64,000 bases of DNA from a virus: positions 1-64,000 of IMG/VR virus record IMGVR_UViG_3300031726_000003, one strand, 5' to 3'. Within the stretch, counting starts at the first letter, position 1. Each line of letters starts with the position of its first letter. Positions 1 to 64,000 of the stretch are shown in pieces. The notes under the pieces are model-generated. The model was given only the letters and a program-made list of their open reading frames with translations, was not told where the DNA came from and searched no databases. Made by a program: the position numbers and the translations under genes.

Positions 1-27
1 GGGTTGGGGTTGGGGTTGGGGTTGGGG
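1..27. repeat. (GGGGTT)n hexanucleotide repeat at window edge
   Basis: About four and a half copies of GGGGTT lie at the extreme left edge. The unit matches a ciliate telomere repeat and could form a G-quadruplex on the plus strand. On the minus strand it is in frame with the truncated gene above and encodes alternating Pro-Gln, so a coding explanation is preferred. The true length is unknown because the window cuts it. Confidence 0.85.
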
Positions 28-339
28 TATGTCCAGTATGTCGTATGTGCTGAATGCTGCTGTGTTTGCAGTCTGAATTACCAACGGCCATATAGTAGCA
101 TCAGCAGGGAAGTCTTCACGACACAACGATACTGAGTTGGATGTCGGACTGTAATACGCCAGTGGCTGTGTAGCCATGAGTTTTTCCATCTCAAAGCGGA
201 ATAACTCACGTTCTATCTTCACAATATTCAACCGTTCTATAGCCTTTGCGCATGCGCTGTCTGGTAGACTACTGTACCGGCATGATGTACATGGGCGGCG
301 GTCAGCCGCACGTTTCTCATGTTCATGTTGTGTGGTCAT
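1..339 (-). CDS. Truncated CxxC protein with (Pro-Gln)n tail
   Basis: An open frame starts at the ATG complementary to 337-339 and stays open for 113 codons to the window edge, so its C-terminus is missing. The start overlaps the TGA of the upstream primase-helicase in an ATGA arrangement, which supports translational coupling. Near residue 17 there is a C-T-S-C pair followed by a third Cys, suggesting a small metal-binding site. The middle is mixed helical sequence with no family I recognise. At the edge the frame reads D-I-P-Q-P-Q-P-Q-P-Q-P, because the GGGGTT hexamer array encodes CCC-CAA on this strand. Function is unknown. That it is a real gene is fairly well supported by its junction and its uninterrupted frame. 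Confidence 0.6.
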   Translation of the reverse strand, partial: MTTQHEHEKRAADRRPCTSCRYSSLPDSACAKAIERLNIVKIERELFRFEMEKLMATQPLAYYSPTSNSVSLCREDFPADATIWPLVIQTANTAAFSTYDILDIPQPQPQPQP

Positions 340-2861
340 AGCTTTCCTTTCAGTGGTATTGAGCTGGAGCTGGAGCTGGAGCTGGAGCTGGAACTACGGG
401 CAGACCCAACGATCTGCACTACCTTTTTCTGCTCCGGTGGTTTATTCTCCTCAATCCATGTGCGTGATGCAACCCATGTGATGTCGATACCCATTACAGG
501 ATGTGGTATACCTTCGACGCGTATCTTTCGTACGTCTATTTTCTTGTGTGATAACAGCCGAGACAGTTTGCTAGGTTGGTTATAAGGCATGTTGCCTACT
601 GCATACTCCAGTAGTATGCCCAGCTCGTCTCTTGTCAGTTTCGACTGAACACGGAAGAAGCCATCCTGATCGGCCATAGGCAGAGCAGTTAATTTTGCCA
701 GCTCGCGCAACACAATACGACTGAATTGCACGCCGATGGCACCTGCATTGCCGGATGCTACATCGTTCAACATCTTTGTGTCTGGCAAGTCCGCCATGAA
801 TGCTCCAAGATCACCGTCCAGTAATGCTTCGCACAGCATGTCCAGTGAGTTCTTGTTGGCGGAGATTACGTCACGACGCGCTTGATTACGGATGATCGCA
901 CCAGCGCGGTCCATATCTGCCTCTCGCTGCATTATGTAGTCCATGAAATAGGGAAGTTCAGGGGGTATTCCAGAATCTATCTCTTTCTTTGTTATGACCA
1001 GCTTCGTGCTCTGGAAATCTCCGATGTTATAGCGTCTATCTGAGTCATCCTCAATCTGGATGGGGTCAGGCATGTTTGAGAACAACAGAAAATTACTGTA
1101 GTTCTCAGTCTGGTATGGCATGCGGTTCATATAACGCATGGTAAGCACTGGTTCGGTGATCCAGTTCTTCAAGTCAGATGAGATCAATGACTTGCGCTGA
1201 GATGCAGATACTTGAATCTCGTCTATGACAGCGATTAAGGCAGTTTCCAGCCAACCTGTAAACTTTTCTTCCAGTTCAGACATACGCTTCTGTTGCACGT
1301 ACCGTGAGCCTAAGAGGACCGATAGTATCTTATTGGCTATCAACCCCTTGCCAGTGCCTTGCTTGCCGTGCAAGACCCACGCTGTGCGTGTCTTGACCTT
1401 GTGTTGCATGATTACTGCTATCCAATTCAGGAAATGCTCTGCAACTTCATTCCATTCGCCTCCTGAAACGGCGGACAGGATAATGCGCTTAATAATTGGG
1501 CAGTTGTCCATGTTTCGGGCCGGGTGTCGTTCTGCCCGGTAGAATTGTGACGGTATGTAAGTATTCAAATACCGAAGTGAGGGGTCGCAGACAGTGTCGT
1601 TCTGTGGGTTGAATTCCATGTCCCATTGCGGGATGAACCCATCAACACCACCTAGTTCACCGTGCTGGATAAGGAAGTGGTCCAGTTGTACCTCTGACCG
1701 AGCCGGGTGTAACACTAACTCTTGAGTATCAGTATTCCATGATCCGTTGAAATATGCGGCTGAACGCAAGTCTCTGAAAGCCAACAGTATTGTACCGTCG
1801 GCTCTACGTTGGGATACGCTTGAATGTCGTTCTTCTTCACATTGTGCGTAATAATTAGGCAATATTCGCTCAGTCAGATAACTGACATCAGGGTCTTTGA
1901 AACAATTGATGTACTTGTGCTTGCCAATTGGATGGTACCAAGCCCACGAATCCCCCCCGTTCATATTGAAGTAACGGAAGCCACGCTCTTCTTTAGACTC
2001 CGTGATGGTGAATTCACCGCAGTCAGGAGCGACTACAATACCATTCTTGTCACGCTTGGGTTTACCATTGATCTTGGGTAGCTTGGCTTCGTCTCGAAGT
2101 ATGTTGAACCGTTTGCGGGCTTCTTCTTTCCATCGTTCTATCGAACAGTTCTGTAACCGTTCAATAGGTAGTTGATTCTTGGCTTTCTTGACCAAGTGAA
2201 TGAATTGATCCCCAGCTTCTGCTGGTAGCTTGAATTTTACGCCTCGCTCAATCACGGGCGGTGCTACATATAATAGTTTGTCGTTCTGGCATGCAGTGAT
2301 ATCGATTGGATAGTGCAGTGTTGACCCTGTTCGGTTCAGTGTAAGCTGCTGCATCAGCTTGCCTTTGAATAATTCACCGTCCACGTTTTGCTGCATCAAC
2401 CATCCTTTCAGATATTGTGCATGGTAGGCATGAGACAACAGAATGAATATATGAGCGTGAATTCCTTTGTTTTTGGATATCCCGGAGGATGAGCTGTATT
2501 GGACTATATATGAGATGTCAGATAGTACAGGGTGCTGCGACATGAAGTCTTCAATGCTCTTGAAGCCAGACAATCCATCAATGTCCAGACAAATCCAGTT
2601 CGTCACTCCATTGCTGTCAGTGCTGCCAGCTCTTGATTCATTATTCAGGGGTCTTTGTAATGCGCCTTTGAGAAGACACCAACCATTGTTGGCGGTTGTC
2701 TGGATTGCAGCATAGAAATCTGCAAGGTTGTTTATGTCAAAGTCATGAGATGTAAAGTCTTTGACTGGGGGGTAATTTCCTTTCTGAATATCCCCACTAT
2801 CATTAAGGTATAAGCGTTTGGTCAGAAACTCGCTTGCTGATAGTGAAAATAGCTTAAACAT
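336..2861 (-). CDS. Primase-helicase (AEP-like primase + SF3/D5-type helicase)
   Basis: An 841-residue replication protein. The N-terminal third has archaeo-eukaryotic-type primase features: a CLDIDGL segment near residue 93 (the catalytic hDhD acids) and a histidine motif, HAHIFIL, near residue 135. The C-terminal half is a helicase with Walker A GKQGTGKG near residue 498, Walker B AVIDEI and a later NFLLFSNMPDPI segment, as in SF3/D5-like phage helicases with the DUF5906 architecture. It should prime and unwind phage DNA during replication. It ends in twelve consecutive serines encoded by a hexamer repeat, then IPLKGKL. It is preceded by a promoter and by the AT-rich repeat region, which fits an origin-adjacent initiator. 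The start has a weak AAAGGA-type site eight bases upstream. The exact mechanistic class is inference. Confidence 0.85.
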   Translation of the reverse strand: MFKLFSLSASEFLTKRLYLNDSGDIQKGNYPPVKDFTSHDFDINNLADFYAAIQTTANNGWCLLKGALQRPLNNESRAGSTDSNGVTNWICLDIDGLSGFKSIEDFMSQHPVLSDISYIVQYSSSSGISKNKGIHAHIFILLSHAYHAQYLKGWLMQQNVDGELFKGKLMQQLTLNRTGSTLHYPIDITACQNDKLLYVAPPVIERGVKFKLPAEAGDQFIHLVKKAKNQLPIERLQNCSIERWKEEARKRFNILRDEAKLPKINGKPKRDKNGIVVAPDCGEFTITESKEERGFRYFNMNGGDSWAWYHPIGKHKYINCFKDPDVSYLTERILPNYYAQCEEERHSSVSQRRADGTILLAFRDLRSAAYFNGSWNTDTQELVLHPARSEVQLDHFLIQHGELGGVDGFIPQWDMEFNPQNDTVCDPSLRYLNTYIPSQFYRAERHPARNMDNCPIIKRIILSAVSGGEWNEVAEHFLNWIAVIMQHKVKTRTAWVLHGKQGTGKGLIANKILSVLLGSRYVQQKRMSELEEKFTGWLETALIAVIDEIQVSASQRKSLISSDLKNWITEPVLTMRYMNRMPYQTENYSNFLLFSNMPDPIQIEDDSDRRYNIGDFQSTKLVITKKEIDSGIPPELPYFMDYIMQREADMDRAGAIIRNQARRDVISANKNSLDMLCEALLDGDLGAFMADLPDTKMLNDVASGNAGAIGVQFSRIVLRELAKLTALPMADQDGFFRVQSKLTRDELGILLEYAVGNMPYNQPSKLSRLLSHKKIDVRKIRVEGIPHPVMGIDITWVASRTWIEENKPPEQKKVVQIVGSARSSSSSSSSSSSSIPLKGKL
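361..390. repeat. (GAGCTG)5 hexanucleotide repeat encoding poly-Ser
   Basis: Five perfect tandem copies of GAGCTG, followed by the near copy GAACTA, lie inside the 3' end of the primase-helicase gene. On the minus strand they encode alternating AGC and TCC serine codons, giving twelve serines in a row. Copy-number change in six-base steps would keep the frame and only lengthen or shorten the tail. Confidence 0.9.
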
Positions 2862-2891
2862 AGATATTTTTCCTTTTTCGCTTGAATACCC

Positions 2892-2920
2892 ATATTAGGA
2901 GCATTGGATCAAAAATGCAA
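2892..2920 (-). promoter_or_regulatory. Sigma70-like promoter for primase-helicase
   Basis: Reading leftward, TTGCAT (complement of 2915-2920) is separated by exactly 17 bases from TAATAT (complement of 2892-2897). The -10 lies about 30 bases before the primase-helicase start. Match to consensus is 4/6 at -35 and 4/6 at -10, with ideal spacing in an AT-rich region. Confidence 0.55.
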
Positions 2921-2944
2921 GTTTTTTGTCTTTGTTCGAGAAAA

Positions 2945-3267
2945 AGTGGAACAAAAATTGAAAGTGGAACAAAAAGTGGAACAGTAGTAAGTCTTTGAAA
3001 ACTAAATATATATTAACTTTCTGTTCTTCTATTGTTCTACTGTTCTACTTTAGAGAGTTAATGAGACATAAAAATAAGAAATGCGTAAGTAGGTAAAAAT
3101 CATGTACGTGTGTGTGCTGGGGCTGGATATTAGACCCCCTAAAAGTGGAACATCACGTAAGTCGATGATTCTAAACAATAATGTCTGTTCCACTAATTTT
3201 GAAAGTGGAACAAAAAGTGAAAAAGTGGTCTTAAACCATTGAATACAATGCGTTTATTTTGTTCCAC
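2945..3267. other. Iteron-like GTGGAAC repeat region, candidate origin
   Basis: This AT-rich gap has no gene. It holds seven perfect copies of GTGGAAC: direct at 2946-2952, 2964-2970, 2976-2982, 3145-3151 and 3205-3211, and inverted at 3187-3193 and 3261-3267. Degenerate inverted copies (GTTCTAC, GTTCTTC) sit at 3023-3048. Most copies have A-rich flanks (AAAGTGGAACA). Clustered repeats in both orientations, AT richness and a primase-helicase next door are what is known of phage and plasmid origins. An operator array for the adjacent promoter is the main alternative. The function is inference; the repeats are directly visible. Confidence 0.6.
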
Positions 3268-3293
3268 TTTTCTGTTGTATTTTTACAACACTC

Positions 3294-3328
3294 TGTTGTA
3301 AAAAAACAACAGTCGGTATTTATCCGAC
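3294..3328 (-). terminator. Terminator-like hairpin downstream of small membrane gene
   Basis: Reading leftward past the gene ending at 3340, a GTCGG/CCGAC stem (3312-3316 with 3324-3328) is followed by TGTTGTTTTTTT. That T tract is itself half of a second stem (3294-3299 with 3306-3311). A further TGTTGTA/TACAACA inverted repeat lies at 3273-3290. Stem plus T tract fits an intrinsic terminator for the leftward operon, just before the candidate origin. Confidence 0.5.
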
Positions 3329-3339
3329 AAATTGTCTCC

Positions 3340-3567
3340 CTATTTGTGAGCTAAAAACGTACCTGCGAGCAATGCACAAACCATTGCTGCAAAACCTCCG
3401 GCCATTGTGCCGCCATGCATCGAAAAGACAAGCCAGAACACACCGGCTTCTACTAAGAAGCCGAATATGTTCAAACGAGTCAGTTTGCGCCACATTGACC
3501 AGATGCCTATGAACATTATGATGCCGTAGAATAACGGCATCATGTCTACATGGCCTAGACCAAACAC
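3340..3567 (-). CDS. Small membrane protein
   Basis: A 75-residue protein that is almost entirely hydrophobic. One membrane segment runs from about residue 10 to 24 (LFYGIIMFIGIW). One or two more lie between about 34 and 72 (FGFLVEAGVFWLVF and MAGGFAAMVCALLAG). It ends with a short basic tail, AHK. It follows the 61-residue gene by only two bases, so the two are probably co-translated. I do not recognise the family. A holin-like or superinfection-related membrane role is possible but not shown by the sequence. Confidence 0.6.
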   Translation of the reverse strand: MFGLGHVDMMPLFYGIIMFIGIWSMWRKLTRLNIFGFLVEAGVFWLVFSMHGGTMAGGFAAMVCALLAGTFLAHK

Positions 3568-3569
3568 GG

Positions 3570-3755
3570 CTAGGTGCGACGAGCGACGGGCTTGATGATA
3601 CTGGGCTTCCGACGCTTGGAAAGGTTTACACCTTTGATGCCCTTAACGAAACCATCGCTTTGCGACGATGCAGTCGCTGCGATGGCAGATGCGGTAGCGG
3701 CAATGCCGTCACCGATAGCCTTGATACCAAGGCCAATGAAGTTACCTACGTTCAT
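3570..3755 (-). CDS. Small Ala-rich protein with basic C-terminus
   Basis: A 61-residue protein with an Ala/Gly-rich helix (IAATASAIAATA, about residues 18-30) and a strongly basic tail (LSKRRKPSIIKPVARRT). The start overlaps the stop of the upstream 100-residue gene, and a GGAG-type site stands before the ATG (AAAGGAGACTGTC). It may bind nucleic acid or a membrane, but no family is recognised. Confidence 0.6.
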   Translation of the reverse strand: MNVGNFIGLGIKAIGDGIAATASAIAATASSQSDGFVKGIKGVNLSKRRKPSIIKPVARRT

Positions 3756-4054
3756 GACAGTCTCCTTTGAAGATTAGCAAATCGCTCGTTGTAACTGAGC
3801 GTGTTGGGTTTAACGGCTTTCGCCGATATTGTGATGCAAGGGCTTGGCTCGTACACACTCTTGTCGAATCCGTAGCGAGGTTCGCTGGACTCGATGAGAT
3901 CACGCGTCTCTACATGCCGCGTGTGTGCTAACTGAGCTGCTACCAGTGCGATAGCTTCGTCCATCGCGCCGTGCTTGGCTAGATAGACGGCTTCAGGACT
4001 GCTGCCATCAATATCGGCAATAGCCGCCATGAATGCAGCTTTCATGATGCTCAT
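3752..4054 (-). CDS. Conserved-type hypothetical protein
   Basis: The chosen ATG (complement of 4052-4054) has AAAGGAG seven bases upstream. A longer frame back to a TTG at 4099 has no well-spaced site. The 100-residue product begins MSIMKAAFMAAIADIDGSS and contains an alpha-helical middle (MDEAIALVAAQLAHTRH) and an ordinary polar C-terminus. No domain is recognised. It is coupled by overlap to the 61-residue gene downstream. Confidence 0.6.
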   Translation of the reverse strand: MSIMKAAFMAAIADIDGSSPEAVYLAKHGAMDEAIALVAAQLAHTRHVETRDLIESSEPRYGFDKSVYEPSPCITISAKAVKPNTLSYNERFANLQRRLS

Positions 4055-4126
4055 TTGTGTCTCCTTTATATGTGCTGTTACGTGGGTGATATGAATCAAG
4101 AACCTCCGACGACCCGTTGCGGAGTA

Positions 4127-4237
4127 CTACACTCTCCTTATAAGTATGTATGGGCGGGCAGACCGCCGCGCATAGCAGAACACACAACGTGCTACACGTG
4201 CTACGTTGTTACAACCACACTGCGGACAATGCCACAT
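4127..4237 (-). CDS. 36-residue zinc-finger-like peptide
   Basis: A short frame with a near-perfect ribosome site (GGAGG, five bases before ATG). The peptide starts MWHCPQCGC and continues to CVFC, giving Cys at 4, 7, 9, 18 and 21. That spacing is typical of a small zinc ribbon, and the rest is Arg-rich. A nine-base tandem repeat (ACGTGCTAC twice, 4187-4204) encodes the internal V-A-R-V-A-R. Many phage zinc peptides bind host RNA polymerase or DNA, but no partner is shown here. Confidence rests on the ribosome site and the Cys pattern. Confidence 0.5.
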   Translation of the reverse strand: MWHCPQCGCNNVARVARCVFCYARRSARPYILIRRV

Positions 4238-4289
4238 AGTTGCCTCCTTTCAGGCTTGACCAAGCAGCCAAGATAGCTGCTTGATAAAG

Positions 4290-4339
4290 CCCCCTCGTTG
4301 CGAGGGGGATGAAGCCACTAACTGCTCAATTAGTTAGTG
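4290..4339 (-). terminator. Hairpins after the 350-residue gene
   Basis: Two inverted repeats follow the stop of the 350-residue gene. CACTAACT (4316-4323) pairs with AGTTAGTG (4332-4339) and spans the stop codon. A perfect 8-bp stem, CCCCCTCG (4290-4297) with CGAGGGGG (4301-4308), has a three-base loop and is followed leftward by CTTTATC. The second is a plausible but T-poor terminator or RNA-stability hairpin. Confidence 0.5.
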
Positions 4340-5386
4340 TGTGCTAACGCCAGCTAGACGAGCGTCCAGCTCAGCATAGCGAGATTCCAACTTGCTGAGG
4401 AACTCAGCTTGTTTGGCTTCCCTGATCTTACGGTTGAGCTTCAGCTCAGCACGCCCGAGCTTGAGTTCTTCCATCGCGAAGAGGAACTGATCGTTCTGCT
4501 CTTCAATCTGGAGCTTGTCTTGCTCACGCTTAACCATCTCCGTCTTGTAAGCCGGAGATGCGCGGAATGCGGCGATATGCGCCTTTGCCTTGGGCGAGTA
4601 CGCAATGATGATCCAGTTACGAAGCTGCGCCTCGATGTCGCGAGCGACACCGGTTTGCACAGCCGTATTGAGATCGCGCCACTTGCGGTCTGCAACCGCA
4701 GTGACAATGCGCTCCCGACGAGATGTAGTAAGACTATCGCGGCTCGCTGGTATTTCATTGAGCCACTCGCTTACTGCCAGACGTGGGTCTTCAGATACCT
4801 CGTTAAGAACAAGGTCTCCATAGCCCAGTTGAATAACCAACTGGATAGATAGCCCCCACTGACTGTCGTCAGTATTGGCAGCCTTTTCGTCCTTGATCCA
4901 TTCAGAGAATGGACGAACGACATGTGCTACCTTTGTAACGACCTTCTTGCTGCCGTCTGGCTGGACTTCCAGCTCACGCTGGGTCATCTCGAAGAGCCAT
5001 TCGTTACCTTCAGCCCGTGCTACGTGCTTGGCCCAATGCCATACATTACTGGCGTTCTGGATGCCTTGCTCGATAGACATCGGAGCTATGGTATCGCTCC
5101 TGTCAGCGAGGTCAGAGGTTGTAGCAACCTCAGGCTCCTCGTCAAACAGCGGCTCTTCCCTGCCGTTTGCACGCAGGATTGCACCGATCAGTCCGCAATA
5201 CGCCATACGAACAGCTTGATTGATGAACTTGGCGTCCGTGATAATATCCACTAACGCTGGGTTCTTGGACTTCTGCGCAGGCTCATACTCGAACACGTAT
5301 TCAGAAGGCTTACGAGCCTCCATAGACATGATGTTGTCGATGATCCCTGCTTGGATCAGGGCCAGAGTGAGTTGATTAGCATGCAT
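4334..5386 (-). CDS. 350-residue protein with C-terminal coiled coil
   Basis: An acidic protein of unknown family. The N-terminal part is mixed alpha/beta. Residues about 275-340 form a long charged helix (for example LQIEEQNDQFLFAMEELK and KIREAKQAEFLSKLESRYAEL) that looks like a coiled coil. A site, TAGGAGACTAGC, precedes the ATG. The gene lies in the leftward block and is flanked on both sides by structured non-coding RNA: a 167-base leader upstream and two hairpins downstream. Position suggests an early, replication-associated or host-takeover role, but nothing in the sequence proves it. Confidence 0.65.
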   Translation of the reverse strand: MHANQLTLALIQAGIIDNIMSMEARKPSEYVFEYEPAQKSKNPALVDIITDAKFINQAVRMAYCGLIGAILRANGREEPLFDEEPEVATTSDLADRSDTIAPMSIEQGIQNASNVWHWAKHVARAEGNEWLFEMTQRELEVQPDGSKKVVTKVAHVVRPFSEWIKDEKAANTDDSQWGLSIQLVIQLGYGDLVLNEVSEDPRLAVSEWLNEIPASRDSLTTSRRERIVTAVADRKWRDLNTAVQTGVARDIEAQLRNWIIIAYSPKAKAHIAAFRASPAYKTEMVKREQDKLQIEEQNDQFLFAMEELKLGRAELKLNRKIREAKQAEFLSKLESRYAELDARLAGVSTH

Positions 5387-5553
5387 GCTAGTCTCCTACC
5401 GCACACGCTCGAAGTTACGTGCTGCTCATCAGTATGATGGACAGACCACGTCGCATGTGCAGTCCTATACCCACTGAGCTTTGGGGTATAAGACTTGGCC
5501 TCATCAGTGCACGCCTCACGTGCAGAACGTCTCGCGACGTTTTCGGCCTTAGC
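5387..5553 (-). other. Structured leader RNA with serial hairpins
   Basis: No supported gene lies here. Four inverted repeats stand one after another: CATCA/TGATG (5427-5439), TATACCC/GGGTATA (5466-5490), TGCACG/CGTGCA (5508-5524) and AACGTC/GACGTT (5526-5541). The last three have perfect 6-7 bp stems with 4-11 base loops. They form the 5' leader of the 350-residue gene and could be terminator, processing or translation-control structures. A 30-codon frame here lacks a ribosome site. Confidence 0.5.
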
Positions 5554-5715
5554 CTATTCAGGCTTGAACATGGCTATAAGAGGGACAAGAATGTCCCGGT
5601 ACGTAGTCATGATCTCAGCGAACTCCGCTGGGGTGATGGTAGAAGCGACTGTTAGTTCGTCTACCTTGCTGTCGGCGCTGATAACAGCGCCTTTGATTGT
5701 GAGCTTGAAGTCCAT
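5554..5715 (-). CDS. 53-residue hypothetical protein
   Basis: A short frame opens at the ATG complementary to 5713-5715 with AGGAG seven bases upstream and ends at TAG. It sits just after the 74-residue basic gene. The product starts MDFKLTIKGAVIS and has a TPAEFAEIMTTY helix followed by a hydrophobic DILVPLIAMF stretch. The first part resembles a small beta hairpin and the second a helix. No family is recognised. The ribosome site, gene-like composition and tight spacing support it as real. Confidence 0.6.
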   Translation of the reverse strand: MDFKLTIKGAVISADSKVDELTVASTITPAEFAEIMTTYRDILVPLIAMFKPE

Positions 5716-5729
5716 GTTGATTCTCCTAG

Positions 5730-5954
5730 TTACTTGCCTGTGAGACCAGCCCAGAAGTTCTGGCTGGCTACCTTTGTTGCGATGCTACCCTTGCGGATAG
5801 TAGAACCAGCCTTGTAGCTGGTACTGGTACGGTCAATGACCTTGTTGGTGGGGACAGCCTTAGCCTTGGCCTTAGCCTTGACGACCCGACGGGTCGTAGT
5901 TGGCTTGGTTGTTTGCTTAACAGCTTGCTTAGTTGTAGTAGTACGAGTTGCCAT
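5730..5954 (-). CDS. Small Lys/Thr-rich basic protein
   Basis: A 74-residue, strongly basic, low-complexity protein (runs of T, K and A such as VKAKAKAKA), starting after CAGGAGAACAAAATC. The composition is like small histone-like or nucleic-acid-binding phage proteins. It is the first gene of the leftward block next to the divergent control region, so it may be strongly expressed early. The segment RTSTSYKAGSTIRK is encoded by a 45-bp sequence duplicated exactly at 6122-6166. Confidence 0.6.
   Translation of the reverse strand: MATRTTTTKQAVKQTTKPTTTRRVVKAKAKAKAVPTNKVIDRTSTSYKAGSTIRKGSIATKVASQNFWAGLTGK
5789..5833. repeat. 45-bp direct repeat, copy 1 (coding)
   Basis: This stretch inside the 74-residue gene is repeated without mismatch at 6122-6166. 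Here it encodes part of the basic protein, so it is probably the parental copy. Confidence 0.9.
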
Positions 5955-5994
5955 GATTTTGTTCTCCTGAACAATGATTAAAGGGACTCCTTGA

Positions 5995-6051
5995 CCGGTA
6001 TCGGAAAGTGAATCCGAACCGGCCCACCCATCCGCCGGGGGCGGGGGTGGG
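5995..6051. other. Two stacked hairpins in divergent region
   Basis: The first is CCGGT-A-TCGGA (5995-6005) pairing with TCCGA-ACCGG (6013-6022) around the loop AAGTGAA, with one bulged A. The second is CCCACCC (6023-6029) with GGGTGGG (6045-6051), enclosing CCGCC/GGCGG (6032-6036 with 6040-6044) and a GGG loop. They lie in the presumed 5' leader of the leftward operon and have no T tract. RNA stabilisation or an operator are both possible. Confidence 0.5.
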
Positions 6052-6121
6052 TTACCAGCCCAGTATTTTCCTTACCCACCCGTGAAAACGAATTCCCTTA
6101 TATGGTTGTGGATATTATTTT

Positions 6122-6166
6122 CCTTGCGGATAGTAGAACCAGCCTTGTAGCTGGTACTGGTACGGT
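6122..6166. repeat. 45-bp direct repeat, copy 2 (non-coding)
   Basis: An exact copy of 5789-5833 sits 40 bases upstream of the rightward promoter. It is flanked by a second, shorter repeat: ACCCACCCGTGAAAACGAA near 6074 and the same string with one change near 6167. No gene is read through it convincingly, so it seems to be the product of a local duplication in the control region. Confidence 0.85.
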
Positions 6167-6204
6167 ACCCACCCATGAAAACGAATCCGAAGCCACCCCC
6201 GGCC

Positions 6205-6233
6205 TTCGCAAATACAGGATTCACATATATAAT
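6205..6233 (+). promoter_or_regulatory. Sigma70-like promoter for terminase block
   Basis: TTCGCA (6205-6210, 4/6 match) is followed after exactly 17 bases by a perfect TATAAT (6228-6233). The run AATTAAAAAAATTT lies just downstream. Transcription would start near 6240, about 35 bases before the first rightward gene. Confidence 0.6.
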
Positions 6234-6273
6234 TAAAAAAATTTCACACACATATTCAGAGGTAGGACACTGT

Positions 6274-6525
6274 ATGGCGTTCGATATGAATGATTTTGGC
6301 GACTGCATAGTCGGGGTGGTCGAACAGATAGGGCGTTCGAAGGTCGTGTGTTACGATTATGACAAGGTCATCGACAAGATGATGCACACTGACGGGATGA
6401 GTTACGAGGACGCCGTTGAATATTTCGAGTTCAATATCGGCGCGGCCTATATAGGCGCGGGGAACCCGGCGTTTATGTACCGTGGGGATGAGGACGACGT
6501 GGGGGTATTACTTGGCACGCCCTAG
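6274..6525 (+). CDS. Small acidic phage protein upstream of terminase
   Basis: The ATG at 6274 is preceded by a GAGGTAGG-type site; the longer frame back to 6175 would run through the promoter. The 83-residue acidic product reads MAFDMNDFGD and later HTDGMSYEDAVEYFEFN, a signature I know from short proteins found beside phage terminase genes. It may form a compact alpha/beta fold. Function is unknown. It overlaps the terminase small subunit start by about 38 bases. Confidence 0.7.
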   Translation: MAFDMNDFGDCIVGVVEQIGRSKVVCYDYDKVIDKMMHTDGMSYEDAVEYFEFNIGAAYIGAGNPAFMYRGDEDDVGVLLGTP

Positions 6526-6949
6526 ATCAGAGCTTACGCCCAAGCAGGCAGCCTTCGTGAATGCGAAGATGCTGGGGCACAGCAATAATGCAGCAGCCGC
6601 TGAAGCCGGGTATTCGACCCCGCATGCTCCTGCGGTGTCTACCACTGTGCAGGAACAGCTCGCCGCTGCTCGCCGGTGGCTTACGGACACCACGCAGATA
6701 CGCAGGCTCGATGTGATCGAGGGGATAATCGACGGGATAGAGATGGCGCGGCACCTTGGCGACCCTAACGCAGTGATCAAGGGGTGGGTGGAGGTCGGAA
6801 AGATTCTGGGACACACTGCGCCGGAGGTGAAAGTGACTCACATGACCGTGAATCAGATGAATATCCAGTCGAAATTCCAATCGATGAGCGTCGAGGAGTT
6901 GTTGGCGATCTCAGAAGGCAGGCCGATGCCCAAGGTTGTCAATGGCTGA
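6488..6949 (+). CDS. terS: Terminase small subunit
   Basis: A 153-residue protein with the terminase small-subunit N-terminal helix-turn-helix signature (LTPKQAAFVNAKMLG, then AAAAEAGYS) near residues 18-40, as in the Terminase_2 family. It is followed by an oligomerisation-type helical middle and a C-terminal tail. It should recognise the packaging site and load DNA onto the large subunit. The start is uncertain: ATG at 6488 lies close behind GGGG, while TTG at 6512 has a better-spaced GGGGG, and GTG at 6482 is also open. The stop overlaps the large-subunit start, the usual coupled order. Confidence 0.85.
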   Translation: MRTTWGYYLARPRSELTPKQAAFVNAKMLGHSNNAAAAEAGYSTPHAPAVSTTVQEQLAAARRWLTDTTQIRRLDVIEGIIDGIEMARHLGDPNAVIKGWVEVGKILGHTAPEVKVTHMTVNQMNIQSKFQSMSVEELLAISEGRPMPKVVNG

Positions 6950-8720
6950 CAGAAAATGCGTAGCTTGCGGGCTACGGAAGCCGCGCTCGGCGTACCCCAT
7001 GAGCGACTCCGACACTTGCCTTGAGTGTACCCACGCGGATGCAGTCGCCGAAGCAGAAGAAACCCATGTTTTTACCCCCGAAACCCCGCAGATAATGCCC
7101 GCAACGGCTGAAGGCGATGAAGAATCGCTGAGAATTCCGTTCCCGCAGGCAGAAATCGACTACAGCCAGCCCACGATGCAGGAGCTGGCCGCAAGAACCC
7201 TCGCAAACAAGAAATTATTGCACTTCATACGCCGTTTCAGGCCACGATATATGGTCGGATGGGTGCATGAGGACATCTGCCGCCGCTTGGAGCGGTTCGT
7301 AGAGGATGTGGAGAACGAGAAAGAGCCGCGTCTGCTGCTGTGTATGCCTGTCCGGCATGGGAAAAGTGAGATAGCCTCCCGTCACTTCCCGCCTTGGGTG
7401 CTGGGCAGGCATCCTGACTGGGAGATTATAGCGACGAGCGGGGCGCAGTCTCTCGCACTGTCGTTCTCGCGTTATCAGCGCGATATGATGCGCGACCAGA
7501 GCTATCAGACCGTGTTCCCCGGAGCTGAGCTTGACCCGCAGTCGCAGTCCGTAGAGAACTGGAACATGCTGGCCGGCGGGGGATATCTGGCCGCAGGCAT
7601 CGGGACGATGATTACCGGGCGCGGGGCAAATATTCTCATAGTGGACGACCCAGTGAAGGACGCAGAGGCGGCTGATTCGCAGGTGATACGAGACAACAAC
7701 TGGGAGTGGTTCCTGTCTACTGCCCAGTCTCGCCTCGCCCCCGGTGGAGGCGTGTTGATCATAATGACGTGGTGGAACGAAGATGATCTCGCGGGGCGGG
7801 TACAGGTGCTATCCGGCATAGAGGGTGCCGATACTTATGAGGTGGTGAAGTACCCCGCCATAAACGAGCTGGGCGACGAGTACATCATGCCGGACGACAC
7901 GGTAGTAGAGCTTCCGCCCGGGTCGGTTGTCCCCGAGGGGGCTAGGCTTACGCGTCTGCACAACACTGCGTTGCATCCGGAACGGTACACGCTGGAGAGT
8001 TTGCAGCGGCGCAAGGCGACATATTACGCGCTGGGGCAGCAGCGGTGGTGGGCAGCGCTGTATCAGCAGAACCCCACACCGGAGGAGGGGGCGTTCTTCA
8101 CGAAGAGCATGTTCCGGATGTACCAGCATGAGCCAAACACGCGTGGGGCGAATGTATATCAGGCGTGGGACTTCGCCATCACCGAGAGCAGCCTGAACGA
8201 CTACACGGTAGGTTGTACCGTGATGCAGGACGAGTTCGACAATATATACGTGCTCGATGTGTTCCGGTTCCGGTCTGGCGACGGTATTGACCTGATGACG
8301 ACGGTGGTTGATTACGCTATCGCGTGGCAGCCGACGCTGATAGGGTTCGAGGACGGGCAGATTTGGAAAGCGCTGGAGACCACGTTCACAAAGACGTGCG
8401 GGTTCAAGCATTATTATCCCAGCTACGAGGTGCTGAAGCCGCTGTCTGACAAGATGGTGCGGGCGCAGCCGCTCAGAGGGCGCATGCAGTCAGGGAAGTT
8501 ATGGTGGCCGGAGAAGGCGGCATGGTTCGACGCGCTGAAGCAGGAGTTCCTTCGGTTCCCTGCGGGTAAGCACGACGACCAGATTGACTCGCTGGCATGG
8601 TGCGTGCGCCTGACGCTGAGCAAGAGCGCGCCGCGCATCGCGGAGCCGCCGAGAATAAAAGGGTGGCGCGACAGACTGGCGGAGATGGACTTCTCCGGCA
8701 CCAGCCACATGGCGGCGTAG
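6942..8720 (+). CDS. terL: Terminase large subunit (packaging ATPase-nuclease)
   Basis: A 592-residue packaging motor. Walker A (MPVRHGKSE) is near residue 136 and Walker B (ILIVDDP) near 230, with the coupling segment IIMTWWNEDD following. The RNase H-like nuclease has its acids in QAWDFAI, GFEDGQ and KHDDQIDS (near residue 543). Unusually, the N-terminus carries a small Cys cluster, C6-x2-C9 and C26-x2-C29, that looks like a zinc knuckle not typical of TerL. The ATG at 6942 has AAGG six bases upstream and overlaps the small-subunit stop. The protein translocates DNA into the prohead and cuts it. Confidence 0.95.
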   Translation: MADRKCVACGLRKPRSAYPMSDSDTCLECTHADAVAEAEETHVFTPETPQIMPATAEGDEESLRIPFPQAEIDYSQPTMQELAARTLANKKLLHFIRRFRPRYMVGWVHEDICRRLERFVEDVENEKEPRLLLCMPVRHGKSEIASRHFPPWVLGRHPDWEIIATSGAQSLALSFSRYQRDMMRDQSYQTVFPGAELDPQSQSVENWNMLAGGGYLAAGIGTMITGRGANILIVDDPVKDAEAADSQVIRDNNWEWFLSTAQSRLAPGGGVLIIMTWWNEDDLAGRVQVLSGIEGADTYEVVKYPAINELGDEYIMPDDTVVELPPGSVVPEGARLTRLHNTALHPERYTLESLQRRKATYYALGQQRWWAALYQQNPTPEEGAFFTKSMFRMYQHEPNTRGANVYQAWDFAITESSLNDYTVGCTVMQDEFDNIYVLDVFRFRSGDGIDLMTTVVDYAIAWQPTLIGFEDGQIWKALETTFTKTCGFKHYYPSYEVLKPLSDKMVRAQPLRGRMQSGKLWWPEKAAWFDALKQEFLRFPAGKHDDQIDSLAWCVRLTLSKSAPRIAEPPRIKGWRDRLAEMDFSGTSHMAA

Positions 8721-8725
8721 CGCGC

Positions 8726-10951
8726 ATGAAGCCGGTAGAGTTCTTCCCGTCTCGCTTCGCACGCCCACCGAAGCGGTTCCGTGTGGCAGTCATCGGTATG
8801 GCGCAGGCCATGAAGCACAGGCGCAGCCGCGCGAGCATAACGGCTGGGTGGACGGCGCTGATGCAGCGCGTACGAGCCACGGTAAGAATATTCTATACAC
8901 GCACCACAGGGCTGTGGATGGGGGCCACGCTGCGCGTGTCGCACAACGCTCCCGACACGTTTCTTCCCACGTCGCATTTTATCTACATAAAGAACCGCGT
9001 GTCGGTCCCGCGCAGCGTGTTCCTCCTGAACGAGCCGGACTTCACACACGACAGCGTCGGTACAATCGAGTACGCCAATCTGGCGCGTAACGCATCTGTG
9101 CAGAGTTACAACCGCCCTCACAGCGGGGAAGAGGCGTGGTCGGTGTACTTCGACGCAGGTCTGGACGTGCTCAGCGACGTCGGCGGGAACTTCACTACCT
9201 TCACGTTGTATGCACTGGACGAGCAGATGCGAATTCCGGTGAAGGTGTACGGTACCCACGATGACTTGACCCAGCTCTCGACGGCGAGCGCAGCGGGTCT
9301 CGTCCCCGGCGTGCTGTGTTATAGCCTAGACCGGCGCGCTGTGGTTTTGATACACGTGAGCGACTCTATCGCCGACTTGACCGGCGCTGTGTTTGCTGTG
9401 TTCATCGGCGGCACAGCCGGCGTGTTGTCGGAGTTCGACGGTACGACACCGTTGGAGGCGCCCTTAGTAAGGGTGTATACATATGCCCATCCGGGTATGT
9501 TCTACGCAAGCACTACCATGCTCACCAAGATACACACCGGCACGACTGCCCTGATCGACGTGGAGTGGGCGTATATGACGGGTCCAGCGGCGCCCTTCGA
9601 GTATACGCATGACTACGTAGTGGTGTCAGGTAAGACACAGACGGCGGACGTGGTGGGGGACCTGCAGATGTACGCGCTGTACAACACTCCCCCGTACCTC
9701 ATGCGTACGTTCCCACTGGCTCACTACGCCCCGTCGACATATACGATAATGTCGTACATCGGGGGCACTGACAGCATAAACCGGTTCTTGTCGTACTTCG
9801 CCCTCCTCCCTGACGGGAACTGGGAGCAGGGCACGATCCCATTCGGCGGGTCGGAGTTTCAGTATCCGGACGCAAACCTGCACGGGCTGTTCAGAAGCGT
9901 GGTGTACTTCACCGATAAAGGCGAGCGAGTGGTAGGTACGTCAGTGGGTGAATACATCTATGTGGAAATATCCGGTACATGGGGGATATGGGGGCACTAC
10001 GTTACATTCGGGGCCGCGTCATTCTACTGCGTAGACACAAGCTCCCCAGCTTCAGGGTTTGCCTCCGCCCCCACGCACTGTAACGACGGCTTGACTCGGG
10101 TGTTGTTCTGGGGGGCGGGGTTCACGTCCATTGATGAGATGATGGCGAACTTGCCCAACCCGAACCTGTACTACGCGGGATACAGCACACTGTGGGAGAT
10201 ATGCGCAGAGACCGGTACCGCCACACGGCTGGAGGCAGCCGGAGGGCACCCCGGATGGATACGTTCAGAGGACTACCTCCACTGGTCCACCCTCTATGGG
10301 GGCTCCGGGCGGATAGGGCTGTATGCGTCCAGTGGAAGACACAGGGTGGTGGAGATACGGGTAGAATCGCCCGGCGTCACGTTCTCCCGCCTGTACTACA
10401 CGGACGACAGTGGGGGCTGGAAATTACTCGTAGAGGCGAACAGCTCGAATGTGTTGCTTACTGGGGAGGAGGTAGGGCACGTATGCTCCACTGCATGCGA
10501 CGTCATAGTAGCCGTTTCCGGTAGGGTGTTCGACTCCGCAACAGACCCGGCGGTGTTCTCGCTATACAGCACTCGCGACGCAGTCTTGAAGGAGATATAC
10601 AAGTTCACCCACCCATCCGGGATCACTACAGGGTCGTGGACGTTCGGCACCATGCGCGTAGACGACACCGGGGAGAATGTCTACCTGATGGCGTCATATG
10701 TGGAGGAGGTTGATTACTGGAACGTGACCCCTGCGGTTGTGGTGCGGATACTCCACATCGACATGAAGCATGCGAAGGTGTACGTGCCGTATGAAGAGCG
10801 GTTCGGAGATACCCCGGCAGCGGAGCAGATGCGGGGTATCTACCCAGCAGGGAATTATTTCGGATATACCACGCGGATGTGCTTTGACACACAGGGGTTC
10901 GTAAATACAAGCGGAAACTCGTTCTACCTCGTCGTGCGAGAAATCTATTAA
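8726..10951 (+). CDS. 741-residue beta-propeller-like virion protein
   Basis: Starts at ATG 8726, five bases after the TerL stop. The frame extends upstream inside terL, but the earlier part reads like out-of-frame sequence. The N-terminal 60 residues are basic. The rest is Tyr/Trp/Gly-rich beta sequence with Asp-box-like pieces (LYYTDDSGGWKLL, LYSTRDAV), suggesting a propeller or other beta-repeat fold. It lies between terL and the portal, an unusual place for an adhesin. Together with its start beside the terL stop, this suggests a virion or moron-type accessory role. No family is recognised with certainty. Confidence 0.6.
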   Translation: MKPVEFFPSRFARPPKRFRVAVIGMAQAMKHRRSRASITAGWTALMQRVRATVRIFYTRTTGLWMGATLRVSHNAPDTFLPTSHFIYIKNRVSVPRSVFLLNEPDFTHDSVGTIEYANLARNASVQSYNRPHSGEEAWSVYFDAGLDVLSDVGGNFTTFTLYALDEQMRIPVKVYGTHDDLTQLSTASAAGLVPGVLCYSLDRRAVVLIHVSDSIADLTGAVFAVFIGGTAGVLSEFDGTTPLEAPLVRVYTYAHPGMFYASTTMLTKIHTGTTALIDVEWAYMTGPAAPFEYTHDYVVVSGKTQTADVVGDLQMYALYNTPPYLMRTFPLAHYAPSTYTIMSYIGGTDSINRFLSYFALLPDGNWEQGTIPFGGSEFQYPDANLHGLFRSVVYFTDKGERVVGTSVGEYIYVEISGTWGIWGHYVTFGAASFYCVDTSSPASGFASAPTHCNDGLTRVLFWGAGFTSIDEMMANLPNPNLYYAGYSTLWEICAETGTATRLEAAGGHPGWIRSEDYLHWSTLYGGSGRIGLYASSGRHRVVEIRVESPGVTFSRLYYTDDSGGWKLLVEANSSNVLLTGEEVGHVCSTACDVIVAVSGRVFDSATDPAVFSLYSTRDAVLKEIYKFTHPSGITTGSWTFGTMRVDDTGENVYLMASYVEEVDYWNVTPAVVVRILHIDMKHAKVYVPYEERFGDTPAAEQMRGIYPAGNYFGYTTRMCFDTQGFVNTSGNSFYLVVREIY

Positions 10952-10958
10952 CCTGCCA

Positions 10959-10988
10959 TTGACTGTTTACGACGCTTTCTGATATTCT
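10959..10988 (+). promoter_or_regulatory. Sigma70-like promoter before portal gene
   Basis: TTGACT (10959-10964, 5/6) and TATTCT (10983-10988, 4/6) are separated by 18 bases, between the preceding stop and the portal ribosome site (AGAGGACTC). The spacing and location make it a good candidate for driving the capsid genes. Confidence 0.6.
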
Positions 10989-11015
10989 CAAACGCACTCC
11001 AAGAGGACTCGCGAT

Positions 11016-13184
11016 ATGCCAATAAATGATGATGTATCAACAGAGCAGTGGTATCGTTATCGCTGGATGGTGGAGCGCGGTCATTATCAGTTTCTTGAAA
11101 AAGCATACAAGTGTGATCAGTTCTTCGCAGGAGAGCAGTGGAACGAGACAGACATCAACGCGCTAAAATTGCAGAAGCGCCCGGCGATGACTATCAACAA
11201 GATCATCTCCACTGTAGGCACAATCATGGGGGAGCAGATTTACAACCGCAACGAGGTGCTGTTCAGGCCATCTAACGGCGCCACACCAGAAGTGGCAGAA
11301 GCTCTATCGAAGGTCTGGATGCAGGTCTCCCAGAACAACCAGCTCCCGTGGGTACGCTCAGATGTGTTCGCGGATGGCATTATCCGTTCACGTGGTTTCT
11401 ACGACGTACGCATGGACTTCAACGACGCCATGCAGGGCGAGGTCCGAATATCCCAGTTGAACAGCAAGAACGTAATCATCGATCCAGACGCGGAGGAGTA
11501 CGACCCCGACATGTGGAACGACGTGATCATCACCAAGTGGCTCACGGCTGATGACATCGAGGTACTGTACGACAAGGAAGACGCGGACTACTTTCGTACG
11601 AAGGTAGAGTCCTCGTTCCCATATTCATATGACTCCGTAGAACGCTACCGTGATCGCTTCGCCAGTCAGATGTTGGGCGGGGCGTACTACGGCATGCTTG
11701 ATCGCACGTTCGTGCGCCGGTCAGTCCGCACGTTGGAGCGGCAGTATCGAAAGATGGACAAGCAGAACCACTTCGTCGACATCGAGACTGGCGATATGCG
11801 CCCGGTGCCTGACGGTTGGGACAGGAACAAGATTTCCTCTGTGCTGGAGAAGGCGCAGGGCCAGCTCAACGTCATCAAGCGTACCGTCAAGCGAATCCGC
11901 TGGACAGTTACAGCAGACAATTTGGTCCTGCACGACGACTGGTCTCCATACAAGCACTTCACTGTAGTCCCATACTTCCCGCATTTCCGCTATGGCAAGA
12001 CCATAGGCATCGTAGAGAATCTGCTTGGACCACAGGAAATCCTGAACAAGGTGTCCAGTCAAGAGCTTCATATTGTGAACACAACGGCTAATTCCGGCTG
12101 GAAAGTCAGGGCAGGCGCGCTGCGTAACATGTCTATCGAGGATTTGGAGCAGAGCGGGGCGCAGACCGGGCTGGTGCTGGAACTCGACGACATCAACAAC
12201 GCCGAGAAGATTCAGCCTAACCAGACTCCTACCGGGCTTGACCGTATCAGCTATAAGGCCGAAGAACACATCAAGTCTATCTCTAACGTCAGTGATTCCA
12301 TGCAGGGGTTCGACAGGGAGGACGTAGCTGCGAAGGCCATCGCCTACAAGCAGCAGCGCGGGTCTGTGAACCTGACCAAGGTCATGGACAACCTTGAGCG
12401 TTCCGATTGGATACTCGCACGTAATGTGCTCGACCTGATACAGGAGTATTACACGGAGCACCGCATCGTTACGATCACGCACGACGACGTGCTCAAGGAG
12501 CCAGAGACGATAGAGGTGAACAAGGCCGACCCCACTACAAGCGCAATAACCAACGACCTCACGTTGGGCGAGTACCAGATCACCATCACCTCGCAACCAT
12601 TCCGCGCGACGATGGAGGACAGCCAGTTCGAACAAGCACGCGCACTGAAAGAGATTGGCGTGGCTATCCCGGACAGCGTACTTATCGAGGCCAGCCGCCT
12701 GCAGCGCAAGGGGGATATTCTCAAGCAGATGTCCGGCGACCAAGAGACTCCGGAGGCACAAGCGGCGAAAGCACTACAACAGCGTCAAGCCGAGGCTGAG
12801 GTAGGCAAGCTGGAGGCGGAGGTTGCAGACAAGCATGCCGACGCCAGCCTGAAGACCGCGCGTGCGCAGAAAGAAGGAATGGAGGCGCAGGGCGGGACGG
12901 GCGCCGAGATGGCTAAGATGGAGCGCGAGCACGAGATGGAGAAGGAGCGCACCGGCATGGAGATGGACATGAAGCGCGAGGAGATGGACATGAAGCGCGA
13001 GGAATTCCAGATGAAGCTGCAGTTCGAGCGTGAGAAGCATGAGCAGGACATGAAGATAAGGGCGGAGGAGGCAGCGCAGCAGGCCGAAGACAGGCGGCAG
13101 GACGCTATACTCAAACGCCAGCAGATGTTGCAGCAGCAAGAAGAGCAGGAAGATGAACCCACCTCACACGAAGGAGAAATGTAA
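11016..13184 (+). CDS. Portal protein (P22 gp1-like)
   Basis: A 722-residue portal. The N-terminal FFAGEQWNE and KRPAMTINKI segments and the length match the P22-type portal family, which forms the dodecameric DNA entry ring. The C-terminal 120 residues are an extremely charged helix with an internal near-repeat (MDMKREEMDMKREEFQMK, about residues 650-670), consistent with a barrel-like coiled coil. The stop overlaps the next gene's start by one base, coupling it to the scaffold-like gene. An AGAGGA site lies upstream of the ATG. Confidence 0.9.
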   Translation: MPINDDVSTEQWYRYRWMVERGHYQFLEKAYKCDQFFAGEQWNETDINALKLQKRPAMTINKIISTVGTIMGEQIYNRNEVLFRPSNGATPEVAEALSKVWMQVSQNNQLPWVRSDVFADGIIRSRGFYDVRMDFNDAMQGEVRISQLNSKNVIIDPDAEEYDPDMWNDVIITKWLTADDIEVLYDKEDADYFRTKVESSFPYSYDSVERYRDRFASQMLGGAYYGMLDRTFVRRSVRTLERQYRKMDKQNHFVDIETGDMRPVPDGWDRNKISSVLEKAQGQLNVIKRTVKRIRWTVTADNLVLHDDWSPYKHFTVVPYFPHFRYGKTIGIVENLLGPQEILNKVSSQELHIVNTTANSGWKVRAGALRNMSIEDLEQSGAQTGLVLELDDINNAEKIQPNQTPTGLDRISYKAEEHIKSISNVSDSMQGFDREDVAAKAIAYKQQRGSVNLTKVMDNLERSDWILARNVLDLIQEYYTEHRIVTITHDDVLKEPETIEVNKADPTTSAITNDLTLGEYQITITSQPFRATMEDSQFEQARALKEIGVAIPDSVLIEASRLQRKGDILKQMSGDQETPEAQAAKALQQRQAEAEVGKLEAEVADKHADASLKTARAQKEGMEAQGGTGAEMAKMEREHEMEKERTGMEMDMKREEMDMKREEFQMKLQFEREKHEQDMKIRAEEAAQQAEDRRQDAILKRQQMLQQQEEQEDEPTSHEGEM

Positions 13185-14134
13185 TGAAACTATTCCAACG
13201 GCTACTGAACTTCTACATCATGCGCGCCGTAGACGGCGATGATGGCGGAGCTGTAGATCGCGGCGATGCTGTAGTCGCCGGTGAAGTTGAAGCACCCGCC
13301 GAGGCAGAAGCAGCGGCGGAAGAAGCGCCGGAGGAGAGCGTTGACGAACAACCACGCGGCGAGGACGGCAAGTTCGCCAAGAAGGACGGTCCTATCAGTA
13401 TTCCAAAGGCTGAATTTGACCGCCGTATAGAGCAGTCGCGCTTGGCGAAGGAGGCGGCAGAAGCACGTGCTGCCGATCTGGAGCGACAGATTCAGCAACA
13501 GACACAGAACGCGGACATCAAGGCGTTGAAAGAGCAGCGAGCTGTCATCAGTGAGAAGCTGGAGACTGCCCGCATGGAGGGCGACAAGGATCGCGCACTG
13601 GAGCTTGGGCGTCAGGTAGAGGCGATCACAGAGCAGATCGAGGACGTGAAGCTGGCGAACAACACCGATAGAATCCGCGCCGAAGCCCGTGAAGAAGTGC
13701 GCATGGACCTGACTATTGAGCGGCTCGAGGCGGCGTATGACATTCTACGTCCAGACTCAGAAACGTTCGATCAGGATGTGGTTGACATGGTATTGGCTAC
13801 TCAGCGCGACCTTATGGCGCGCGAGCGTCTACCAGCCAGCCGCGCGTTGGAGACTGCGGTGACGAAGGTGATGTCGAAGGTCATGCCTGCGGCTACCGAC
13901 GACACGAAGTCTACCGGCCTGTCTGCGGCGAAAGGCTCAGACCGAGCCAAGCAGCAGGTAGCAAAGAATCTGGACACGACGAAACGCCAGCCCGCCAGCA
14001 TGAAAGAGGTGGGTGAGGACAGCGACACCAGAGGTCAGCGCGCTGCTGATCCCGACGTGGCGGACATGTCCTTCGAGGAGTTCTCGGCGTTGCCGGATGC
14101 AACGAAAGCCCGCTTGCGCGGTGACTCAATTTAG
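13184..14134 (+). CDS. Scaffold-like capsid assembly protein
   Basis: A 316-residue, strongly acidic and Ala/Glu-rich protein lying directly between portal and capsid genes, the usual scaffold position. It contains a GEDGKFAKK-type motif near residue 60 and a helical stretch (about residues 75-170, e.g. AKEAAEARAADLERQIQQQ) like other phage scaffolds. The C-terminus ends in an alpha-helical, charged segment. It presumably directs prohead assembly and is then lost. Identification is from position, size and composition rather than a unique motif. Confidence 0.75.
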   Translation: MKLFQRLLNFYIMRAVDGDDGGAVDRGDAVVAGEVEAPAEAEAAAEEAPEESVDEQPRGEDGKFAKKDGPISIPKAEFDRRIEQSRLAKEAAEARAADLERQIQQQTQNADIKALKEQRAVISEKLETARMEGDKDRALELGRQVEAITEQIEDVKLANNTDRIRAEAREEVRMDLTIERLEAAYDILRPDSETFDQDVVDMVLATQRDLMARERLPASRALETAVTKVMSKVMPAATDDTKSTGLSAAKGSDRAKQQVAKNLDTTKRQPASMKEVGEDSDTRGQRAADPDVADMSFEEFSALPDATKARLRGDSI

Positions 14135-14143
14135 GAGACTGAT

Positions 14144-14197
14144 ATGGCATGTAAACCAAAGAAGTCCGGCGGTAAAAAGCCACCCAAGAAATGTTGA
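14144..14197 (+). CDS. 17-residue Lys/Cys micropeptide
   Basis: A strong site (AGGAG, six bases before ATG) precedes a 17-codon frame whose product begins MACKPKKSGG and ends KKPPKKC. It is 7/17 lysine and has a Cys at position 3 and at the last position. It lies between the scaffold-like gene and the capsid promoter, and its stop codon is inside the -35 box. The ribosome site and clean stop argue for real translation. Function is unknown: a DNA-condensing, capsid-bound or regulatory leader peptide are all possible. Confidence 0.5.
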   Translation: MACKPKKSGGKKPPKKC

Positions 14198-14221
14198 CAC
14201 TGTTGTCCAATCTGATGTACT
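14194..14221 (+). promoter_or_regulatory. Sigma70-like promoter for capsid gene
   Basis: A perfect TTGACA (14194-14199) stands 16 bases before TGTACT (14216-14221, 5/6 to TATAAT). It overlaps the end of the 17-residue peptide gene and lies about 220 bases ahead of the capsid start, so the capsid transcript would have a long leader. Confidence 0.6.
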
Positions 14222-14242
14222 CTCTGACGTAACAAAGCGTCT

Positions 14243-14330
14243 GCCGGGTACGCAAAATACCCGGCACTTCGTATGACGGCGACGATACAGCGTCATGTAG
14301 TGCTTCGTAAGTACGCGACGACACAGCGTT
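14243..14330 (+). other. Capsid mRNA leader: hairpin and imperfect repeat
   Basis: GCCGGGTA (14243-14250) pairs perfectly with TACCCGGC (14258-14265) around a seven-base loop, and no T tract follows. Two imperfect copies of a CTTCGTA..CGACGA.ACAGCGT unit lie at about 14266-14293 and 14302-14330. The leader (14222-14444) holds no supported gene. Stabilising 5' structures for an abundant message are a reasonable reading. Confidence 0.45.
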
Positions 14331-14444
14331 CCGGCTCCACCTCCGTAAAGGTTGAACTCTCGCGCACCGCAGCGACACCGTGGTCTGAAACCTGACACAG
14401 TCTGTCAGCACAAGCGTTTAACTTTTTCAACAAAGGAGAGCCAA

Positions 14445-15605
14445 ATGGCACTTACTAATTTTGCGTTGCTCACCAACGAGCAAAAGACTGTATGGTCGCT
14501 GGACTTGTGGAAACAAGCCCGTAACCTGTCGTTCATTAACAAGTTCTTGGGGCGTGATTCCAACGCTCTTATCCAACACGTAACCGAGCTGAAGAAGACT
14601 GAAAAGGGCGCACGCGCCGTTATCACTCTGCTGACCGACGTCGAAGGCGACGGTATTGCCGGGGATCGTACTCTGGAGGGCAACGAAGAAGCTCTGAAGA
14701 GCTTCGACACCGTGATCCGTCTGGACCAACTGCGTCACGCGCATCGTCACGAAGGCCGTATGGCAGACCAAAAGTCTATCATCAACTTCCGTGAAAACGC
14801 CCGCGACCAGTTAGCTTATTGGCTTTCTGATCGTCTGGACCAACTGGCGTTCCTGTCTCTGGCAGGCATCGCTTATTCGTTCAAGAACGCTGGCGGCACC
14901 CGCATCGGTTCTGACCTTCCGTTCCTTGAGTTTGCCGCTGACGTAGTGGCTCCTACCTCCAAGCGTTATGGCCGTTGGGATGCTACCAACAAGCGCATGG
15001 TATGGGGCGGTGCATCCAGCACAATCTCCGGTAACCATTACTCCACTGGCGCGTATATCGCGACCAACGGCGGAGACACTGCCGCTGACTATCCCACATG
15101 GAACATGCTCGTAGCTGCCAAGGCGTACGCCAAGGACAATTACATCCGTGGTATCCGTGAAGATGGCGGCGAAGAAACTTACCACGTGTTCCTGTCCCCA
15201 CAAGCGATGTCTCGCCTGAAGATGGACACTGACTACATGGCTAACTTGCGGTACTCCTCTAGCAAGGACGTCAACAGCAAGCTGTTCAGCGGGTCTACGG
15301 TAAAGGTCGACGGTCTGTATCTGCATGAGTTCCGTCATGTGCCTAACACACGCCTTGCAGCCGGCGGGTCCAAGTATGGCGCTGGTAACATCGACGGTTG
15401 TCAGGTTTTGTTCTGCGGTGCTCAAGCATTGGGTATGGCAGACATTGGCGCACCAGAATGGGTCGAGAAGGGCTTCGACTACGAGAACCAACAAGGTATC
15501 TCGACTGGCAAGATCATCGGCTTCAAGAAGCCGCAGTTCTACACCCAGTATTCCGGCGGCACTACCGAAGACTTCGGTGTGCTTTCTATTTACACCGCGC
15601 AATAA
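14445..15605 (+). CDS. Major capsid protein (N4 gp56 / DUF4043-type)
   Basis: The ATG at 14445 has AAAGGAG seven bases upstream; the longer open frame upstream lacks such a site. The 386-residue product begins MALTNFALLTNEQKTVWS. It carries the family pattern in which a short N-terminal arm leads into SFINKFLGRDSNALIQ, GDRTLEGNEE and DQLRHAHRHEG. This matches the Phage_capsid_3 (DUF4043, N4-gp56-like) family, with an HK97-type fold expected. Its place after portal and scaffold-like genes and its strong promoter agree. It should be the most abundant virion protein. Confidence 0.9.
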   Translation: MALTNFALLTNEQKTVWSLDLWKQARNLSFINKFLGRDSNALIQHVTELKKTEKGARAVITLLTDVEGDGIAGDRTLEGNEEALKSFDTVIRLDQLRHAHRHEGRMADQKSIINFRENARDQLAYWLSDRLDQLAFLSLAGIAYSFKNAGGTRIGSDLPFLEFAADVVAPTSKRYGRWDATNKRMVWGGASSTISGNHYSTGAYIATNGGDTAADYPTWNMLVAAKAYAKDNYIRGIREDGGEETYHVFLSPQAMSRLKMDTDYMANLRYSSSKDVNSKLFSGSTVKVDGLYLHEFRHVPNTRLAAGGSKYGAGNIDGCQVLFCGAQALGMADIGAPEWVEKGFDYENQQGISTGKIIGFKKPQFYTQYSGGTTEDFGVLSIYTAQ

Positions 15606-15617
15606 GGAGGCCGGATC

Positions 15618-16148
15618 ATGGCTAAGAAACTTGCTGTTCGTGGAACTCAGTACCCTGTAACTGCTGAGTTCATCTTCAACTACAACGACTGGGTGACTGA
15701 TTCAGGTTCCGGGGTGAAATACACCTTCGGCGCTGCAGTCACAAACACCGGTACCGCAACTGCTGTAGACCCCGGCACTGGTATTGTAGAACCCGGCCTG
15801 ACATCCGGTACAGGGCTGACATTTGACTGTATCCCTATGCCGCTGGGCGCTTACATCACTGGAGCGGAGGTCAACGTCGAAACCGCGTACGTCGGTATCG
15901 GTGCTGGCGCCACCCTGTCTCTGGGCATCGCTGGCTCCACCACTGCGCTGGTCAACGCTGCTGACTTGGATGCTGCTGCCGCTGGTGCGAAACTCACCAT
16001 CGCTACGTTCACTCCTACGCTGAGCAATTCCGGTCAGAATATCCGCCTGACTTTGGCCGGGCTGACTGCTGCTGCTTCCGCTGGTAGGGTTCGCGTACGC
16101 GTGAACTACACTATCGACGGTAAGGTCAACGAGGTGTCGGCAGTTTAA
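15618..16148 (+). CDS. Probable head decoration protein
   Basis: A 176-residue beta-rich protein immediately after the capsid gene with a strong AAGGAGG site. It is Gly/Ala/Thr-rich, has almost no charged segments, and contains repeated short strands (GATLSLGIAGSTTAL, NIRLTLAGLTAAA) typical of beta-sandwich surface proteins. Position and composition suggest a decoration or head-fibre protein. It is followed directly by a strong terminator, so the capsid gene and this gene form a transcription unit. No named family is claimed. Confidence 0.6.
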   Translation: MAKKLAVRGTQYPVTAEFIFNYNDWVTDSGSGVKYTFGAAVTNTGTATAVDPGTGIVEPGLTSGTGLTFDCIPMPLGAYITGAEVNVETAYVGIGAGATLSLGIAGSTTALVNAADLDAAAAGAKLTIATFTPTLSNSGQNIRLTLAGLTAAASAGRVRVRVNYTIDGKVNEVSAV

Positions 16149-16164
16149 GAAGTGATAAGGGCTA

Positions 16165-16190
16165 GGGGGGCATATCGCCCCCCTTTTTTT
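16165..16190 (+). terminator. Intrinsic terminator after decoration-like gene
   Basis: GGGGGGC (16165-16171) pairs with GCCCCCC (16177-16183) around an ATATC loop and is followed by seven T (16184-16190). This is the clearest intrinsic terminator in the window. It probably limits very high capsid transcription from running into the adaptor genes. Confidence 0.9.
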
Positions 16191-16207
16191 AAGTAGAGGA
16201 GATAAAC

Positions 16208-16594
16208 GTGCCAGATTATGTGCTGCACCGCGACCATACACTTCAGACTCTAGCCGGACGTAGCATCGCGTTCAGAAAGGGTGCTCCAACATGGGTTCCG
16301 CCAGAGTGCGAGAAAGACGCGATTCATATCGGAGCAGTGCCTGTAGAGGGCGAAGTAAAATTTCTCGAAGATGAGCAAGATGTACCAGTTGAGCTGAGCA
16401 TGCAGGAGCGCACAGCCAAACTGAATGATTCGTTCGCCGCTATGGAGGCTCGCAACGGTGTAGAAGAGTTCCGCAACGACTTCACGGCGCAGGGTGTCCC
16501 GAACCTGAAGGTGCTGTCTGCACTCACCGGATTCGAGGTGCTTGGCAAAGAGCGTGATGAGGCGTGGAAGCAGTATAGACTTGGTAATGCGTGA
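16208..16594 (+). CDS. Conserved phage structural protein (128 aa)
   Basis: Starts with GTG at 16208, supported by GAGGAGATAAAC immediately upstream. The product begins MPDYVLHRDHTLQTLAGRSIAF, a beta-rich N-terminus containing a TWVPPEC turn, followed by a helical C-terminus (VEEFRNDFTAQG, VLSALTGFEV). It lies between the capsid unit and the adaptor, where small head-completion proteins are common. The last codons overlap the next gene's start (GTGATG). No defined function can be assigned. Confidence 0.7.
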   Translation: MPDYVLHRDHTLQTLAGRSIAFRKGAPTWVPPECEKDAIHIGAVPVEGEVKFLEDEQDVPVELSMQERTAKLNDSFAAMEARNGVEEFRNDFTAQGVPNLKVLSALTGFEVLGKERDEAWKQYRLGNA

Positions 16595-17280
16595 TGCTAT
16601 CCGGTGATCTGTACGACTATTTCAAGTCAGACGTCGTAGACTTAGAAGACCCCCCTCTGTGGACTGAAGCAGAGACGTTCCTCTACATGAACGACGCCTA
16701 CCGGATGTTCGTCAGGCTCACCGGGGGTATCCCCGACTCCACTTCGCTATTGACACAGGTCCCTATTCAATCGGGGACTGCGTTCGCTGACGTTGACCCG
16801 CGAATCCTGCGGTTCCGACTGGCCTACAAAGTATCCAACGGCGAAGAGCTTGTCATCGTCAACCAAGAGGAGCTACACAATCTGACCCGCTCGGACTATG
16901 GTGTGGTACGCCCGCTCGTAATAGACAATTCCGCTGGGGCAGTGCAATACATGGTGGTAGGGCAAGAGCGCAATATGGTTCGATGGGTGCAGATTCCCGT
17001 TGTAGATGATACAGCGCAGATTTCGGTGTACCGGCTCCCACTCGATACCATCGATGAAGGTGACATGGGGTTCGCGTTCCCTGAGATCGGGGAAGAACAC
17101 CACGAGCATCTATCGCTATGGATGAAACATAGGGCGTATAGTAAACAAGACGCCGAGACGTTCGATAGAGGGCGCGCTGCTGACAACAAGAAACAGTTTG
17201 AGGACTATTGCGCTGCGTCGAAGGCCGAATGGGAGCGGTACAAGCACAAGACACGTGTCGTTAGCTACGGCGGACTCTGA
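16594..17280 (+). CDS. Head-tail adaptor (P22 gp4-like position)
   Basis: A 228-residue protein starting at ATG 16594, which shares its A with the previous TGA; an in-frame GTG at 16591 is an alternative. It opens with a helical LYDYFKSDVVD and LWTEAETFLYMNDAYRMFVRLTGG segment. It has a beta-rich middle, then EIGEEHHEHLSLWMKHRAYSKQD and a basic end. That order and this site after the capsid genes resemble phage adaptor proteins that bind under the portal. The assignment rests on architecture and position, so it is moderately sure. It couples to the next gene by TGATG overlap. Confidence 0.65.
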   Translation: MLSGDLYDYFKSDVVDLEDPPLWTEAETFLYMNDAYRMFVRLTGGIPDSTSLLTQVPIQSGTAFADVDPRILRFRLAYKVSNGEELVIVNQEELHNLTRSDYGVVRPLVIDNSAGAVQYMVVGQERNMVRWVQIPVVDDTAQISVYRLPLDTIDEGDMGFAFPEIGEEHHEHLSLWMKHRAYSKQDAETFDRGRAADNKKQFEDYCAASKAEWERYKHKTRVVSYGGL

Positions 17281-17732
17281 TGACCGATGAAAACTTCAAC
17301 CGCAGGCTATCGGACGCGCAGGCAAGCGGAGCTGTAGCAGCATTACAGGCCGAGATACGATTGATGACCGGCGGGGTCAGCAAGCTGACCGACGAGGTTA
17401 GGGAGAATTCTAGGCAGTTAGCAAGATTATCCGTACTGGAGGCCAGTCACCAGACACACGAGGCCGCGCTGGGACGGGCGTTCCGGGACATCAACCGGGT
17501 AGAAGGCGAAGCAAAATTGCACGAAGAGAATCAAGTCAAGGCGAACAACCGATACGATAGAATAATCTCGTTCATGTTCGGCGCGAGCGTAGCAATATCG
17601 ATAGTGTGGTCTATAGTAGGGTATCGAATAAACGAGAATATAGACTCCGTGATGAAGACAGCGGCGGACATGCGGGTGCACATGCAGGAATCAGATGGGC
17701 ATACGCACGCCCGCGCTGCGGGCGGCGGATGA
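17280..17732 (+). CDS. Coiled-coil protein with C-terminal membrane segment
   Basis: A 150-residue protein. The first 90 residues are a heptad-like helix (for example GGVSKLTDEVRENSRQLARL). One membrane segment follows at about residues 98-116 (FMFGASVAISIVWSIVGY), then a short polar tail. It opens the lysis cassette, coupled by TGATG to the adaptor and by ATGA to the next small gene. A holin, antiholin or membrane-anchoring role is plausible. The small two-segment protein at 18345 is the better holin candidate. Confidence 0.6.
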   Translation: MTDENFNRRLSDAQASGAVAALQAEIRLMTGGVSKLTDEVRENSRQLARLSVLEASHQTHEAALGRAFRDINRVEGEAKLHEENQVKANNRYDRIISFMFGASVAISIVWSIVGYRINENIDSVMKTAADMRVHMQESDGHTHARAAGGG

Positions 17733-17908
17733 AGCACGATATAACAGAGCAGATCGGGCACTGTACCGCGTGTCACGGATATTTTGTACTGGGGGTCGAA
17801 GGTGACGGTGATCAGTGCGACAGGTGCCGAGACGCTGAGGAGCCGGACCACTCCCTCGGCGCGGAGTGGGACCACTTGAGCGACAGTCCAGAAGTAAGGA
17901 GCGGGTAA
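17729..17908 (+). CDS. 59-residue zinc-binding-type protein
   Basis: The start is the ATG at 17729, overlapping the previous stop as ATGA. The frame is open further upstream, but that part runs inside the preceding gene. The product is acidic and carries CTAC near residue 13 and CDRC near residue 32, a two-pair Cys arrangement likely to bind zinc. The end is acidic and Ser-rich (SLGAEWDHLSDSPEV). It is embedded between a membrane protein and the endolysin. Function is unknown. Confidence 0.55.
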   Translation: MKHDITEQIGHCTACHGYFVLGVEGDGDQCDRCRDAEEPDHSLGAEWDHLSDSPEVRSG

Positions 17909-17910
17909 TA

Positions 17911-18348
17911 ATGACACAGTTGAGCTTGCATTTCACGCTGGAAGAACTTACGTTCTCACAAGAGGCCGTCAGGAAAGGTATAGACAACACCCCCACCCCC
18001 GCCGCAGCAGAACGTCTAGAATATCTAGCCGCCGGCTTGGAACACATACGAAAGGTGCTCGGCCTACCGATGCACGTGAGTTCAGCCTACCGATGCCCCG
18101 CACTTAACTCGCTTATCGGCGGGTCTCCCACCTCAGCACACATGGACGGCGACGCCGCAGACTTCGAGTGCCTGCTTGACCCCCGCACGGTGTGCGCGAT
18201 GATAATGACCTCCGACGTAAGATTCGACCAATTGATAATGGAGGGCACATGGACACATGTCAGCTTCAGCCCACGCATGCGGCACGAGGTGCTGACCGCC
18301 GTGTTCAAGAACGGCGTGGCGGCGTACTATACAGGGCTATCAAAATGA
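17911..18348 (+). CDS. Endolysin, peptidase M15-type
   Basis: A 145-residue peptidoglycan peptidase of the M15 (VanY/D-Ala-D-Ala carboxypeptidase-like) family. ATG at 17911 has AAGGAG upstream. The zinc ligands are visible in SAHMDGDAADF (H77, D84) and WTHVSF (H116). A helical N-terminus (LEELTFSQEAVRKG) and SSAYRCPALN precede the motif, as in the Peptidase_M15_3 group. It cuts cell-wall peptides at lysis. No signal peptide is seen, so export should depend on the holin. It overlaps the next gene by ATGA. Confidence 0.9.
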   Translation: MTQLSLHFTLEELTFSQEAVRKGIDNTPTPAAAERLEYLAAGLEHIRKVLGLPMHVSSAYRCPALNSLIGGSPTSAHMDGDAADFECLLDPRTVCAMIMTSDVRFDQLIMEGTWTHVSFSPRMRHEVLTAVFKNGVAAYYTGLSK

Positions 18349-18524
18349 GTTACACAACTGTAGGAGGGAGACGATTTCTCCTTACCTGTTTGACTGTGGC
18401 AGTATCATGCGTGTTGGTGTGGTACGGCAGAATCACACCTGATGCGTGGGCGATGGTCCAGTTGGGCACCGTAGTTGCATACATCACAGGAGCCTCGTAC
18501 GAAGCATTGAAAGCCCAGAAGTGA
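18345..18524 (+). CDS. Putative holin
   Basis: A 59-residue protein with two membrane segments (LLTCLTVAVSCVLVWYG, residues about 12-28; MVQLGTVVAYITGASYEAL, about 36-54) joined by a short RITPDAW turn. It starts at an ATG overlapping the endolysin stop. A small two-segment membrane protein next to an endolysin and spanins is the classic holin arrangement, and the pattern resembles short phage holins I recall. It should form the inner-membrane lesion. The evidence is topology and context, not a motif. Confidence 0.65.
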   Translation: MSYTTVGGRRFLLTCLTVAVSCVLVWYGRITPDAWAMVQLGTVVAYITGASYEALKAQK

Positions 18525-18754
18525 GCGTGCTCATACATGTAGAGGACACCGGGCGGATACAGGTCTGCCGGCTAGACTCAACGGATGTCGAGTATCTCAT
18601 GGTGAAGCGCAAGGACGGGTGCACACACTGCTACGAGATTCTGGAGTTCGAGCGTATAGCGAATAACGACGACCTCATGGCCCTACAGCACGAAGTCGTC
18701 GCGCTGAAACAGATGTTGGATGCATATAGAAGGATTCAACATGGCAGTGAATGA
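18521..18754 (+). CDS. 77-residue lysis-cassette hypothetical protein
   Basis: The frame starts at GTG 18521, which overlaps the holin stop as GTGA. An upstream extension would run entirely inside the holin gene. The product begins MSVLIHVEDTGRIQVCRL and has a beta-type first half with two Cys in a CTHC motif, then a helical C-terminus (ALQHEVVALKQMLDAYRRI). The coupling in a run of overlapping genes supports translation. No family is recognised. Confidence 0.55.
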   Translation: MSVLIHVEDTGRIQVCRLDSTDVEYLMVKRKDGCTHCYEILEFERIANNDDLMALQHEVVALKQMLDAYRRIQHGSE

Positions 18755-18911
18755 CGTTCTGTTGCTGTTCATAATGGCATTTGTCATCGGGATAGCAGCG
18801 GGGCTGACAGCGTGGGTCGTGCGGGGGATGCGGACCGATATCGATTACCTGAAGCATGAGATCAGGGTACTGCGGACACTTGTGGAAGACTACATGATAG
18901 GGAAAAAGTAA
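18741..18911 (+). CDS. Small single-span membrane protein
   Basis: A 56-residue product starting at ATG 18741 (AAGG upstream). It has one long hydrophobic segment (LLLFIMAFVIGIAAGLTAWVV, about residues 8-27), then a basic/acidic helical tail (RTDIDYLKHEIRVLRTL). It is placed between the holin candidate and Rz, so an antiholin or holin-partner role is possible. The last base overlaps the Rz start. Confidence 0.55.
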   Translation: MAVNDVLLLFIMAFVIGIAAGLTAWVVRGMRTDIDYLKHEIRVLRTLVEDYMIGKK

Positions 18912-19288
18912 TGTGGACACTGTTATGGGGGTTACGAAGTCAGATTGGCCTTGGCCTGATCGTATTGGCAGTCCTTGGGTACATCGCGGTACTGAAGAGC
19001 GACATAAGCACTCTGACCAAAACGGTGGTAACACTAAATGCTCAGCTTGCAGAAGCCAGTGTAAGCCTGTCGATGGAGAAGGCGACGAGTGCTCGATTAC
19101 AAGGAGTATTAGAGAAACTTTCCGAAGAGGGCAAACGCAGGACAGCGAATGCTGCGATGTGGAAGGGCAAATTCGAAAGCAGCGAGAAGCAGTGGCAAGG
19201 GGTGGTTGGTGGCCTGACTGCCTTTCGCCCGAACCCAAAGGAGACCGATTGTGACGCGGCTATTCGGCTATTGCATACTGCTCATTAG
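18911..19288 (+). CDS. Rz: Inner-membrane spanin (Rz-like)
   Basis: A 125-residue protein with an N-terminal signal anchor (IGLGLIVLAVLGYIAVL, about residues 12-28) and a long periplasmic helix (about 30-110), the canonical i-spanin layout. It overlaps the following lipoprotein gene in another frame by 38 bases, which is typical of Rz/Rz1 pairs. With its partner it should fuse inner and outer membranes as the last step of lysis. The ATG abuts the previous stop. Confidence 0.8.
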   Translation: MWTLLWGLRSQIGLGLIVLAVLGYIAVLKSDISTLTKTVVTLNAQLAEASVSLSMEKATSARLQGVLEKLSEEGKRRTANAAMWKGKFESSEKQWQGVVGGLTAFRPNPKETDCDAAIRLLHTAH

Positions 19289-19514
19289 TCTGGCAGGATG
19301 TGGACATAACCCCTTCAAGCAGGAGGTGTCCTATGTCGAGATACCTACTCCGACGTCGTGTGTTACGTGGGAGCCTAGTCGCGAGGTTTCGGAGTTCGAG
19401 AAGACGACTGGTGATGGATCGTTATGGGAACAAGTAAAGGCGTTGCTGGTTGATCGTGCCAACGACCAGCGATTTATCGAAGGGCAAGCCTCTGTCATCA
19501 GCGGCTGCAAATAA
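19251..19514 (+). CDS. Rz1: Outer-membrane spanin lipoprotein (Rz1-like)
   Basis: Starts with GTG at 19251 after AAAGGAGACCGATT, inside the end of the Rz gene. The 87-residue product has a signal sequence ending in a lipobox (LISLAGC, Cys near residue 17), the mark of an outer-membrane lipoprotein. A Pro-containing segment (IPTPTSC) follows. Its nested arrangement and lipobox support the o-spanin call. At 87 residues it is a little long, and the mature part is polar and helical. It indicates a Gram-negative host. Confidence 0.8.
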   Translation: MTRLFGYCILLISLAGCGHNPFKQEVSYVEIPTPTSCVTWEPSREVSEFEKTTGDGSLWEQVKALLVDRANDQRFIEGQASVISGCK

Positions 19515-19525
19515 GGAGCGACATC

Positions 19526-19945
19526 ATGGCAAATGCAATCTACCCGAAGTATAAAGAAGCACTGCTGACCGCCGGGGCAAGTTCAGCCTTGAACGGGTCC
19601 GGCACCACCGGTGTTTACGCCGTCCTGTACGATACAGGCGTACGTGCGTATACATCGACGGATCAGTTCTACACCGACTGCTCGTCCGCGTTCGTAGGGA
19701 CTCCGGTTGAGATCGGTGCAACGAAGGCGTATACCAACGGCGTGTTCGACGGAGCCGATGTGACATGGACAGCCGTCTCTGGGGCGTCGTGCGAAGCTAT
19801 TGTGATCTATGTCCAGAATGCCGGGGCTAATACCACATGGCGCTTGGTAGCGTTCTTGGACTCCAATGTAACTAACCTGCCAGTTACACCTAACGGCGGC
19901 AATATCACCGTTACTTGGAACGCATCTGGGGTGTTCTCACTGTAA
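19526..19945 (+). CDS. Small beta-rich virion protein (139 aa)
   Basis: A 139-residue protein with a good AAGGAG site. It is mostly beta sequence with little charge (GSGTTGVYAVLYDTG, AIVIYVQNAGANTTWRLVAF). I recognise this type as one found beside phage tail-fibre genes, but no function is assigned. It is directly followed by the separate N-terminal-domain-like gene at 19945. The compact, one-domain length suggests a decoration, fibre-assembly or adaptor role. Confidence 0.65.
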   Translation: MANAIYPKYKEALLTAGASSALNGSGTTGVYAVLYDTGVRAYTSTDQFYTDCSSAFVGTPVEIGATKAYTNGVFDGADVTWTAVSGASCEAIVIYVQNAGANTTWRLVAFLDSNVTNLPVTPNGGNITVTWNASGVFSL

Positions 19946-20301
19946 TGCCTAGATACGCGGACAGGGTGAAAGAGACCACGGCAACGACTGGCACGGGGAC
20001 GATTACATTCAGCGGCGCGTCTACTGGGTTTCAGACGTTCGCGAGCGGTTTCCCATCCGGTATACGTCCGTGTTCTATAGGGTACGCTATCGAGGATGGT
20101 TCAGCGTGGGAGGTAGGCAGGGGAACGCTTAACTCCTCCGGCACGACACTGACACGCGATATCATCCGCGCGTCGTCCACCGGATCGGTGCTGTCTCTAT
20201 CCGGGTCTGCCGTGGTATTTTGTACGCCGGCAGCGGAGATGATAGACAACGCAAACATAGGGCAAGTGATGGCGCAAGCAACAGGCCAAGCGATGCCGTA
20301 A
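19945..20301 (+). CDS. Stand-alone fibre N-terminal domain protein
   Basis: An ATG at 19945, adjacent to the previous stop, gives a 118-residue protein beginning MPRYADRVKETTATTGTG. The same domain opens the 479-residue fibre at 46681 (ADRVEETTTTTGNG). In both, strands around GF-T-F, SDWEVG/SAWEVG and RDIIRASS/RTTILASS follow. The domain commonly forms the virion-attachment end of phage fibres. Here it is not attached to a receptor-binding part, so it may cap, anchor or compete for the same virion site. Confidence 0.7.
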   Translation: MPRYADRVKETTATTGTGTITFSGASTGFQTFASGFPSGIRPCSIGYAIEDGSAWEVGRGTLNSSGTTLTRDIIRASSTGSVLSLSGSAVVFCTPAAEMIDNANIGQVMAQATGQAMP

Positions 20302-20311
20302 GGAGAGTATC

Positions 20312-20761
20312 ATGGCTGGAAATAACGACCCAATCTATAGCAAGGTTGGCAGCATCACGTCAGTAGCCGTAACCGCTGCCAACACATCATCCCAAGGTGG
20401 CGGAACTATCGGAACCGACATCTTCTTGGCCTTTACGGCAGACGCGACCAATGGGTCATTCGTACGTGATGTGCGTATGCTCCCGACATCTACGGCAGCA
20501 GCTACGAATACCACAGCCACCGTGGCACGGGTGTTCCTGTCTACAGTGTCGTCTGGGGCCACCACATCGAGCAACACCCATCTGATTGGAGAGCTGGCAC
20601 TAGCGGCTCAATCGGCGGATAACACCACCTCCGCCGTGTACCCGGTAGTGTTACCACTCAACTTCGCACTTCCGCCGGGCATGACGATCCTTGTTACCAA
20701 CCACGCCGCTCCGGCAACAAACACGCTGTGGAAAATAACTGTCACAGGGGGTAGTTACTAA
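20312..20761 (+). CDS. Ala/Thr-rich structural protein (149 aa)
   Basis: A 149-residue low-charge protein, beta-rich and with many Thr, Ala and Ser residues (TAANTSSQGG, AAATNTTATV, PPGMTILVTNHAA). It lies between the stand-alone fibre domain and the glycine-rich genes, and its composition resembles phage fibre accessories or jelly-roll decoration domains. A GGAGAG site stands just before the ATG. The stop codon TAA shares its last A with the next start, so it is coupled to the 55-residue gene. No family is recognised. Confidence 0.6.
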   Translation: MAGNNDPIYSKVGSITSVAVTAANTSSQGGGTIGTDIFLAFTADATNGSFVRDVRMLPTSTAAATNTTATVARVFLSTVSSGATTSSNTHLIGELALAAQSADNTTSAVYPVVLPLNFALPPGMTILVTNHAAPATNTLWKITVTGGSY

Positions 20762-20928
20762 TGCTCCGGGCACAGATCAACTTCCTGTCTACGATCACCG
20801 GCACTGGGTGGATGTATATAGACGCCGTTAGCCGCGAGGTGGTCAAGGTCACTGACCCCGACGGAGTCGAGGTGTCCAGCGAAGTTCCGTACTCCTACGA
20901 ATGCGTGGGTGAATGGGAAGATGCTTGA
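20761..20928 (+). CDS. 55-residue beta-type protein
   Basis: A short frame from ATG 20761 to TGA 20928. Its start overlaps the preceding TAA and its end overlaps the first glycine-rich gene's start, so it is translationally coupled on both sides. The product begins MLRAQINFLSTITG and continues with alternating strands (WMYIDAVSREVVKVTDPDG, VPYSYECVGEWED). It looks like a small beta-barrel or adaptor domain. It may link the glycine-rich proteins to the virion, but that is inference. Confidence 0.55.
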   Translation: MLRAQINFLSTITGTGWMYIDAVSREVVKVTDPDGVEVSSEVPYSYECVGEWEDA

Positions 20929-21856
20929 TCTATACCACACGCCGTCGTCGTTATTAGCTGACCGTCAGATATTCTACGGCGTTGTAGCCTCTCAGGCTCA
21001 ACCGGTGCCGTGGTTCAAACCGCGCGGAAAATCATTCCTCCGCATTCTCTGCTTGGGCGGGGGAGGTGGAGGTGGTTCCGGATTTGTCGGTGCTGCGTCT
21101 GCTGCTGGAGGGGGTGGAGGGGGAGGAGGCGGAGCGCAATGTACTGTGACCTTACCGCTGGTCCTAGTCCCCGATGTCCTGTTCATAACCCCCGGAAAAG
21201 GGGGAGCGCCAAGTACTGCCGGCGGCGCGTCTGCAGTAAGTATGTCATATGTTACCGGGGTAAATAGCTGCTATATAGCCTTCGCTAACGGAGGGGGGCA
21301 AGGGTCGGACGCAAGCGCAGTCGGGGCCGCCGGCGTTGGAGCTGCGGGCACGGTGACTGGCATATCATTAGCGTCCGGGGTTTTGATGGGAGGGCTGCTT
21401 CTTACTAACGTGAGCACACTCGGCTCAAACGGGGGGGCCGGGGGCGCGGCCACGACGGGAGCAGCAGGAGCAGCTGCGACGTATGGGAACAGCGGGGGTC
21501 TCGGATGCGGCGGCGGAGGTGGGGGGGCTATAGGGACTACCGCGAATGGTGGGGCCGGGGGGAACGGATCATCATATGGAACGAACGGTTTCCCCGGTAT
21601 AGCTATCGGCGGGGTAGCATCTGCCGGAGCCGGAGGCAGTGGAGGGGGAGGAGTGAGTTTCCCTATGGGCTTTCTATTCGGCACCGGGGGAGCGGGCGGA
21701 GCTGGATCGGCGTTTAACTCCGCTACGAGCGGGGGGGACGGGGGCAACGGGGGTATAGGTAGCGGCGGCGGCGGCGGCGGGGCATGTTTGACCGGCGGCG
21801 TCGCTGGTAGGGCCGGAAACGGCGGCCCCGGCGTAGTAGTGATGATATGTTGGTGA
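20921..21856 (+). CDS. Glycine-rich adhesin-like protein, paralogue 1
   Basis: The ATG at 20921 matches the starts of both paralogues (MLDLYHT, MLDMFHT, MLDLYYM); an upstream in-frame GTG is less likely. The 311-residue product has a conserved domain, WFKPRGKSFLRILCLGG, then glycine runs (up to nine in a row) interspersed with short strands. It ends with a GGPGVVVMICW-type C-terminus. Known glycine-rich phage proteins form polyglycine-II helix bundles or beta structures at fibre tips. It is the first of three tandem copies. Runs of seven G in the DNA may be slippage-prone. Confidence 0.75.
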   Translation: MLDLYHTPSSLLADRQIFYGVVASQAQPVPWFKPRGKSFLRILCLGGGGGGGSGFVGAASAAGGGGGGGGGAQCTVTLPLVLVPDVLFITPGKGGAPSTAGGASAVSMSYVTGVNSCYIAFANGGGQGSDASAVGAAGVGAAGTVTGISLASGVLMGGLLLTNVSTLGSNGGAGGAATTGAAGAAATYGNSGGLGCGGGGGGAIGTTANGGAGGNGSSYGTNGFPGIAIGGVASAGAGGSGGGGVSFPMGFLFGTGGAGGAGSAFNSATSGGDGGNGGIGSGGGGGGACLTGGVAGRAGNGGPGVVVMICW

Positions 21857-21860
21857 CAAT

Positions 21861-22811
21861 ATGCTAGACATGTTTCATACCGCGAATGACGGGAACACAC
21901 AGGTGTTTGTGGGAAGAGTATGTACCGCTTCTGCCCCGGTGATATGGACGCCTTGGTTCAAGCCTAGAGGGAAGTCCATGATGCACATCCTTCTTATCAG
22001 CGGAGGAGCAGGGGGAGGGGCAGGGCGGGTAGGATCAGCATCTGCGTCTGGAGGCGGCGGCGGAGGAGGCTGCGGGCCAATCTACACCGCACTATATCCG
22101 CTGTCGGATGTGCCGGATGTACTATTCGTGAGCGCCGGGGACGGAGGGCTGGGGGCGACTACATCAGGCGGGATAGGAAATGCTGGCTCGATGTCGTTCG
22201 TAGCTTCGGGGGCAAATAGCAATACCGGATTTGTTATAACGTCTACGTCAGCCGGGGCGGCGGGGCAAGGGGGTTCGGCCGCTAGTTCCGCTGCGGGGGG
22301 AACGGCGGCTTCAGCGTACGCCGTTGGGACGGGGTGGGGAGGTCTGACAGGGATATTAGGGGTAGCAACCAGCAGCACGGTTGGGCAGGCAGGAGGGTCC
22401 GGGGGCACGGCTACCACGGCGGCGGCAGGATCGGCTATCGCTACCCCTACCACCGGGCTGCTACTTACGGGAGGAGCGGGGGGCGGAGCGATAGGCACAA
22501 CCGCGAACGGAGGGGCAGGAGGGGCCGTGGGGGCGCTGTGTACTATACCGGGAATCCCCGGAGGTCTGGCGTCTGCAGGAGCAGGCGGGAACGGTAACGC
22601 CGGATATAAGTGGCCGGGGTTCGGCCCATTCCTCAATACAGGAGGTTCTGGCGGAGCAGGCTCAGCGTTTAACTCGGCAACTGCTGGAGGCTTCGGCGGG
22701 GACGGCGGGTATGGGTGCGGCGGCGGCGGGGGCGGAGCATGCCTCACTGGCGGGGTAGTCGGGCGCGGCGGAAACGGCGGCCCCGGAATTGTGATAATCA
22801 CGTGCTGGTAA
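21861..22811 (+). CDS. Glycine-rich adhesin-like protein, paralogue 2
   Basis: A 316-residue paralogue with the same plan: MLDMFHT start, WFKPRGKSMMHILLISGG, a glycine- and alanine-rich core (with GTTANGGAGG and GSAFNSATAGG blocks) and the terminal CGGGGGGACLTGG..GNGGPGIVIITCW segment. The N-terminal 45 residues and the last 60 are the best conserved between copies. The core varies, as expected for a receptor-facing surface. It follows paralogue 1 after four bases. Confidence 0.75.
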   Translation: MLDMFHTANDGNTQVFVGRVCTASAPVIWTPWFKPRGKSMMHILLISGGAGGGAGRVGSASASGGGGGGGCGPIYTALYPLSDVPDVLFVSAGDGGLGATTSGGIGNAGSMSFVASGANSNTGFVITSTSAGAAGQGGSAASSAAGGTAASAYAVGTGWGGLTGILGVATSSTVGQAGGSGGTATTAAAGSAIATPTTGLLLTGGAGGGAIGTTANGGAGGAVGALCTIPGIPGGLASAGAGGNGNAGYKWPGFGPFLNTGGSGGAGSAFNSATAGGFGGDGGYGCGGGGGGACLTGGVVGRGGNGGPGIVIITCW

Positions 22812-22823
22812 CTAGGGTCCATC

Positions 22824-23783
22824 ATGCTTGACCTATACTATATGACCAACCAGAAGACCGACGTGCAGATATTCACCGGCACTACTGCGGCGTTCGGGTC
22901 GCAATTCACACTGTGGTTCAAGCCTCGCGGCAAATTTTCTGTACTGAATATAATCTGCATCGGAGGCGGAGGCGGAGGCGGGGGTGGGTTCGTGGGCGCG
23001 GCATCAGCCGCAGGAGGCGGCGCTGGAGGAGGTTCTGCCGCGCAGTTCTTCGGTACATTCCCACTATGGATGCTCCCCGACGTACTGTATATACAGCCCG
23101 GAGCGTGGGGGATTGGGGGGACTGGGTCTGGGGTAGCAGGCGCCGCTGGGGGGACATCATATGTAGCATTGGCCCCCACCACGTCAGGGTCTATTATTGC
23201 TCAAGGGTCTGGAGGGCAGGGGGGTAACGCGGGGGCAGCATCCGGCGCAGCTACTGGAGGAGTGGCGGGGGCGGTAACTACCATAGCCACCACTATAGGC
23301 GCGTTTCTGTCTGGATACTACGTTACCAACACATCCCTCATAGGAGTAGGCGGTGGGAACGGAGGAACCGCTACAACCGCAGGCGCAGGGGCGACTCCGG
23401 GGTCGTCCACAGGCGGGCAGTGCTGCGCACCGGGAGCGGGCGGCGGGGCGGTGGGAACTACCGGTAACGGGGGTAACGGAGGGTCGCCTTCTGCCGGCGC
23501 TCAGTTACTTTTCCCGCCGGCTGGAGGTATAGCTGGAGGCGCGGGGGCTGGGGGTAGTGGGAACCCCGGATTCGCATACACAAGCCTGTTGGGAGCTGGG
23601 TTCATGAATACAGGAGGAGGAGGAGGGGCAGGGTCTGGATTCAATTCCGCCACCTCCGGTGGAGCGGGTGGACAGGGAGCTTTCGGCGCCGGTGGAGGAG
23701 GAGGAGGGGCATGCTTTACCGGGGGAGTAGGCGGAGCCGGAGGCCACGGCGGAAGTGGTATAATCATCATGACTTGCTCGTGA
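22824..23783 (+). CDS. Glycine-rich adhesin-like protein, paralogue 3
   Basis: A 319-residue third copy. It opens MLDLYYMTNQKTD, then LWFKPRGKFSVLNIICIGG and a glycine-dense core, and ends ACFTGGVGGAGGHGGSGIIIMTCS. Compared with the other two it has a longer Ala/Ser-rich middle and more diverged loops (GQCCAPGAGGGAVG). The conserved terminal Cys is retained in all three (ICW, TCW, TCS). Three tandem copies with conserved ends and variable cores suggest duplication followed by diversification of host-binding surfaces, or a heteromeric fibre. Confidence 0.75.
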   Translation: MLDLYYMTNQKTDVQIFTGTTAAFGSQFTLWFKPRGKFSVLNIICIGGGGGGGGGFVGAASAAGGGAGGGSAAQFFGTFPLWMLPDVLYIQPGAWGIGGTGSGVAGAAGGTSYVALAPTTSGSIIAQGSGGQGGNAGAASGAATGGVAGAVTTIATTIGAFLSGYYVTNTSLIGVGGGNGGTATTAGAGATPGSSTGGQCCAPGAGGGAVGTTGNGGNGGSPSAGAQLLFPPAGGIAGGAGAGGSGNPGFAYTSLLGAGFMNTGGGGGAGSGFNSATSGGAGGQGAFGAGGGGGGACFTGGVGGAGGHGGSGIIIMTCS

Positions 23784-23790
23784 GGACAAT

Positions 23791-25053
23791 ATGCTAGGTT
23801 TCAACCCGATAGCAGCGTTACCTATAGCGACAGCACCTTCGGCGTCGGGGCCGAGCACGCAGACTCTTACGCAGTCTGCGATATTCGCGAACAGCAGTAC
23901 GTTTTACACCCACGCGTTAGCTGGGTCGGCGCAGACGCTCACACAATCTGCCATCCATGCGAACAGCAGCACGTTCTACACACACCTGTTAACTCCGGGC
24001 GTCCGTACACTTACTCAATCTGCAATCTTCGGCAATGCGCAGACGTACTATACGCACGCGCTGGCGACGACCTCCTCCCTCACTGCGTCTACGATGTTCG
24101 CCAACGCGCAGACATATTACACGCATGTATTGAGCCAAGTAGGAGCGCAGACGCTCACACAGACGTCGACATTCACGGCCAGCCAGTCATACTACACGCA
24201 TGTATTGTTGGCTACCGTCGCTATGCCGCAGTCGGCCATATTTGCGAACAGCAATACATTCTACACGCACGTGCTGGGCGTGGTCAGTCAGCTAACACAG
24301 TCTTCGATGTTCGCGAACAGCAACACGTTTTACACGCACGCGCTATCGGTAGGGGCGGTGACGCTCACTCCGACTTCGATGTTTGCCAACGCGCAGACAT
24401 ACTATACGCACGTGCTGTCTCTGCTCGGAGGGCCGCAGACGCTCACTTCGACGACTATGTTTGCGAACGCGCAGTCGTTCTATACCCAGACTATAAGCAC
24501 GACTCTTACGCTCACTCCGACGACTATGTTTGCGAACGCGCAGACGTATTACACGCATGTGCTGATACCGCCGCCTAGAACTCTTACACAGTCCGCTATC
24601 TTTGCGAACACGCAGACGTTCTACACTCACGCGCTATCTGTCGGGGCCGCGTCGCTCACGCAGTCTTCGCTATTCGCGAACAGCAACACGTTCTACACGC
24701 ACGTTATTGGGACGTCGGGGGCAGCGCAGACACTTACGCAATCTGCGCGGTTCAATAGCTCCAACACGCTGAACTACCAGCATGTGCTGCAAGCCTCCAA
24801 TGCGCTCGTCCAGTCAGCCATATACGCGAATGGCAACACGTTCTACACGCATTCACTGACCGTCGCTGCGGCTACGCTCGTGCAGTCGAGCAGGTTTAGC
24901 AACGTCAATGATTTCTACGTGCACGTTATTGGTGGGGGGATCATAAGCCATGTTTATGTGCCGCCGTCGATTGTGCTCACCACCACTCATAAAACCGCCG
25001 TACTTGCGAGCCGCATGAGCAGGATAGATGTCTTGCCGAACGACCTGTTCTGA
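23791..25053 (+). CDS. Repeat protein with ~15 FANxxTFYTH units
   Basis: A 420-residue protein made of about fifteen 22-26 residue repeats of the pattern TLTQSxxFANxxTFYTHxL (residues about 24-365). A short N-terminal leader begins MLGFNPIAALPI. The C-terminal 45 residues read SHVYVPPSIVLTTTHKTAVLAS and resemble the end of the 1418-residue protein (TTTNRTDVFVAS). The regular beta-strand repeat suggests a long beta-solenoid or stalk. It follows the glycine-rich copies and likely forms part of the same adhesin complex. The family name is not known to me; similar tandem units occur in phage fibre regions. Confidence 0.75.
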   Translation: MLGFNPIAALPIATAPSASGPSTQTLTQSAIFANSSTFYTHALAGSAQTLTQSAIHANSSTFYTHLLTPGVRTLTQSAIFGNAQTYYTHALATTSSLTASTMFANAQTYYTHVLSQVGAQTLTQTSTFTASQSYYTHVLLATVAMPQSAIFANSNTFYTHVLGVVSQLTQSSMFANSNTFYTHALSVGAVTLTPTSMFANAQTYYTHVLSLLGGPQTLTSTTMFANAQSFYTQTISTTLTLTPTTMFANAQTYYTHVLIPPPRTLTQSAIFANTQTFYTHALSVGAASLTQSSLFANSNTFYTHVIGTSGAAQTLTQSARFNSSNTLNYQHVLQASNALVQSAIYANGNTFYTHSLTVAAATLVQSSRFSNVNDFYVHVIGGGIISHVYVPPSIVLTTTHKTAVLASRMSRIDVLPNDLF

Positions 25054-25058
25054 CATAC

Positions 25059-25064
25059 TATAAT
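25059..25064 (+). promoter_or_regulatory. Candidate -10 element before 25094 gene
   Basis: A perfect TATAAT lies in the 40-base gap after the repeat protein. A recognisable -35 at normal distance is missing; TTGCCG at 25033 is 20 bases away. This could be a weak or activator-dependent promoter. Confidence 0.3.
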
Positions 25065-25093
25065 CGAGGCAGCGCACTCTTGGAGATACCGAA

Positions 25094-25696
25094 ATGGCGA
25101 AAAAGGAAGACATAGTTATCACGCAAGGCAAGACCTATATGCACGAGGTCAGGTGGCAAACAACGCCCATTGTCTACAAGCCGATCACCGGTATAACCAG
25201 AGCAGCACCATGCGTAGTGACCGCTGCTGCTCATGGGGTACCTGATGGCTGGCCGGTAGCCATAGTCTCCGCGTCCGGGATGACGCAGATCAACGCCCGT
25301 ACTCCGCCGAAGGACCACGAATACAAGACCGCGACGGTACTGACTACTAACACTATCGAGCTGAATGATGTGAACTCGGCGGCGTATACCGCCTATACCA
25401 GCGGCGGGTATGTTCAGTATTACACCCCGCATGAATTGGCTGGATATACCGCGCTTCTGGTAGTAAAAACAAAGGTTGGGGGCACAGAGCTATTGCGCTT
25501 GACCAGCGCCACAAGTGCCATCGTTATCGACGATGCAAAGAAATGCATCACGGTCCGCATCGACGCTGTTATAACGGCAGCGTGGACGTGGACACGTGGG
25601 GTGTATGAGCTGGAGTTACACTCATCCAGTGAAGAAGTGACCGCCATCTTGCATGGCACGATAAGTGTAACCGCTGAAATCGCAACCACCACATAG
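25094..25696 (+). CDS. FCCH-like domain virion protein
   Basis: A 200-residue protein preceded by TTGGAGATACCGAA. Its middle (ITRAAPCVVTAAAHGVPDGWPVAIVSASG, then ATVLTTNTIELNDVNSAAYTAYTSGG) follows the pattern of the E1-FCCH-like beta domain that is common in phage structural proteins. The C-terminal part is a second beta sandwich (WTRGVYELELHSSSEEVTAILHGTI). It probably builds a fibre or baseplate component. It starts a new gene group after the repeat protein, with a TATAAT box just upstream. Confidence 0.7.
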   Translation: MAKKEDIVITQGKTYMHEVRWQTTPIVYKPITGITRAAPCVVTAAAHGVPDGWPVAIVSASGMTQINARTPPKDHEYKTATVLTTNTIELNDVNSAAYTAYTSGGYVQYYTPHELAGYTALLVVKTKVGGTELLRLTSATSAIVIDDAKKCITVRIDAVITAAWTWTRGVYELELHSSSEEVTAILHGTISVTAEIATTT

Positions 25697-25705
25697 GAGA
25701 TCAAC

Positions 25706-26194
25706 ATGGCTGCAATGTCTGACTATCTGGAGAACAAGCTGATCGACCACATCTTCCGTGGTGTGTCGTTCACTGCTCCGTCCAACCTGTATGTCGCACT
25801 GCTGACTGCGAACCCGACTGACGCTAATACGTCCGGCGGCAACGAGCTTGGCACCACGACTCCGAACAACTATGCGCGCGTCAACATCGCGGCCAATACT
25901 ACCAACTGGGCATCCACCGGTGGCGCGACTACTACGACCAATCCGTCGGCTGGTACTTCAGGCACCACCTCGAACAACGGCGTTGTTCAGTTCAACACCC
26001 CGTCCGGTAACTGGTTTAACGGCGCGGGTCCATCTGCGTCCACGATCACTTACTTTGGTATCTACGATAGCGCGACTATCGGCGGGGGAAACCTTCTATT
26101 CTACGGTGCGCTCACGAATTCGAAGACTGTGAACAATGGGGACGCTGGCCCGTCGTTCGCTATCAGTGCGCTGTCTATCCAGATAGACAACTAA
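25706..26194 (+). CDS. Phage tail-fibre-region protein (162 aa)
   Basis: The N-terminus MSDYLENKLIDHIFRG and the following VSFTAPSNLYVALLTA segment are a recurrent signature of a small phage protein near tail genes. The rest is Thr/Asn/Gly-rich beta sequence (TTNPSAGTSGTTSNNGVV, ITYFGIYDSATIGGGNLL). A TAGGAG site lies upstream. It is expected to be a virion component, perhaps a trimeric adaptor, but no function has been proven in the family as I know it. Confidence 0.7.
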   Translation: MAAMSDYLENKLIDHIFRGVSFTAPSNLYVALLTANPTDANTSGGNELGTTTPNNYARVNIAANTTNWASTGGATTTTNPSAGTSGTTSNNGVVQFNTPSGNWFNGAGPSASTITYFGIYDSATIGGGNLLFYGALTNSKTVNNGDAGPSFAISALSIQIDN

Positions 26195-26206
26195 CAAGGT
26201 AGCGGC

Positions 26207-29200
26207 ATGGCCGCGTTTCTTCTAGCGTCGTCAGTACGCGCTGCAAGCACCGCCTCGGTAACTAGACTCACGCAGTCTCAGCCGAGGCTCGCTGCGTCTG
26301 TTGTCTGCATCCCATCCGCTTCATACGCCCAGCCGGGAGCTATCTCGGCTGCGGTCACGTGTGTCTGCACGGCGGGGACTTATAACGCGGTTAGTTGGAC
26401 CACATTCGAGGATGTTAACGTACTACCATCGGTCATAGGGAATGGATACGAGGTAAGGCTCAACTACTTCGGCGGTACTCGATACATGGAGTACAGAGCT
26501 ATCGGGGGTACAACATGGACGGCGGCTACCGTCGTATGCGATACGGTGCTGTTCTTCAAAGGGATGTTCGTATTACTCAGGGTATACGACTATTGGGACT
26601 TTGCGCTTAACGCATATAGGTACGGGCTGATGTCGTGGACATCTGCAAGTACGCCTGCTGAGTTTACGTCCCCCGCACGAGCATATACCGGGCGCGAATT
26701 CAACGGGGGCAATGCGTTCTCTTATTTTACAGATGCCGCCGTGCTCGGCGGAGAGATGGTGGTCATGTCCGGGCGCTCGGTGGCGCGTAGCAGTGATGGC
26801 ATGAACTGGACGCAGTACATGGTGCCGGCTACTGGCAACAGCTATCTGACCGCTAATCGTCAGCGGTTGTTCACAGATGCGTTATGGGGGCACTCGCTGA
26901 CAGGGGCCGCTAGGGCGTTGGTCTCCGCGAACAGGGGGTCATCGTGGACTGAGATCACACTCCCAACTGGAGATTCCGTGATTGACTACGCCGCGAACGG
27001 CACGCACGCTGTGTACATTGTGCTCAACGCTGGGGCATCGTATGTCAGGGTCACGACGGATAGAGGAGCGACGTGGACGTCGTCACAGGTACCGAACTCA
27101 TCTACGTACTGGTACAACGGCGGATCGTACGCGGGCATAGACGACAAAGGGCGAGTATACACACTGTGGAGTGACCAGTACGACGACGCTCAGGTCGCGC
27201 TGTATTACTCAGACGACTATACGAATTGGACGAACATCCCGATCGGCATAACCGGGGTCAATGTAGTACCGGGGCAGGGGGTCATGTTCTTTAACGGGGC
27301 TAACGTCGTCATAGCGTATCGGGGGGGTATGAAATGTCGACTGGATGTGGGTACCGTTACAGCGACAGCAGCTCTCACCACGAAGGATTACAGGCTGGAC
27401 GCGGCGGCGGTATGTGTGTGCTCTACTGTATACGGCGGAGCTACTAGGGTAAGTGCGATACCCCCCGCTTACGGCGATACATATTCCCCTTCAGACCTTC
27501 TCCCAGACGGGTCAATGCATTCTACCTCGCTGCTATCCGAAGGCATAGGTACTACGCCGTTCCGCATATTAAGCGTTGTTAACGACGGGGAGTATGTTAC
27601 CTGCGATCAGGACGGAACAGTGATAAGAACTGACGGGGTAGTAGTGTCGTCCATGCAGCTCCCCCAGATCGGTATTGATGGGTATTCGTACAACATAGAG
27701 TATCTAGTGAAGCTCGGCGATATGCACGTAGCATTTAGCAGATTCAACGTGCTGATCTCCACGGACAACTGTGCTACGTGGACTCACGCAATAGCGCCTA
27801 CGCGTATATACTCCGCCGTATCCACAGGGACGTATTTGGCTATACCGAGCGGCAGTGGGCTTCTCGTGACTACCGACGGGGTTAACTGGACGTCACGATC
27901 AACCCCGTCCAGTGATGGTATTAGTAGCAGACTCGCTGCAACGAAGAATGCACTATTCGTCAGCGACACGGCTCATGTATACAGGTCGTTAGACGGCGGA
28001 GTTACGTGGACGCAGGTGTTCACTGCCAACACGAACCTATTATCTACAGGGCGATCCTACCAAGACATAGTGTTCGCGGGGCCGTCTAACGATAGTTATA
28101 ACTATAGTTACACGTCGATATACTACTCGCTGGACGACGGAACCACCTACACGGAAGTCCGTATGCCATACACGAGTATGGTGCCCCAATTCAGGTCGAT
28201 AGACCGCAGTACCGGGCAGTACATCGCAAAGTCACACGGCGCAGAGGTGTTCACCTTCTCCGGGGCACCGTCGGCAATACAACTTAACACAGCTCCGAAC
28301 AATATTCTAAATGGTAGTGCGATTGTATCTATCGCTGTGTCTGAAGGGGCGAGTACAACCTTTACAGAGCTAACTCCCGGACCATATTACCCCTCGTCAT
28401 CAGCTTACGACGGGGCATATTACTTCCTGATGGAGGCGTCGGATGCGCTGGGCGTCATTCAAGACTGGAGGTCTGTGGATGGCGTAACATGGACTGCCTT
28501 TAGAGCCAGCCGAATGAACTCAGTCGCGATGGGGTTCTTGGGTAACCTGTATGTCATCGAGCACATTGGGAGTACGAATCCAGCCTCGCTAACGGTTTCA
28601 ACGGATCACGGTGTGACGTCTAGCGACGTTACACCGGCAGGCATGGTGATTGGGACTAACCCTTGGCTGAGTATGTACGCGTACGATGACGCGTTATACG
28701 TGTGGGAGTATACCAGCGCCGGGCAGCGTTGGAAGACGACAGACGGTAGTGTATGGACACTTGTGGATTCAGCCAATCCGGGCTTTGCATCTGCGTCAAC
28801 CGTCGTAGTAAGAGGATGCTACTTATACGCTGCGAACCAATCCCGGCCATCCTTTTATGTGAGCGGGGATAACGGAGCATCATGGACAGCGAGTAATCCG
28901 CCGGGCTGGGCTATCTTCGGGGATGATGGAGTAGTGTTAGCCCTCGTCAGTAACAACCCCATATACGTGTACAGAAGTGACGACTACGGGGCACATTTCT
29001 ATCTTGTGTCAACTGTGCCGGGGACCTTTGGATATAGAGGATATGCGGCGGGGGTGTTCGTACTATCTGTGTTGTCAGGTAGCGTTTACTCTATGTACTA
29101 TTCTACCAATAACGGAGATACATGGACGAAGAGGTACAACGGGGGCGAAGCATTGGCAGCTCTGGTGTTCGATCTCGGAGGTAAGTGCTATGCCGTGGGG

Positions 29201-30463
29201 GTACCTACCTACTCACCTAGTCTGTTGATCGACGGCGAGAAGACAAGCATTGCTCTGCTAGAGTTTCACGCATACCTGACGAGCACAGTGACCTGTGTAT
29301 CCTCCGCCAGCGCAACCTTTTCGGATGGGTATGCTAACTGCGTGTGCACGGTGCCGGCAGTAAATCTGCAACTGCCGGTAAAGTTTATCGCGTCTGTGGC
29401 TATCAGCTTCGACGTGTGGGCGTGGCTTAGAACACAGAGCGCGTTGTATGGGAGTGGAGTGGCGTTATCCACAGCAAGTCTGTCGCGCGGGTGGTTCCTG
29501 CACGAGACCCTCACCGCTGTCAGCGCTGCCACAGCCTCCCTCAAGAAGACGCACGATTTAACAGCGCCGATGCTGGTATGCGTGTCATCGATGCGGGATA
29601 ACGCTAGACTGGTGGCGAGCATACAGAACATACCGTTCGTGTGGCCGGCGGCTCTCACCACGAAGGGGCACACTTACCTAGCTGCTGCAGCGCAAGGCGT
29701 CTCTACTGCCAGTGCTCCGCTCGCGTTCCACACCACGCTTATAGCGGACGACGTGTGCTATGACGGCGCGTGGATAGTGGGGGCAACTCTCACTGCTCGT
29801 ATAGCTCTTGCGAGTACAGCGTCTTGTACACAGGCGATAAGCACGCCCAGCCTACTGACCGCAATACAGCTAGAAGGCACGGCCATCGCGGCTTCTAGCG
29901 GCCCTGCGGCTGCACTTACCTCTGCCATCAGTCTGACAGCGTCCGTGACGGGCGGCGCAATATCTACCGCAATACTCTCGCACGACGAGCTGCGGTCAGC
30001 GCAGGCTGTCGTAACCCTCGCCACCGGCGACCTGACGCACATCATACGACTCAGCGATGTAGCGGTCATGGAATCCGCAGCTACAGGCGAGTTAACCGCA
30101 TATATCAATCTGGCGGCAGTAGCTCAGACGGTAGTGACCGCCAGCGGGGCGGCAGCGGTCAGGTCCACGATGGAGGCTATAGTCAGCGCGAATAGCACGG
30201 CGATGGCTACGCTTCGCGTGATTATCACCCTGCAGGCCGGCTGTGCTGCGGGGGGTACGGCAACCGGCGATCTCAGCAGCGCGGTGCGTCTGTCCGGCAC
30301 CGCGCTTGTGTATGCAAGTGTGCTCGAAGCGCTGATTGCTACACATTACCCCGACGAGGCGGTCTATAAGTCATACGTCAGTGTGCTGCTCACACCGTCT
30401 AACACGGTGTACACTACCACGAACAGAACCGACGTATTTGTCGCATCAAAGAAGGCAGCATAG
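26207..30463 (+). CDS. 1418-residue Asp-box (BNR-like) adhesin
   Basis: A large virion protein. Residues about 180-1020 contain roughly fourteen Asp-box-type motifs of the form S-x-D-x-G-x-T-W (for example SSDGMNWTQ, TTDRGATWTS, TTDGVNWTS, SLDGGVTWTQ, SGDNGASWTA). Such motifs are known from sialidases and other beta-propellers. Residues about 1050-1380 are Ala/Thr-rich repeats with ATGELTAYINL and ATGDLSSAVRL units. The end TTTNRTDVFVAS resembles the end of the repeat protein at 23791. This suggests a receptor-binding or glycan-recognising fibre. No catalytic sialidase residues are evident, so binding rather than cleavage is the safer reading. Confidence 0.75.
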   Translation: MAAFLLASSVRAASTASVTRLTQSQPRLAASVVCIPSASYAQPGAISAAVTCVCTAGTYNAVSWTTFEDVNVLPSVIGNGYEVRLNYFGGTRYMEYRAIGGTTWTAATVVCDTVLFFKGMFVLLRVYDYWDFALNAYRYGLMSWTSASTPAEFTSPARAYTGREFNGGNAFSYFTDAAVLGGEMVVMSGRSVARSSDGMNWTQYMVPATGNSYLTANRQRLFTDALWGHSLTGAARALVSANRGSSWTEITLPTGDSVIDYAANGTHAVYIVLNAGASYVRVTTDRGATWTSSQVPNSSTYWYNGGSYAGIDDKGRVYTLWSDQYDDAQVALYYSDDYTNWTNIPIGITGVNVVPGQGVMFFNGANVVIAYRGGMKCRLDVGTVTATAALTTKDYRLDAAAVCVCSTVYGGATRVSAIPPAYGDTYSPSDLLPDGSMHSTSLLSEGIGTTPFRILSVVNDGEYVTCDQDGTVIRTDGVVVSSMQLPQIGIDGYSYNIEYLVKLGDMHVAFSRFNVLISTDNCATWTHAIAPTRIYSAVSTGTYLAIPSGSGLLVTTDGVNWTSRSTPSSDGISSRLAATKNALFVSDTAHVYRSLDGGVTWTQVFTANTNLLSTGRSYQDIVFAGPSNDSYNYSYTSIYYSLDDGTTYTEVRMPYTSMVPQFRSIDRSTGQYIAKSHGAEVFTFSGAPSAIQLNTAPNNILNGSAIVSIAVSEGASTTFTELTPGPYYPSSSAYDGAYYFLMEASDALGVIQDWRSVDGVTWTAFRASRMNSVAMGFLGNLYVIEHIGSTNPASLTVSTDHGVTSSDVTPAGMVIGTNPWLSMYAYDDALYVWEYTSAGQRWKTTDGSVWTLVDSANPGFASASTVVVRGCYLYAANQSRPSFYVSGDNGASWTASNPPGWAIFGDDGVVLALVSNNPIYVYRSDDYGAHFYLVSTVPGTFGYRGYAAGVFVLSVLSGSVYSMYYSTNNGDTWTKRYNGGEALAALVFDLGGKCYAVGVPTYSPSLLIDGEKTSIALLEFHAYLTSTVTCVSSASATFSDGYANCVCTVPAVNLQLPVKFIASVAISFDVWAWLRTQSALYGSGVALSTASLSRGWFLHETLTAVSAATASLKKTHDLTAPMLVCVSSMRDNARLVASIQNIPFVWPAALTTKGHTYLAAAAQGVSTASAPLAFHTTLIADDVCYDGAWIVGATLTARIALASTASCTQAISTPSLLTAIQLEGTAIAASSGPAAALTSAISLTASVTGGAISTAILSHDELRSAQAVVTLATGDLTHIIRLSDVAVMESAATGELTAYINLAAVAQTVVTASGAAAVRSTMEAIVSANSTAMATLRVIITLQAGCAAGGTATGDLSSAVRLSGTALVYASVLEALIATHYPDEAVYKSYVSVLLTPSNTVYTTTNRTDVFVASKKAA

Positions 30464-30471
30464 GAGAAATC

Positions 30472-31656
30472 ATGGCTCTCAAGGATGTATCATTCAGCGT
30501 GGTAAAAGGTGTACGCAACGACGTGGACCTGAACCGCTTCGCACATGCAGACCTATCGGCAGGCATGAACATTGATCTAGACGAGACGGGCCGGTTGATA
30601 CGGCGCGGCGGTATCGCCCAGATAGAATCCACGGCGTCGCATAGCCTGTGGTCGAACGGCACAAAGGCGTATCTGGTGGCTGGCAACACGATGTACTACA
30701 TAGATCAGTCACTCAACCGGTGGCCGGTACGCGACATGAACATGACGCGCGTGCGATACGCCGAGATAAACAATGTAGTGTACTGGACGGATGGATTAGA
30801 GACAGGGCAGATCGTAGGTAACACACGCTCCACCCGGTTAGGGATAGCGCCCCCGCTGCAGCTATCGGCCACCGTGATCCCCGGCGCACTCAGGGCTGGC
30901 CGGTATATGTTCACCATGACTTATGCACGTGTCAACGGGGAAGAGAGCGGCGCGCCTATTTGCGGAGAGATCGTTCTCCCGGTAGACGGAGGGATACAGT
31001 TGGACCTCCCGACGTCCAGTGACACCTCGGTATACGAGAAACGAATATACCTGACGGCGTGGAACGGAGAGACTCCGTATCTGGCCGGAACAGTGCTAAA
31101 TGCCGTCCCCACGGCGAGCTTTGCGGACATGCCGGAGTTGGGCGCAGCAGTGCGTACACAGTTCATGACCGACGCTCCTCCGGGCGTTATAATCAGATAC
31201 TATGCGGGCCGCTTGTGGATTGCTTACGGGAATTATATATGGTACAGTCAACCGTATGAATACGGTCTTTTTGACCGGCGGTCCGGGTTTCTTGGATTTG
31301 ACGCTGAGGTGCGGACGATCAGTGTAGTTGCTGACGGTATCTTCGTAGGAACGAGTGAAGAGACTTACTGGTTGAGCGGCACCGACCCTACGCAGATGCA
31401 GCTTCAACGCGTCGCGGATTACGGCACTATCCTTGGCACCGAGACCTCCGTGCAAGGGTTGTATTTAACTTCGGACGGTCTGCCCGGTCAAGTCGCATGC
31501 TGGTATAGCAACAAAGGCATGTGTATTGGCATGACAGGAGGCCAGATGAAGAATATGACAGGGGGGCGGTACATTCCTCCATCAGCTACAGAAGGGTCAG
31601 CTCTTCTGAAGATACGTGGTGGGACACCTCAACTCGTTTTTTCTCTGGAGACTTGA
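30472..31656 (+). CDS. Tail hub/stabilisation protein (P22 gp10-like)
   Basis: A 394-residue beta-rich protein after AGGAGAAATC. It has repeated short propeller-type blades with Trp/Tyr and Asn-Gly turns (NTMYYIDQSLNRWPVRD, NNVVYWTDGLETGQIVG, GRLWIAYGNYIWYSQPYEYGLF). This pattern resembles P22 gp10-like packaged-DNA stabilisation or tail-tubular proteins, which plug the neck after packaging. Its place before the structural unknowns and internal proteins fits. Confidence in the exact family is moderate; that it is a virion protein is more certain. Confidence 0.65.
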   Translation: MALKDVSFSVVKGVRNDVDLNRFAHADLSAGMNIDLDETGRLIRRGGIAQIESTASHSLWSNGTKAYLVAGNTMYYIDQSLNRWPVRDMNMTRVRYAEINNVVYWTDGLETGQIVGNTRSTRLGIAPPLQLSATVIPGALRAGRYMFTMTYARVNGEESGAPICGEIVLPVDGGIQLDLPTSSDTSVYEKRIYLTAWNGETPYLAGTVLNAVPTASFADMPELGAAVRTQFMTDAPPGVIIRYYAGRLWIAYGNYIWYSQPYEYGLFDRRSGFLGFDAEVRTISVVADGIFVGTSEETYWLSGTDPTQMQLQRVADYGTILGTETSVQGLYLTSDGLPGQVACWYSNKGMCIGMTGGQMKNMTGGRYIPPSATEGSALLKIRGGTPQLVFSLET

Positions 31657-31657
31657 T

Positions 31658-32419
31658 ATGCGACTTTCAACTGGGCTGGTAAATAAACTGATGGATACGG
31701 GGTCTTTCCGTGACATCTTCTCTAATTTCGTTCTGGATGTATATTCCGGCTCGCAACCCGCGCTGCCAGACAATGCTCCAAGCGGTACGATGTTGTGTAC
31801 CGTAACTCTGAACGGCAACTCGTACACCCCCGAAACACGCTCCACCGGCACAATGACTCTTACTGGGGGTGCCTCCGGCACTGTCAATACAGTCACCGTC
31901 AACAGCGTGGACATCCTCGGTGCGGCAGTGAGCTACACGTCTGATCTGACCACTACTGCTGCTGCGGTGGTTGCCCAGATAAACCTGAACCCCGCCAACA
32001 AGTTGTACGTGGCATCCAACGTCGGCGCGATCATCACTATAACCGCCGTCGCCGGCCTCGGCACACTCCCCAACACCTACGCCATTGCTGGCTCGTTGAC
32101 CACTATTACTGCCAGCTATGCGGCAATGTCTGGCGGGGTTACCGCAGTCAATGGATTGAACTTCGGTTCCGCCGTCGCTGGTGTCATCAGTAAGCCGGTA
32201 TCCGCTACTTGGCAGGGCACCGTCGCTGTCACTGGCACTGCCGGCTGGTTCCGCGTTCGTGAAGCAGGCGATGCAGGTTCTACTTACTCCGCGACTGCGT
32301 GTCGTGTAGACGGTAGCATCGGCACCAGCGGCGCTGACATGAACCTCGGCGCACTTGGCTTGACTCTCGGCGCACCATTCCAAGTACCGACGGCATCGTT
32401 TGCTCTAGCACAACAGTAA
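31658..32419 (+). CDS. Conserved-type tail structural protein (253 aa)
   Basis: The ATG at 31658 follows CTGGAGACTTGAT; an upstream extension would overlap the previous gene. The 253-residue product begins MRLSTGLVNKLMDTGSFRDIF, a helical start seen in tail proteins of several phages. It then continues with long Thr/Ala/Gly-rich beta repeats (STGTMTLTGGASGTVNTVTV, AAVVAQINLNPANKLYVAS). The C-terminus carries a WFRVREAGDAGS segment. It is probably a fibre base or tail-tip protein. No exact function is claimed. Confidence 0.65.
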   Translation: MRLSTGLVNKLMDTGSFRDIFSNFVLDVYSGSQPALPDNAPSGTMLCTVTLNGNSYTPETRSTGTMTLTGGASGTVNTVTVNSVDILGAAVSYTSDLTTTAAAVVAQINLNPANKLYVASNVGAIITITAVAGLGTLPNTYAIAGSLTTITASYAAMSGGVTAVNGLNFGSAVAGVISKPVSATWQGTVAVTGTAGWFRVREAGDAGSTYSATACRVDGSIGTSGADMNLGALGLTLGAPFQVPTASFALAQQ

Positions 32420-32426
32420 GCTCTAT

Positions 32427-32999
32427 ATGAGCAACATGATCGACGTATCACTGCCGATCCCATCGGCGAGCTTCACCGGCCTGAACAATGGCGCCGGGAT
32501 GCTCGCCGCTTCGTTTAGTAGCGCCCTTCTAACTGCCGCCCTCACTGGCACGCCTTGGCTGGCTGGTACGTTCGACGCGGTGATGCCGCCCCTCTCCATG
32601 TACTCGGAGGGTGGGCAGTTTGAGCTGGCGCCTACGATTACGATGGCGCACAGTGCGGCGTTCACAGCGGTTGTTGCCCCGGACTGCTATGTATATGCGC
32701 TCATGCCGCGCATCGTACCGAGCATCGTCGGGGTGGGCACAGTGTTGGGGCCGATCAGCGCGCGGGTCAAGGTGCTGACAGGGAGCTTCTCCCCGCTGAC
32801 CGCTGCGCCCGGTATTCTTGCGGGGCATCTCAGACTGAGGCAGATGCAGTTCAGTGCGATGCAGGGAAAGCTCGCATACATCAGCGCTGACATGCCAAGC
32901 ATTACCGTGGCGGCGCAGTCGTGGGTCACGTCTTATGCTGTGCCAAGTTCCGTACTCCCGCGCTTCACTGCTGACATCAGCGGGAGAAAACCGCTATGA
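32427..32999 (+). CDS. Structural protein of unknown role (190 aa)
   Basis: A 190-residue, mostly apolar beta-rich protein starting MSNMIDVSLPIPSASFTG. It has a repeated Ala/Ser/Leu-rich texture (AASFSSALLTAALTGTPW, MAHSAAFTAVVAPDC) and ends with AQSWVTSYAVPSSVLP. It sits in a run of closely spaced virion genes and its stop overlaps the next start in an ATGA arrangement. No family is recognised. A fibre-related or tail-tip accessory role is likely from context only. Confidence 0.6.
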   Translation: MSNMIDVSLPIPSASFTGLNNGAGMLAASFSSALLTAALTGTPWLAGTFDAVMPPLSMYSEGGQFELAPTITMAHSAAFTAVVAPDCYVYALMPRIVPSIVGVGTVLGPISARVKVLTGSFSPLTAAPGILAGHLRLRQMQFSAMQGKLAYISADMPSITVAAQSWVTSYAVPSSVLPRFTADISGRKPL

Positions 33000-33463
33000 G
33001 CGTTGTCATCACACAGATAGTAAACGGACTCACGGCGGCTACTACGCTGTATGATTTTCAGTTCACGTCGTACGCCAATATCGGCGGCAACTATTACGCT
33101 GTCGGCCCGAGTGGGTTCTACCAGATTGACGTGGGCGACACCGACAATGGGGCGCCGATAAACGCCGTGCTATCCACCGGGGAAGAAGACTTCAACACCG
33201 CGCAGATCAAACGGCTCTCGGACGTGTATATGGATATGCGTGCCACCGGCGACATAGTGTTCCGTGTATATCCAGACGAGACAGCTCCGTTTGAGTATAC
33301 GGTCAGCCCGCTCATGGTCACGACGCTGAGACAACGACGTTCGTGGATCGGCAAAGGTATGAGGGCTAGGCATTTTCGGTTTGAGATAGAAAACACGAAC
33401 GGGTGCAACTTCGACCTGAACGATATTTTAGTGTCAGCCGATGTGACGGCTAGGAGACTTTAA
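32996..33463 (+). CDS. Structural protein of unknown role (155 aa)
   Basis: A 155-residue protein beginning MSVVITQIVNGLTAATTLYD and coupled to its upstream neighbour by ATGA. It contains alternating strands (FQFTSYANIGGNYYAVGPSG, IVFRVYPDETAPFEYTV) and a basic patch RQRRSWIGKGMRARHFRF before the C-terminal NGCNFDLNDILV. The overall pattern resembles the small beta-sandwich proteins that pair with propeller proteins in podophage tails. Unknown function. Confidence 0.6.
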   Translation: MSVVITQIVNGLTAATTLYDFQFTSYANIGGNYYAVGPSGFYQIDVGDTDNGAPINAVLSTGEEDFNTAQIKRLSDVYMDMRATGDIVFRVYPDETAPFEYTVSPLMVTTLRQRRSWIGKGMRARHFRFEIENTNGCNFDLNDILVSADVTARRL

Positions 33464-33465
33464 TC

Positions 33466-35259
33466 ATGGCTACATCAGCAGCGTTTGACTCGGCTATAGC
33501 GACGCTTCAGGACGCATCATCTGCGTTCGCGAGCAGCATGAACCAGTATGCCGACATGTCGCAGAATGGCGGCATCGAGATGGCGAACATTAACATCGCT
33601 ACCGGTGGCATCTACTATAACGGCGTAGTCAACCCGGCTAATATCACTATGAGTGATGTGGTGTTCAACGGGCGGACGCTTCCCACCGTTAATATGCCGA
33701 CTATCACGATGGGGGATACTGGCGTCGCCCCGACCTTCTCCGCTACCACTCCTCTGGTGAATATCCCGGTTGTGCCTGCGCTGGTGATACCGGACGTTAA
33801 TACCACCCCGCCGACATTCAATATGCCGACGCTTCCCGACACTCCGCAGTTCACCTACCCGGCGGTGCCGACTATCAGTGAAGTGGCGATGCCGGCAGCA
33901 CCGGCGATAAATCTGCCGGTGTTCGACAGCACATTCATTGATTACGACCTGACGAACACTGTCGGCGATTTCGATTGGGCGGAGGCTCCGTTTCAAGACG
34001 CACTGATGGACGAGCTGAAGTCCAAGCTGATGGCTGACCTTATAAACGGCGGCTATGGTATCGAGCCTGCCGATGAAGAAGGATTGTGGATGCGTGCCGT
34101 TGATCGTGAGGTACGCAACTCCGAGCGCGCTATTCAGGAGGCCAACCGCGCCGCTGCAGCGCGCGGGTTCAGCCTACCCCCCGGTGCTCTGTTCGCGCAG
34201 ATGGAGTCCGTACGGCAGGATACGATGGAGAAGAACAGTAGCGTGCAGCGAGACATAGCACTCAAGCGCGCTGACTTGTACGTACAGAACAGACAGTTCA
34301 CCATCCAAGAGACACGTCAGGTAGAGCAGATGCTGCTCAACTACTGGGCCGGTGTACAGGAGCGTGCGTTGCAAGCGGCCAAGGCACTTGTAGAGCTTGG
34401 CGTGATAGCGTTCAACTCCCGGATTGCCAGACTGAATTATTTCCTCGAGCAGTACAAGATAAAAGCGATGGTGTACGAAACTACGCTACGCGCCGCACTT
34501 GCGAATCTTGAAGTCTACAAGGCTGAGATGGAGGGTGTAAAAGTCTCTGTCGAGGTACAGCGCAGTCGTGTTGATCTATACGTCGCGCAGTTACAGGGTA
34601 TCAAGACTTCAGCCGATATCTACCGTACCGAGATGGAGGCGTCACAGATACAGGCACACATAGAGGAGATCAAGCTGAACGCTTTCCGTGTGGGCATCGA
34701 GGGGTTCAAGGCGCTGGTAGATGCGAAAGTGTCTGTATATACAGCCTACCGCGCGCAGATCGAAGGGGAGATGGCAAAGGTCAATCTGTATACCGCACAG
34801 GTGCATGCATATTCCTCCGAGGTTGAAGCGTACAAGGGCAAGATACAGGCGGCAGTTGCCAACGTACAAGGGCAGTCTGTTGTTGCTGACGTCCAGATCA
34901 AGAATCTGGAAGCTAATGCAAACGCGTATACTGCGGAAGCACATGCGTACAGCGCGCGTGTGACTGCCCTGTCTGAAGCCGCGCGTGTGAAGGTGGAGTC
35001 ATACAAAGCCACTACTTCTGCCCAACTGGACAATGCGCGGGTAGCGGTGTCGGCATGGGAGGCAACAGCGCACACCCACATGGCGGCGGCAGGCATCGTG
35101 GGCAACGTGGCTATGCAGAACGCGTCGATGGCTAACGCACGTGCCACTGCTGCTGCCAGTACAGCGGCATCTATCGCCGGTACGTACGCGGCGGCTATGG
35201 GTTCTGCAGTCAGCGGAATCAGTGCGCTGGAAGCTGACATCACGTCATCTAACGGTTAA
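33466..35259 (+). CDS. Helical fibre-like virion protein (597 aa)
   Basis: The first 150 residues are beta-rich and Pro/Thr-rich (NMPTITMGDTGVAP, PTFNMPTLPDTP). A helical body runs from about 175 to 530, with repeating YxAxVxAYxxxVEAYK-type units (VHAYSSEVEAYKGKIQAAV, YTAEAHAYSARVTAL). The C-terminus is Ala/Ser/Gly-rich. This is an elongated fibre or needle-like architecture seen in phage structural proteins. It lies directly before the two internal-type proteins. Whether it is a tail needle, a fibre or an internal stack cannot be decided from sequence alone. Confidence 0.65.
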   Translation: MATSAAFDSAIATLQDASSAFASSMNQYADMSQNGGIEMANINIATGGIYYNGVVNPANITMSDVVFNGRTLPTVNMPTITMGDTGVAPTFSATTPLVNIPVVPALVIPDVNTTPPTFNMPTLPDTPQFTYPAVPTISEVAMPAAPAINLPVFDSTFIDYDLTNTVGDFDWAEAPFQDALMDELKSKLMADLINGGYGIEPADEEGLWMRAVDREVRNSERAIQEANRAAAARGFSLPPGALFAQMESVRQDTMEKNSSVQRDIALKRADLYVQNRQFTIQETRQVEQMLLNYWAGVQERALQAAKALVELGVIAFNSRIARLNYFLEQYKIKAMVYETTLRAALANLEVYKAEMEGVKVSVEVQRSRVDLYVAQLQGIKTSADIYRTEMEASQIQAHIEEIKLNAFRVGIEGFKALVDAKVSVYTAYRAQIEGEMAKVNLYTAQVHAYSSEVEAYKGKIQAAVANVQGQSVVADVQIKNLEANANAYTAEAHAYSARVTALSEAARVKVESYKATTSAQLDNARVAVSAWEATAHTHMAAAGIVGNVAMQNASMANARATAAASTAASIAGTYAAAMGSAVSGISALEADITSSNG

Positions 35260-35275
35260 TGGACGGAGTCTTATC

Positions 35276-37810
35276 ATGAAAGAGACACAGATTTTACGGG
35301 GACTCGCCAAAGCGAAGGCGGCGTACAAGGCTAACAAATTTGCGAGTGGGTATGTACCACCGCAGCTTGCTAACTCCGAGGGGTTTCAGAATCTGGAGCG
35401 GGCCGGGCTGACAGAGAAGCTGCCCACCATCCGAATCCCACAACCACAGCCCGCTGCTCCTGTCGTACAACCCGGTGCAGCGGCTGCACAGCGCACGGCG
35501 GGCATGGCTCGATCAGCTCAGATGGGCGGGCGTGCTCTGGGTCTCGGCGCAGCTATGATGGGGTACTCACCTGACATCGAGAGCGGTATGTTCCCTGCGA
35601 ATCAGCCTCGTCCAGACCCGCTGCCAGCATTCAATAACCCCGCTCAGCCTAGTCCTGTCAGTATGGCGCGAGGCGGTATGGTGCACGGCGCTGGTACTCA
35701 TACCTCGGATAGCGTACCTGCCATGTTGTCTCAAGGCGAGGCTGTGCTACCAGCTAAGACCGTAGCTGCTGCCGGCGGCTCGAAGAGCATCCAGCGACTT
35801 ATCGAACAGACCACGCACCACGAGCCGAAGCGCACGTTGAGGGGCGGTATGCACGCTGCAGTTGGAGCGGTGGATGACCGCCCTGACTTCCGCCCTATCT
35901 CGCTCGCACAGAACGGTATGCAGACAGCTCCTGTAGCTGCTCCTGTAGCCTCCCCTGCCCCTGCACCGAACTTCACTCCTGCGCCCGGCGCAGGCAGCAC
36001 CGGTACATCCGGTGGCTACACCCCGCCTGTACCTACGAATCCAGAGGGCGACCTCATCGGCCTAGCAGCGGCGAACAATGCAGTTGCCAATAAACAGGCA
36101 CGAGTTGCGCCGCCTGAACCACCGGCACGACCACCGTCACGAGTCGCTGCTGCGGTACAGCGGACCGGCGGACTGGTAGACAAGGTTAAAGATGCTGTGC
36201 TAGGGACACGTGTTGCACCGGTCACTCCACCTGTCGTGCACGCGGCTACAGGGGCTGCGAACGGGTTGGAGCTGGCGCCCAAGGACGGCGCGGTATCTGA
36301 CGCAGCATCGCGTACAGCCGAAGTGGCTCCGGGGAAGACCTCTCCGTCGTTCATGCAGCGGGCCGTTGCGAACATGCCCGGCGCCGACGTGGGAGAGGGG
36401 GCGTTAAAAGCGGGGGCGCGCACGTTAGGCAGCGCCGTGAGATTAACAGGCCGTGTAGCAGCACCGGTTGCTGCGGCTATGTCGCTGAATAAAGTAGGCG
36501 GTGTGGCTCTAGACCCGAGTAAGACGATGGGCGAGAAAGTCGGCGCGGCTGCTGAAGAAGGTCTCGGCAGATGGGCACCAGCCGCTGCGCTCGGCGGAGT
36601 AGGTGCAGAACTAGGGCTGGCGGGAGGACCGGTAGGTTCCGCTATAGGTGGGCTGGCTGGCGGCGCGCTTGGGTACTTCGCTGGTGATAAGGCGCTTCAG
36701 TGGGCGCATGAGCACGGAATCATGGAAGACCCCACCAAGGGATCGAAGACGCTCACCGAGGCTACCGGCATCAACGACGCCGTAGCCAAGATGTATAACG
36801 GAGACAAGACGGCGGCACCTCCTCCTCCTCCTCCTCCGGGAGCTGCAGTGGCTAAAGCCCCTGCTGCTGCTGCTGCTGACAACGACGCCGCAATACAGCA
36901 GGCCAAGCAGCAGACACTGCAAGACCTTCTTCATCAGTTGTCTCAGGTGCACCGCGACCCGAATGTCGATGCGTTCGGGTACGGGCGGGTTAACAACGGC
37001 CCTGACACGCCCATGACAGGGTACGGAGACGGTAGCGGTAACTCGAATTATATGCATCCGAGCCAGTTGGATACGTTCTCGAAGACACGCGATCCTAATC
37101 GTAAGGGCGGGTTATTCGACGGCATGACTGGTATAGGTAGCGCCTTGGCTGAAGCCGCGCAGACGAAATACAACAAGAACCAGAATACGTTGCGCCGTGG
37201 TCAGGATATGAACTACGCCACCACACTGATGCAGCGTGAGATGGCGCAGAAGAGCTATCTCCGTGATCTATACAACGATCAAGCCACGCGCAATCAGGGG
37301 GTGATTGACACCATGTCTGCGATTGGAGCGGATGGCAAACCGATGACCGATACCAAAGGCAATCCGATCAAATCGCCGGCCCGTGCGGCTGACTTGAACC
37401 GGAGCCTTATAGCCGCGCTGGGTAATGCAAAACACCCGATGACTGGACAACCGCTGCGTATCGGCGATCTCGATACCAGTGCGTTGAACCAGTTCTTCGA
37501 CGCCGGTGCTCGTAAGGACTTCTTCGACACTATGAATGAGGGTAAACTCAGAACTATGCTGCGTGCAGTAGGAGCCGACGAACCTGCGTTCAAGAGCGCT
37601 AATCCGTTTGCGCCGGGGTACACTGTTACCGGCACTGCACCGGGGATGTTGGGCCAGCAGCAGCTACGCACCGCAGCGAATGCGCCGGGCAAGACTAGCG
37701 GCATATGGGCGCCGAATCTCACCGGCGGCTCATGGGGCGCCCCATTCAACTGGGATCAGATGGTGGCAGCACAGAACGGACAACGCGTCTGGAATCAAGA
37801 TCAACAGTAG
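35276..37810 (+). CDS. Internal/ejection-type virion protein with glycine zipper
   Basis: The ATG at 35276 (GACGGAG upstream) gives 844 residues beginning MKETQILRGLAKAKAAYKAN. Near residue 125 a THTSDSVPAMLSQGEAVLPA segment matches a motif I know from internal and tape-measure-like phage proteins. Around residues 430-490 a glycine zipper (GGVGAELGLAGGPVGSAIGG) could insert into membranes. A Pro run (seven Pro) lies near 520 and a helical, charged C-terminal third follows. Ahead of the giant protein this resembles a podophage ejection-protein pair that would be injected with the DNA. That role is inference from architecture and location. Confidence 0.65.
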   Translation: MKETQILRGLAKAKAAYKANKFASGYVPPQLANSEGFQNLERAGLTEKLPTIRIPQPQPAAPVVQPGAAAAQRTAGMARSAQMGGRALGLGAAMMGYSPDIESGMFPANQPRPDPLPAFNNPAQPSPVSMARGGMVHGAGTHTSDSVPAMLSQGEAVLPAKTVAAAGGSKSIQRLIEQTTHHEPKRTLRGGMHAAVGAVDDRPDFRPISLAQNGMQTAPVAAPVASPAPAPNFTPAPGAGSTGTSGGYTPPVPTNPEGDLIGLAAANNAVANKQARVAPPEPPARPPSRVAAAVQRTGGLVDKVKDAVLGTRVAPVTPPVVHAATGAANGLELAPKDGAVSDAASRTAEVAPGKTSPSFMQRAVANMPGADVGEGALKAGARTLGSAVRLTGRVAAPVAAAMSLNKVGGVALDPSKTMGEKVGAAAEEGLGRWAPAAALGGVGAELGLAGGPVGSAIGGLAGGALGYFAGDKALQWAHEHGIMEDPTKGSKTLTEATGINDAVAKMYNGDKTAAPPPPPPPGAAVAKAPAAAAADNDAAIQQAKQQTLQDLLHQLSQVHRDPNVDAFGYGRVNNGPDTPMTGYGDGSGNSNYMHPSQLDTFSKTRDPNRKGGLFDGMTGIGSALAEAAQTKYNKNQNTLRRGQDMNYATTLMQREMAQKSYLRDLYNDQATRNQGVIDTMSAIGADGKPMTDTKGNPIKSPARAADLNRSLIAALGNAKHPMTGQPLRIGDLDTSALNQFFDAGARKDFFDTMNEGKLRTMLRAVGADEPAFKSANPFAPGYTVTGTAPGMLGQQQLRTAANAPGKTSGIWAPNLTGGSWGAPFNWDQMVAAQNGQRVWNQDQQ

Positions 37811-37828
37811 CACTTACAGGAGAGACTC

Positions 37829-40800
37829 ATGGCTGGTTTAGCTGACGCGCTCTACGCACAGGCCGGGTATAACAATCCCCCCGCAGGAGGTGACGTCTTA
37901 TATGCCCCGCAGCAGTCTGTTCCTACGCCGGAGATGATGCAGCAGTTCTCTCCGGGGAACTCATTCACACAAGGGCTTGCGCGCGGTGGTCGAGGGCTGC
38001 GGGGGCAGATTGGCGCGCTGGTAGGCACAGGCGCTGAAGCGATGGGGTTCCCGAGCGTAGCGCAGGGAGGATACGACCTAGCTGCGGATATGGCGCACCA
38101 GAACGCGGATGCTGCGCAGACAGACGCGATCCCGACGTGGAAGAACGTGCATGATCTGAAGGGGCTGTCGCAGTTCACTCTGGGCAGCGTAGGGGCAGGA
38201 CTTCCGTACATCGCCCCTGCCGTGCTCGGCCCGATGGGTGCACGTATAGCAGGCGCAGGACTTGAAGGACAGATCGCCGCTGGTACTGCGGCCAATGCAT
38301 TACCGTTCGCTGGCAGTGCTGCTGAGCGGCTGCATGATGATCCAGCTACAGCCTCCATGCCGGCCAGCCATCGGCTAGGTATCGCAGGGACAGAAGGGCT
38401 GGCAGGCGCAGGGCTATACGCCATCCCCGGCGCACTCATGGGCGAGCGGGCTGTCGGCGCCGCTGGCATGGCTGCGAAACCTACACTCAACCCGCTCAAA
38501 TCCGCCGCCGGTATGGCCGGCGACACCGCTGCGTTCATGGGCGGCATGGGCGCTGCTGGTGCCGCCACAGGTCAGCTTGGGCGCACAGTGCAGAGGCAGT
38601 ACGACCCGACATACCTAGAAGGGCAAGACCCGGAGCTGATGAAAGAGGAGTTTGCCGGTAGTGCTGCTGGTATGCTGCCGTTCGCCATTCCGCATGCCAT
38701 CTCCGCTCACACCGCTGGTGCGGCACGTCAGCCGATCCGTGAGTTCGTGAGCGCGGGCGTGAAAAACGTGGGGCGCAAGATATATGACTCCATGCCTGAT
38801 ATGGCGCAGAGCGCACTCGACGTTTTGGTCGCTACAGGCAAGACCACTTCTGATGGGGCCAGACTGCTCAGTGAGTTCAAGGAGCATATCAAAGGCAAGG
38901 CGCGTACTGCACTCGATGCGTACGAGGACAGCCTGAACACCGCGCGTACAGACAACTTCATCACCGGCGAAGAAGGCGGCGTCAACGACCACCTCGGCGC
39001 TGCCGCAGATGCTGTGAAGGCGGCGCTTCCGACAGAGGATGAGGCGGCTGCAACAGGGTTGGCGGCTGGACGCGCGGTACGCAAGGCTGCGGTTGACACA
39101 TGGGGCACGATACGCAAGGCGGTGTTCGGCGAGGGCGTGCCTGAAGCCACCCCGATGAACATCAAGCGCGTGCATGCACGCATCGCTTCGCTGGAGAACG
39201 TCTCTGCTGAAGAAGCCCCCGGCGTGTACTCGAAGCTGGTGGAAAGCCTTGGCGACCACGACTCTCCGGCTGCTGACCGCATACGCACGCTCGCGCAGAA
39301 GCGGCTAAATGACGGCAAGTTATCCGACGAAGAGGTGTATGGAATGTCGAACGACATTCTGGAGGTCGCCGCTGCCAGACGCGCTATACAGCAGGCACGT
39401 GACATCGCATCATCCAAGCCGGATGCAACTGTAGACGAAGAGGGACCAGCGTCTGAGTCGTCCAATTCCATACCGAATAAACTGTTTCGCGATTCGTTCG
39501 CGAAGTGGGGCGTCGACCCTGCGCTGACTAGTGAGCTAGGCAAGTACGTAAATCCGACCACCGTGCATAAATACGGCATTACTGACCTGAACAGGCAGCT
39601 AGTGGCGAAAGCCGCAGAGTTGACCGGCGGCGATGAAGGCCATATGACGGCGGTAACGAAGGCAGTCGAGAGCATGACATCGGAACTGCAGTCGTACCGC
39701 AAAGAGGCGCACCCCGATCTGCCGGATGATCCAATGAAGGTGATGCGTGGTATTGAGTCTGCAGCACGCACGATGGTGAACGCCAGTGACCGCCCTGAGG
39801 CACGCGACCCATCTACTGCGAGGGCTGCCGCTGACACCATGATGGAGATCGTGAATGCGGCTGCGCAAGGGCGGGACGTGCACTATGGCGACGGGAAGAC
39901 GCGCTCGTGGCGCGCATCTGTCGGCAAGTTGACTGACTGGCTGCATGGCGAGTATGGGCAAGCCGGAGCGGAATTCGTGCAGAACGTACTCGCGCACGCA
40001 CGTGAGGCATACGGCGAAAACAGCAAGGTAGTCGGCAGGCTAAAGCTGTTGAACGACACCTCTACTCAGTACGAGTCGTCCCTGCGTGATTTCGGAGAGC
40101 AGTTAAACCGCAAGTACGCAGACCAGAAGGTCAATGTGCGTAACGTGATGAAGCGAATGCTGGGCGATCTACGCACCACCCGCGACATGGCTGAGCCGTC
40201 TACGCTCGCACAGCACAAGGCCACGCTGGACTCAAACATAAAACAGACACGCGCTGCAATCGATTCGATGGAGAACAGCGGCACTATCGACCCGCGAGTG
40301 CAGAAGGACATCGACGCGAAATATGCCGAACTACACAGCTATCTGCGTCAGGCCGATGAACTGGCAGAACAGCGCACATCGCCCGCGAAAGACCCGCAGA
40401 TGGAGCTGCGTCGCCGATGGCTCGGTGAGTTCAAGAACGACAAGGCATATCAGCGCGCGCTGGCTGCGGTGCAGCGCTACGAGCGTAGTGGAGCTGACGC
40501 CGTACCGAAGAAAGAACTCGGTGGGGCACCTACTAGAGCCGCGACGAACGCCGAGGGTGACACAGGCAATCACAACTATTCTGCTGAGCAGAGTACGACG
40601 GAGGGTGCCGAACATCTAGAGGAGGATCAGAAGAAGCTCGTCGCACAGGCTGCGAACGAGAAAGGCACCAACGACACATTCACTCCGTCACAGAACGTGG
40701 GATACCACGGTGTAGAGACCATGCGCGGGCTGCGCGTAGAGGGTAATGATGTACCCACGCCGATCTCCCGCAAGCAGTCCGCCGACTTTGAAAAAGGCGG

Positions 40801-43800
40801 CATGAGGAACAAGACGTACGAGCAGATGCATGCTCTGCATGGGTTCCATACTGCGAGCGAGTGGCGCAACATGAAGAACTGGGCTGAAGAGCGGAGCGCC
40901 TCCACTGGCGAATCTGTGAACAGCTTGCTGAACACCGCGATGGAGAAGGTTATCGCGCACGATGAAGAGCGGCTACAGACTCTGGAGAAGCGTAACGCAT
41001 CGAACGTGGCATCTGAAGATATTGCGTTTCTCCACGCTCGCCGGGAGATGTACGACGACCTGAAGAAGCGTGGCAATGATGCTGGCGGGACGTTCTCCCC
41101 CGGTAAACTGTTCTTCGAGGATAAGATCAACCGGCACTACGGCTTGTACCGCATGGAGGGGGACGAGGGTACTGAATTACACTTCACCCCCGAATCGCTG
41201 CAACGCTTTGCCCCCAAAGAAGGTGTGCTCGGCCCCGAGTCCCCAGATAAATACGCCAACAAGCTGATGGAGCGATTCAAAGGCGTGAAGATGGCCCCGG
41301 AGAAGCGCGGTGAGCTGATCGATAATATCAAACAATCGCTGCTCCCGTTACGGTTTGAGGACGGCAAGACCACACAGTTGGACATCGGACGCCTTGTGGA
41401 GAACGTCCTTGAGCGTCATTGGGTACAGCAGGGTAAGATCATAGGCGTGAAGGAGCGCGAAGGCGCGCTTGAGCATGATCGTACCGGCGTGCCAAAGCAG
41501 AGATATACGTCGGAGGAAGTCCTTCGGGCGTTCTATGAGGTAGTCAATACCATCAAGCTGACGAAGGGTGTGGACAACGAGAGTGCATTCGGTGAGGGCA
41601 AGCCCCTTGAAGGACAGCGGTTGGTGAAGGCAACTCGCACCGGGGCCGCGTTGTTCACGAAGAAAGACACGGCGCGCACTATACGTGAGTTCGATCCGAA
41701 GCTGGTTATCTATCGTAGCAAGCCTACAGTGGTCGATGGGAATGTAACGCAGCGCGTAGTTCGCGCTGGCGACGTGGTAAGTTTCCTCGGTAAGGACTCT
41801 TCTGGCAACGCTATGTACAGCCGGAAAAATATCGACCTGAACAAGGTGCTCGTCGACAGGAAGAAAGAGACGTTCTCCGAGTCGCGTATAACCAAGAGCA
41901 CTGGGTATTCTAAGGACGGCACGTTCATCGGAGTAGGTAAGCCGGACGAACATGCTGCCGTTACTCCGAATACTCACGCCATCGAGGCGGCTAAAAAAGG
42001 AGTGTTGCGCGACTTCACCGCTGGCAAAGATTTAGACTTGCGAGCGGCGCTGAACGAATCGGCAGATATGCACGGCATATCACGCAGTGACATACCAGAC
42101 ATGGACGAGGCGCACGTCGCCGCGTTGATTCGCGACGTGCTTATCAACGTGGCTGACACGGGGCACAAGCACGACCTTATGGCCGACGACATTGGCAAGC
42201 TGCTCGCAGGTACAAAGTTCCCTCGTGGCGACCCGCGCAAAGCGTGGCAGGATGCGGTTGTGTATACGCGCGAGCTGGCCGACGGGACGAAGTTTGACGT
42301 GACGCTGATGGCACTCCTTAAAAAGGCTGACTACGGCGATAGTATGCCGCGCCATAGCATAGAAGCAGCAAAGGCGTTCCATCTACGTAGCCAGATTGAT
42401 CGCATACTTCGCCGTATCGATACTCCTGAGAACGACGAAGGACCGGTAGGGCACGATGTTGAGAAGGTGAAAGCCGACATAGCTACTACGAACTCGGAGA
42501 TTGCCCGGCTCACTGAGCAGCGTAAGACCGCGCCTACCAACGCAGCTCAGATCGGCATACCATCGCGGAAACGGGCAGAATCCAGAGAGCAGATAGATGA
42601 GAAGTTAGCGGGGCTGAAGGCGGACAAGACCAGACTCGAAGGTATCCGCTTCAGCTCTGGCAAGGACGTGGAGGATAATACCGTGCTGGGCCGGTTGCAG
42701 TCGCGGTTAGACCGGGAGACTGGTAATCGAGAGGAATCTGTAAATACAGCCGCGCTGAAGAACGGAATGGACGAGCTGTACAACTTCATGACTGGCAGCG
42801 CGATGCGCGACGCGAAGGACAGCGACGGCAACTACGTGTTGGCCGATCTTCACGATGTGTTGGGCACTGGCAACGAGGTGCCGAAGATGGGGGCTGCAGA
42901 AGCCAAACGCGCACTCGGCGCAGGGGAGAAGTATGCTGGGGTGGATAAGACCGGGCCGAAAATGGCGGACGTTAAAGATTCCGGCAAGATTGGCCCTGCA
43001 ACGGACTGGACCTCGCCGGAGAATCTGCGCAAGCTGTCTACCGGGCTGCGCGCTGTAGAGGATGCATTCAAAGCCGCCCCAGAAGCGAAGATGACCAGCG
43101 AGACACTGAGCACTGTACAACCAGTGCGCGGGCCAAAGGGGTCTACCACCGGCATGATGGAACAGCGCAGAGCGAATATTGCCAGCGCTGCCGCCAAGCA
43201 GAAACAGAAAGAGGTTGCACGTCTGCAGCGCATGGCGCGGGGCGAGATCACACAGACACAGAGTGGGTTCCGTAGCCGCAACAACAAGGTCGGCCCCGCG
43301 TCGAAAGAAGCCGCTGCCAGATTAGCGAAGGCTACGGAGGTAATGAATAATCCGAGGGACTTGAGCGAGCCAGTGCCACAGGCTGTAGAGCATGCGGCTG
43401 ATGCGTCATTTGTCGAAAAGGAACGCGAGAGTACCGCCACAGGCTATAAACAGCCGGGTGTGCTGCACGTGAGTGAGAGCAACTTCTTGGCCCATCTTGA
43501 CCAATACACTCCGGAGCAGGCGGCTAACTGGATCGCATCCAACTCACCACGTAGCCAGACGGACAAGATGGTACTCAAGGACTATGTTAACTCTATCCTT
43601 GACGAGATTCATAGCCGCGATCCAGAGAAGGCGGTCAAGGCGTCATACGAGCTGGTTGATACAGGCGGGTGGAAAGAGCCTGTCTCCAAGGCGGATGATG
43701 CGCCGTTCTCCGAGTCGTCGCGCAAGACAAAGCCGCTCACCAACGAGGAGAAGATTGCGCAGCTAGAGAAGGACTTGACTGAGGGGCTGTCCAAGATATT

Positions 43801-46132
43801 CCCGAAGGAGATCATGAAGGGCGTGAAGCTGGTAGACAAGATCGAAGGCAACGACAAAGCCATTGGCAAACTGGTTGATCAGATCGCGCAGATTCACATA
43901 GGCGCGATGGATAAAGGCGAGGTGCGGTGGCATGAAGGCTGGCATGGGCTTGAGCAGTTTCTGAAGAAGCAGATAGGTGGTACGGAGATTCTCGCCACTG
44001 TGTACAAGCACGTCGGCAGTGAGCGCATGTCGCAATGGTTTGCTGAACAGTATGCGAATGACCCCGGCGCGTTGAAGCAGATGGATAAGCTAGGCGATAG
44101 TGAGAAGGCGGCGTTCGCGTTCCAGAAGATTATGGAGGGCGCAACCCTGCCGGGGTCGCCGGTGGTGCGTGGGTTCTGGAACACGATCAAGTCGTGGATA
44201 CAGAAGCTTGGCAACCTCATCGGTATAGGCAACGAGGGTAAGCACACCCAAGCGTTCTTTGACTATGTGAAGAACAGTAATCTGTTGCGCGACCATGACA
44301 ACCCCGACGCGATGCTTAATGCGCTTCATCGGACAACAATGGACGAATTCGCCAGCGATGTGCGTTCGTTCACAGAACCGCTGCATGGTGGGTTAAGTGC
44401 GCTGCTGGGGCATTCGTCCAACCGCATGCACGACACGGGTATAGCCGCGTACCAGACGATTGCAAACCTGTATGCAGGAGAGTCCGGCAAGGGCGGGTAC
44501 ATATCCAAGCAAAACGCTGCGATCAACCGATTCGGCAATGAACTTGACCGCATAGCAGAGCTGGAAGATAAGGGCGTACAGGGCGCTCGCATTCGTGACC
44601 TACAGGGCAAGCTGAGTGGTTACCTGAACAAGGCCGGGTTCACCAACGGCGAGATAAACCGTATGTACGACGGTATCCTCGCGTTCGACCAAGAGAAGAT
44701 AAATTCCGGCATCAAGGAGTTCATGACCGACGTGGTGAATCACGCTGGTACATCAGGCAAGAATGGGGCTGAGCTTCGCGTTATCGCACAGAATATCGCT
44801 GACACCGGTTTCTTCTACGACCCGATGATCGGGCGCGAGCTGTTCAAAGACCCGAAGGTGGCGGCGAAGTGGACAGTAACAGACCCTACCGAGCGTATGG
44901 CGCGCATGATCTATCAAGGCACCCGCATGGCTGAACGCCGCCGTGCTTTCGGGGCGAACGACGAGAATCTGAAGCTCCTAGTTGAGGCCGGCGACGCAGA
45001 GGCTACCCCAGAGCAGCGGCTGTTCGCGGAGCAGTTCGTTGCCAGCTACGAAGGGAAACTCGGCAACGGCACGATGTCTCCTGCAGCGCGCAAGATGATG
45101 GGCGTACTCATCACAGCAAACAACATCCGCATGTTGCCTATGGCTGTGTTTTCACAGTTGCTCGAGCCTATGCAGCTTGCGTTTCGTAAGAACAGTTTTA
45201 GCGGTACATTCGACGCCATGTGGCGTGGTATATCTGACATGCCCCGCAGCTTTGACTCTATCAATAAACGCTACAAGGACGATCCTTCAGGATACCGTGA
45301 CTACTGGGAGAGAATCTCGGCAGAGATGGGCACCATCGGGTCTGACATAGTAGGCAGTGCGGTTGCGAACATGACCAACGGCATGAACCTTCACGGTATG
45401 ACGAAGCGCATCAACAACATGTTCTTCAAGTACAACCTGATGGAGCAGTGGAACAGGTCAATGCATGTGGCAGCTACAAAGATGGCCGTGGAGTTCCTGC
45501 GCGATCACAGCACGTTACCAGATGGAGCGCAGAGCGAGCGGTTTCTGAAAGAGTTGGGGCTGACGCCGGAGGACATCAAGTTCGACGGCGAGGATCGTAT
45601 AATCGTGAACTCGAAAATCGAGGATGCGGTAAACCAGTTCGTTAACGAAGCGATGGCCCACCCTGATGCTGGCTCGAACCCTATATGGATGAACGACCCT
45701 CGCTTCGCATTGTTGGCGCAGATGAAGCGGTTTACATTCGCTCATTCCCGCTACGTGCTCGAGCGCGGTATTCGCGAGTTCAAACTGGGCAACAAGTTTG
45801 TCATGGCTCCCGCTATACTGTCGGTACCGTGGATGATGACTGCTGACAGTATCCGCGATATGGTTAATCCGACGAGTGACCGCAGCTACATGAAGAACTG
45901 GACATACACCGATCACGTGATACACGGCATCGAGCGTACAGGCAGCTTCGGACGCTGGTCATTCCCGCTGGACGTAGAGAAGAGTATCAGCGCCGGCGGC
46001 AGTGGTATGGAGGGGCTGCTCGGGCCAACTGCCGAGCTGTTCTCGCGCGTAGGGCGTGGCGCGCATGAGGGAAACATGATGGACGCGATGCTGGGCAACC
46101 TGCCCGGTGCACCTTTACTGATGCCTGACTAG
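37829..46132 (+). CDS. Giant internal virion protein with zincin motif
   Basis: A 2767-residue protein with a strong GGAGAG site. Residues 1-290 have Ala/Gly-rich hydrophobic stretches (for example GLPYIAPAVLGPMGARIAGAG) that may enter membranes. A long charged helical region fills 300-1000. Middle segments are hydrophilic and mixed. H2035-E2036-G-W-H2039 (in RWHEGWHGLEQF) is an HExxH zinc-peptidase motif, followed near 2110 by FWNTIKSWIQKLGNLIG. The C-terminal 400 residues (DPRFALLAQMKRFTF near 2623) look like large polyvalent-protein-associated (LPD) domains. It could be an ejection protein that cuts peptidoglycan or host proteins. No RNA polymerase motif was found. Confidence 0.75.
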   Translation: MAGLADALYAQAGYNNPPAGGDVLYAPQQSVPTPEMMQQFSPGNSFTQGLARGGRGLRGQIGALVGTGAEAMGFPSVAQGGYDLAADMAHQNADAAQTDAIPTWKNVHDLKGLSQFTLGSVGAGLPYIAPAVLGPMGARIAGAGLEGQIAAGTAANALPFAGSAAERLHDDPATASMPASHRLGIAGTEGLAGAGLYAIPGALMGERAVGAAGMAAKPTLNPLKSAAGMAGDTAAFMGGMGAAGAATGQLGRTVQRQYDPTYLEGQDPELMKEEFAGSAAGMLPFAIPHAISAHTAGAARQPIREFVSAGVKNVGRKIYDSMPDMAQSALDVLVATGKTTSDGARLLSEFKEHIKGKARTALDAYEDSLNTARTDNFITGEEGGVNDHLGAAADAVKAALPTEDEAAATGLAAGRAVRKAAVDTWGTIRKAVFGEGVPEATPMNIKRVHARIASLENVSAEEAPGVYSKLVESLGDHDSPAADRIRTLAQKRLNDGKLSDEEVYGMSNDILEVAAARRAIQQARDIASSKPDATVDEEGPASESSNSIPNKLFRDSFAKWGVDPALTSELGKYVNPTTVHKYGITDLNRQLVAKAAELTGGDEGHMTAVTKAVESMTSELQSYRKEAHPDLPDDPMKVMRGIESAARTMVNASDRPEARDPSTARAAADTMMEIVNAAAQGRDVHYGDGKTRSWRASVGKLTDWLHGEYGQAGAEFVQNVLAHAREAYGENSKVVGRLKLLNDTSTQYESSLRDFGEQLNRKYADQKVNVRNVMKRMLGDLRTTRDMAEPSTLAQHKATLDSNIKQTRAAIDSMENSGTIDPRVQKDIDAKYAELHSYLRQADELAEQRTSPAKDPQMELRRRWLGEFKNDKAYQRALAAVQRYERSGADAVPKKELGGAPTRAATNAEGDTGNHNYSAEQSTTEGAEHLEEDQKKLVAQAANEKGTNDTFTPSQNVGYHGVETMRGLRVEGNDVPTPISRKQSADFEKGGMRNKTYEQMHALHGFHTASEWRNMKNWAEERSASTGESVNSLLNTAMEKVIAHDEERLQTLEKRNASNVASEDIAFLHARREMYDDLKKRGNDAGGTFSPGKLFFEDKINRHYGLYRMEGDEGTELHFTPESLQRFAPKEGVLGPESPDKYANKLMERFKGVKMAPEKRGELIDNIKQSLLPLRFEDGKTTQLDIGRLVENVLERHWVQQGKIIGVKEREGALEHDRTGVPKQRYTSEEVLRAFYEVVNTIKLTKGVDNESAFGEGKPLEGQRLVKATRTGAALFTKKDTARTIREFDPKLVIYRSKPTVVDGNVTQRVVRAGDVVSFLGKDSSGNAMYSRKNIDLNKVLVDRKKETFSESRITKSTGYSKDGTFIGVGKPDEHAAVTPNTHAIEAAKKGVLRDFTAGKDLDLRAALNESADMHGISRSDIPDMDEAHVAALIRDVLINVADTGHKHDLMADDIGKLLAGTKFPRGDPRKAWQDAVVYTRELADGTKFDVTLMALLKKADYGDSMPRHSIEAAKAFHLRSQIDRILRRIDTPENDEGPVGHDVEKVKADIATTNSEIARLTEQRKTAPTNAAQIGIPSRKRAESREQIDEKLAGLKADKTRLEGIRFSSGKDVEDNTVLGRLQSRLDRETGNREESVNTAALKNGMDELYNFMTGSAMRDAKDSDGNYVLADLHDVLGTGNEVPKMGAAEAKRALGAGEKYAGVDKTGPKMADVKDSGKIGPATDWTSPENLRKLSTGLRAVEDAFKAAPEAKMTSETLSTVQPVRGPKGSTTGMMEQRRANIASAAAKQKQKEVARLQRMARGEITQTQSGFRSRNNKVGPASKEAAARLAKATEVMNNPRDLSEPVPQAVEHAADASFVEKERESTATGYKQPGVLHVSESNFLAHLDQYTPEQAANWIASNSPRSQTDKMVLKDYVNSILDEIHSRDPEKAVKASYELVDTGGWKEPVSKADDAPFSESSRKTKPLTNEEKIAQLEKDLTEGLSKIFPKEIMKGVKLVDKIEGNDKAIGKLVDQIAQIHIGAMDKGEVRWHEGWHGLEQFLKKQIGGTEILATVYKHVGSERMSQWFAEQYANDPGALKQMDKLGDSEKAAFAFQKIMEGATLPGSPVVRGFWNTIKSWIQKLGNLIGIGNEGKHTQAFFDYVKNSNLLRDHDNPDAMLNALHRTTMDEFASDVRSFTEPLHGGLSALLGHSSNRMHDTGIAAYQTIANLYAGESGKGGYISKQNAAINRFGNELDRIAELEDKGVQGARIRDLQGKLSGYLNKAGFTNGEINRMYDGILAFDQEKINSGIKEFMTDVVNHAGTSGKNGAELRVIAQNIADTGFFYDPMIGRELFKDPKVAAKWTVTDPTERMARMIYQGTRMAERRRAFGANDENLKLLVEAGDAEATPEQRLFAEQFVASYEGKLGNGTMSPAARKMMGVLITANNIRMLPMAVFSQLLEPMQLAFRKNSFSGTFDAMWRGISDMPRSFDSINKRYKDDPSGYRDYWERISAEMGTIGSDIVGSAVANMTNGMNLHGMTKRINNMFFKYNLMEQWNRSMHVAATKMAVEFLRDHSTLPDGAQSERFLKELGLTPEDIKFDGEDRIIVNSKIEDAVNQFVNEAMAHPDAGSNPIWMNDPRFALLAQMKRFTFAHSRYVLERGIREFKLGNKFVMAPAILSVPWMMTADSIRDMVNPTSDRSYMKNWTYTDHVIHGIERTGSFGRWSFPLDVEKSISAGGSGMEGLLGPTAELFSRVGRGAHEGNMMDAMLGNLPGAPLLMPD

Positions 46133-46140
46133 GAGCTGAT

Positions 46141-46509
46141 ATGGCGGATAAAGAGATGTGCGGCGAGCTTACTGCTCGCTGCTTCCAAGCTAGGACGGAT
46201 GCTCATGTGGCTCATCTGCGTACTCGTAGCTATGCGGCGCATAAAGCCTTGAACGAGTTCTACGACGGCATAATCGATCTAGCGGACTCCTTTGCCGAGA
46301 ACGCACAAGGACGCTGCGGGCTACTTGAATACCCCATCATCAAGCCGCATGGAAACTCAGACAAGCCCATCTCCATAGTCGAGGAACTCCGCGACTGGAT
46401 CGACGACAACCGTGCTGACTGTTGCGATGAATCAGAGCTACAGAATCTAATAGACGAGATCGTAGGGTTGTGTAATTCCACGCTTTACAAGCTGAGGTTC
46501 CTGTCATGA
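46141..46509 (+). CDS. Dps-like helical phage protein
   Basis: A 122-residue helical protein after TAGGAGCTGAT. The run THVAHLRT-type (here DAHVAHLRTRSYAAHKALNEFYDGIIDLADSFAE) is a signature of a short phage family (DUF5856-like as I recall) whose His/Glu-bearing helix bundle resembles Dps or ferritin. Function in phage is unknown. DNA binding, metal binding or a virion-associated role have all been proposed for similar folds. It overlaps the next gene by ATGA. Confidence 0.65.
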   Translation: MADKEMCGELTARCFQARTDAHVAHLRTRSYAAHKALNEFYDGIIDLADSFAENAQGRCGLLEYPIIKPHGNSDKPISIVEELRDWIDDNRADCCDESELQNLIDEIVGLCNSTLYKLRFLS

Positions 46510-46700
46510 CCGTAAACGAGCTTATTGTCCTGCTGCTCAAATACCCGCAGTCCGCTAACGTGTGCATCGACGTTGATGACGGCATGGATCGTAACTATCA
46601 TGAGGTGACACACGTCTACGAGCGTACTAATTCCATAAGTGAGCCGTTCATCGTCATAGACGCGGACTGGGGCAAGTCAGATGACAATACTACTCGCTGA
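46506..46700 (+). CDS. Small acidic hypothetical protein (64 aa)
   Basis: Begins at an ATG overlapping the previous TGA. The product starts MTVNELIVLLLKYPQSANV and ends with an acidic strand (EPFIVIDADWGKSDDN). The first half is a short helix and the second a pair of strands, like small adaptor domains. It overlaps the following fibre gene start by 20 bases. No family is recognised. Confidence 0.6.
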   Translation: MTVNELIVLLLKYPQSANVCIDVDDGMDRNYHEVTHVYERTNSISEPFIVIDADWGKSDDNTTR

Positions 46701-48120
46701 CAGAGTAGAAGAAACCACTACCACCACTGGGAACGGGACATACACCCTAGCCGGCGCCAAGTCCGGCTTCCGCACGTTTACGTCCGTGGTCGCCACAGGA
46801 TCGACGTGCTATTACGCTTGTGCGTTAGGATCAGATTGGGAAGTGGGCGTCGGTACTATGGCTTCGTCCACCACACTATCTCGCACGACGATCCTTGCAT
46901 CCAGTAACGCGGGGGCGGCGGTATCGTGGGCTGCCGGCACGAAGGACATATTCATCACCACGCCTGCGTCTATCGCCAAGGGGTCAGTTCCGATAGAAGG
47001 GATCATAGGACTGCCGGCTACTTACGGTAACTCGGCGACTATCAACGGATGCGATTATCTGAAGACCGGCGTCACGGCGCTATCATCAGATTACCCGTTG
47101 TGCTCGACTGTGTCGTATAACGACGCGTCCGCTAGTACATGGACGACGCGCACGCTCCCATCCACTGCGTATTGGGAACGCGTTACCTATGTAGGGGCCA
47201 TATCCGGGCTTCCGGCGTGGTTCATACAGGACACTCTCAGCACCTCCATTCTTCAATCTACCGACGGCACCACTTGGACGAGCTACGGCGGGGCGGCGTT
47301 CATACTCAACTCGATTGTGTATTCTGGAACCAGTGGGACGTGTGTCAACGTGTGTACGCTGGATACTGCGTCTTCTAAATACTGGAACGGGTCGAGTTGG
47401 TCGTCTGGTAGCGGCATTGCCATAGTCGCCAAGGGGGGAGTCGCATACGGGGGCGGATACTTCGTGGCTGTAGGAGAAGGAGCCTTCGGCGCCACTACGA
47501 CGTCGTGTAGTTACTCCTCTGACGGGATCACTTGGTCTACAGGGACCATGTCTGGGACTGCATATAGCTGGGGGTTCGTGAACTACGCCGGTAACAAATT
47601 CTTCGCCGGGGGCTACTCACTCGGGGCGTCATATTATTACGCTACCACGCCTACGAGCTGGACACTCGCATCCCCCGCTCAGATGTCTGGTTGGACGAAC
47701 GGCGTAAAAGGGGTGGCCTATGGTGGCGGAATCTACGTAGCGCTGGGGTATGATGGCCTCTATACGTATGCATGTACGTCCTCCGATGGAGTGACGTGGA
47801 GCACCGCCAATATTGTAGAAAACACAGGAGGAGGCGCAAGTGGGCTGTTGTATGCCGGAGGGGTGTTCGTATTTTTCCTCGCGAACCCGACTAGCGGCAT
47901 ATGTCTCACAAGCCCCGACGGAGTGACGTGGACCATTCACTCCGCTGATTCTGTCTCCCGTGCCGGGATGGCCTATGGCGGCGGTGTCTTCGTGGTGACT
48001 TCAGCCGGGTCTGCTGCGGCGGCATACACAGCTCCTTTGGCACCGTTGGAGTGTGGCGTTTCTGTGGCGTCTTATGCCGACCCGGATAAATCAATAGCGC
48101 ACTACATGAGGGTAAGCTGA
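46681..48120 (+). CDS. Tail-fibre/receptor-binding protein with Asp-box repeats
   Basis: A 479-residue protein. Residues 1-100 are the ADRVEETTTTTGNG domain shared with the gene at 19945, a probable virion-attachment domain. The remainder is a beta-repeat region with at least four Asp-box-like motifs (STDGTTWTS, SSDGITWST, SSDGVTWST, SPDGVTWTI) and recurring VAYGGGxFVAxG blades, like a propeller. It is probably a second type of receptor-binding fibre. The start overlaps the preceding small gene. Confidence 0.75.
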   Translation: MTILLADRVEETTTTTGNGTYTLAGAKSGFRTFTSVVATGSTCYYACALGSDWEVGVGTMASSTTLSRTTILASSNAGAAVSWAAGTKDIFITTPASIAKGSVPIEGIIGLPATYGNSATINGCDYLKTGVTALSSDYPLCSTVSYNDASASTWTTRTLPSTAYWERVTYVGAISGLPAWFIQDTLSTSILQSTDGTTWTSYGGAAFILNSIVYSGTSGTCVNVCTLDTASSKYWNGSSWSSGSGIAIVAKGGVAYGGGYFVAVGEGAFGATTTSCSYSSDGITWSTGTMSGTAYSWGFVNYAGNKFFAGGYSLGASYYYATTPTSWTLASPAQMSGWTNGVKGVAYGGGIYVALGYDGLYTYACTSSDGVTWSTANIVENTGGGASGLLYAGGVFVFFLANPTSGICLTSPDGVTWTIHSADSVSRAGMAYGGGVFVVTSAGSAAAAYTAPLAPLECGVSVASYADPDKSIAHYMRVS

Positions 48121-48121
48121 T

Positions 48122-48952
48122 ATGGCTACGCTTACGGTAAGAGATACCGGGTCTACATGGAAAACGTCGTTCCTGAGAAAACTGTTGGGGACTACATCTG
48201 CAGACTCGGGGAAGCTGCTAATGGTAGATGGCTCCGGCGACATTGCCGCTGGTACCCCACCAAACGATATGAGTAGGAAGCGCATCGCGCTTATAGCGCC
48301 GGGGGCTACCACGGCCCCTACTGTCTTCGGCACCGCACAGACCTCGGTAGGTACGTTATCTCACCCCGCACTGGCGGTCACGAATAACGCCACACAGACA
48401 AGGCGGGTGGTGAACACATCTTCTGGTACTGCCGGCGCGCTGGCATCTACTCGCGGCACACAGGCGGAGTGCTGTGGCACGAACGGGTATACGTTCATAA
48501 TCCGGTTCACGTTTGAGACGATCCCTGCTATTGCTACGTTCAGAGCATTCTTCGGGCTAGTGGATGTTATCACGGCCCCGACGAACGTGGTGCCCACCAC
48601 GTCCACAACACCGGGCAAGATCGGTGTGGGGTGTGCTGCTAACACTGGTAACCTGTACATAATAAACTGCATAACGGGAACGACCCCGACAACGTATCAT
48701 TTATCGAGTGGAGATTTCACAGTACAGACCCAAATTGTCTACGAGCTGAAGCTGGTGTGTGCCGTGGGCGGGGCGTCTGTAGTATGGACGATGACCAACG
48801 TGACCAACGGGTATTATGAGACAGGGACACTCACTACTAATATCCCGGCGGCTGCGACATACTTGGACTACGCCATGTGGACGTGTAACAACACGCTGGC
48901 CTCTGCCAGTGCGTTCAGCATAGTCCGGATGTACATGGAGCCTAACACTTAG
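48122..48952 (+). CDS. Fibre-like protein (276 aa)
   Basis: The ATG at 48122 follows the stop of the preceding fibre gene by one base. The 276-residue product has an N-terminal MATLTVRDTGSTWKTSFLRKLLG segment, a middle containing a NNATQTRRVVNTSSGTAG block that I know from phage fibre or baseplate proteins, and a C-terminal beta sandwich (IVYELKLVCAVGGASVVW). It probably completes or partners the 479-residue fibre, as the two are adjacent and tightly spaced. Family assignment is tentative. Confidence 0.65.
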   Translation: MATLTVRDTGSTWKTSFLRKLLGTTSADSGKLLMVDGSGDIAAGTPPNDMSRKRIALIAPGATTAPTVFGTAQTSVGTLSHPALAVTNNATQTRRVVNTSSGTAGALASTRGTQAECCGTNGYTFIIRFTFETIPAIATFRAFFGLVDVITAPTNVVPTTSTTPGKIGVGCAANTGNLYIINCITGTTPTTYHLSSGDFTVQTQIVYELKLVCAVGGASVVWTMTNVTNGYYETGTLTTNIPAAATYLDYAMWTCNNTLASASAFSIVRMYMEPNT

Positions 48953-48964
48953 GAGGCGCGCATC

Positions 48965-49171
48965 ATGGCTGAACTCACACAGAAGAAACGACGCACGCTG
49001 AAGGACGCGACGTTCGCGTTGCCGGGGCGCAGATTCCCCATCCCGGATAAGACGCACGCTGCTGTGGCGAAGAGCTACGCCTCGCGCATGTATTCCAAAG
49101 GGCAGTTGAGCGCGGGCCAGAAAGCACAGGTCGATGTCAAGGCAGACAAGAAGCTGGGTCTCCGGGGCTAG
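48965..49171 (+). CDS. Small basic phage protein (DUF6582-like)
   Basis: A 68-residue, Lys-rich protein after TAGGAGGCGCGCATC. It opens MAELTQKKRRTLKDATFALPG and continues with PIPDKTHAAVAKSYASRM, the order of a small phage family (DUF6582-like from memory) of unknown function. It is the last rightward gene, just before the convergent junction. It may be a DNA-bound or virion protein. Confidence 0.65.
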   Translation: MAELTQKKRRTLKDATFALPGRRFPIPDKTHAAVAKSYASRMYSKGQLSAGQKAQVDVKADKKLGLRG

Positions 49172-49333
49172 GTCAGGGAGGGCAGACCTCGGCGCAGGGG
49201 GAGGGGTTAGTTTTAAGTGACCAGTGAGAGTGGAATACTGTGCTGGGACTACACCTGTATTCTGTGGTGACAAAAGCCACTCTCGGTCAAGGTGCCTATT
49301 GGATAGGGTGGGAGAACCGACAACGCCACCTTA
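49172..49333. other. Structured convergent junction
   Basis: No gene is supported in this 162-base gap between convergent operons. GACC-agt-GAGAGTGG (49219-49233) pairs with CCACTCTC-GGTC (49277-49288), enclosing AATAC/GTATT, so a branched RNA is possible in either direction. A short AGGTC/GACCT stem (49170-49189) overlaps the last stop. Mutual termination or a small RNA are possibilities. Confidence 0.4.
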
Positions 49334-49606
49334 TCACGGCGTTGGCTGTTCGTCGTCATGTCCTTTCATTATGTTGCGTACGACACTGTCAAAATCCGGG
49401 CTGTATCCGTTCGCATTGCAGAACCGGCATATCTCACGAGCCGTCGCAAGACATGCATCTCGTACCTCGTCGTCGCGCCACATACGGGTGGGGGTTGTAT
49501 CCCTCGGCGGCTTCGATCTGTACAGCCACCCGAACCATACGGCGAACCATATGCATAGCACTGTGAACCCGAACGCGTAGACCATCTCTATAGGCATTTT
49601 GTGCAT
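49334..49606 (-). CDS. Small membrane-anchored protein (90 aa)
   Basis: A 90-residue protein whose ATG (49606) has AAGGAGAAGGA directly upstream. One membrane segment is at about residues 9-27 (VYAFGFTVLCIWFAVWFGWLY). A helical cytoplasmic part follows (DDEVRDACLATAREICRFCNANGYSP), with two Cys near residues 59-62. It is the last gene of the leftward block. A role in membrane or host defence interaction is possible; nothing more specific can be said. Confidence 0.6.
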   Translation of the reverse strand: MHKMPIEMVYAFGFTVLCIWFAVWFGWLYRSKPPRDTTPTRMWRDDEVRDACLATAREICRFCNANGYSPDFDSVVRNIMKGHDDEQPTP

Positions 49607-49627
49607 TCCTTCTCCTTAGTGTCGTTG

Positions 49628-50029
49628 TCAAAACTTGCCTTCATATCGTTTTCCTCTCTCATCATCAGGGACGGTTACTATCGTGAGACTGAACTGCTTA
49701 CAGATGTGCTTTATGAAGTTCAGTCTTGTTCGGCGGTACTCAAAGAGCAGCACGCGTTTAGGATGGCGCAGTACATATAATCTACCGAGGTCCGGTATTG
49801 CGTTGTTGCTCAGTTTGAATTCCCCGCCTACTTCGCGGACGCTGTGATCGAAGCGCATCTTCTCGCCGATGGTGCGGGCCGAATAATGACGACGGCCCGC
49901 TTCCCACAATTTATCCGCCAGCTTCTCGAAGTACGTGTACATGTGCTGGTTCAATGGTAACCATTGCATGAACTCTGATGAAAACGCGGCTCTATGTTTT
50001 ACGGCTAGATTTAACAGTCGGCTTGCCAT
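49628..50029 (-). CDS. Basic hypothetical protein (133 aa)
   Basis: A 133-residue, Arg/Lys-rich protein with an AAGGAGAAACTGA site. It has an N-terminal helical run (LLNLAVKHRAAFSSEFMQWL), then WEAGRRHYSARTIGEKMRFDHSV, a pattern resembling a small DNA-binding phage protein with a HTH-like segment near residue 45-65. It overlaps the preceding 57-residue frame by about 38 bases. No definite family. Confidence 0.55.
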   Translation of the reverse strand: MASRLLNLAVKHRAAFSSEFMQWLPLNQHMYTYFEKLADKLWEAGRRHYSARTIGEKMRFDHSVREVGGEFKLSNNAIPDLGRLYVLRHPKRVLLFEYRRTRLNFIKHICKQFSLTIVTVPDDERGKRYEGKF

Positions 50030-50165
50030 TCAGTTTCTCCTTCTTTCGCTCCTTCAGGAAGTCGTAGATACCGATTCCAATGAGTAATGCAGCTCCGAGC
50101 GCGGTGGTCGTCCTCTGCGCGGCAATGGAGAATCGTGTGATCGAGCTGAGCGTTTTCCAGAACAT
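49992..50165 (-). CDS. 57-residue membrane peptide
   Basis: A short frame with a GGAGGCAGT site directly before ATG. It begins MFWKTLSSITRFS and has one hydrophobic helix (ALGAALLIGIGIYDFL, about residues 22-38) and a strongly basic tail (KERKKEKLNGK). It overlaps both neighbours out of frame, 111 bases with the upstream protein gene and 38 with the downstream one. The strong site and membrane-plus-basic architecture favour it, but the long overlap with the 100-residue gene is unusual. Confidence 0.5.
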   Translation of the reverse strand: MFWKTLSSITRFSIAAQRTTTALGAALLIGIGIYDFLKERKKEKLNGKPTVKSSRKT

Positions 50166-50356
50166 ACTGCCTCCTTATCAAACAACGACATGCCGTTCTG
50201 TTTCAGCGCGTCTTCGATGGTCGCAGCATAACCGCGTTTGCGTTTTATTTTTGGGGAATTCATCTTTTCCCCGGCAACTTCGTACCCATACTCCCAGCCG
50301 CCGTTGACGGCTAGGACATATGTGCACAGTGCCTCTGATGGCAGTGTAGTGGTCAT
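50054..50356 (-). CDS. Hypothetical protein (100 aa)
   Basis: Starts at the ATG overlapping the DUF932 stop (ATGA). The N-terminal half (MTTTLPSEALCTYVLAVNGGWEYG) has the look of a real folded domain. The C-terminal third (SPLPRRGRPPRSELHYSLES) is Arg/Pro-rich and lies over the 57-residue frame, which may be why it looks less natural. An alternative is that the true C-terminus ends earlier in another frame through a sequence error. Function unknown. Confidence 0.45.
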   Translation of the reverse strand: MTTTLPSEALCTYVLAVNGGWEYGYEVAGEKMNSPKIKRKRGYAATIEDALKQNGMSLFDKEAVCSGKRSARSHDSPLPRRGRPPRSELHYSLESVSTTS

Positions 50357-51396
50357 GCTGTTGCCACACGCTCCCACTCAGTCTTCGAGAGGTCGATCAC
50401 ACGACCGCCGAGTGCCTCTATCTCTGTAGCTCTGTCGTAGGATTCCACATCTGCAGCGAAGGCAGTCACTGCATTCATCAGGGAGTAGCGGGACAGGTTC
50501 CCGGATTCTATCAGGTTGCGCAACACCCCTGAACGCTCCACCTGATTCAACTGCAGCGTCTCTCCGAGCAGCTCCACAGCCTTCGGTACGTCGCCTGTGA
50601 TCTTCTGGCTATGCATATGCTCCATCAGGGCAATCTCCTGCTGCAGCAAATCCATGCTCATACACGCCTTGAGCACGTCGCGTACTTTAGACAGCACAGC
50701 CTTGTCTTCCAATGACTTCGTGGCATCGGACAGGAACAGCTCGTCTTCGCCGGCCTTGCGCCCCACGTGGTATTTCACCATGCTCAGCTTGTCTCGTACC
50801 AAACCGTTGGTGCAGGCCAAGAAGTTGAAGAACGGCTTTATAGACAGACTACCGAGTCCGATTTCGGAATTGCTGATCATGACACCGGCTTCTACGAAGT
50901 CGCCCACACGCGGGGAATTCTTCACTTCAGCCACAATGTTCGTGCTGGTAGCTTTTACGTACAGGCGATTGCCGGTTACCTCGCACGACTGTACTTTGAT
51001 GCCGCCGGTCTCCATTAGCACAGGCAGGATTGTTTCCAGCACATGTTCGTTATCGATGCGGTGATAACGGTCAGACAGGAACGCGCGTGCTGTATCTCCG
51101 AGGCCGCGAATCATTCGGCGTTCGTTGTCTTTGTGAAACCAGTGATTGACGTTCGTCGCCAACAGTTCCGGTGCCTTGTCTTGCATGTCTCGGTAATATT
51201 TTGCAGGGATATTCAAGCGTGCTCCCACTTGGTTGTGGAAGTTCTGTGTTGGAGTGAAGATGTGCTCAGCGTCTACAACAACGCGGCCATCGTTCATCAT
51301 TTCCATCTTCTTCGTATCAGCTACCAAGTCTACCTTTTGACTCGACAGCCGCTCAAGCTCTTGTGCCAGCTCGACTAGCGATTTACCTTGTTTCAT
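50353..51396 (-). CDS. DUF932 family protein
   Basis: A 347-residue protein of the DUF932 family, common in phages and plasmids. Diagnostic segments include LNIPAKYYRDMQ, NHWFHKDNERRMIRGL, RAFLSDRYHRIDN, GVMISNSEIGLGSLSIKPF and the CTNGLV motif. The family is often near replication or recombination genes, but its biochemical role is not settled. It has GGAGCAACG before the ATG, and its stop overlaps the next gene start. The length is normal and no motif is missing. Confidence 0.85.
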   Translation of the reverse strand: MKQGKSLVELAQELERLSSQKVDLVADTKKMEMMNDGRVVVDAEHIFTPTQNFHNQVGARLNIPAKYYRDMQDKAPELLATNVNHWFHKDNERRMIRGLGDTARAFLSDRYHRIDNEHVLETILPVLMETGGIKVQSCEVTGNRLYVKATSTNIVAEVKNSPRVGDFVEAGVMISNSEIGLGSLSIKPFFNFLACTNGLVRDKLSMVKYHVGRKAGEDELFLSDATKSLEDKAVLSKVRDVLKACMSMDLLQQEIALMEHMHSQKITGDVPKAVELLGETLQLNQVERSGVLRNLIESGNLSRYSLMNAVTAFAADVESYDRATEIEALGGRVIDLSKTEWERVATA

Positions 51397-51405
51397 CGTT
51401 GCTCC

Positions 51406-51936
51406 TTATTCACAGTCGGTACATATAATTTGTTCGATGTATGCTTCGAACGACTTTTCTACTTCTCTTGTCAGGCGTTCCACGTCTGTCACGTGGTCGT
51501 AGAAGTCCTGACTACGTTCGAGGTGTGCCTTTAATAGCCACGTCACGTCAGTATCGGTCAGTGATACATTCGTTACCTCCAAGTTCGGCGATCTGAACTC
51601 GTACTCCACGAGCAACTCCTTGTCTCCTAGAATGCCCATGTTAATCCAGTAGGTTGCTGTGCTCATTCTGCTCCTCTCTATCTCACCGACAGTCTCAGAT
51701 TCTTTCTCCGTAGTTAGTTGTCCAATTACTCCGCTTGCCAAGGCTTCGTACTTCCCGCTGCTCTGCCACGTGTCTTGATATACATGGAAGCGGTCAACAC
51801 CTTCGTTGTCCTGCCACAGTCTCACGCAGATGCAGCCGTTCCACGACGCCGCCGTGACACTCAGGCCGGATTTTTTGCTGCCTCTCCGTGTGCCTTCGCC
51901 CGCCTGTCCTTGCACACAGCCGTAAAAATGGCTCAT
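51406..51936 (-). CDS. Fused two-part phage protein with internal start
   Basis: A 176-residue frame. The first half begins MSHFYGCVQGQAGEGTRRGSKKSG and continues with AASWNGCICVRLWQDN, a known short phage protein on its own. The second half (from residue 91, MSTATYWINMGILGDKE) looks like a separate small acidic helical protein. An in-frame ATG at 51666 has GAGAGGAGCAGA immediately before it, strong enough for independent initiation. It could be a fusion, a gene with two products, or two genes joined by loss of a stop. Function unknown. Confidence 0.6.
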   Translation of the reverse strand: MSHFYGCVQGQAGEGTRRGSKKSGLSVTAASWNGCICVRLWQDNEGVDRFHVYQDTWQSSGKYEALASGVIGQLTTEKESETVGEIERSRMSTATYWINMGILGDKELLVEYEFRSPNLEVTNVSLTDTDVTWLLKAHLERSQDFYDHVTDVERLTREVEKSFEAYIEQIICTDCE

Positions 51937-51938
51937 TA

Positions 51939-52652
51939 TTACTCCTTGTAGTTGTTGTCAGATAAGAACTTCTTCACGTACATCTTGATGTCATGCGCTA
52001 ATGAATGCGGGTATTTCCTGCCATCGTCGGGAATGTTCTCTTCTATCATTTTAAGTTCGTGCAAGATAGCGTTCCAATCTCGTGAGGCGTCTACCGCCGC
52101 ATCAACGTCGTTCCATAAGTCTTCGCCCAACCACTCTTCGAATTCCTTACCTGATACTATCGTCTCTAACAGCGTCCACAACTGATTATGATCCCACGTG
52201 AGTACGTCTCCCCACGTTGTCCAGTCCGCGTCATAGAAGCTGATGAACCCACTGCGACTTGTGAACTGCTTCTTACACACCTCAGTGAGTGCGTCCTTGT
52301 TCACGTAGTTGAACAACCTTAGTACGTCATCGTCGGGGATATCGGCAAAGATGCGGTCTGTCTGGAAGTTGTACTCTTTTGGGGACGACATGTCCTTGAA
52401 CATCAGGAACAGGAATAACTTGTGCTCACGTATCAAGTAATCTCTCAGTTCATTTACATACAGTTCCGAGATTTTGAGCATAGCGTTGTGATAGTCTGTG
52501 TGCTTGAGCAATAGCTCATCAAGTCGTACGTCCTCCGGCAGGTCAGGGTGCTCCTCGGTTAGGTACGATACCGTGCTCTCGTCGCAGTGGTCCATATTGT
52601 CTGACCAGATCGAACAATAGAATCCGCTAAATGGTACTCTTATTTCAGGCAT
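51939..52652 (-). CDS. Hypothetical phage protein (237 aa)
   Basis: The chosen ATG (52652, GGAGGCGAGC upstream) gives MPEIRVPFSGFYCSIWSDNMD; the longer frame to 52715 lies inside the neighbour. This opening is a signature of a phage protein of unknown function. The product is acidic, with helices around LLLKHTDYHNAMLKISELYVNELRDYL and many Trp/Asp (FYDADWTTWGDVLTW). It overlaps the gene upstream by 13 bases. Perhaps an anti-host or regulatory protein; no motif supports a function. Confidence 0.6.
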   Translation of the reverse strand: MPEIRVPFSGFYCSIWSDNMDHCDESTVSYLTEEHPDLPEDVRLDELLLKHTDYHNAMLKISELYVNELRDYLIREHKLFLFLMFKDMSSPKEYNFQTDRIFADIPDDDVLRLFNYVNKDALTEVCKKQFTSRSGFISFYDADWTTWGDVLTWDHNQLWTLLETIVSGKEFEEWLGEDLWNDVDAAVDASRDWNAILHELKMIEENIPDDGRKYPHSLAHDIKMYVKKFLSDNNYKE

Positions 52653-52882
52653 GCTCGCCTCCATTCTTCCCACTCGAGTAGGTCTTCGCTCGTTGGTATG
52701 TTCATCAGGAAACACAATTGATGCACCATTAGTTTCAGTGCTGGGTCTGTCAGATACATATGGGTCGATGTGTTCCCCTCGGCGGTGATCTCGTTCTCCG
52801 CTTGCAGCATCGCTCGAAGAATGGCTCTTGGGTTGCTTGCTCCATCAGAGATGATTATGGCGTTTTCATTTCGCTTACTCAT
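52640..52882 (-). CDS. Small hypothetical protein (80 aa)
   Basis: An 80-residue protein beginning MSKRNENAIIISDGASNP and ending EEWRRACLK. It is predominantly helical (ILRAMLQAENEIT, LMVHQLCFLMNIPTSEDLLEW). Its end overlaps the 237-residue gene and its start is next to the HicA-like stop, so it is part of a compact run. No family is recognised. Confidence 0.55.
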   Translation of the reverse strand: MSKRNENAIIISDGASNPRAILRAMLQAENEITAEGNTSTHMYLTDPALKLMVHQLCFLMNIPTSEDLLEWEEWRRACLK

Positions 52883-53066
52883 ATATTGCCTTTCGTATGT
52901 CCCGCATGGCGCGCTTCGGGCCGTTGCGATCGCTGGGGGTCTGAGACATGGAGATCATAGTGACTCCGCGCTTGAGTACAATATGGTTGTTTGATCGCGA
53001 TATTTCAAAGCCGTTTTCTTTGGCATACTTCAACGCCTCGCGTACATCCTTGTTCGCGCCTCTCAT
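52875..53066 (-). CDS. Orphan HicA-like small protein
   Basis: The ATG at 53066 (overlapping the upstream stop as ATGA) gives 63 residues. They show the dsRBD-like HicA layout: a first helix VREALKYAKENGF, a strand containing NNHIVLK where the catalytic His would lie, a strand MISMSQTP, and a closing helix RAMRDIRKAI. HicA toxins cleave mRNA and are normally paired with HicB. No HicB is adjacent, and the 81-residue neighbour is different. The fold call is from pattern memory. Confidence 0.5.
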   Translation of the reverse strand: MRGANKDVREALKYAKENGFEISRSNNHIVLKRGVTMISMSQTPSDRNGPKRAMRDIRKAIYE

Positions 53067-53308
53067 GAATGGAACTCCACATCTAGCTGGTCGGGGGTAC
53101 GAAGGATGGCGCCTACAGTCAGCTTTCCACCTCCGACATACTCGTATACCAGCAACCACTCCATCCAGCCTTTGTCAGGTTCATCACTGTGGCCGGGGTA
53201 GACAGTTACGGAATCTACTCTTCCGCTGTTGTTCTGCCAGCCTATGTGACTCCCAACGGCTGCAGCCATCCGCTCTGCTTGAGTCTCAGGTAACTGTATG
53301 TTTTTCAT
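53063..53308 (-). CDS. Small hypothetical protein (81 aa)
   Basis: Starts MKNIQLPETQAERMAAAV. A short helix is followed by beta strands (VDSVTVYPGHSDE, WMEWLLVYEYVGGGKLTVGAILR). The family is not recognised; the layout recalls small beta-sandwich phage proteins. Both ends overlap neighbouring genes by about four bases, so it is translated as part of the run with the HicA-like protein, for which it could be a partner. Confidence 0.55.
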   Translation of the reverse strand: MKNIQLPETQAERMAAAVGSHIGWQNNSGRVDSVTVYPGHSDEPDKGWMEWLLVYEYVGGGKLTVGAILRTPDQLDVEFHS

Positions 53309-53940
53309 GCTATTTCCCCGTTTTCAGTGAACTCATACCCGTTGATAATAAGAAGCTCGTCTACTTGTTCATCCTCGTGCCGCCACGTGTACTCTTCATA
53401 CAGACGGTCATATATCCAGTCGGCGAAGTTACGAAGCAGCTCTGTAACTTCGTCCTCGGCTTCCGGTGTGCATGGGATGTTGTAGGCTGAGCTTTCCACG
53501 CTTACATCCATGCAGTATGAATGATAGTAATGCCCACGATGTCTTGTACGCGCTTCCAGCTTGTAGAAGAACCGACGTTGGATGTCCTGTAGCCCTTTCA
53601 CGATTCTGTGCAGGCGTGTGTCTGTCGGGACGTATTTCTTTACTTGCGCCAATGCGCCCTTCTTATATCGGTATGTGCCTTCAAAACATGCACCGTCGCC
53701 CTGACTCCAGAACCCGCTGTAATAAATACACGGGTCGTAGCGGACAGATTTATCCAATGTCCGTACCAAGCGGGTACGGATGTCGAGGCCGAACAGGTCT
53801 GCGATCGTAGCAGCGTCCTCGTATACAAATTCTGTATCGTAGCCGTCATCTGGTATCGAGTTCCACCACTCGCGTGCGGTCTGCTTCGCGGTGTCGCTCA
53901 ACTCCCTAAATGTATAGACCTTGGTCTCGATGACTCTCAT
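53305..53940 (-). CDS. Antitoxin-of-TA-type phage protein (211 aa)
   Basis: The start MRVIETKVYTFRELSD is at 53940; the longer frame upstream overlaps another gene. The sequence FRELSDTAKQTAREWW, FVYEDAATIADLFGL and YYSGFWSQGDGACFEG follows a family found in many phages and sometimes annotated as an antitoxin of a TA stability system. The role of that family is uncertain. The last third is acidic and Tyr/Trp-rich. It overlaps the 81-residue gene by four bases. Confidence 0.7.
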   Translation of the reverse strand: MRVIETKVYTFRELSDTAKQTAREWWNSIPDDGYDTEFVYEDAATIADLFGLDIRTRLVRTLDKSVRYDPCIYYSGFWSQGDGACFEGTYRYKKGALAQVKKYVPTDTRLHRIVKGLQDIQRRFFYKLEARTRHRGHYYHSYCMDVSVESSAYNIPCTPEAEDEVTELLRNFADWIYDRLYEEYTWRHEDEQVDELLIINGYEFTENGEIA

Positions 53941-53947
53941 GGTGCAC

Positions 53948-54406
53948 TCATGCTTTCTCCTTGATTGAATAAGTGTTGCCGTCGAATGTGACTTCACCCC
54001 GGTGCCAGAACGTGAACAGATGGTCTTCGTATTTCCGGCCAAGCTCGTTCAGCGTACGCGGACTATTGCGCAGCATAGCGAATATAGTGCTTCGCGCTGT
54101 ATCCCCTATACGGGAGAGCCTGCTGCCGGGTGGGGTTATAGATACTGCTTCCACCACCTTCGGTGGGAGCACTGCCGTAGGAGTGCTTTCAGGAATGTCC
54201 GAAGAAGGTGGTGGAGCAGTAACCTGTGCTACGAGGGTGGTGATCCCGTTGATAGGGTTGATCCCCCACTCACGAGCGATAGCGACCACATCGCGGCGGT
54301 CTGCAGTTTTACGTTCGTTGATGCTGTGTACGCACGCCAAGAGTTCACTATCTGAGGCTTCTCGGTCTATGAACTCGATCATCCGTCTCTTTATATTTTC
54401 ATGCAT
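53948..54406 (-). CDS. Hypothetical protein with winged-helix-like C-terminus (152 aa)
   Basis: MHENIKRRMIEFIDRE starts at 54406 after AAAGGACCATC. The N-terminal 60 residues are helical, and a Pro/Ser-rich linker (TAPPPSSDIPESTPTAVLPP) divides it from a C-terminal part. That part (ARSTIFAMLRNSPRTLNELGRKYEDHLFTFWHRGEV) looks like a winged helix. Such two-part proteins can act as regulators. The function is not known. Confidence 0.5.
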   Translation of the reverse strand: MHENIKRRMIEFIDREASDSELLACVHSINERKTADRRDVVAIAREWGINPINGITTLVAQVTAPPPSSDIPESTPTAVLPPKVVEAVSITPPGSRLSRIGDTARSTIFAMLRNSPRTLNELGRKYEDHLFTFWHRGEVTFDGNTYSIKEKA

Positions 54407-54448
54407 GATGGTCCTTTCAGACGTGATTTGAGGCACTCTTGATTTCTG

Positions 54449-54865
54449 CTACTGTTTAACGGGGCCGTCTGTGAATCGTATGATGTACTCGGCTAGTTCT
54501 TTCCGAGTCATGGTGCGTTCGAGAATTTCTGTTGTGGTGAATGATTTCCCCCACTCCAGCTTCTCAAGAAGTACACCACCTTTGGAATGCCCCAATACTA
54601 CTGCGACGTTGCGTCCTTCGTAATATCGGCGTCCTAGCCACAGTGTCTGAAGTTCAGACAAGTTCACATGTACCTTTGTATGCTCGCGTATGGGCAGCGC
54701 CGGCACATACTTGTACTCTACCCACAAGTCTGCTCTCTTGCCTGAATACCAGCAGTCGGGGATACCTCCGACGAGGGGCATGTTTATTTTCAGATGGTAC
54801 AGCCCCGACTGCAGCATGTGCTTATGCACGCCAGCGATGAACGTGTTCTCTGGTTTAGAGGCCAT
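54449..54865 (-). CDS. VRR-NUC-type endonuclease
   Basis: A 138-residue protein whose start MASKPENTFIAGVHKH (54865) overlaps the preceding stop. The PD-(D/E)XK core is visible as VGGIPDCWYSG followed by LWVEYKYVP, giving the usual D-x(n)-E-x-K catalytic set. It belongs with the VRR-NUC group, known in phages for DNA-junction or 5'-flap cleavage (T7 gp3-like). It probably resolves replication or packaging intermediates. The longer in-frame upstream sequence overlaps another gene and is not used. Confidence 0.8.
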   Translation of the reverse strand: MASKPENTFIAGVHKHMLQSGLYHLKINMPLVGGIPDCWYSGKRADLWVEYKYVPALPIREHTKVHVNLSELQTLWLGRRYYEGRNVAVVLGHSKGGVLLEKLEWGKSFTTTEILERTMTRKELAEYIIRFTDGPVKQ

Positions 54866-55127
54866 GATCTTCGAGGGTGTTGACCACAAGTTGAGCGTAC
54901 CCTGCGATGTCTGTCCACGAGTCTTTATAGTGTGGGTCACCGTTAAGTATGCGCCCTATCTTGTGAGCGATCATCTCAAGCGCTTCCTTTTGAGAGCACC
55001 ACAGGCTGTCCCATTTTGCACTATCCTGCATGACCCGTTTCAAGTCTTGCGTGATCTGTGCATGGCTTACGAACGAGCCATACCGAGTTCCACGCTCTGC
55101 TAGTACGTTGCTGATGCTATCTGCCAT
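54855..55127 (-). CDS. DUF6378-like small phage protein (90 aa)
   Basis: A 90-residue protein beginning MADSISNVLAERGTRYGSFV. It has SHAQITQDLKRVMQ, EMIAHKIGRILNGDP and DSWTDIAGYAQLV, the characteristic order of a small helical family (DUF6378 as I recall) related to MazG-like folds. Roles in nucleotide pools have been suggested for the wider group. It ends inside the nuclease start region. A GGAGAAGCTACA site precedes it. Confidence 0.7.
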   Translation of the reverse strand: MADSISNVLAERGTRYGSFVSHAQITQDLKRVMQDSAKWDSLWCSQKEALEMIAHKIGRILNGDPHYKDSWTDIAGYAQLVVNTLEDHGL

Positions 55128-55164
55128 TGTAGCTTCTCCGCTGTACTCTTCATGAATGAGGGTG

Positions 55165-55187
55165 CCCCCGATTATAACGTCCGGGGG
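55165..55187 (-). other. Hairpin between 96-aa and 90-aa genes
   Basis: CCCCCG (55165-55170) pairs with CGGGGG (55182-55187) around an 11-base loop that contains TATAAT on the minus strand. No good T tract follows, so it may be a weak terminator, an RNA-stability element, or a promoter whose -10 lies in the loop. Confidence 0.4.
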
Positions 55188-55198
55188 TGTGACGTTTA

Positions 55199-55489
55199 TT
55201 ACTTTGGGCCGAGAATTGCAGCCAGCTCTGCTTCAAGCTTGGCTACGGACTTACCATGAGCGAGCCGCTCTTTTGTGAAGCCTTGGCTCACAGCGTTGAA
55301 CGCCTTGACTGCGGCTTTCTCTACTGCGGCGACGGACTTCCGCTCGGCTTCGAACGCCTTGACTGCGGTCTTTTCTCCGGCCAGTACCAACTTGAGTGCA
55401 TCCTTCGATGCCTTCAGATCGGCGCGGATGCCGGTGATAACAGCCTTCTTATCGGCTGCAGACAATACTGCACTTTTTGCACGGGCCAT
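55199..55489 (-). CDS. Lys/Ala-rich coiled-coil protein (96 aa)
   Basis: A 96-residue, highly helical protein (DLKASKDALKLVLAG, AVEKAAVKAFNAVSQ) with a repeated K-A-x-x-A-F element (AVKAFEAE, AVKAFNAV) and many Lys residues. It begins with a good AAGGAGT site. It is probably a dimeric coiled coil. Its position between the ssDNA-binding-type gene and the nuclease suggests a DNA-associated function, but no homology is claimed. Confidence 0.55.
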   Translation of the reverse strand: MARAKSAVLSAADKKAVITGIRADLKASKDALKLVLAGEKTAVKAFEAERKSVAAVEKAAVKAFNAVSQGFTKERLAHGKSVAKLEAELAAILGPK

Positions 55490-55525
55490 ACTATAACTCC
55501 TTGTTTGTTAAGCGAAAGTAAAGTA

Positions 55526-55547
55526 GGGGCTGATTACGCGCAGCCCC
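55526..55547 (-). terminator. Terminator-like hairpin after ssDNA-binding gene
   Basis: GGGGCTG (55526-55532) pairs perfectly with CAGCCCC (55541-55547), with an eight-base loop. Leftward transcription then reads TACTTTACTTT. This is a plausible intrinsic terminator 25 bases past the 265-residue gene. Confidence 0.5.
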
Positions 55548-55572
55548 CGACGCGCTTCCGCTAGGTACCTAT

Positions 55573-56370
55573 CTATCGGCGACCACGAGCAGCCGGTTTC
55601 TTAGGCCGCTCTACCACTTCCTCATCCGAGGCTACCTGCGGCTCGACTTGCAGCATACGGCGAGCCTCTTCCAGCTTCGACTGGGCTTCGAGGATCAATC
55701 CGTTGTCTGCCGCTCCAAGACACGAGAATCGCATCGTGGGGTAGTCGGATGCTGAATCGAACGTAATACGGGTGAGAACGCCACGCAGCGGACGGTTGAA
55801 CGTCGATGCGATCTCGTTAACGTAGTTGTCAAACCACGTTGGTTCACCTGAGCGTACTTTCGATGCTGCTGGTTTCTGGATGGCGGTCTTGCTGACCTTG
55901 AGCAGATACAGCCTGCTCTCACCGGTCTTCGGATCGACTTCCATTACTACCAGATTGCGATTGTCATCGCATGCCTTACCACCACGACCATTGGGGTGAG
56001 TCCCCCATACCTTGTTAGGGCATGAAACGCATTCTTCTGCGCACGGTTCTGGTACAGCCTTGCTTGGCTTCAGGTCGGCGACATCGAACCCCAACGCAAA
56101 ACATGCGGGGCTGGTGTTGGCGCCTTCTTGATAGGCTGTGGTGTAATAATTATTCGCACAGATGAAGTCCACGACAATGGCCTCCAGTTGTGGGAACGTG
56201 CGGCCATCGGGCAATATGAACTGCTTGCCCTGTACCTTGATCCACTGCCCAGAGGGTTGATGGATGCGCTTCGAGACTCCAGCTACTTCGGCGGCAAACA
56301 TTTGGTTGATGTCTACCGGCAATGCGGCCTTCGCTTTGGTTACTACTTGGGTTTTAGGCTGTTGAGCCAT
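55573..56370 (-). CDS. Putative ssDNA-binding protein with Cys cluster
   Basis: The start MAQQPKTQVV (56370) has AAAGGAGCAGTC directly upstream; a longer frame before it is Ser-rich and lies in the upstream gene. The 265-residue product has a KQFILPDGRTFPQLEAIVVDF segment and a Cys cluster (CAEECVSCPN then a later Cys). It ends with an acidic/basic tail (EEVVERPKKPAARGRR). Proteins with this plan lie beside phage PolA genes, and an SSB-like role is inferred from location and tail; it is not proven. Confidence 0.6.
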   Translation of the reverse strand: MAQQPKTQVVTKAKAALPVDINQMFAAEVAGVSKRIHQPSGQWIKVQGKQFILPDGRTFPQLEAIVVDFICANNYYTTAYQEGANTSPACFALGFDVADLKPSKAVPEPCAEECVSCPNKVWGTHPNGRGGKACDDNRNLVVMEVDPKTGESRLYLLKVSKTAIQKPAASKVRSGEPTWFDNYVNEIASTFNRPLRGVLTRITFDSASDYPTMRFSCLGAADNGLILEAQSKLEEARRMLQVEPQVASDEEVVERPKKPAARGRR

Positions 56371-56410
56371 GACTGCTCCTTTCGTCATGTGAGAGAAACT
56401 ACTACTGCTA

Positions 56411-56863
56411 CTACTTTTGCAACACACGCAAGTTGATGGTTTTCACCTCGCGTGATTTCAACCCCGGCGGTATTACTCCTTTAAGTTCGCAGAGTTCACG
56501 AACTCCGGGGTCTGAGACACGGCGCTGCACCAAGTCCCACCGTTTCAGGCGGGCGATGTAGGCCATGAATTTGGGCCAGCCATCTTCACCGTCTGTGTCG
56601 GCGGTGAACGGGCTGAAGCATGTATTGATACTGATTGACGCGGTGTAGTTGTTGTTCGAGCCAAGTCGCTGGTCTTGTGTCTCGAGCAGGGTGATGAGTA
56701 GAGCTTCTGCGGTATCGTAATCAGCGACTAGTTCCTTGTCTCGAGCTTTCAGGACACGGCGTTCGTCACGGATGGCAGCTAGATTATCTATTAGCAGGCC
56801 GATGGATAGTGTGGGAGGCGTTTTCGACGTTTTCGACGTCTTCTTGGCGGGCGTTGTGCTCAT
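56411..56863 (-). CDS. Phage protein of unknown function (150 aa)
   Basis: A 150-residue protein: an N-terminal Lys/Thr-rich extension, a helical zone (LIDNLAAIRDERRVLKARDKELV) and a terminal part with WPKFMAYIARLKRWDLVQRRVSDPGVREL. The last part is a pattern seen in phages near PolA. It overlaps no other real gene and probably shares the promoter at 56890. A DNA-metabolism accessory is likely. Confidence 0.6.
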   Translation of the reverse strand: MSTTPAKKTSKTSKTPPTLSIGLLIDNLAAIRDERRVLKARDKELVADYDTAEALLITLLETQDQRLGSNNNYTASISINTCFSPFTADTDGEDGWPKFMAYIARLKRWDLVQRRVSDPGVRELCELKGVIPPGLKSREVKTINLRVLQK

Positions 56864-56889
56864 TGTGCTCTTTCTAAATTCAGGGTTAA

Positions 56890-56917
56890 ATTATAGCATA
56901 GCTACTTGGAATAACAA
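56890..56917 (-). promoter_or_regulatory. Extended -10 promoter upstream of SSB operon
   Basis: On the minus strand, TTGTTA (complement of 56912-56917) and TATAAT (complement of 56890-56895) are 16 bases apart. The -10 is preceded by TGC, giving the extended TGnTATAAT form. It overlaps the end of the polymerase gene and lies about 27 bases before the 150-residue gene start, so it can drive that gene and the ssDNA-binding protein. Confidence 0.65.
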
Positions 56918-58770
56918 GTATCCCAGCCACCTTCTGCGTCGAGGGGGATGTCGCTACACCACTCAGGTGGCGTTCTCATCAGGCGTAACATCTCGTTCAA
57001 CACCTTCTGCGCCATCTTGTCAGGGACGCACACTACAACTTCATCGTGTGTGGTCATCACTACTTTTGCTATTTGCGCCTTGGTCAGTTTCAATGTGCGC
57101 AGGTATTCCTGTATACACATCATCTGCTCGATTATTATGATGCGGGCTAATGCCTGCACCAAATTTTCAATTATTTTTCCGCCGTATAACTTGCGTCTTC
57201 CCCGCAGGGTGTTATACGTCAGGTCACCTTCTTCGCTGATAGCGAGTTGTGGGTAATGAATCGGCATGCCGTTCGGTAACCACACAGATGTCTCGTCGTG
57301 GATGATCAGGTTGTTATAGGCGGTGCCTTCGTTCCCTGCTTTCATCTGTCTCAGCATGCGCTCACCTTCGCGCCATCCATCCACAATGGGCTTGTTGACG
57401 TTGCGGTATAGATTCACGATCCGTTTGCACTCCGTAAGCGGAAGATCAATCGGCGGGCCGACCATGCCGAGGGCAAGGGTGGTCTGAAACTTTTTATGCC
57501 CCATGCCGTATCCAAGACCGAGCGTCGATATCTTTCCGATGAAGCGTTCATCCTTGGTTATATCTGCCGGGTCTTTGTTATATATCGCGCCGGCCATATA
57601 GCGGTATACGTCCTGCTTCTTTCTGAACAGATCGAGTAGTGCACCATGTCCTGCTATCCATGCATTCACTCTGGCCTCGATCTGTGCTGAGTCGCATACT
57701 ACGAGCACATGCTTCTTCGGGGCGATGATGGCGCGCCTTAGTGAATCACTAGGCTTGGGGTTGTATGGATCGACACGAGGCAAGTTCTGAAGGTTGAGTT
57801 TATTTGTGCCTCCGAACCTGTGTGTGAGAGCCGCAGAGTATGTGTAGCCTACTGGTAGATTCTGTCCGTTCTCACCTGCTTTTAGCAGTCGGTAAGCACG
57901 CATCTCTGCTTGATTGGTCTTGGCAGCGAGGCGTCCTCGTACGAGCAACGCTACACGGATGTCTTCGTCATACTGAAGCTCAGTAAACTCTTCGTCAGTC
58001 TGGCTGAACGCGTATGCGATCTTGCCTGTCTTTGGGCTGATCTTGGTTGGGACGTCGATGTACTGGCCGAGTATTTCTGCGAGGCGTTTGTCGGATCGTA
58101 ACTCTTCTTCTGTGGCTCCTGATTTTAATATCTCGGATCGATTAGCCATTATCTCGTCGGCCAGTCCTTGACGTGCAAGTGTGTCGTCTACCAGAAGCGG
58201 ACTATCGCAGAACATGCGGATTACAAGGTCGATAACTTCCAGCTCGCGGACAGGAAAACAGTCGCGTTGAATCTTGTAGATTCCAAAGCACTGTTCTGCG
58301 TCTTCCATATTGTACGTTTCAAACGCTGCTCTCCACTCGTCTGGAATACGCTCGCATCCTTTTGTAGATTGGAGACTATGGTCGTTCTTATTGCCTACAC
58401 CATAAAGAGGGGCAAGAACCTTGAGGCTGTTGCGTATAACGCCGTTATGAAGCCCTGCAGCCATTGATTTTGTGTCAAAGTAAAAGCATGGAATAATGTC
58501 ATAGCAATGAGCCATGATAAAACCATCGAATGCAGTGTTTTGCGCCAGTAGTCCATGAGTTGTCCAGTCCAGTTTTCTGAGTGCGTTGCCTACTTCGTCG
58601 TGCCCCCATACTACTTTGGTTTTACCATTGCCTATCTTGATGGCAGCACAGTGAACTCTGAATCGTGGGTCACGGACATACTCGCTCGTGGATAACTTGC
58701 TGAGTGTGAACTCTGTATCCCAGAATGTTTCAAAGTCTACTGTGATCGTCTTGGCTATCGTTGGAATCAT
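56902..58770 (-). CDS. polA: Family A DNA polymerase
   Basis: A 622-residue replicative polymerase with a 3'-5' exonuclease domain in front. The exonuclease has DFETF (D12), QNTAFDGF and YNMEDAEQC. The polymerase part has motif A (CDSAQIEAR, D360), motif B-like GKISTLGLGYGMG and motif C (THDEVVV, H575-D576-E577). The motif A residue order differs slightly from the classical DYSQIE but fits phage PolA enzymes. Start ATG follows GGAGCACTTC. It should be the main replicase, acting with the primase-helicase and ssDNA-binding protein. Confidence 0.95.
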   Translation of the reverse strand: MIPTIAKTITVDFETFWDTEFTLSKLSTSEYVRDPRFRVHCAAIKIGNGKTKVVWGHDEVGNALRKLDWTTHGLLAQNTAFDGFIMAHCYDIIPCFYFDTKSMAAGLHNGVIRNSLKVLAPLYGVGNKNDHSLQSTKGCERIPDEWRAAFETYNMEDAEQCFGIYKIQRDCFPVRELEVIDLVIRMFCDSPLLVDDTLARQGLADEIMANRSEILKSGATEEELRSDKRLAEILGQYIDVPTKISPKTGKIAYAFSQTDEEFTELQYDEDIRVALLVRGRLAAKTNQAEMRAYRLLKAGENGQNLPVGYTYSAALTHRFGGTNKLNLQNLPRVDPYNPKPSDSLRRAIIAPKKHVLVVCDSAQIEARVNAWIAGHGALLDLFRKKQDVYRYMAGAIYNKDPADITKDERFIGKISTLGLGYGMGHKKFQTTLALGMVGPPIDLPLTECKRIVNLYRNVNKPIVDGWREGERMLRQMKAGNEGTAYNNLIIHDETSVWLPNGMPIHYPQLAISEEGDLTYNTLRGRRKLYGGKIIENLVQALARIIIIEQMMCIQEYLRTLKLTKAQIAKVVMTTHDEVVVCVPDKMAQKVLNEMLRLMRTPPEWCSDIPLDAEGGWDTCYSK

Positions 58771-58918
58771 GAAGTGCTCCGTTGTTGTATCCGGTTATAT
58801 AGCCGCTTCGTACTGCGCACCAGATAATGCTCTGTTCTATATCTGTTAATGGGGTGGTTTCAAGCAGCGTTGTCAGGTATTCTGAAGCGTAGTTGTTAGC
58901 GGCGAATTCTTTTGACAT
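58730..58918 (-). CDS. Small acidic protein overlapping polA start (62 aa)
   Basis: A 62-residue protein (MSKEFAANNYASEYLTTLLET) overlapping the first 41 bases of polA in another frame. It is mainly helical and contains TPLTDIEQSIIWCAVRSGY. The ribosome site is weak (AAAGAAACC). It may regulate or couple polymerase translation, but no function can be assigned. Confidence 0.5.
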   Translation of the reverse strand: MSKEFAANNYASEYLTTLLETTPLTDIEQSIIWCAVRSGYITGYNNGALHDSNDSQDDHSRL

Positions 58919-58936
58919 GACTGGTTTCTTTTACGG

Positions 58937-60319
58937 TTAATAGTGTTTTGGTTTATGAAACGAGTCTTTCAGGTACGCCAGCATGCCCGACATCTTCACA
59001 TCTTTTTCCAACAAGGACTTGTATACAGCGGTCTCTATGGTGTCCGGGGCTACGATCACGATGTTCTCAGTGCGCTGTTTCTGCCCTATACGATAGATGC
59101 GTCGAGACCCTTGAATGAAGTGTTCAAGGTTCGCTGTCGGGCTTGCCCAGATCGTTGCTGTACTCTTTGTGAGTGTGAGTCCGTGGCCTGCACTTTGTGG
59201 ATGAGCGAAGAGCACACGATAAACACCTCCTTGATATTGGTCGACGATATGTGAGCGGGCTGCATCTGACGTTTCTCCGTCGAATACTGCATAACTGAGC
59301 TTTCGTTGGTTGGCTAGTGTCACAAGTTGATCCTTCTGATGCTGCCAATTGAAGAATACTATTGAGTGCGGGCGCGCTTCAACGAGATCAAGTACCAGCT
59401 CATAACGATCAGAGTCGATAACGGTATAATCGCCAGCGCTGCTATACACAGCGCCCGACGATAGTTGAAGGAGTTTTCCGTATAAGACTGCTGCGTTGAC
59501 TGCGTTGATAATCTTTTCCGACGATAGAATGAGCACACTGTCTTTTTCCAATTGAATATATTTATCCATGTGTTTCTTGTTGAGTGTGAACTCTAATGGA
59601 TATTGGTTGTTCTTTGGAATGTCCACACATTCCTCGAATTTATGCCTGATTGTAATGTCTTTCAGTAACTCGGCCACAATGGGTTCTGCACTTACTTTGT
59701 CAGTCCACTTCACAAATGAAGTGGCGCCAAAGCCGCCTTGTTGTGGCACGCACACTGCAGCTCTGAATGCAAAGAACGATGTGCCCAGCCGTTTACCATC
59801 ATCCAGTATATTTACCTGATGCCATATATCCGTAATCCCGTTGGATGTTGGCGTTGCACTAAGTGTAGCGCGATACCTGAAATACTTTTTGATCTTCGCT
59901 ATTGACTTGCTACGCCCAGATGTATGGTGCTTGAACGCAGTTGATTCATCTATGATCAACGTGTCAAACTTCTTCCAGAATGCCGGTGGCAATTTGGTAA
60001 GTACATTTACAGCGTCGTGGTTTGTTATCAGAACGTCTACATCTTTGGATAGTGCTTGTTTTCTGTTCGATGCATATGCAATAGATGTTGTGAGTTGAGG
60101 AGCAAATTTTACAATGTCCTTTTCCCACGCATTAGCCAGTAAAGAACGAGGGGCAAGGACTAAGGCTTTTCCTCCACGCTTCTCACGTCGTTTTGCGAAC
60201 GCGGTAATATGAACGCCAGTCTTACCAGTGCCAGCATCGCTCATGTCGAACACAATCGGGGATGTACTAATGAATCTTACAGAGTCCTGCTGGTGTTCGA
60301 ACAATTTGAGTTTTGTCAT
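58937..60319 (-). CDS. SNF2-type DNA helicase/translocase
   Basis: A 460-residue SF2 enzyme with all core motifs: Q-like FEHQQDSV, Walker A DAGTGKT (residues 28-34), Walker B DESTAFK (about 124), SATPTSN (motif III), and QGSRRIYRIGQ (motif VI, about 410). The RIGQ signature places it in the SNF2-like family of phage helicases. It probably remodels protein-DNA or branched structures during phage replication or recombination. Start is ATG overlapping the previous TGA; a GAGG lies just ahead. The length is short but complete for this type. Confidence 0.9.
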   Translation of the reverse strand: MTKLKLFEHQQDSVRFISTSPIVFDMSDAGTGKTGVHITAFAKRREKRGGKALVLAPRSLLANAWEKDIVKFAPQLTTSIAYASNRKQALSKDVDVLITNHDAVNVLTKLPPAFWKKFDTLIIDESTAFKHHTSGRSKSIAKIKKYFRYRATLSATPTSNGITDIWHQVNILDDGKRLGTSFFAFRAAVCVPQQGGFGATSFVKWTDKVSAEPIVAELLKDITIRHKFEECVDIPKNNQYPLEFTLNKKHMDKYIQLEKDSVLILSSEKIINAVNAAVLYGKLLQLSSGAVYSSAGDYTVIDSDRYELVLDLVEARPHSIVFFNWQHQKDQLVTLANQRKLSYAVFDGETSDAARSHIVDQYQGGVYRVLFAHPQSAGHGLTLTKSTATIWASPTANLEHFIQGSRRIYRIGQKQRTENIVIVAPDTIETAVYKSLLEKDVKMSGMLAYLKDSFHKPKHY

Positions 60320-60489
60320 TCCTCACTCGCTTTACTTTCAGTTACCTGTTCAATATGAAACCTGTCCCAGTTTTCCGGCTTTATGCCTTCTATCGCCTTG
60401 TCGTAGGCAAGATGTTTTGATTCAGCGGTGATGTTCTCCGCGCGTATGCACTCGCCCTTGTAGAACCACTGTAGTTGGTATTCGTTCAT
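60316..60489 (-). CDS. 57-residue hypothetical protein
   Basis: A short frame beginning MNEYQLQWFYKGECIRAENI after GGAGTTGAG. Its stop overlaps the helicase start (ATGA) and its start overlaps the previous stop, so it is coupled on both sides. The product is acidic and mixed helix/strand, with a KPENWDRFHIEQV end. No family is recognised. Confidence 0.6.
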   Translation of the reverse strand: MNEYQLQWFYKGECIRAENITAESKHLAYDKAIEGIKPENWDRFHIEQVTESKASEE

Positions 60490-60662
60490 CTCAACTCCTC
60501 CGGTATCTCTACTTCATCAACAATCTCACGGAGCATGTCGCGGAGGGATTCTATTTCATCTGCTGCCCTAACATCTAAGGGCGTTGGATTAATCCAATAC
60601 TCAGGCTCATATGGAGCACTGACTTTAATTTTTTCCCGTAACAGATCAACAATGTCAGTCAT
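60486..60662 (-). CDS. 58-residue acidic helical protein
   Basis: A short frame from ATG 60662 (GGAGAGTGAGAA upstream). The product begins MTDIVDLLREKIKVSAPYEP and ends with EIVDEVEIPEELR. The last eight residues recur almost exactly at the end of the DUF2591-like protein (EVEIPEELK at 62147), and the corresponding DNA is similar. Function unknown. It is part of the mosaic small-gene train. Confidence 0.6.
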   Translation of the reverse strand: MTDIVDLLREKIKVSAPYEPEYWINPTPLDVRAADEIESLRDMLREIVDEVEIPEELR

Positions 60663-60681
60663 TTCTCACTCTCCTCTGCCA

Positions 60682-60864
60682 TCATTGTTCCTTTATCAGC
60701 GAGAGTATTTCATCGTGACAGTCGTTCACATCGGCGTTGGCTGAAAGCTCCATTAACTTATCAGCCGCTTCCAACAGCGCAGCCTTCCGGCTGTAGTTCC
60801 ATGCACGTTCGCAAGATTCATATTCTCCACCGCCAGCAACTTCCCACCACTCATCGAATGTCAT
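60682..60864 (-). CDS. MTFDEWW-family protein, copy 1 (60 aa)
   Basis: A 60-residue protein beginning MTFDEWWEVAGGGEYESCERAWN. The first 27 residues are identical to those of the 78-residue gene at 61196, encoded by an 80-bp perfect DNA repeat, and the first seven are shared with the gene at 61968. The C-terminal half (AALLEAADKLMELSAN) is helical. The family is known in phages as very small acidic proteins without assigned function. Its start overlaps the 41-residue gene stop. Confidence 0.65.
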   Translation of the reverse strand: MTFDEWWEVAGGGEYESCERAWNYSRKAALLEAADKLMELSANADVNDCHDEILSLIKEQ

Positions 60865-60867
60865 TTC
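60788..60867. repeat. 80-bp perfect direct repeat, copy 1
   Basis: This segment is identical to 61356-61435 over 80 bases. In both places it covers the start codon, the first 27 codons of an MTFDEWW gene, and three bases upstream. A shorter part (24 bases) recurs at 62130-62153. Confidence 0.95.
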
Positions 60868-60986
60868 AGCCCCTCGTCAATCCAGCTATCTAAATACTCA
60901 ATCCAGTATCTAAAAACAACAAAGAAAAGCGCCGGAATCATTACGAAGAACGACGCGAAAACGATTGCTACTTTTTGCTTATTCAT
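60861..60986 (-). CDS. 41-residue membrane peptide
   Basis: A short frame after GGAGGTAAGAA, a strong site. It starts MNKQKVAIVFASFFVMIP and has one membrane helix through FFVVFRYW, then an acidic end (DSWIDEGLK). The stop overlaps the next gene start by ATGA. Such membrane peptides are common in phage early operons. No target is known. Confidence 0.6.
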   Translation of the reverse strand: MNKQKVAIVFASFFVMIPALFFVVFRYWIEYLDSWIDEGLK

Positions 60987-61025
60987 TTCTTACCTCCATA
61001 GAACATGATGAGGCACACTGTCCGG

Positions 61026-61199
61026 TCATTTATCTCTCCAGTTCACAACATCCATCCATGCCTGCCGGAAGCCCTTGAATGTCAGGTTAATCCGCATCTT
61101 CAGATGGTTCTTAGGGATAGATACCATCCGCTTGCTACGCTTGTTCATCACGGAGAGGTCGGATATTGCAGTCTTTCGCATAGAGCATCGATATCTCAT
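61026..61199 (-). CDS. 57-residue basic protein
   Basis: A short frame beginning MRYRCSMRKTAISDLSVM. It is strongly basic (KRSKRMVSIPKNHLKMRIN), with a predicted short helix at the end (FRQAWMDVVNWRD). It overlaps the upstream MTFDEWW gene stop as ATGA, supporting expression. A nucleic-acid-binding role is possible; no family is recognised. Confidence 0.55.
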   Translation of the reverse strand: MRYRCSMRKTAISDLSVMNKRSKRMVSIPKNHLKMRINLTFKGFRQAWMDVVNWRDK

Positions 61200-61432
61200 T
61201 CCCCTAGTACCTCCTTGGTCAACTGTTCAACGATAGTGGTCAAGTTCTCATGCAGCCAATCCGGCATCTGTTTATCCATTGAAAAAGACCATGATTCAAG
61301 GGCAGCTAACAGTTTTAGTATTTCAAGGTGGTCTTCTTTATTCATTGAGCCCTTACGGCTGTAGTTCCATGCACGTTCGCAAGATTCATATTCTCCACCG
61401 CCAGCAACTTCCCACCACTCATCGAATGTCAT
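61196..61432 (-). CDS. MTFDEWW-family protein, copy 2 (78 aa)
   Basis: Shares its first 27 residues exactly with the protein at 60682 and then diverges completely (SMNKEDHLEILKLLAALESW). The junction lies at the end of the 80-bp repeat, so recombination has joined a constant start to a new C-terminus. The variable part is acidic and helical (DWLHENLTTIVEQLTK). Overlapping junctions on both sides indicate translation in the operon. Confidence 0.65.
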   Translation of the reverse strand: MTFDEWWEVAGGGEYESCERAWNYSRKGSMNKEDHLEILKLLAALESWSFSMDKQMPDWLHENLTTIVEQLTKEVLGE

Positions 61433-61435
61433 TTC
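61356..61435. repeat. 80-bp perfect direct repeat, copy 2
   Basis: The second copy of the 80-base repeat described at 60788-60867, in the same orientation and carrying the start of the 78-residue gene. Confidence 0.95.
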
Positions 61436-61971
61436 GCCACCTCATCAACTATTGCTTCAACATCGGGTTCACCAAGAAGGCTCCAACCCGGGCATCTCCA
61501 TATCGTCATAGCAACCCTCAAACAAATCTCCCTCAACGCAGTCCTATCTCCGGGGAGGGCGAGAGCATCTTTAATGCGCCATGTAGATATAGTTGCTGTG
61601 TCGCTACGCCCATCCCATATATGAGACTCCAACGCTTCCCGCAGTTTCAGAATCGTGGCTTCGTGGGAGGCGAGGGTTGTTACTAGCTTATTGATAGCCT
61701 TAACCGGAAGATTCCCTGTTGAGTTGTTCAGCACATCTGCCTTGCGTAAAACATCTTTTATTTCTTCCATGCGTTCAGGCAAGCCATACCTGTGATGCCA
61801 CGACCCGCAGTTGCAAGCGGGAATATCGCAATGCACGAACCCAGAACGGAGAAGCACATCCTTCAACTCCGCTATTTCAGTCTGTTCGGCTGAACCAATG
61901 GATTTGACGCTATCCCTTTCGCACCCTGACTTCTTGCAGAATCCTCCGCAACTACTGCATTGTCTTGTCAT
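61429..61971 (-). CDS. Cys-rich N-terminal hypothetical protein (180 aa)
   Basis: Starts MTRQCSSCGGFCKKSGCERD, a tight Cys cluster (C5, C8, C12, C17), and has a second cluster further on (CDIPACNCGSWHH). This suggests one or two zinc-binding sites. The middle is helical (LPERMEEIKDVLRKADV), and the C-terminus has alternating strands and helices (LREICLRVAMTIWRCPGW). It overlaps both neighbouring MTFDEWW genes by four bases. No defined family; possible nucleic-acid or host-factor binding. Confidence 0.6.
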   Translation of the reverse strand: MTRQCSSCGGFCKKSGCERDSVKSIGSAEQTEIAELKDVLLRSGFVHCDIPACNCGSWHHRYGLPERMEEIKDVLRKADVLNNSTGNLPVKAINKLVTTLASHEATILKLREALESHIWDGRSDTATISTWRIKDALALPGDRTALREICLRVAMTIWRCPGWSLLGEPDVEAIVDEVAK

Positions 61972-62150
61972 TTCTTATTCTCCTCTGCCATCTCACGAAG
62001 TTCATGCGGGAGCAACCCACATCCACCGTGTTTATCTGCATACTCAGCCGCTTCCTCCAACGCAACCTTCCGGCTGGCTTGCCATGATTGTTCGGCTGCA
62101 ACTCTCCCTTGCTTTCGGTAAGTTGTTTTCCACCACTCATCGAATGTCAT
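61968..62150 (-). CDS. MTFDEWW-family protein, copy 3 (60 aa)
   Basis: Begins MTFDEWWKTTYRKQGRVAAEQ. It shares the first seven residues with the other two and has the same layout, with a helix ending in EEAAEYADKHGG. The DNA around the start (62130-62153) matches the 80-bp repeats over 24 bases. The end REMAEENKK overlaps the upstream Cys-rich gene start. It is a more distant paralogue of copies 1 and 2. Confidence 0.65.
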   Translation of the reverse strand: MTFDEWWKTTYRKQGRVAAEQSWQASRKVALEEAAEYADKHGGCGLLPHELREMAEENKK

Positions 62151-62629
62151 TTCAATTCCTCCGGTATCTCAACCTCATCGCCTAGCTTGCTGGCGACGTT
62201 GCATCTCATGGCCGCGATTAGACTGGTCTCACCTACACCGTGGTGGTGTTTATAGTACCCTGATAGTGTGCCGTCATCCTTCAGTTCTTTTATTGTGGCT
62301 GTCCACTTACCGCTTACGTTCGGGGCAACCCTAATCATCTCTCGCTCGATGATCGGCCCGCCGTGCGCCCAGTCTGTTGAGTATGCGTAATCCTCTAGAT
62401 ACACAGGGCCGAATTCAACGCGGGGCGGTGTCATAATCCATTTGCTGTTAAACCTGTGCGTGTTTTTCCGTAGATTGGTAAACCCTTCGCACTTCGCCAC
62501 CGCCCAATCAAGTGCGGCTCCTTCAAGTTCAGACGTTTTCATTTCTATTGAACTCCATGTGTCTTTAACGCTAGGGCGTTTAGGTTGTAACTCTGTCTCT
62601 CGCAGCACTTTCATCCAATAGTCGCTCAT
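62147..62629 (-). CDS. DUF2591-like phage protein (160 aa)
   Basis: A 160-residue protein whose MKTSELEGAALDWAVAKCEG, YSTDWAHGGPIIEREMI and MRCNVASKLGDEVEIPEEL segments match the DUF2591 family found in enterobacterial and related phages. Function is unknown. The N-terminal 25 residues (MSDYWMKVLRETELQPKRP) are an extension before the usual start, which could begin at MKTSELEG. Its end repeats the EVEIPEEL string of the 58-residue protein. It overlaps copy 3 by four bases. Confidence 0.75.
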   Translation of the reverse strand: MSDYWMKVLRETELQPKRPSVKDTWSSIEMKTSELEGAALDWAVAKCEGFTNLRKNTHRFNSKWIMTPPRVEFGPVYLEDYAYSTDWAHGGPIIEREMIRVAPNVSGKWTATIKELKDDGTLSGYYKHHHGVGETSLIAAMRCNVASKLGDEVEIPEELK

Positions 62630-62841
62630 TCTTTCCTCCCTTCCGCTTCGATGGCGGCGTTGATTGCATCTGCAATTTCATCGTGCGTCTTTTCAGGAAA
62701 GCATCGCAGCATATTTACATAGAAGGCGGCTTTGATCCTCTCCGCATCCTTCTTCAACTCCGCTATTTCAGCCTTTAGTTCATCACCAAACTTGATAAGT
62801 TCTGTGTCAATCTTTGGTCGGATTGCTTTTATGTTTGTCAT
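62626..62841 (-). CDS. Coiled-coil hypothetical protein (71 aa)
   Basis: A 71-residue protein starting MTNIKAIRPKIDTELIKFG. A heptad-like stretch (LKAEIAELKKDAERIKAAFYV) makes a coiled coil, and the C-terminus is a short acidic helix. The DNA encoding EIAELK shares a 20-base string with the Cys-rich gene (61861-61880 and 62752-62771). Its start lies inside the previous 52-residue gene. Function unknown. Confidence 0.55.
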   Translation of the reverse strand: MTNIKAIRPKIDTELIKFGDELKAEIAELKKDAERIKAAFYVNMLRCFPEKTHDEIADAINAAIEAEGRKE

Positions 62842-62965
62842 TCAATCTCTCCACAATAAGTTTCGCGTCCATCTCTTGCCAGCAAATAGCTATACGCTGG
62901 TTGTCCGGGTTGAGTATGTCGAAGCGTAGCCCTTGACCTGAGCATTTAACGTACCGGTAGGTCAT
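62807..62965 (-). CDS. 52-residue beta-type protein
   Basis: A short frame from ATG 62965 that overlaps the next upstream gene's stop (ATGA). It begins MTYRYVKCSGQGLRFDILN, with alternating strands and an amphipathic helix after QEMDAKLIVER. It overlaps the start of the 71-residue gene by 35 bases in another frame. The family is not recognised. Confidence 0.5.
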   Translation of the reverse strand: MTYRYVKCSGQGLRFDILNPDNQRIAICWQEMDAKLIVERLNDKHKSNPTKD

Positions 62966-63135
62966 TTCTTAATTTCTTCCCACACATAGACTTCATCTCT
63001 TAGTTTATACACTCCGTGCATGCCCTTGGCGTGGGCATCATCTACACAACCGATCATCTTTGGCGGAGCCTTCATTTGCTTGACTACCAGTTCTCCATCT
63101 CTTGGGCCGTTTACATACTTGATCATCACTTCCAT
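62962..63135 (-). CDS. 57-residue beta-type protein
   Basis: The frame from ATG 63135 (GGAGAATGAGAA upstream) to the ATGA overlap at 62962 gives a product starting MEVMIKYVNGPRDGELVV. Strands alternate, with a GVYKLRDEVYVWEEIKK C-terminus resembling small adaptor folds. The start region reuses a sequence also found at 60659-60683 and 61968-61992. No function is recognised. Confidence 0.6.
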   Translation of the reverse strand: MEVMIKYVNGPRDGELVVKQMKAPPKMIGCVDDAHAKGMHGVYKLRDEVYVWEEIKK

Positions 63136-63151
63136 TTCTCATTCTCCTTAG

Positions 63152-63223
63152 TTAAAGTTCACAAGTTTCCTGCCACTGGTGTTTATTCCCAACTGCATCC
63201 ACGATCACCACGCTACACGGCAC
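63152..63223 (-). CDS. Possible 23-residue peptide
   Basis: A GTG-start frame (complement of 63221-63223) with GGAGG about 13 bases upstream encodes MPCSVVIVDAVGNKHQW and six more residues. The reading is protein-like, with alternating strand residues, but the ribosome site is too distant for comfort. It may be the remnant of a longer gene. It fills most of the gap between the 117- and 57-residue genes. Confidence 0.3.
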   Translation of the reverse strand: MPCSVVIVDAVGNKHQWQETCEL

Positions 63224-63241
63224 CCGCTTTTCTCATCCTCC

Positions 63242-63595
63242 TCAGTCCTCTACCCTGCGCCAGCCTTCAGGCGTGTATTCACGTTGACGGCGAATCTCGT
63301 AGTTACCCGGTGGGATAGCAATCGTTTCATGAGTATCGAATGAGCGCAGATGTTCAAGCAATGCCTCGGTGGCGTCTGCTGCTTCTACCACTTGCAGATA
63401 ACTAATCATCGGGTCTCCAGTGGAGTACAGCTTGACGTTCGGCGATTCTTTGATAACGTGGTCATGACCTGTTTCCGAGTGGGCTACAACAAACTTTCCA
63501 CGTTCAGATGCTACTGGCTTGGCATCTTTCGGCAGTGCATCAATCCTGCGGATTATCAAGTCGCCCTGTGCTGCACAATTCTTGAATGTCTTCAT
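63242..63595 (-). CDS. Phage hypothetical protein (117 aa)
   Basis: The ATG at 63595 has AAAGGAGAATGAAG at a good distance; an ATG two codons earlier is too close to the site. The product starts MKTFKNCAAQGDLIIRRID and contains VVAHSETGHDHVI, LYSTGDPMISYLQV and a basic end (GNYEIRRQREYTPEGWRRV). This arrangement is a recurring phage protein type of unknown function. It is beta-rich and probably a small independent domain. Confidence 0.65.
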   Translation of the reverse strand: MKTFKNCAAQGDLIIRRIDALPKDAKPVASERGKFVVAHSETGHDHVIKESPNVKLYSTGDPMISYLQVVEAADATEALLEHLRSFDTHETIAIPPGNYEIRRQREYTPEGWRRVED

Positions 63596-63607
63596 CTTCA
63601 TTCTCCT

Positions 63608-64000
63608 TTATGTACGAATTTCAGGCTTGAAGTGCTTTGTGTCTTCAATCCCAAATGTCCAAGCGTTTGCGTGTATTGCTGTCTTGCACTTCCTATCTAC
63701 GGGTAAAACAAATGTGCGACCCGTTCCGCAACGTACTTGCAGGAATCTCTCCTTGCCTGAGTCTGGAATATCCGCCTCAAGTAGCGTGCCGATTTCAGGA
63801 TCGCCGTCTTCGTCGATCACCGTGGCGTTGAGTTCAGCGAGGATGTTGTTCCACCCAACCAGTTCGCACGCAACCCGACGCTGCTCGATATTGGCCCACG
63901 TCAACGCTTCCGATGCAGATGGCTTCTGCCCGGTTACCCACTCTTTAGGGATGGAAACACCATGCCAGTGGTGTAACTCAAAACCCTTCCATGCTATCGA
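63608..64000 (-). CDS. 5'-truncated DUF6745-like protein
   Basis: The frame is open from the right window edge to its stop, at least 130 residues, so the N-terminus lies outside. It reads FELHHWHGVSIPKEWV, then WANIEQRRVACELVGWNNILAEL, IDEDGDPEIGTLLEADI, CGTGRTFVLPVD and NAWTFGI..PEIRT. I recall this order from the C-terminal part of DUF6745-type proteins. Function unknown. The cut gene shows that leftward genes continue beyond position 64000. Confidence 0.7.
   Translation of the reverse strand, partial: SIAWKGFELHHWHGVSIPKEWVTGQKPSASEALTWANIEQRRVACELVGWNNILAELNATVIDEDGDPEIGTLLEADIPDSGKERFLQVRCGTGRTFVLPVDRKCKTAIHANAWTFGIEDTKHFKPEIRT

What the first reader, a model, noticed from the sequence alone, without database searches (positions are those of the whole stretch)
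37829..46132. 2767-residue virion protein with an HEGWH zinc-peptidase motif
A giant, probably internal, protein carries HExxH at residues 2035-2039 plus membrane-like N-terminal stretches and an LPD-like C-terminus. A zincin delivered with the DNA could cleave cell-wall or host proteins at entry, a system that is little studied.
Basis: partly seen in the sequence, partly recalled or inferred. Interest (0 to 1): 0.7.

Follow-up and report, generated by a model that had tools for sequence, protein, structure and literature searches.

The report
Giant phage ejection protein with zincin
This is a very large protein that a short-tailed phage probably carries inside its head and pushes into the bacterium with its DNA; it contains a real, conserved zinc-protease-type domain, a kind of design already described for other phages but here in an uncatalogued family whose layout suggests how the protease might work.

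Summary
The motif is not chance. Relatives recruited by their C-terminal region, not by the motif, carry an HExxH in 61 of 61 distinct long ORFs (expected 0.03 each). Across 45 aligned sequences the only five invariant residues are H2035, E2036, H2039, E2092 and A2095: HExxH plus a third zinc-ligand candidate. A relative's domain is confidently predicted as a minimal zincin, with both motifs in the expected helices; Foldseek's best solved match is a SprT/Spartan-type protease (weak E-value, probability 0.97).

The layout is informative. The end modules occur without a zincin in ~1,050-aa virion proteins of LUZ24-like phages. Long versions insert a variable, here orphan, region plus a zincin held 726-863 residues from the C-terminus. 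I prefer an ejection protein whose zincin acts in cis at the cargo/vehicle boundary (about 45%); a host-protein effector is the main rival. The class (polyvalent-protein metallopeptidases, Iyer 2017; N4 vRNAP) is known. The LPD C-terminus and cell-wall cleavage are not supported.

The parts
37829..46132 (+). 2767-aa giant protein gene, last of the internal/ejection-protein cluster
   Evidence: KPP25-family homology; RBS at 37818-37823
37838..39121 (+). constant N-terminal module (residues ~4-431), Ala/Gly-rich, shared with short and long relatives
   Evidence: HMM and phmmer matches in CRPAP1904, phiA008, Bruynoghevirus, tf, JB8 and clade ii giants; hydropathy
39122..43618 (+). variable 'cargo' region (residues ~432-1930); no relative found in the searches made (phage records, PDB sequences, the extracted family members)
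   Evidence: no matches; nothing significant among relatives
43715..44158 (+). zincin-like metallopeptidase domain (residues ~1963-2110)
   Evidence: alignment of 45 sequences; AlphaFold2 model of homologous domain, pLDDT 84.9; Foldseek
43931..43945 (+). HEGWH motif (residues 2035-2039): candidate zinc ligands H2035, H2039 and catalytic E2036
   Evidence: invariant H, E, H in 45 sequences
44102..44104 (+). E2092, candidate third zinc ligand (ExxA), 57 residues after the first His
   Evidence: invariant in 45 sequences, spacing 53-57 in clade i; lies in the expected second helix of the model
44159..44752 (+). helical linker (residues ~2111-2308) shared also with zincin-less short homologs
   Evidence: zn.hmm 250-386 matches in JB8, BroderSalsa, tf
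44753..46123 (+). constant C-terminal helical module (residues ~2309-2765)
   Evidence: phrog_30152 E=1.8e-45; HMM matches in all long and short relatives tested
35276..37810 (+). neighbouring probable internal virion protein, Ala/Gly-rich, with a tape-measure-like motif (longest ORF starts 35141; probable start 35276)
   Evidence: PHROG tape-measure matches, sequence, no Pfam domain
33466..35259 (+). neighbouring late gene of family phrog_10969

Best explanation
The gene encodes a giant ejection (internal virion) protein of a KPP25-like podovirus. A constant N-terminal module and a constant helical C-terminal module act as the packaging and ejection vehicle. Between them sits a long variable cargo region (unrelated to anything found) followed by a zincin domain at a fixed distance from the C-terminus. 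The zincin binds zinc through H2035, H2039 and E2092 with E2036 as general base. It most likely acts in cis, cutting or remodelling the polypeptide at the cargo/vehicle boundary when the protein refolds in the host, or during assembly, so that the cargo is freed from the ejection apparatus. Shown by computation: conserved zincin residues, predicted fold in a relative, modular layout, virion-gene context. Inferred: presence in the virion, zinc binding, catalysis, and the cis substrate.
For: H, E, H, E, A are the only invariant residues among the window and 44 relatives that share 11-23% identity with it. 61 of 61 distinct long ORFs have an HExxH, against 0.026 expected each; the first 80 loci were recruited by C-terminal patterns, a further 17 by a zincin-region alignment. 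The model of relative L085 (pLDDT 84.9) has helix, three strands, HExxH helix, then helices with E140 in a later one, which is the core described in PMC5512222. PDB best match is SprT/Spartan 6mdx_A, E=0.027, probability 0.97; viral library hits are KPP25 structural protein and a polyvalent-labelled phage protein at 4.6e-8. Six short homologs (1021-1222 aa) have the C-terminal module, four of them also the N-terminal module, and none has HExxH. In clade i HExxH lies 726-863 aa from the C-terminus but 752-2083 aa from the N-terminal end of the ORF, some of these ORFs being cut by contig ends. P1 DdrB is a precedent for processing (PMC5512222).
Against: The zincin fold was predicted on a relative; the window's own model (pLDDT 66) did not form the sheet. 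The PDB match is weak by E-value. Two near-invariant positions differ in the window (Y to F at 2096, R to K at 2093). N4 vRNAP, of similar layout, is reported as packaged unprocessed. There is no cleavage, zinc or virion data for this phage.
Confidence: 0.5

Rival explanations
1. Injected effector: the zincin is itself cargo and cleaves one or more host proteins in the cytoplasm or periplasm early in infection, for example a defence, envelope or DNA-bound protein.
For: SprT/Spartan-like best structural match; polyvalent MPTases proposed as possible effectors in PMC5512222; zincin absent from the short vehicle-only homologs, so it is dispensable for delivery.
Against: Fixed spacing to the C-terminal module and universal presence in long forms suggest a role tied to the protein itself rather than to one host target; no substrate known.
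Confidence: 0.3
2. Pre-packaging maturation: the zincin trims the protein during head assembly, as proposed for P1 DdrB, so only part of it is in the virion.
For: P1 DdrB precedent discussed in PMC5512222; tailed phages commonly process internal proteins (general knowledge).
Against: N4 vRNAP reported packaged unprocessed; no data for this family.
Confidence: 0.13
3. The domain is structural: a zinc-binding or zinc-less zincin fold kept for folding or packaging, without proteolysis in the window's phage.
For: N4 C1 domain with HExxH has no reported proteolytic activity in the passages read; window deviates at Y2096F and R2093K.
Against: The catalytic Glu E2036 is retained as strictly as the zinc ligands in all 45 sequences, which a purely structural site would not require.
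Confidence: 0.1

Closest known systems
KPP25-type giant virion structural protein (Kochitakasuvirus; phrog_30152)
   Same: Same gene position, N-terminal module, zincin (HESMH...EERIAY) and C-terminal module; BLAST E about 1e-49 over 1963-2763.
   Different: Only about 23% identity; the window's middle 1,500 residues are unrelated; window has HEGWH and a Phe at the ExxA-Y position.
Polyvalent-protein zincin-like metallopeptidases (MPTase) of Iyer et al. 2017, PMC5512222
   Same: HExxH plus Glu in a later helix, three-stranded core, embedded in giant phage late-gene proteins.
   Different: No LPD, ART, PBECR, helicase or other catalogued partner domain in the window; domain not recognised by Pfam.
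N4 virion RNA polymerase gp50 (PMC12633501)
   Same: Layout: membrane-associating N-terminal domain, enzymatic middle, HExxH subdomain C1, large helical C2; ejected into the host.
   Different: No sequence homology of the C-terminal half by profile comparison; no RNA polymerase recognised in the window protein.
LUZ24/PaP3/tf-type ~1,050-aa virion proteins (tf_51, Bruynoghevirus)
   Same: N- and C-terminal modules.
   Different: No zincin and no cargo insert.
SprT/Spartan (SPRTN) DNA-protein crosslink proteases
   Same: Best solved-structure match to the predicted zincin core.
   Different: Match covers about 96 columns at E=0.027; no sequence relationship shown; function not transferable.
Bcep22-like DarB/LPD38 giants (JC1 gp69, PMC9144972)
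   Same: Giant podovirus protein found in virions by mass spectrometry (51 unique peptides); also has HExxH motifs.
   Different: No homology to the window's modules.

Membership tests
Zincin-like metallopeptidase (gluzincin type) | HExxH motif | tested here: met
   HEGWH 2035-2039; invariant in 45 sequences
Zincin-like metallopeptidase (gluzincin type) | third zinc ligand, Glu in a later helix | tested here: met
   E2092, invariant, spacing 53-57, in a helix of the homologous model; zinc geometry not measurable here (coordinates not available)
Zincin-like metallopeptidase (gluzincin type) | helix, three-stranded sheet, active-site helix, Glu helix | tested here: met
   model of relative L085; for the window's own sequence inconclusive
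Zincin-like metallopeptidase (gluzincin type) | zinc binding and proteolysis | not testable with these tools
   needs purified protein
Polyvalent proteins (Iyer 2017) | giant multidomain phage protein next to virion genes | tested here: met
Polyvalent proteins (Iyer 2017) | two or more unrelated catalogued domains in one polypeptide | tested here: inconclusive
   only the zincin is identifiable in the window; relatives carry SNase or SLOG-like domains
LPD38 / LPD domains | Pfam LPD model match in the C-terminus | tested here: not met
   no match in the window or 39 relatives; own-genome search for LPD38 empty but without a ringing control; hhalign against JC1 gp69 C-terminus negative
N4-like virion RNA polymerase | T7-like RNAP domain | tested here: not met
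   no PHROG or Pfam RNAP match in the window
N4-like virion RNA polymerase | homologous C-terminal domain | tested here: not met
KPP25-type giant virion protein (phrog_30152) | homology over N-terminal, zincin and C-terminal modules | tested here: met
KPP25-type giant virion protein (phrog_30152) | presence in virions | not testable with these tools
   annotation only

The most novel reading that the evidence does not exclude
A modular injection vehicle: podoviruses reuse one pair of end modules to deliver interchangeable protein cargo, and a zincin locked to the C-terminal module frees the cargo by cutting in cis on entry. The two zincin subclasses in sister clades (HESLH...EERxAY and AHELGH...FEEWYAD) would then be separate recruitments of the same trick.
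Probability: 0.3. Interest if true: 0.75.

Novelty: new member of a known kind. Interest (0 to 1): 0.45.

Why it matters
How phages push proteins hundreds of kilodaltons in size through a narrow tail, and what happens to them inside, is an open question. This family offers a clean comparison that can be tested directly: short vehicle-only homologs without a zincin, and long cargo-bearing homologs that always have one. The class of virion zincins was proposed in 2017, and I found no report of a direct activity test for a phage ejection protein in the papers searched.

Tried and rejected
Pfam and NCBIfam gave nothing useful for the protein. Searches of viral contigs with the whole protein or its C-terminal third alone failed; it worked only after an alignment with KPP25 and phiA008 was used. 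The AlphaFold2 model of window residues 1925-2767 was poor and had no PDB match, so the zincin was modelled on a relative. Homology to N4 vRNAP C-terminus was tested and rejected. Homology to LPD38 was tested and rejected. A PHROG 'virion RNA polymerase' match in one relative (7.6e-5) was not traced further. Weak Pfam hits in relatives (TipAS, VipA, Tox-MPTase2) were treated as chance. The gene split in Roseobacter phage CRP-810 between the zincin part and the C-terminal module looked like natural support for processing, but it is caused by a perfect 31-nt tandem duplication and may be an artefact or recent mutation, so it is not counted. Whether the clade i and clade ii zincins are independent insertions is unresolved: spacing differs, but no tree was made. 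A wrong frame was first taken for L090 and corrected.

Full report
Observation. The ORF at 37829-46132 is real: ATG to stop, 2767 codons, with a ribosome-binding site 37818-37823. HEGWH is at residues 2035-2039 and is the only HExxH. From composition 0.10 such motifs are expected in this protein, so the motif alone would be unconvincing.

Setting. The record is a 68,479-base virus. The + strand carries terminase, P22-type portal, major head protein and a head-closure protein, then the genes in question; the - strand carries DNA polymerase, helicase and primase. The giant gene follows two other probable internal-protein genes (33466-35259, phrog_10969; 35276-37810, Ala/Gly-rich with a tape-measure-like motif). 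An M15-type peptidase typical of endolysins is separate, at 17866-18348.

Relatives. The protein is a member of the KPP25 giant structural protein family: phrog_30152 at 1.8e-45, KPP25, phiR18, CRPAP1904 and YMC17. Two direct searches of viral contigs failed, but an alignment-based search using conserved C-terminal peptides found 215 relatives, 80 kept. These were chosen without reference to HExxH. Together with 17 loci found later through the zincin region, 61 of 61 distinct long ORFs (1537-2890 aa) carry HExxH upstream of the C-terminal region; 0.026 are expected per ORF. In the first set alone, every ORF long enough to reach the zincin region has the motif.

Zinc site. A further search gave zincin regions for an alignment of 45 sequences, the window included. 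Only five columns are invariant: H2035, E2036, H2039, E2092 and A2095 in window numbering. Part of this set was recruited by patterns that include the motif itself, so the invariance there is partly by selection; the 23-row alignment A3, mostly from the other searches, shows the same invariant H, E, H, E, A. This is HExxH plus ExxA, the pattern of a gluzincin; the spacing from the first His to the Glu is 53-57 in this clade and 57 in the window. A second clade has AHELGHALF...FEEWYAD instead, with some members recognised by Pfam as M78 or M48.

Fold. AlphaFold2 on relative L085 with the 45-row alignment (window included) gave mean pLDDT 84.9 and about 91-97 through the core: helix 34-48, strands 49-54, 60-65 and 68-74, helix 80-98 holding H86, E87 and H90, and helix 138-151 holding E140. 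This is the core described for polyvalent metallopeptidases in PMC5512222. Foldseek's top solved match is SprT/Spartan 6mdx_A (E=0.027, probability 0.97), with MATCAP and BlaR1 lower among many chance matches; in the viral library KPP25 and a polyvalent-labelled protein lead at 4.6e-8, followed further down by SprT-like and IrrE-like proteins. The window's own long fragment modelled poorly (pLDDT 66), so the fold is inferred for the window by homology. The window has Phe and Lys where most relatives have Tyr and Arg next to the Glu.

Architecture. HMMs of the N-terminal module, zincin region and C-terminal module were run against short and long relatives (with the window and clade i in the training set). 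Six short proteins (tf_51 1021, BroderSalsa 1039, JB8 1043, Vibrio 284E43-1 1049, Bruynoghevirus 1056, Slicky01 1222 aa) have the C-terminal module, four of them the N-terminal one, and none has HExxH. The long forms therefore look like the short form with an insert between the two modules. Within clade i the HExxH is 726-863 residues from the C-terminus (window 733) while its distance from the N-terminal end of the ORF varies from 752 to 2083, some of these ORFs being cut at contig ends. The window's own middle region, 432-1930, matched nothing in phage records, PDB sequences or the extracted relatives.

Mechanism. The virion role is inferred from gene position and annotated homologs. N4 vRNAP gives the clearest analogue: an ejected giant with a membrane-associating N-terminal domain, an enzyme, an HExxH subdomain and a large helical C-terminal subdomain (PMC12633501), but there is no detectable homology, so at most it works like it. 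Because the zincin is tied to the C-terminal module, appears only with cargo, and sits at the cargo/vehicle boundary, I prefer action in cis. The polyvalent-protein paper proposes the same for the class, along with an effector role. N4 being packaged unprocessed argues that any cleavage would come after entry. I put cis action at about 45%, effector 30%, pre-packaging maturation 13%, structural 10%; the confidence given for the best explanation (0.5) mixes a high confidence in the domain itself (about 0.88) with this modest one in its mode of action.

Novelty. The kind is known (PMC5512222); the particular domain and its C-terminal module are not in Pfam, and the vehicle/cargo layout of this family was not found described in the papers searched. 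New member of a known kind.

Noticed in passing
window 23791-25053: Protein with 14 imperfect copies of a ~24-residue repeat (about 72-nt spacing), between Gly-rich proteins and late virion genes.
   Followed up: partly
window 20909-23783: Three consecutive similar Gly-rich ORFs (315, 316, 319 aa) that look like a tandem family of tail or appendage proteins.
   Followed up: no
window 26207-30463: 1418-aa protein with a Sortilin/Vps10-like beta-propeller match (Pfam 5.4e-11), perhaps a sialidase-like propeller of a tail protein.
   Followed up: no
L003:4066-10218 (Aeromonas phage phiA008): The homologous giant carries an N-terminal staphylococcal-nuclease-like domain (Pfam 7.9e-7) ahead of the constant module, an example of possible cargo.
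   Followed up: no
L088:3-6458: A relative with a second HExxH (NTLVHEGVHAATG, residue 1042) upstream of the family zincin.
   Followed up: no
L184 2568-2629 (Roseobacter phage CRP-810): A perfect 31-nt tandem duplication lies where the giant is split into two ORFs, between zincin part and C-terminal module; real split or artefact unknown.
   Followed up: partly
window 8597-10951: 784-aa ORF with no PHROG or Pfam match, overlapping the end of the terminase gene; true start probably later.
   Followed up: no
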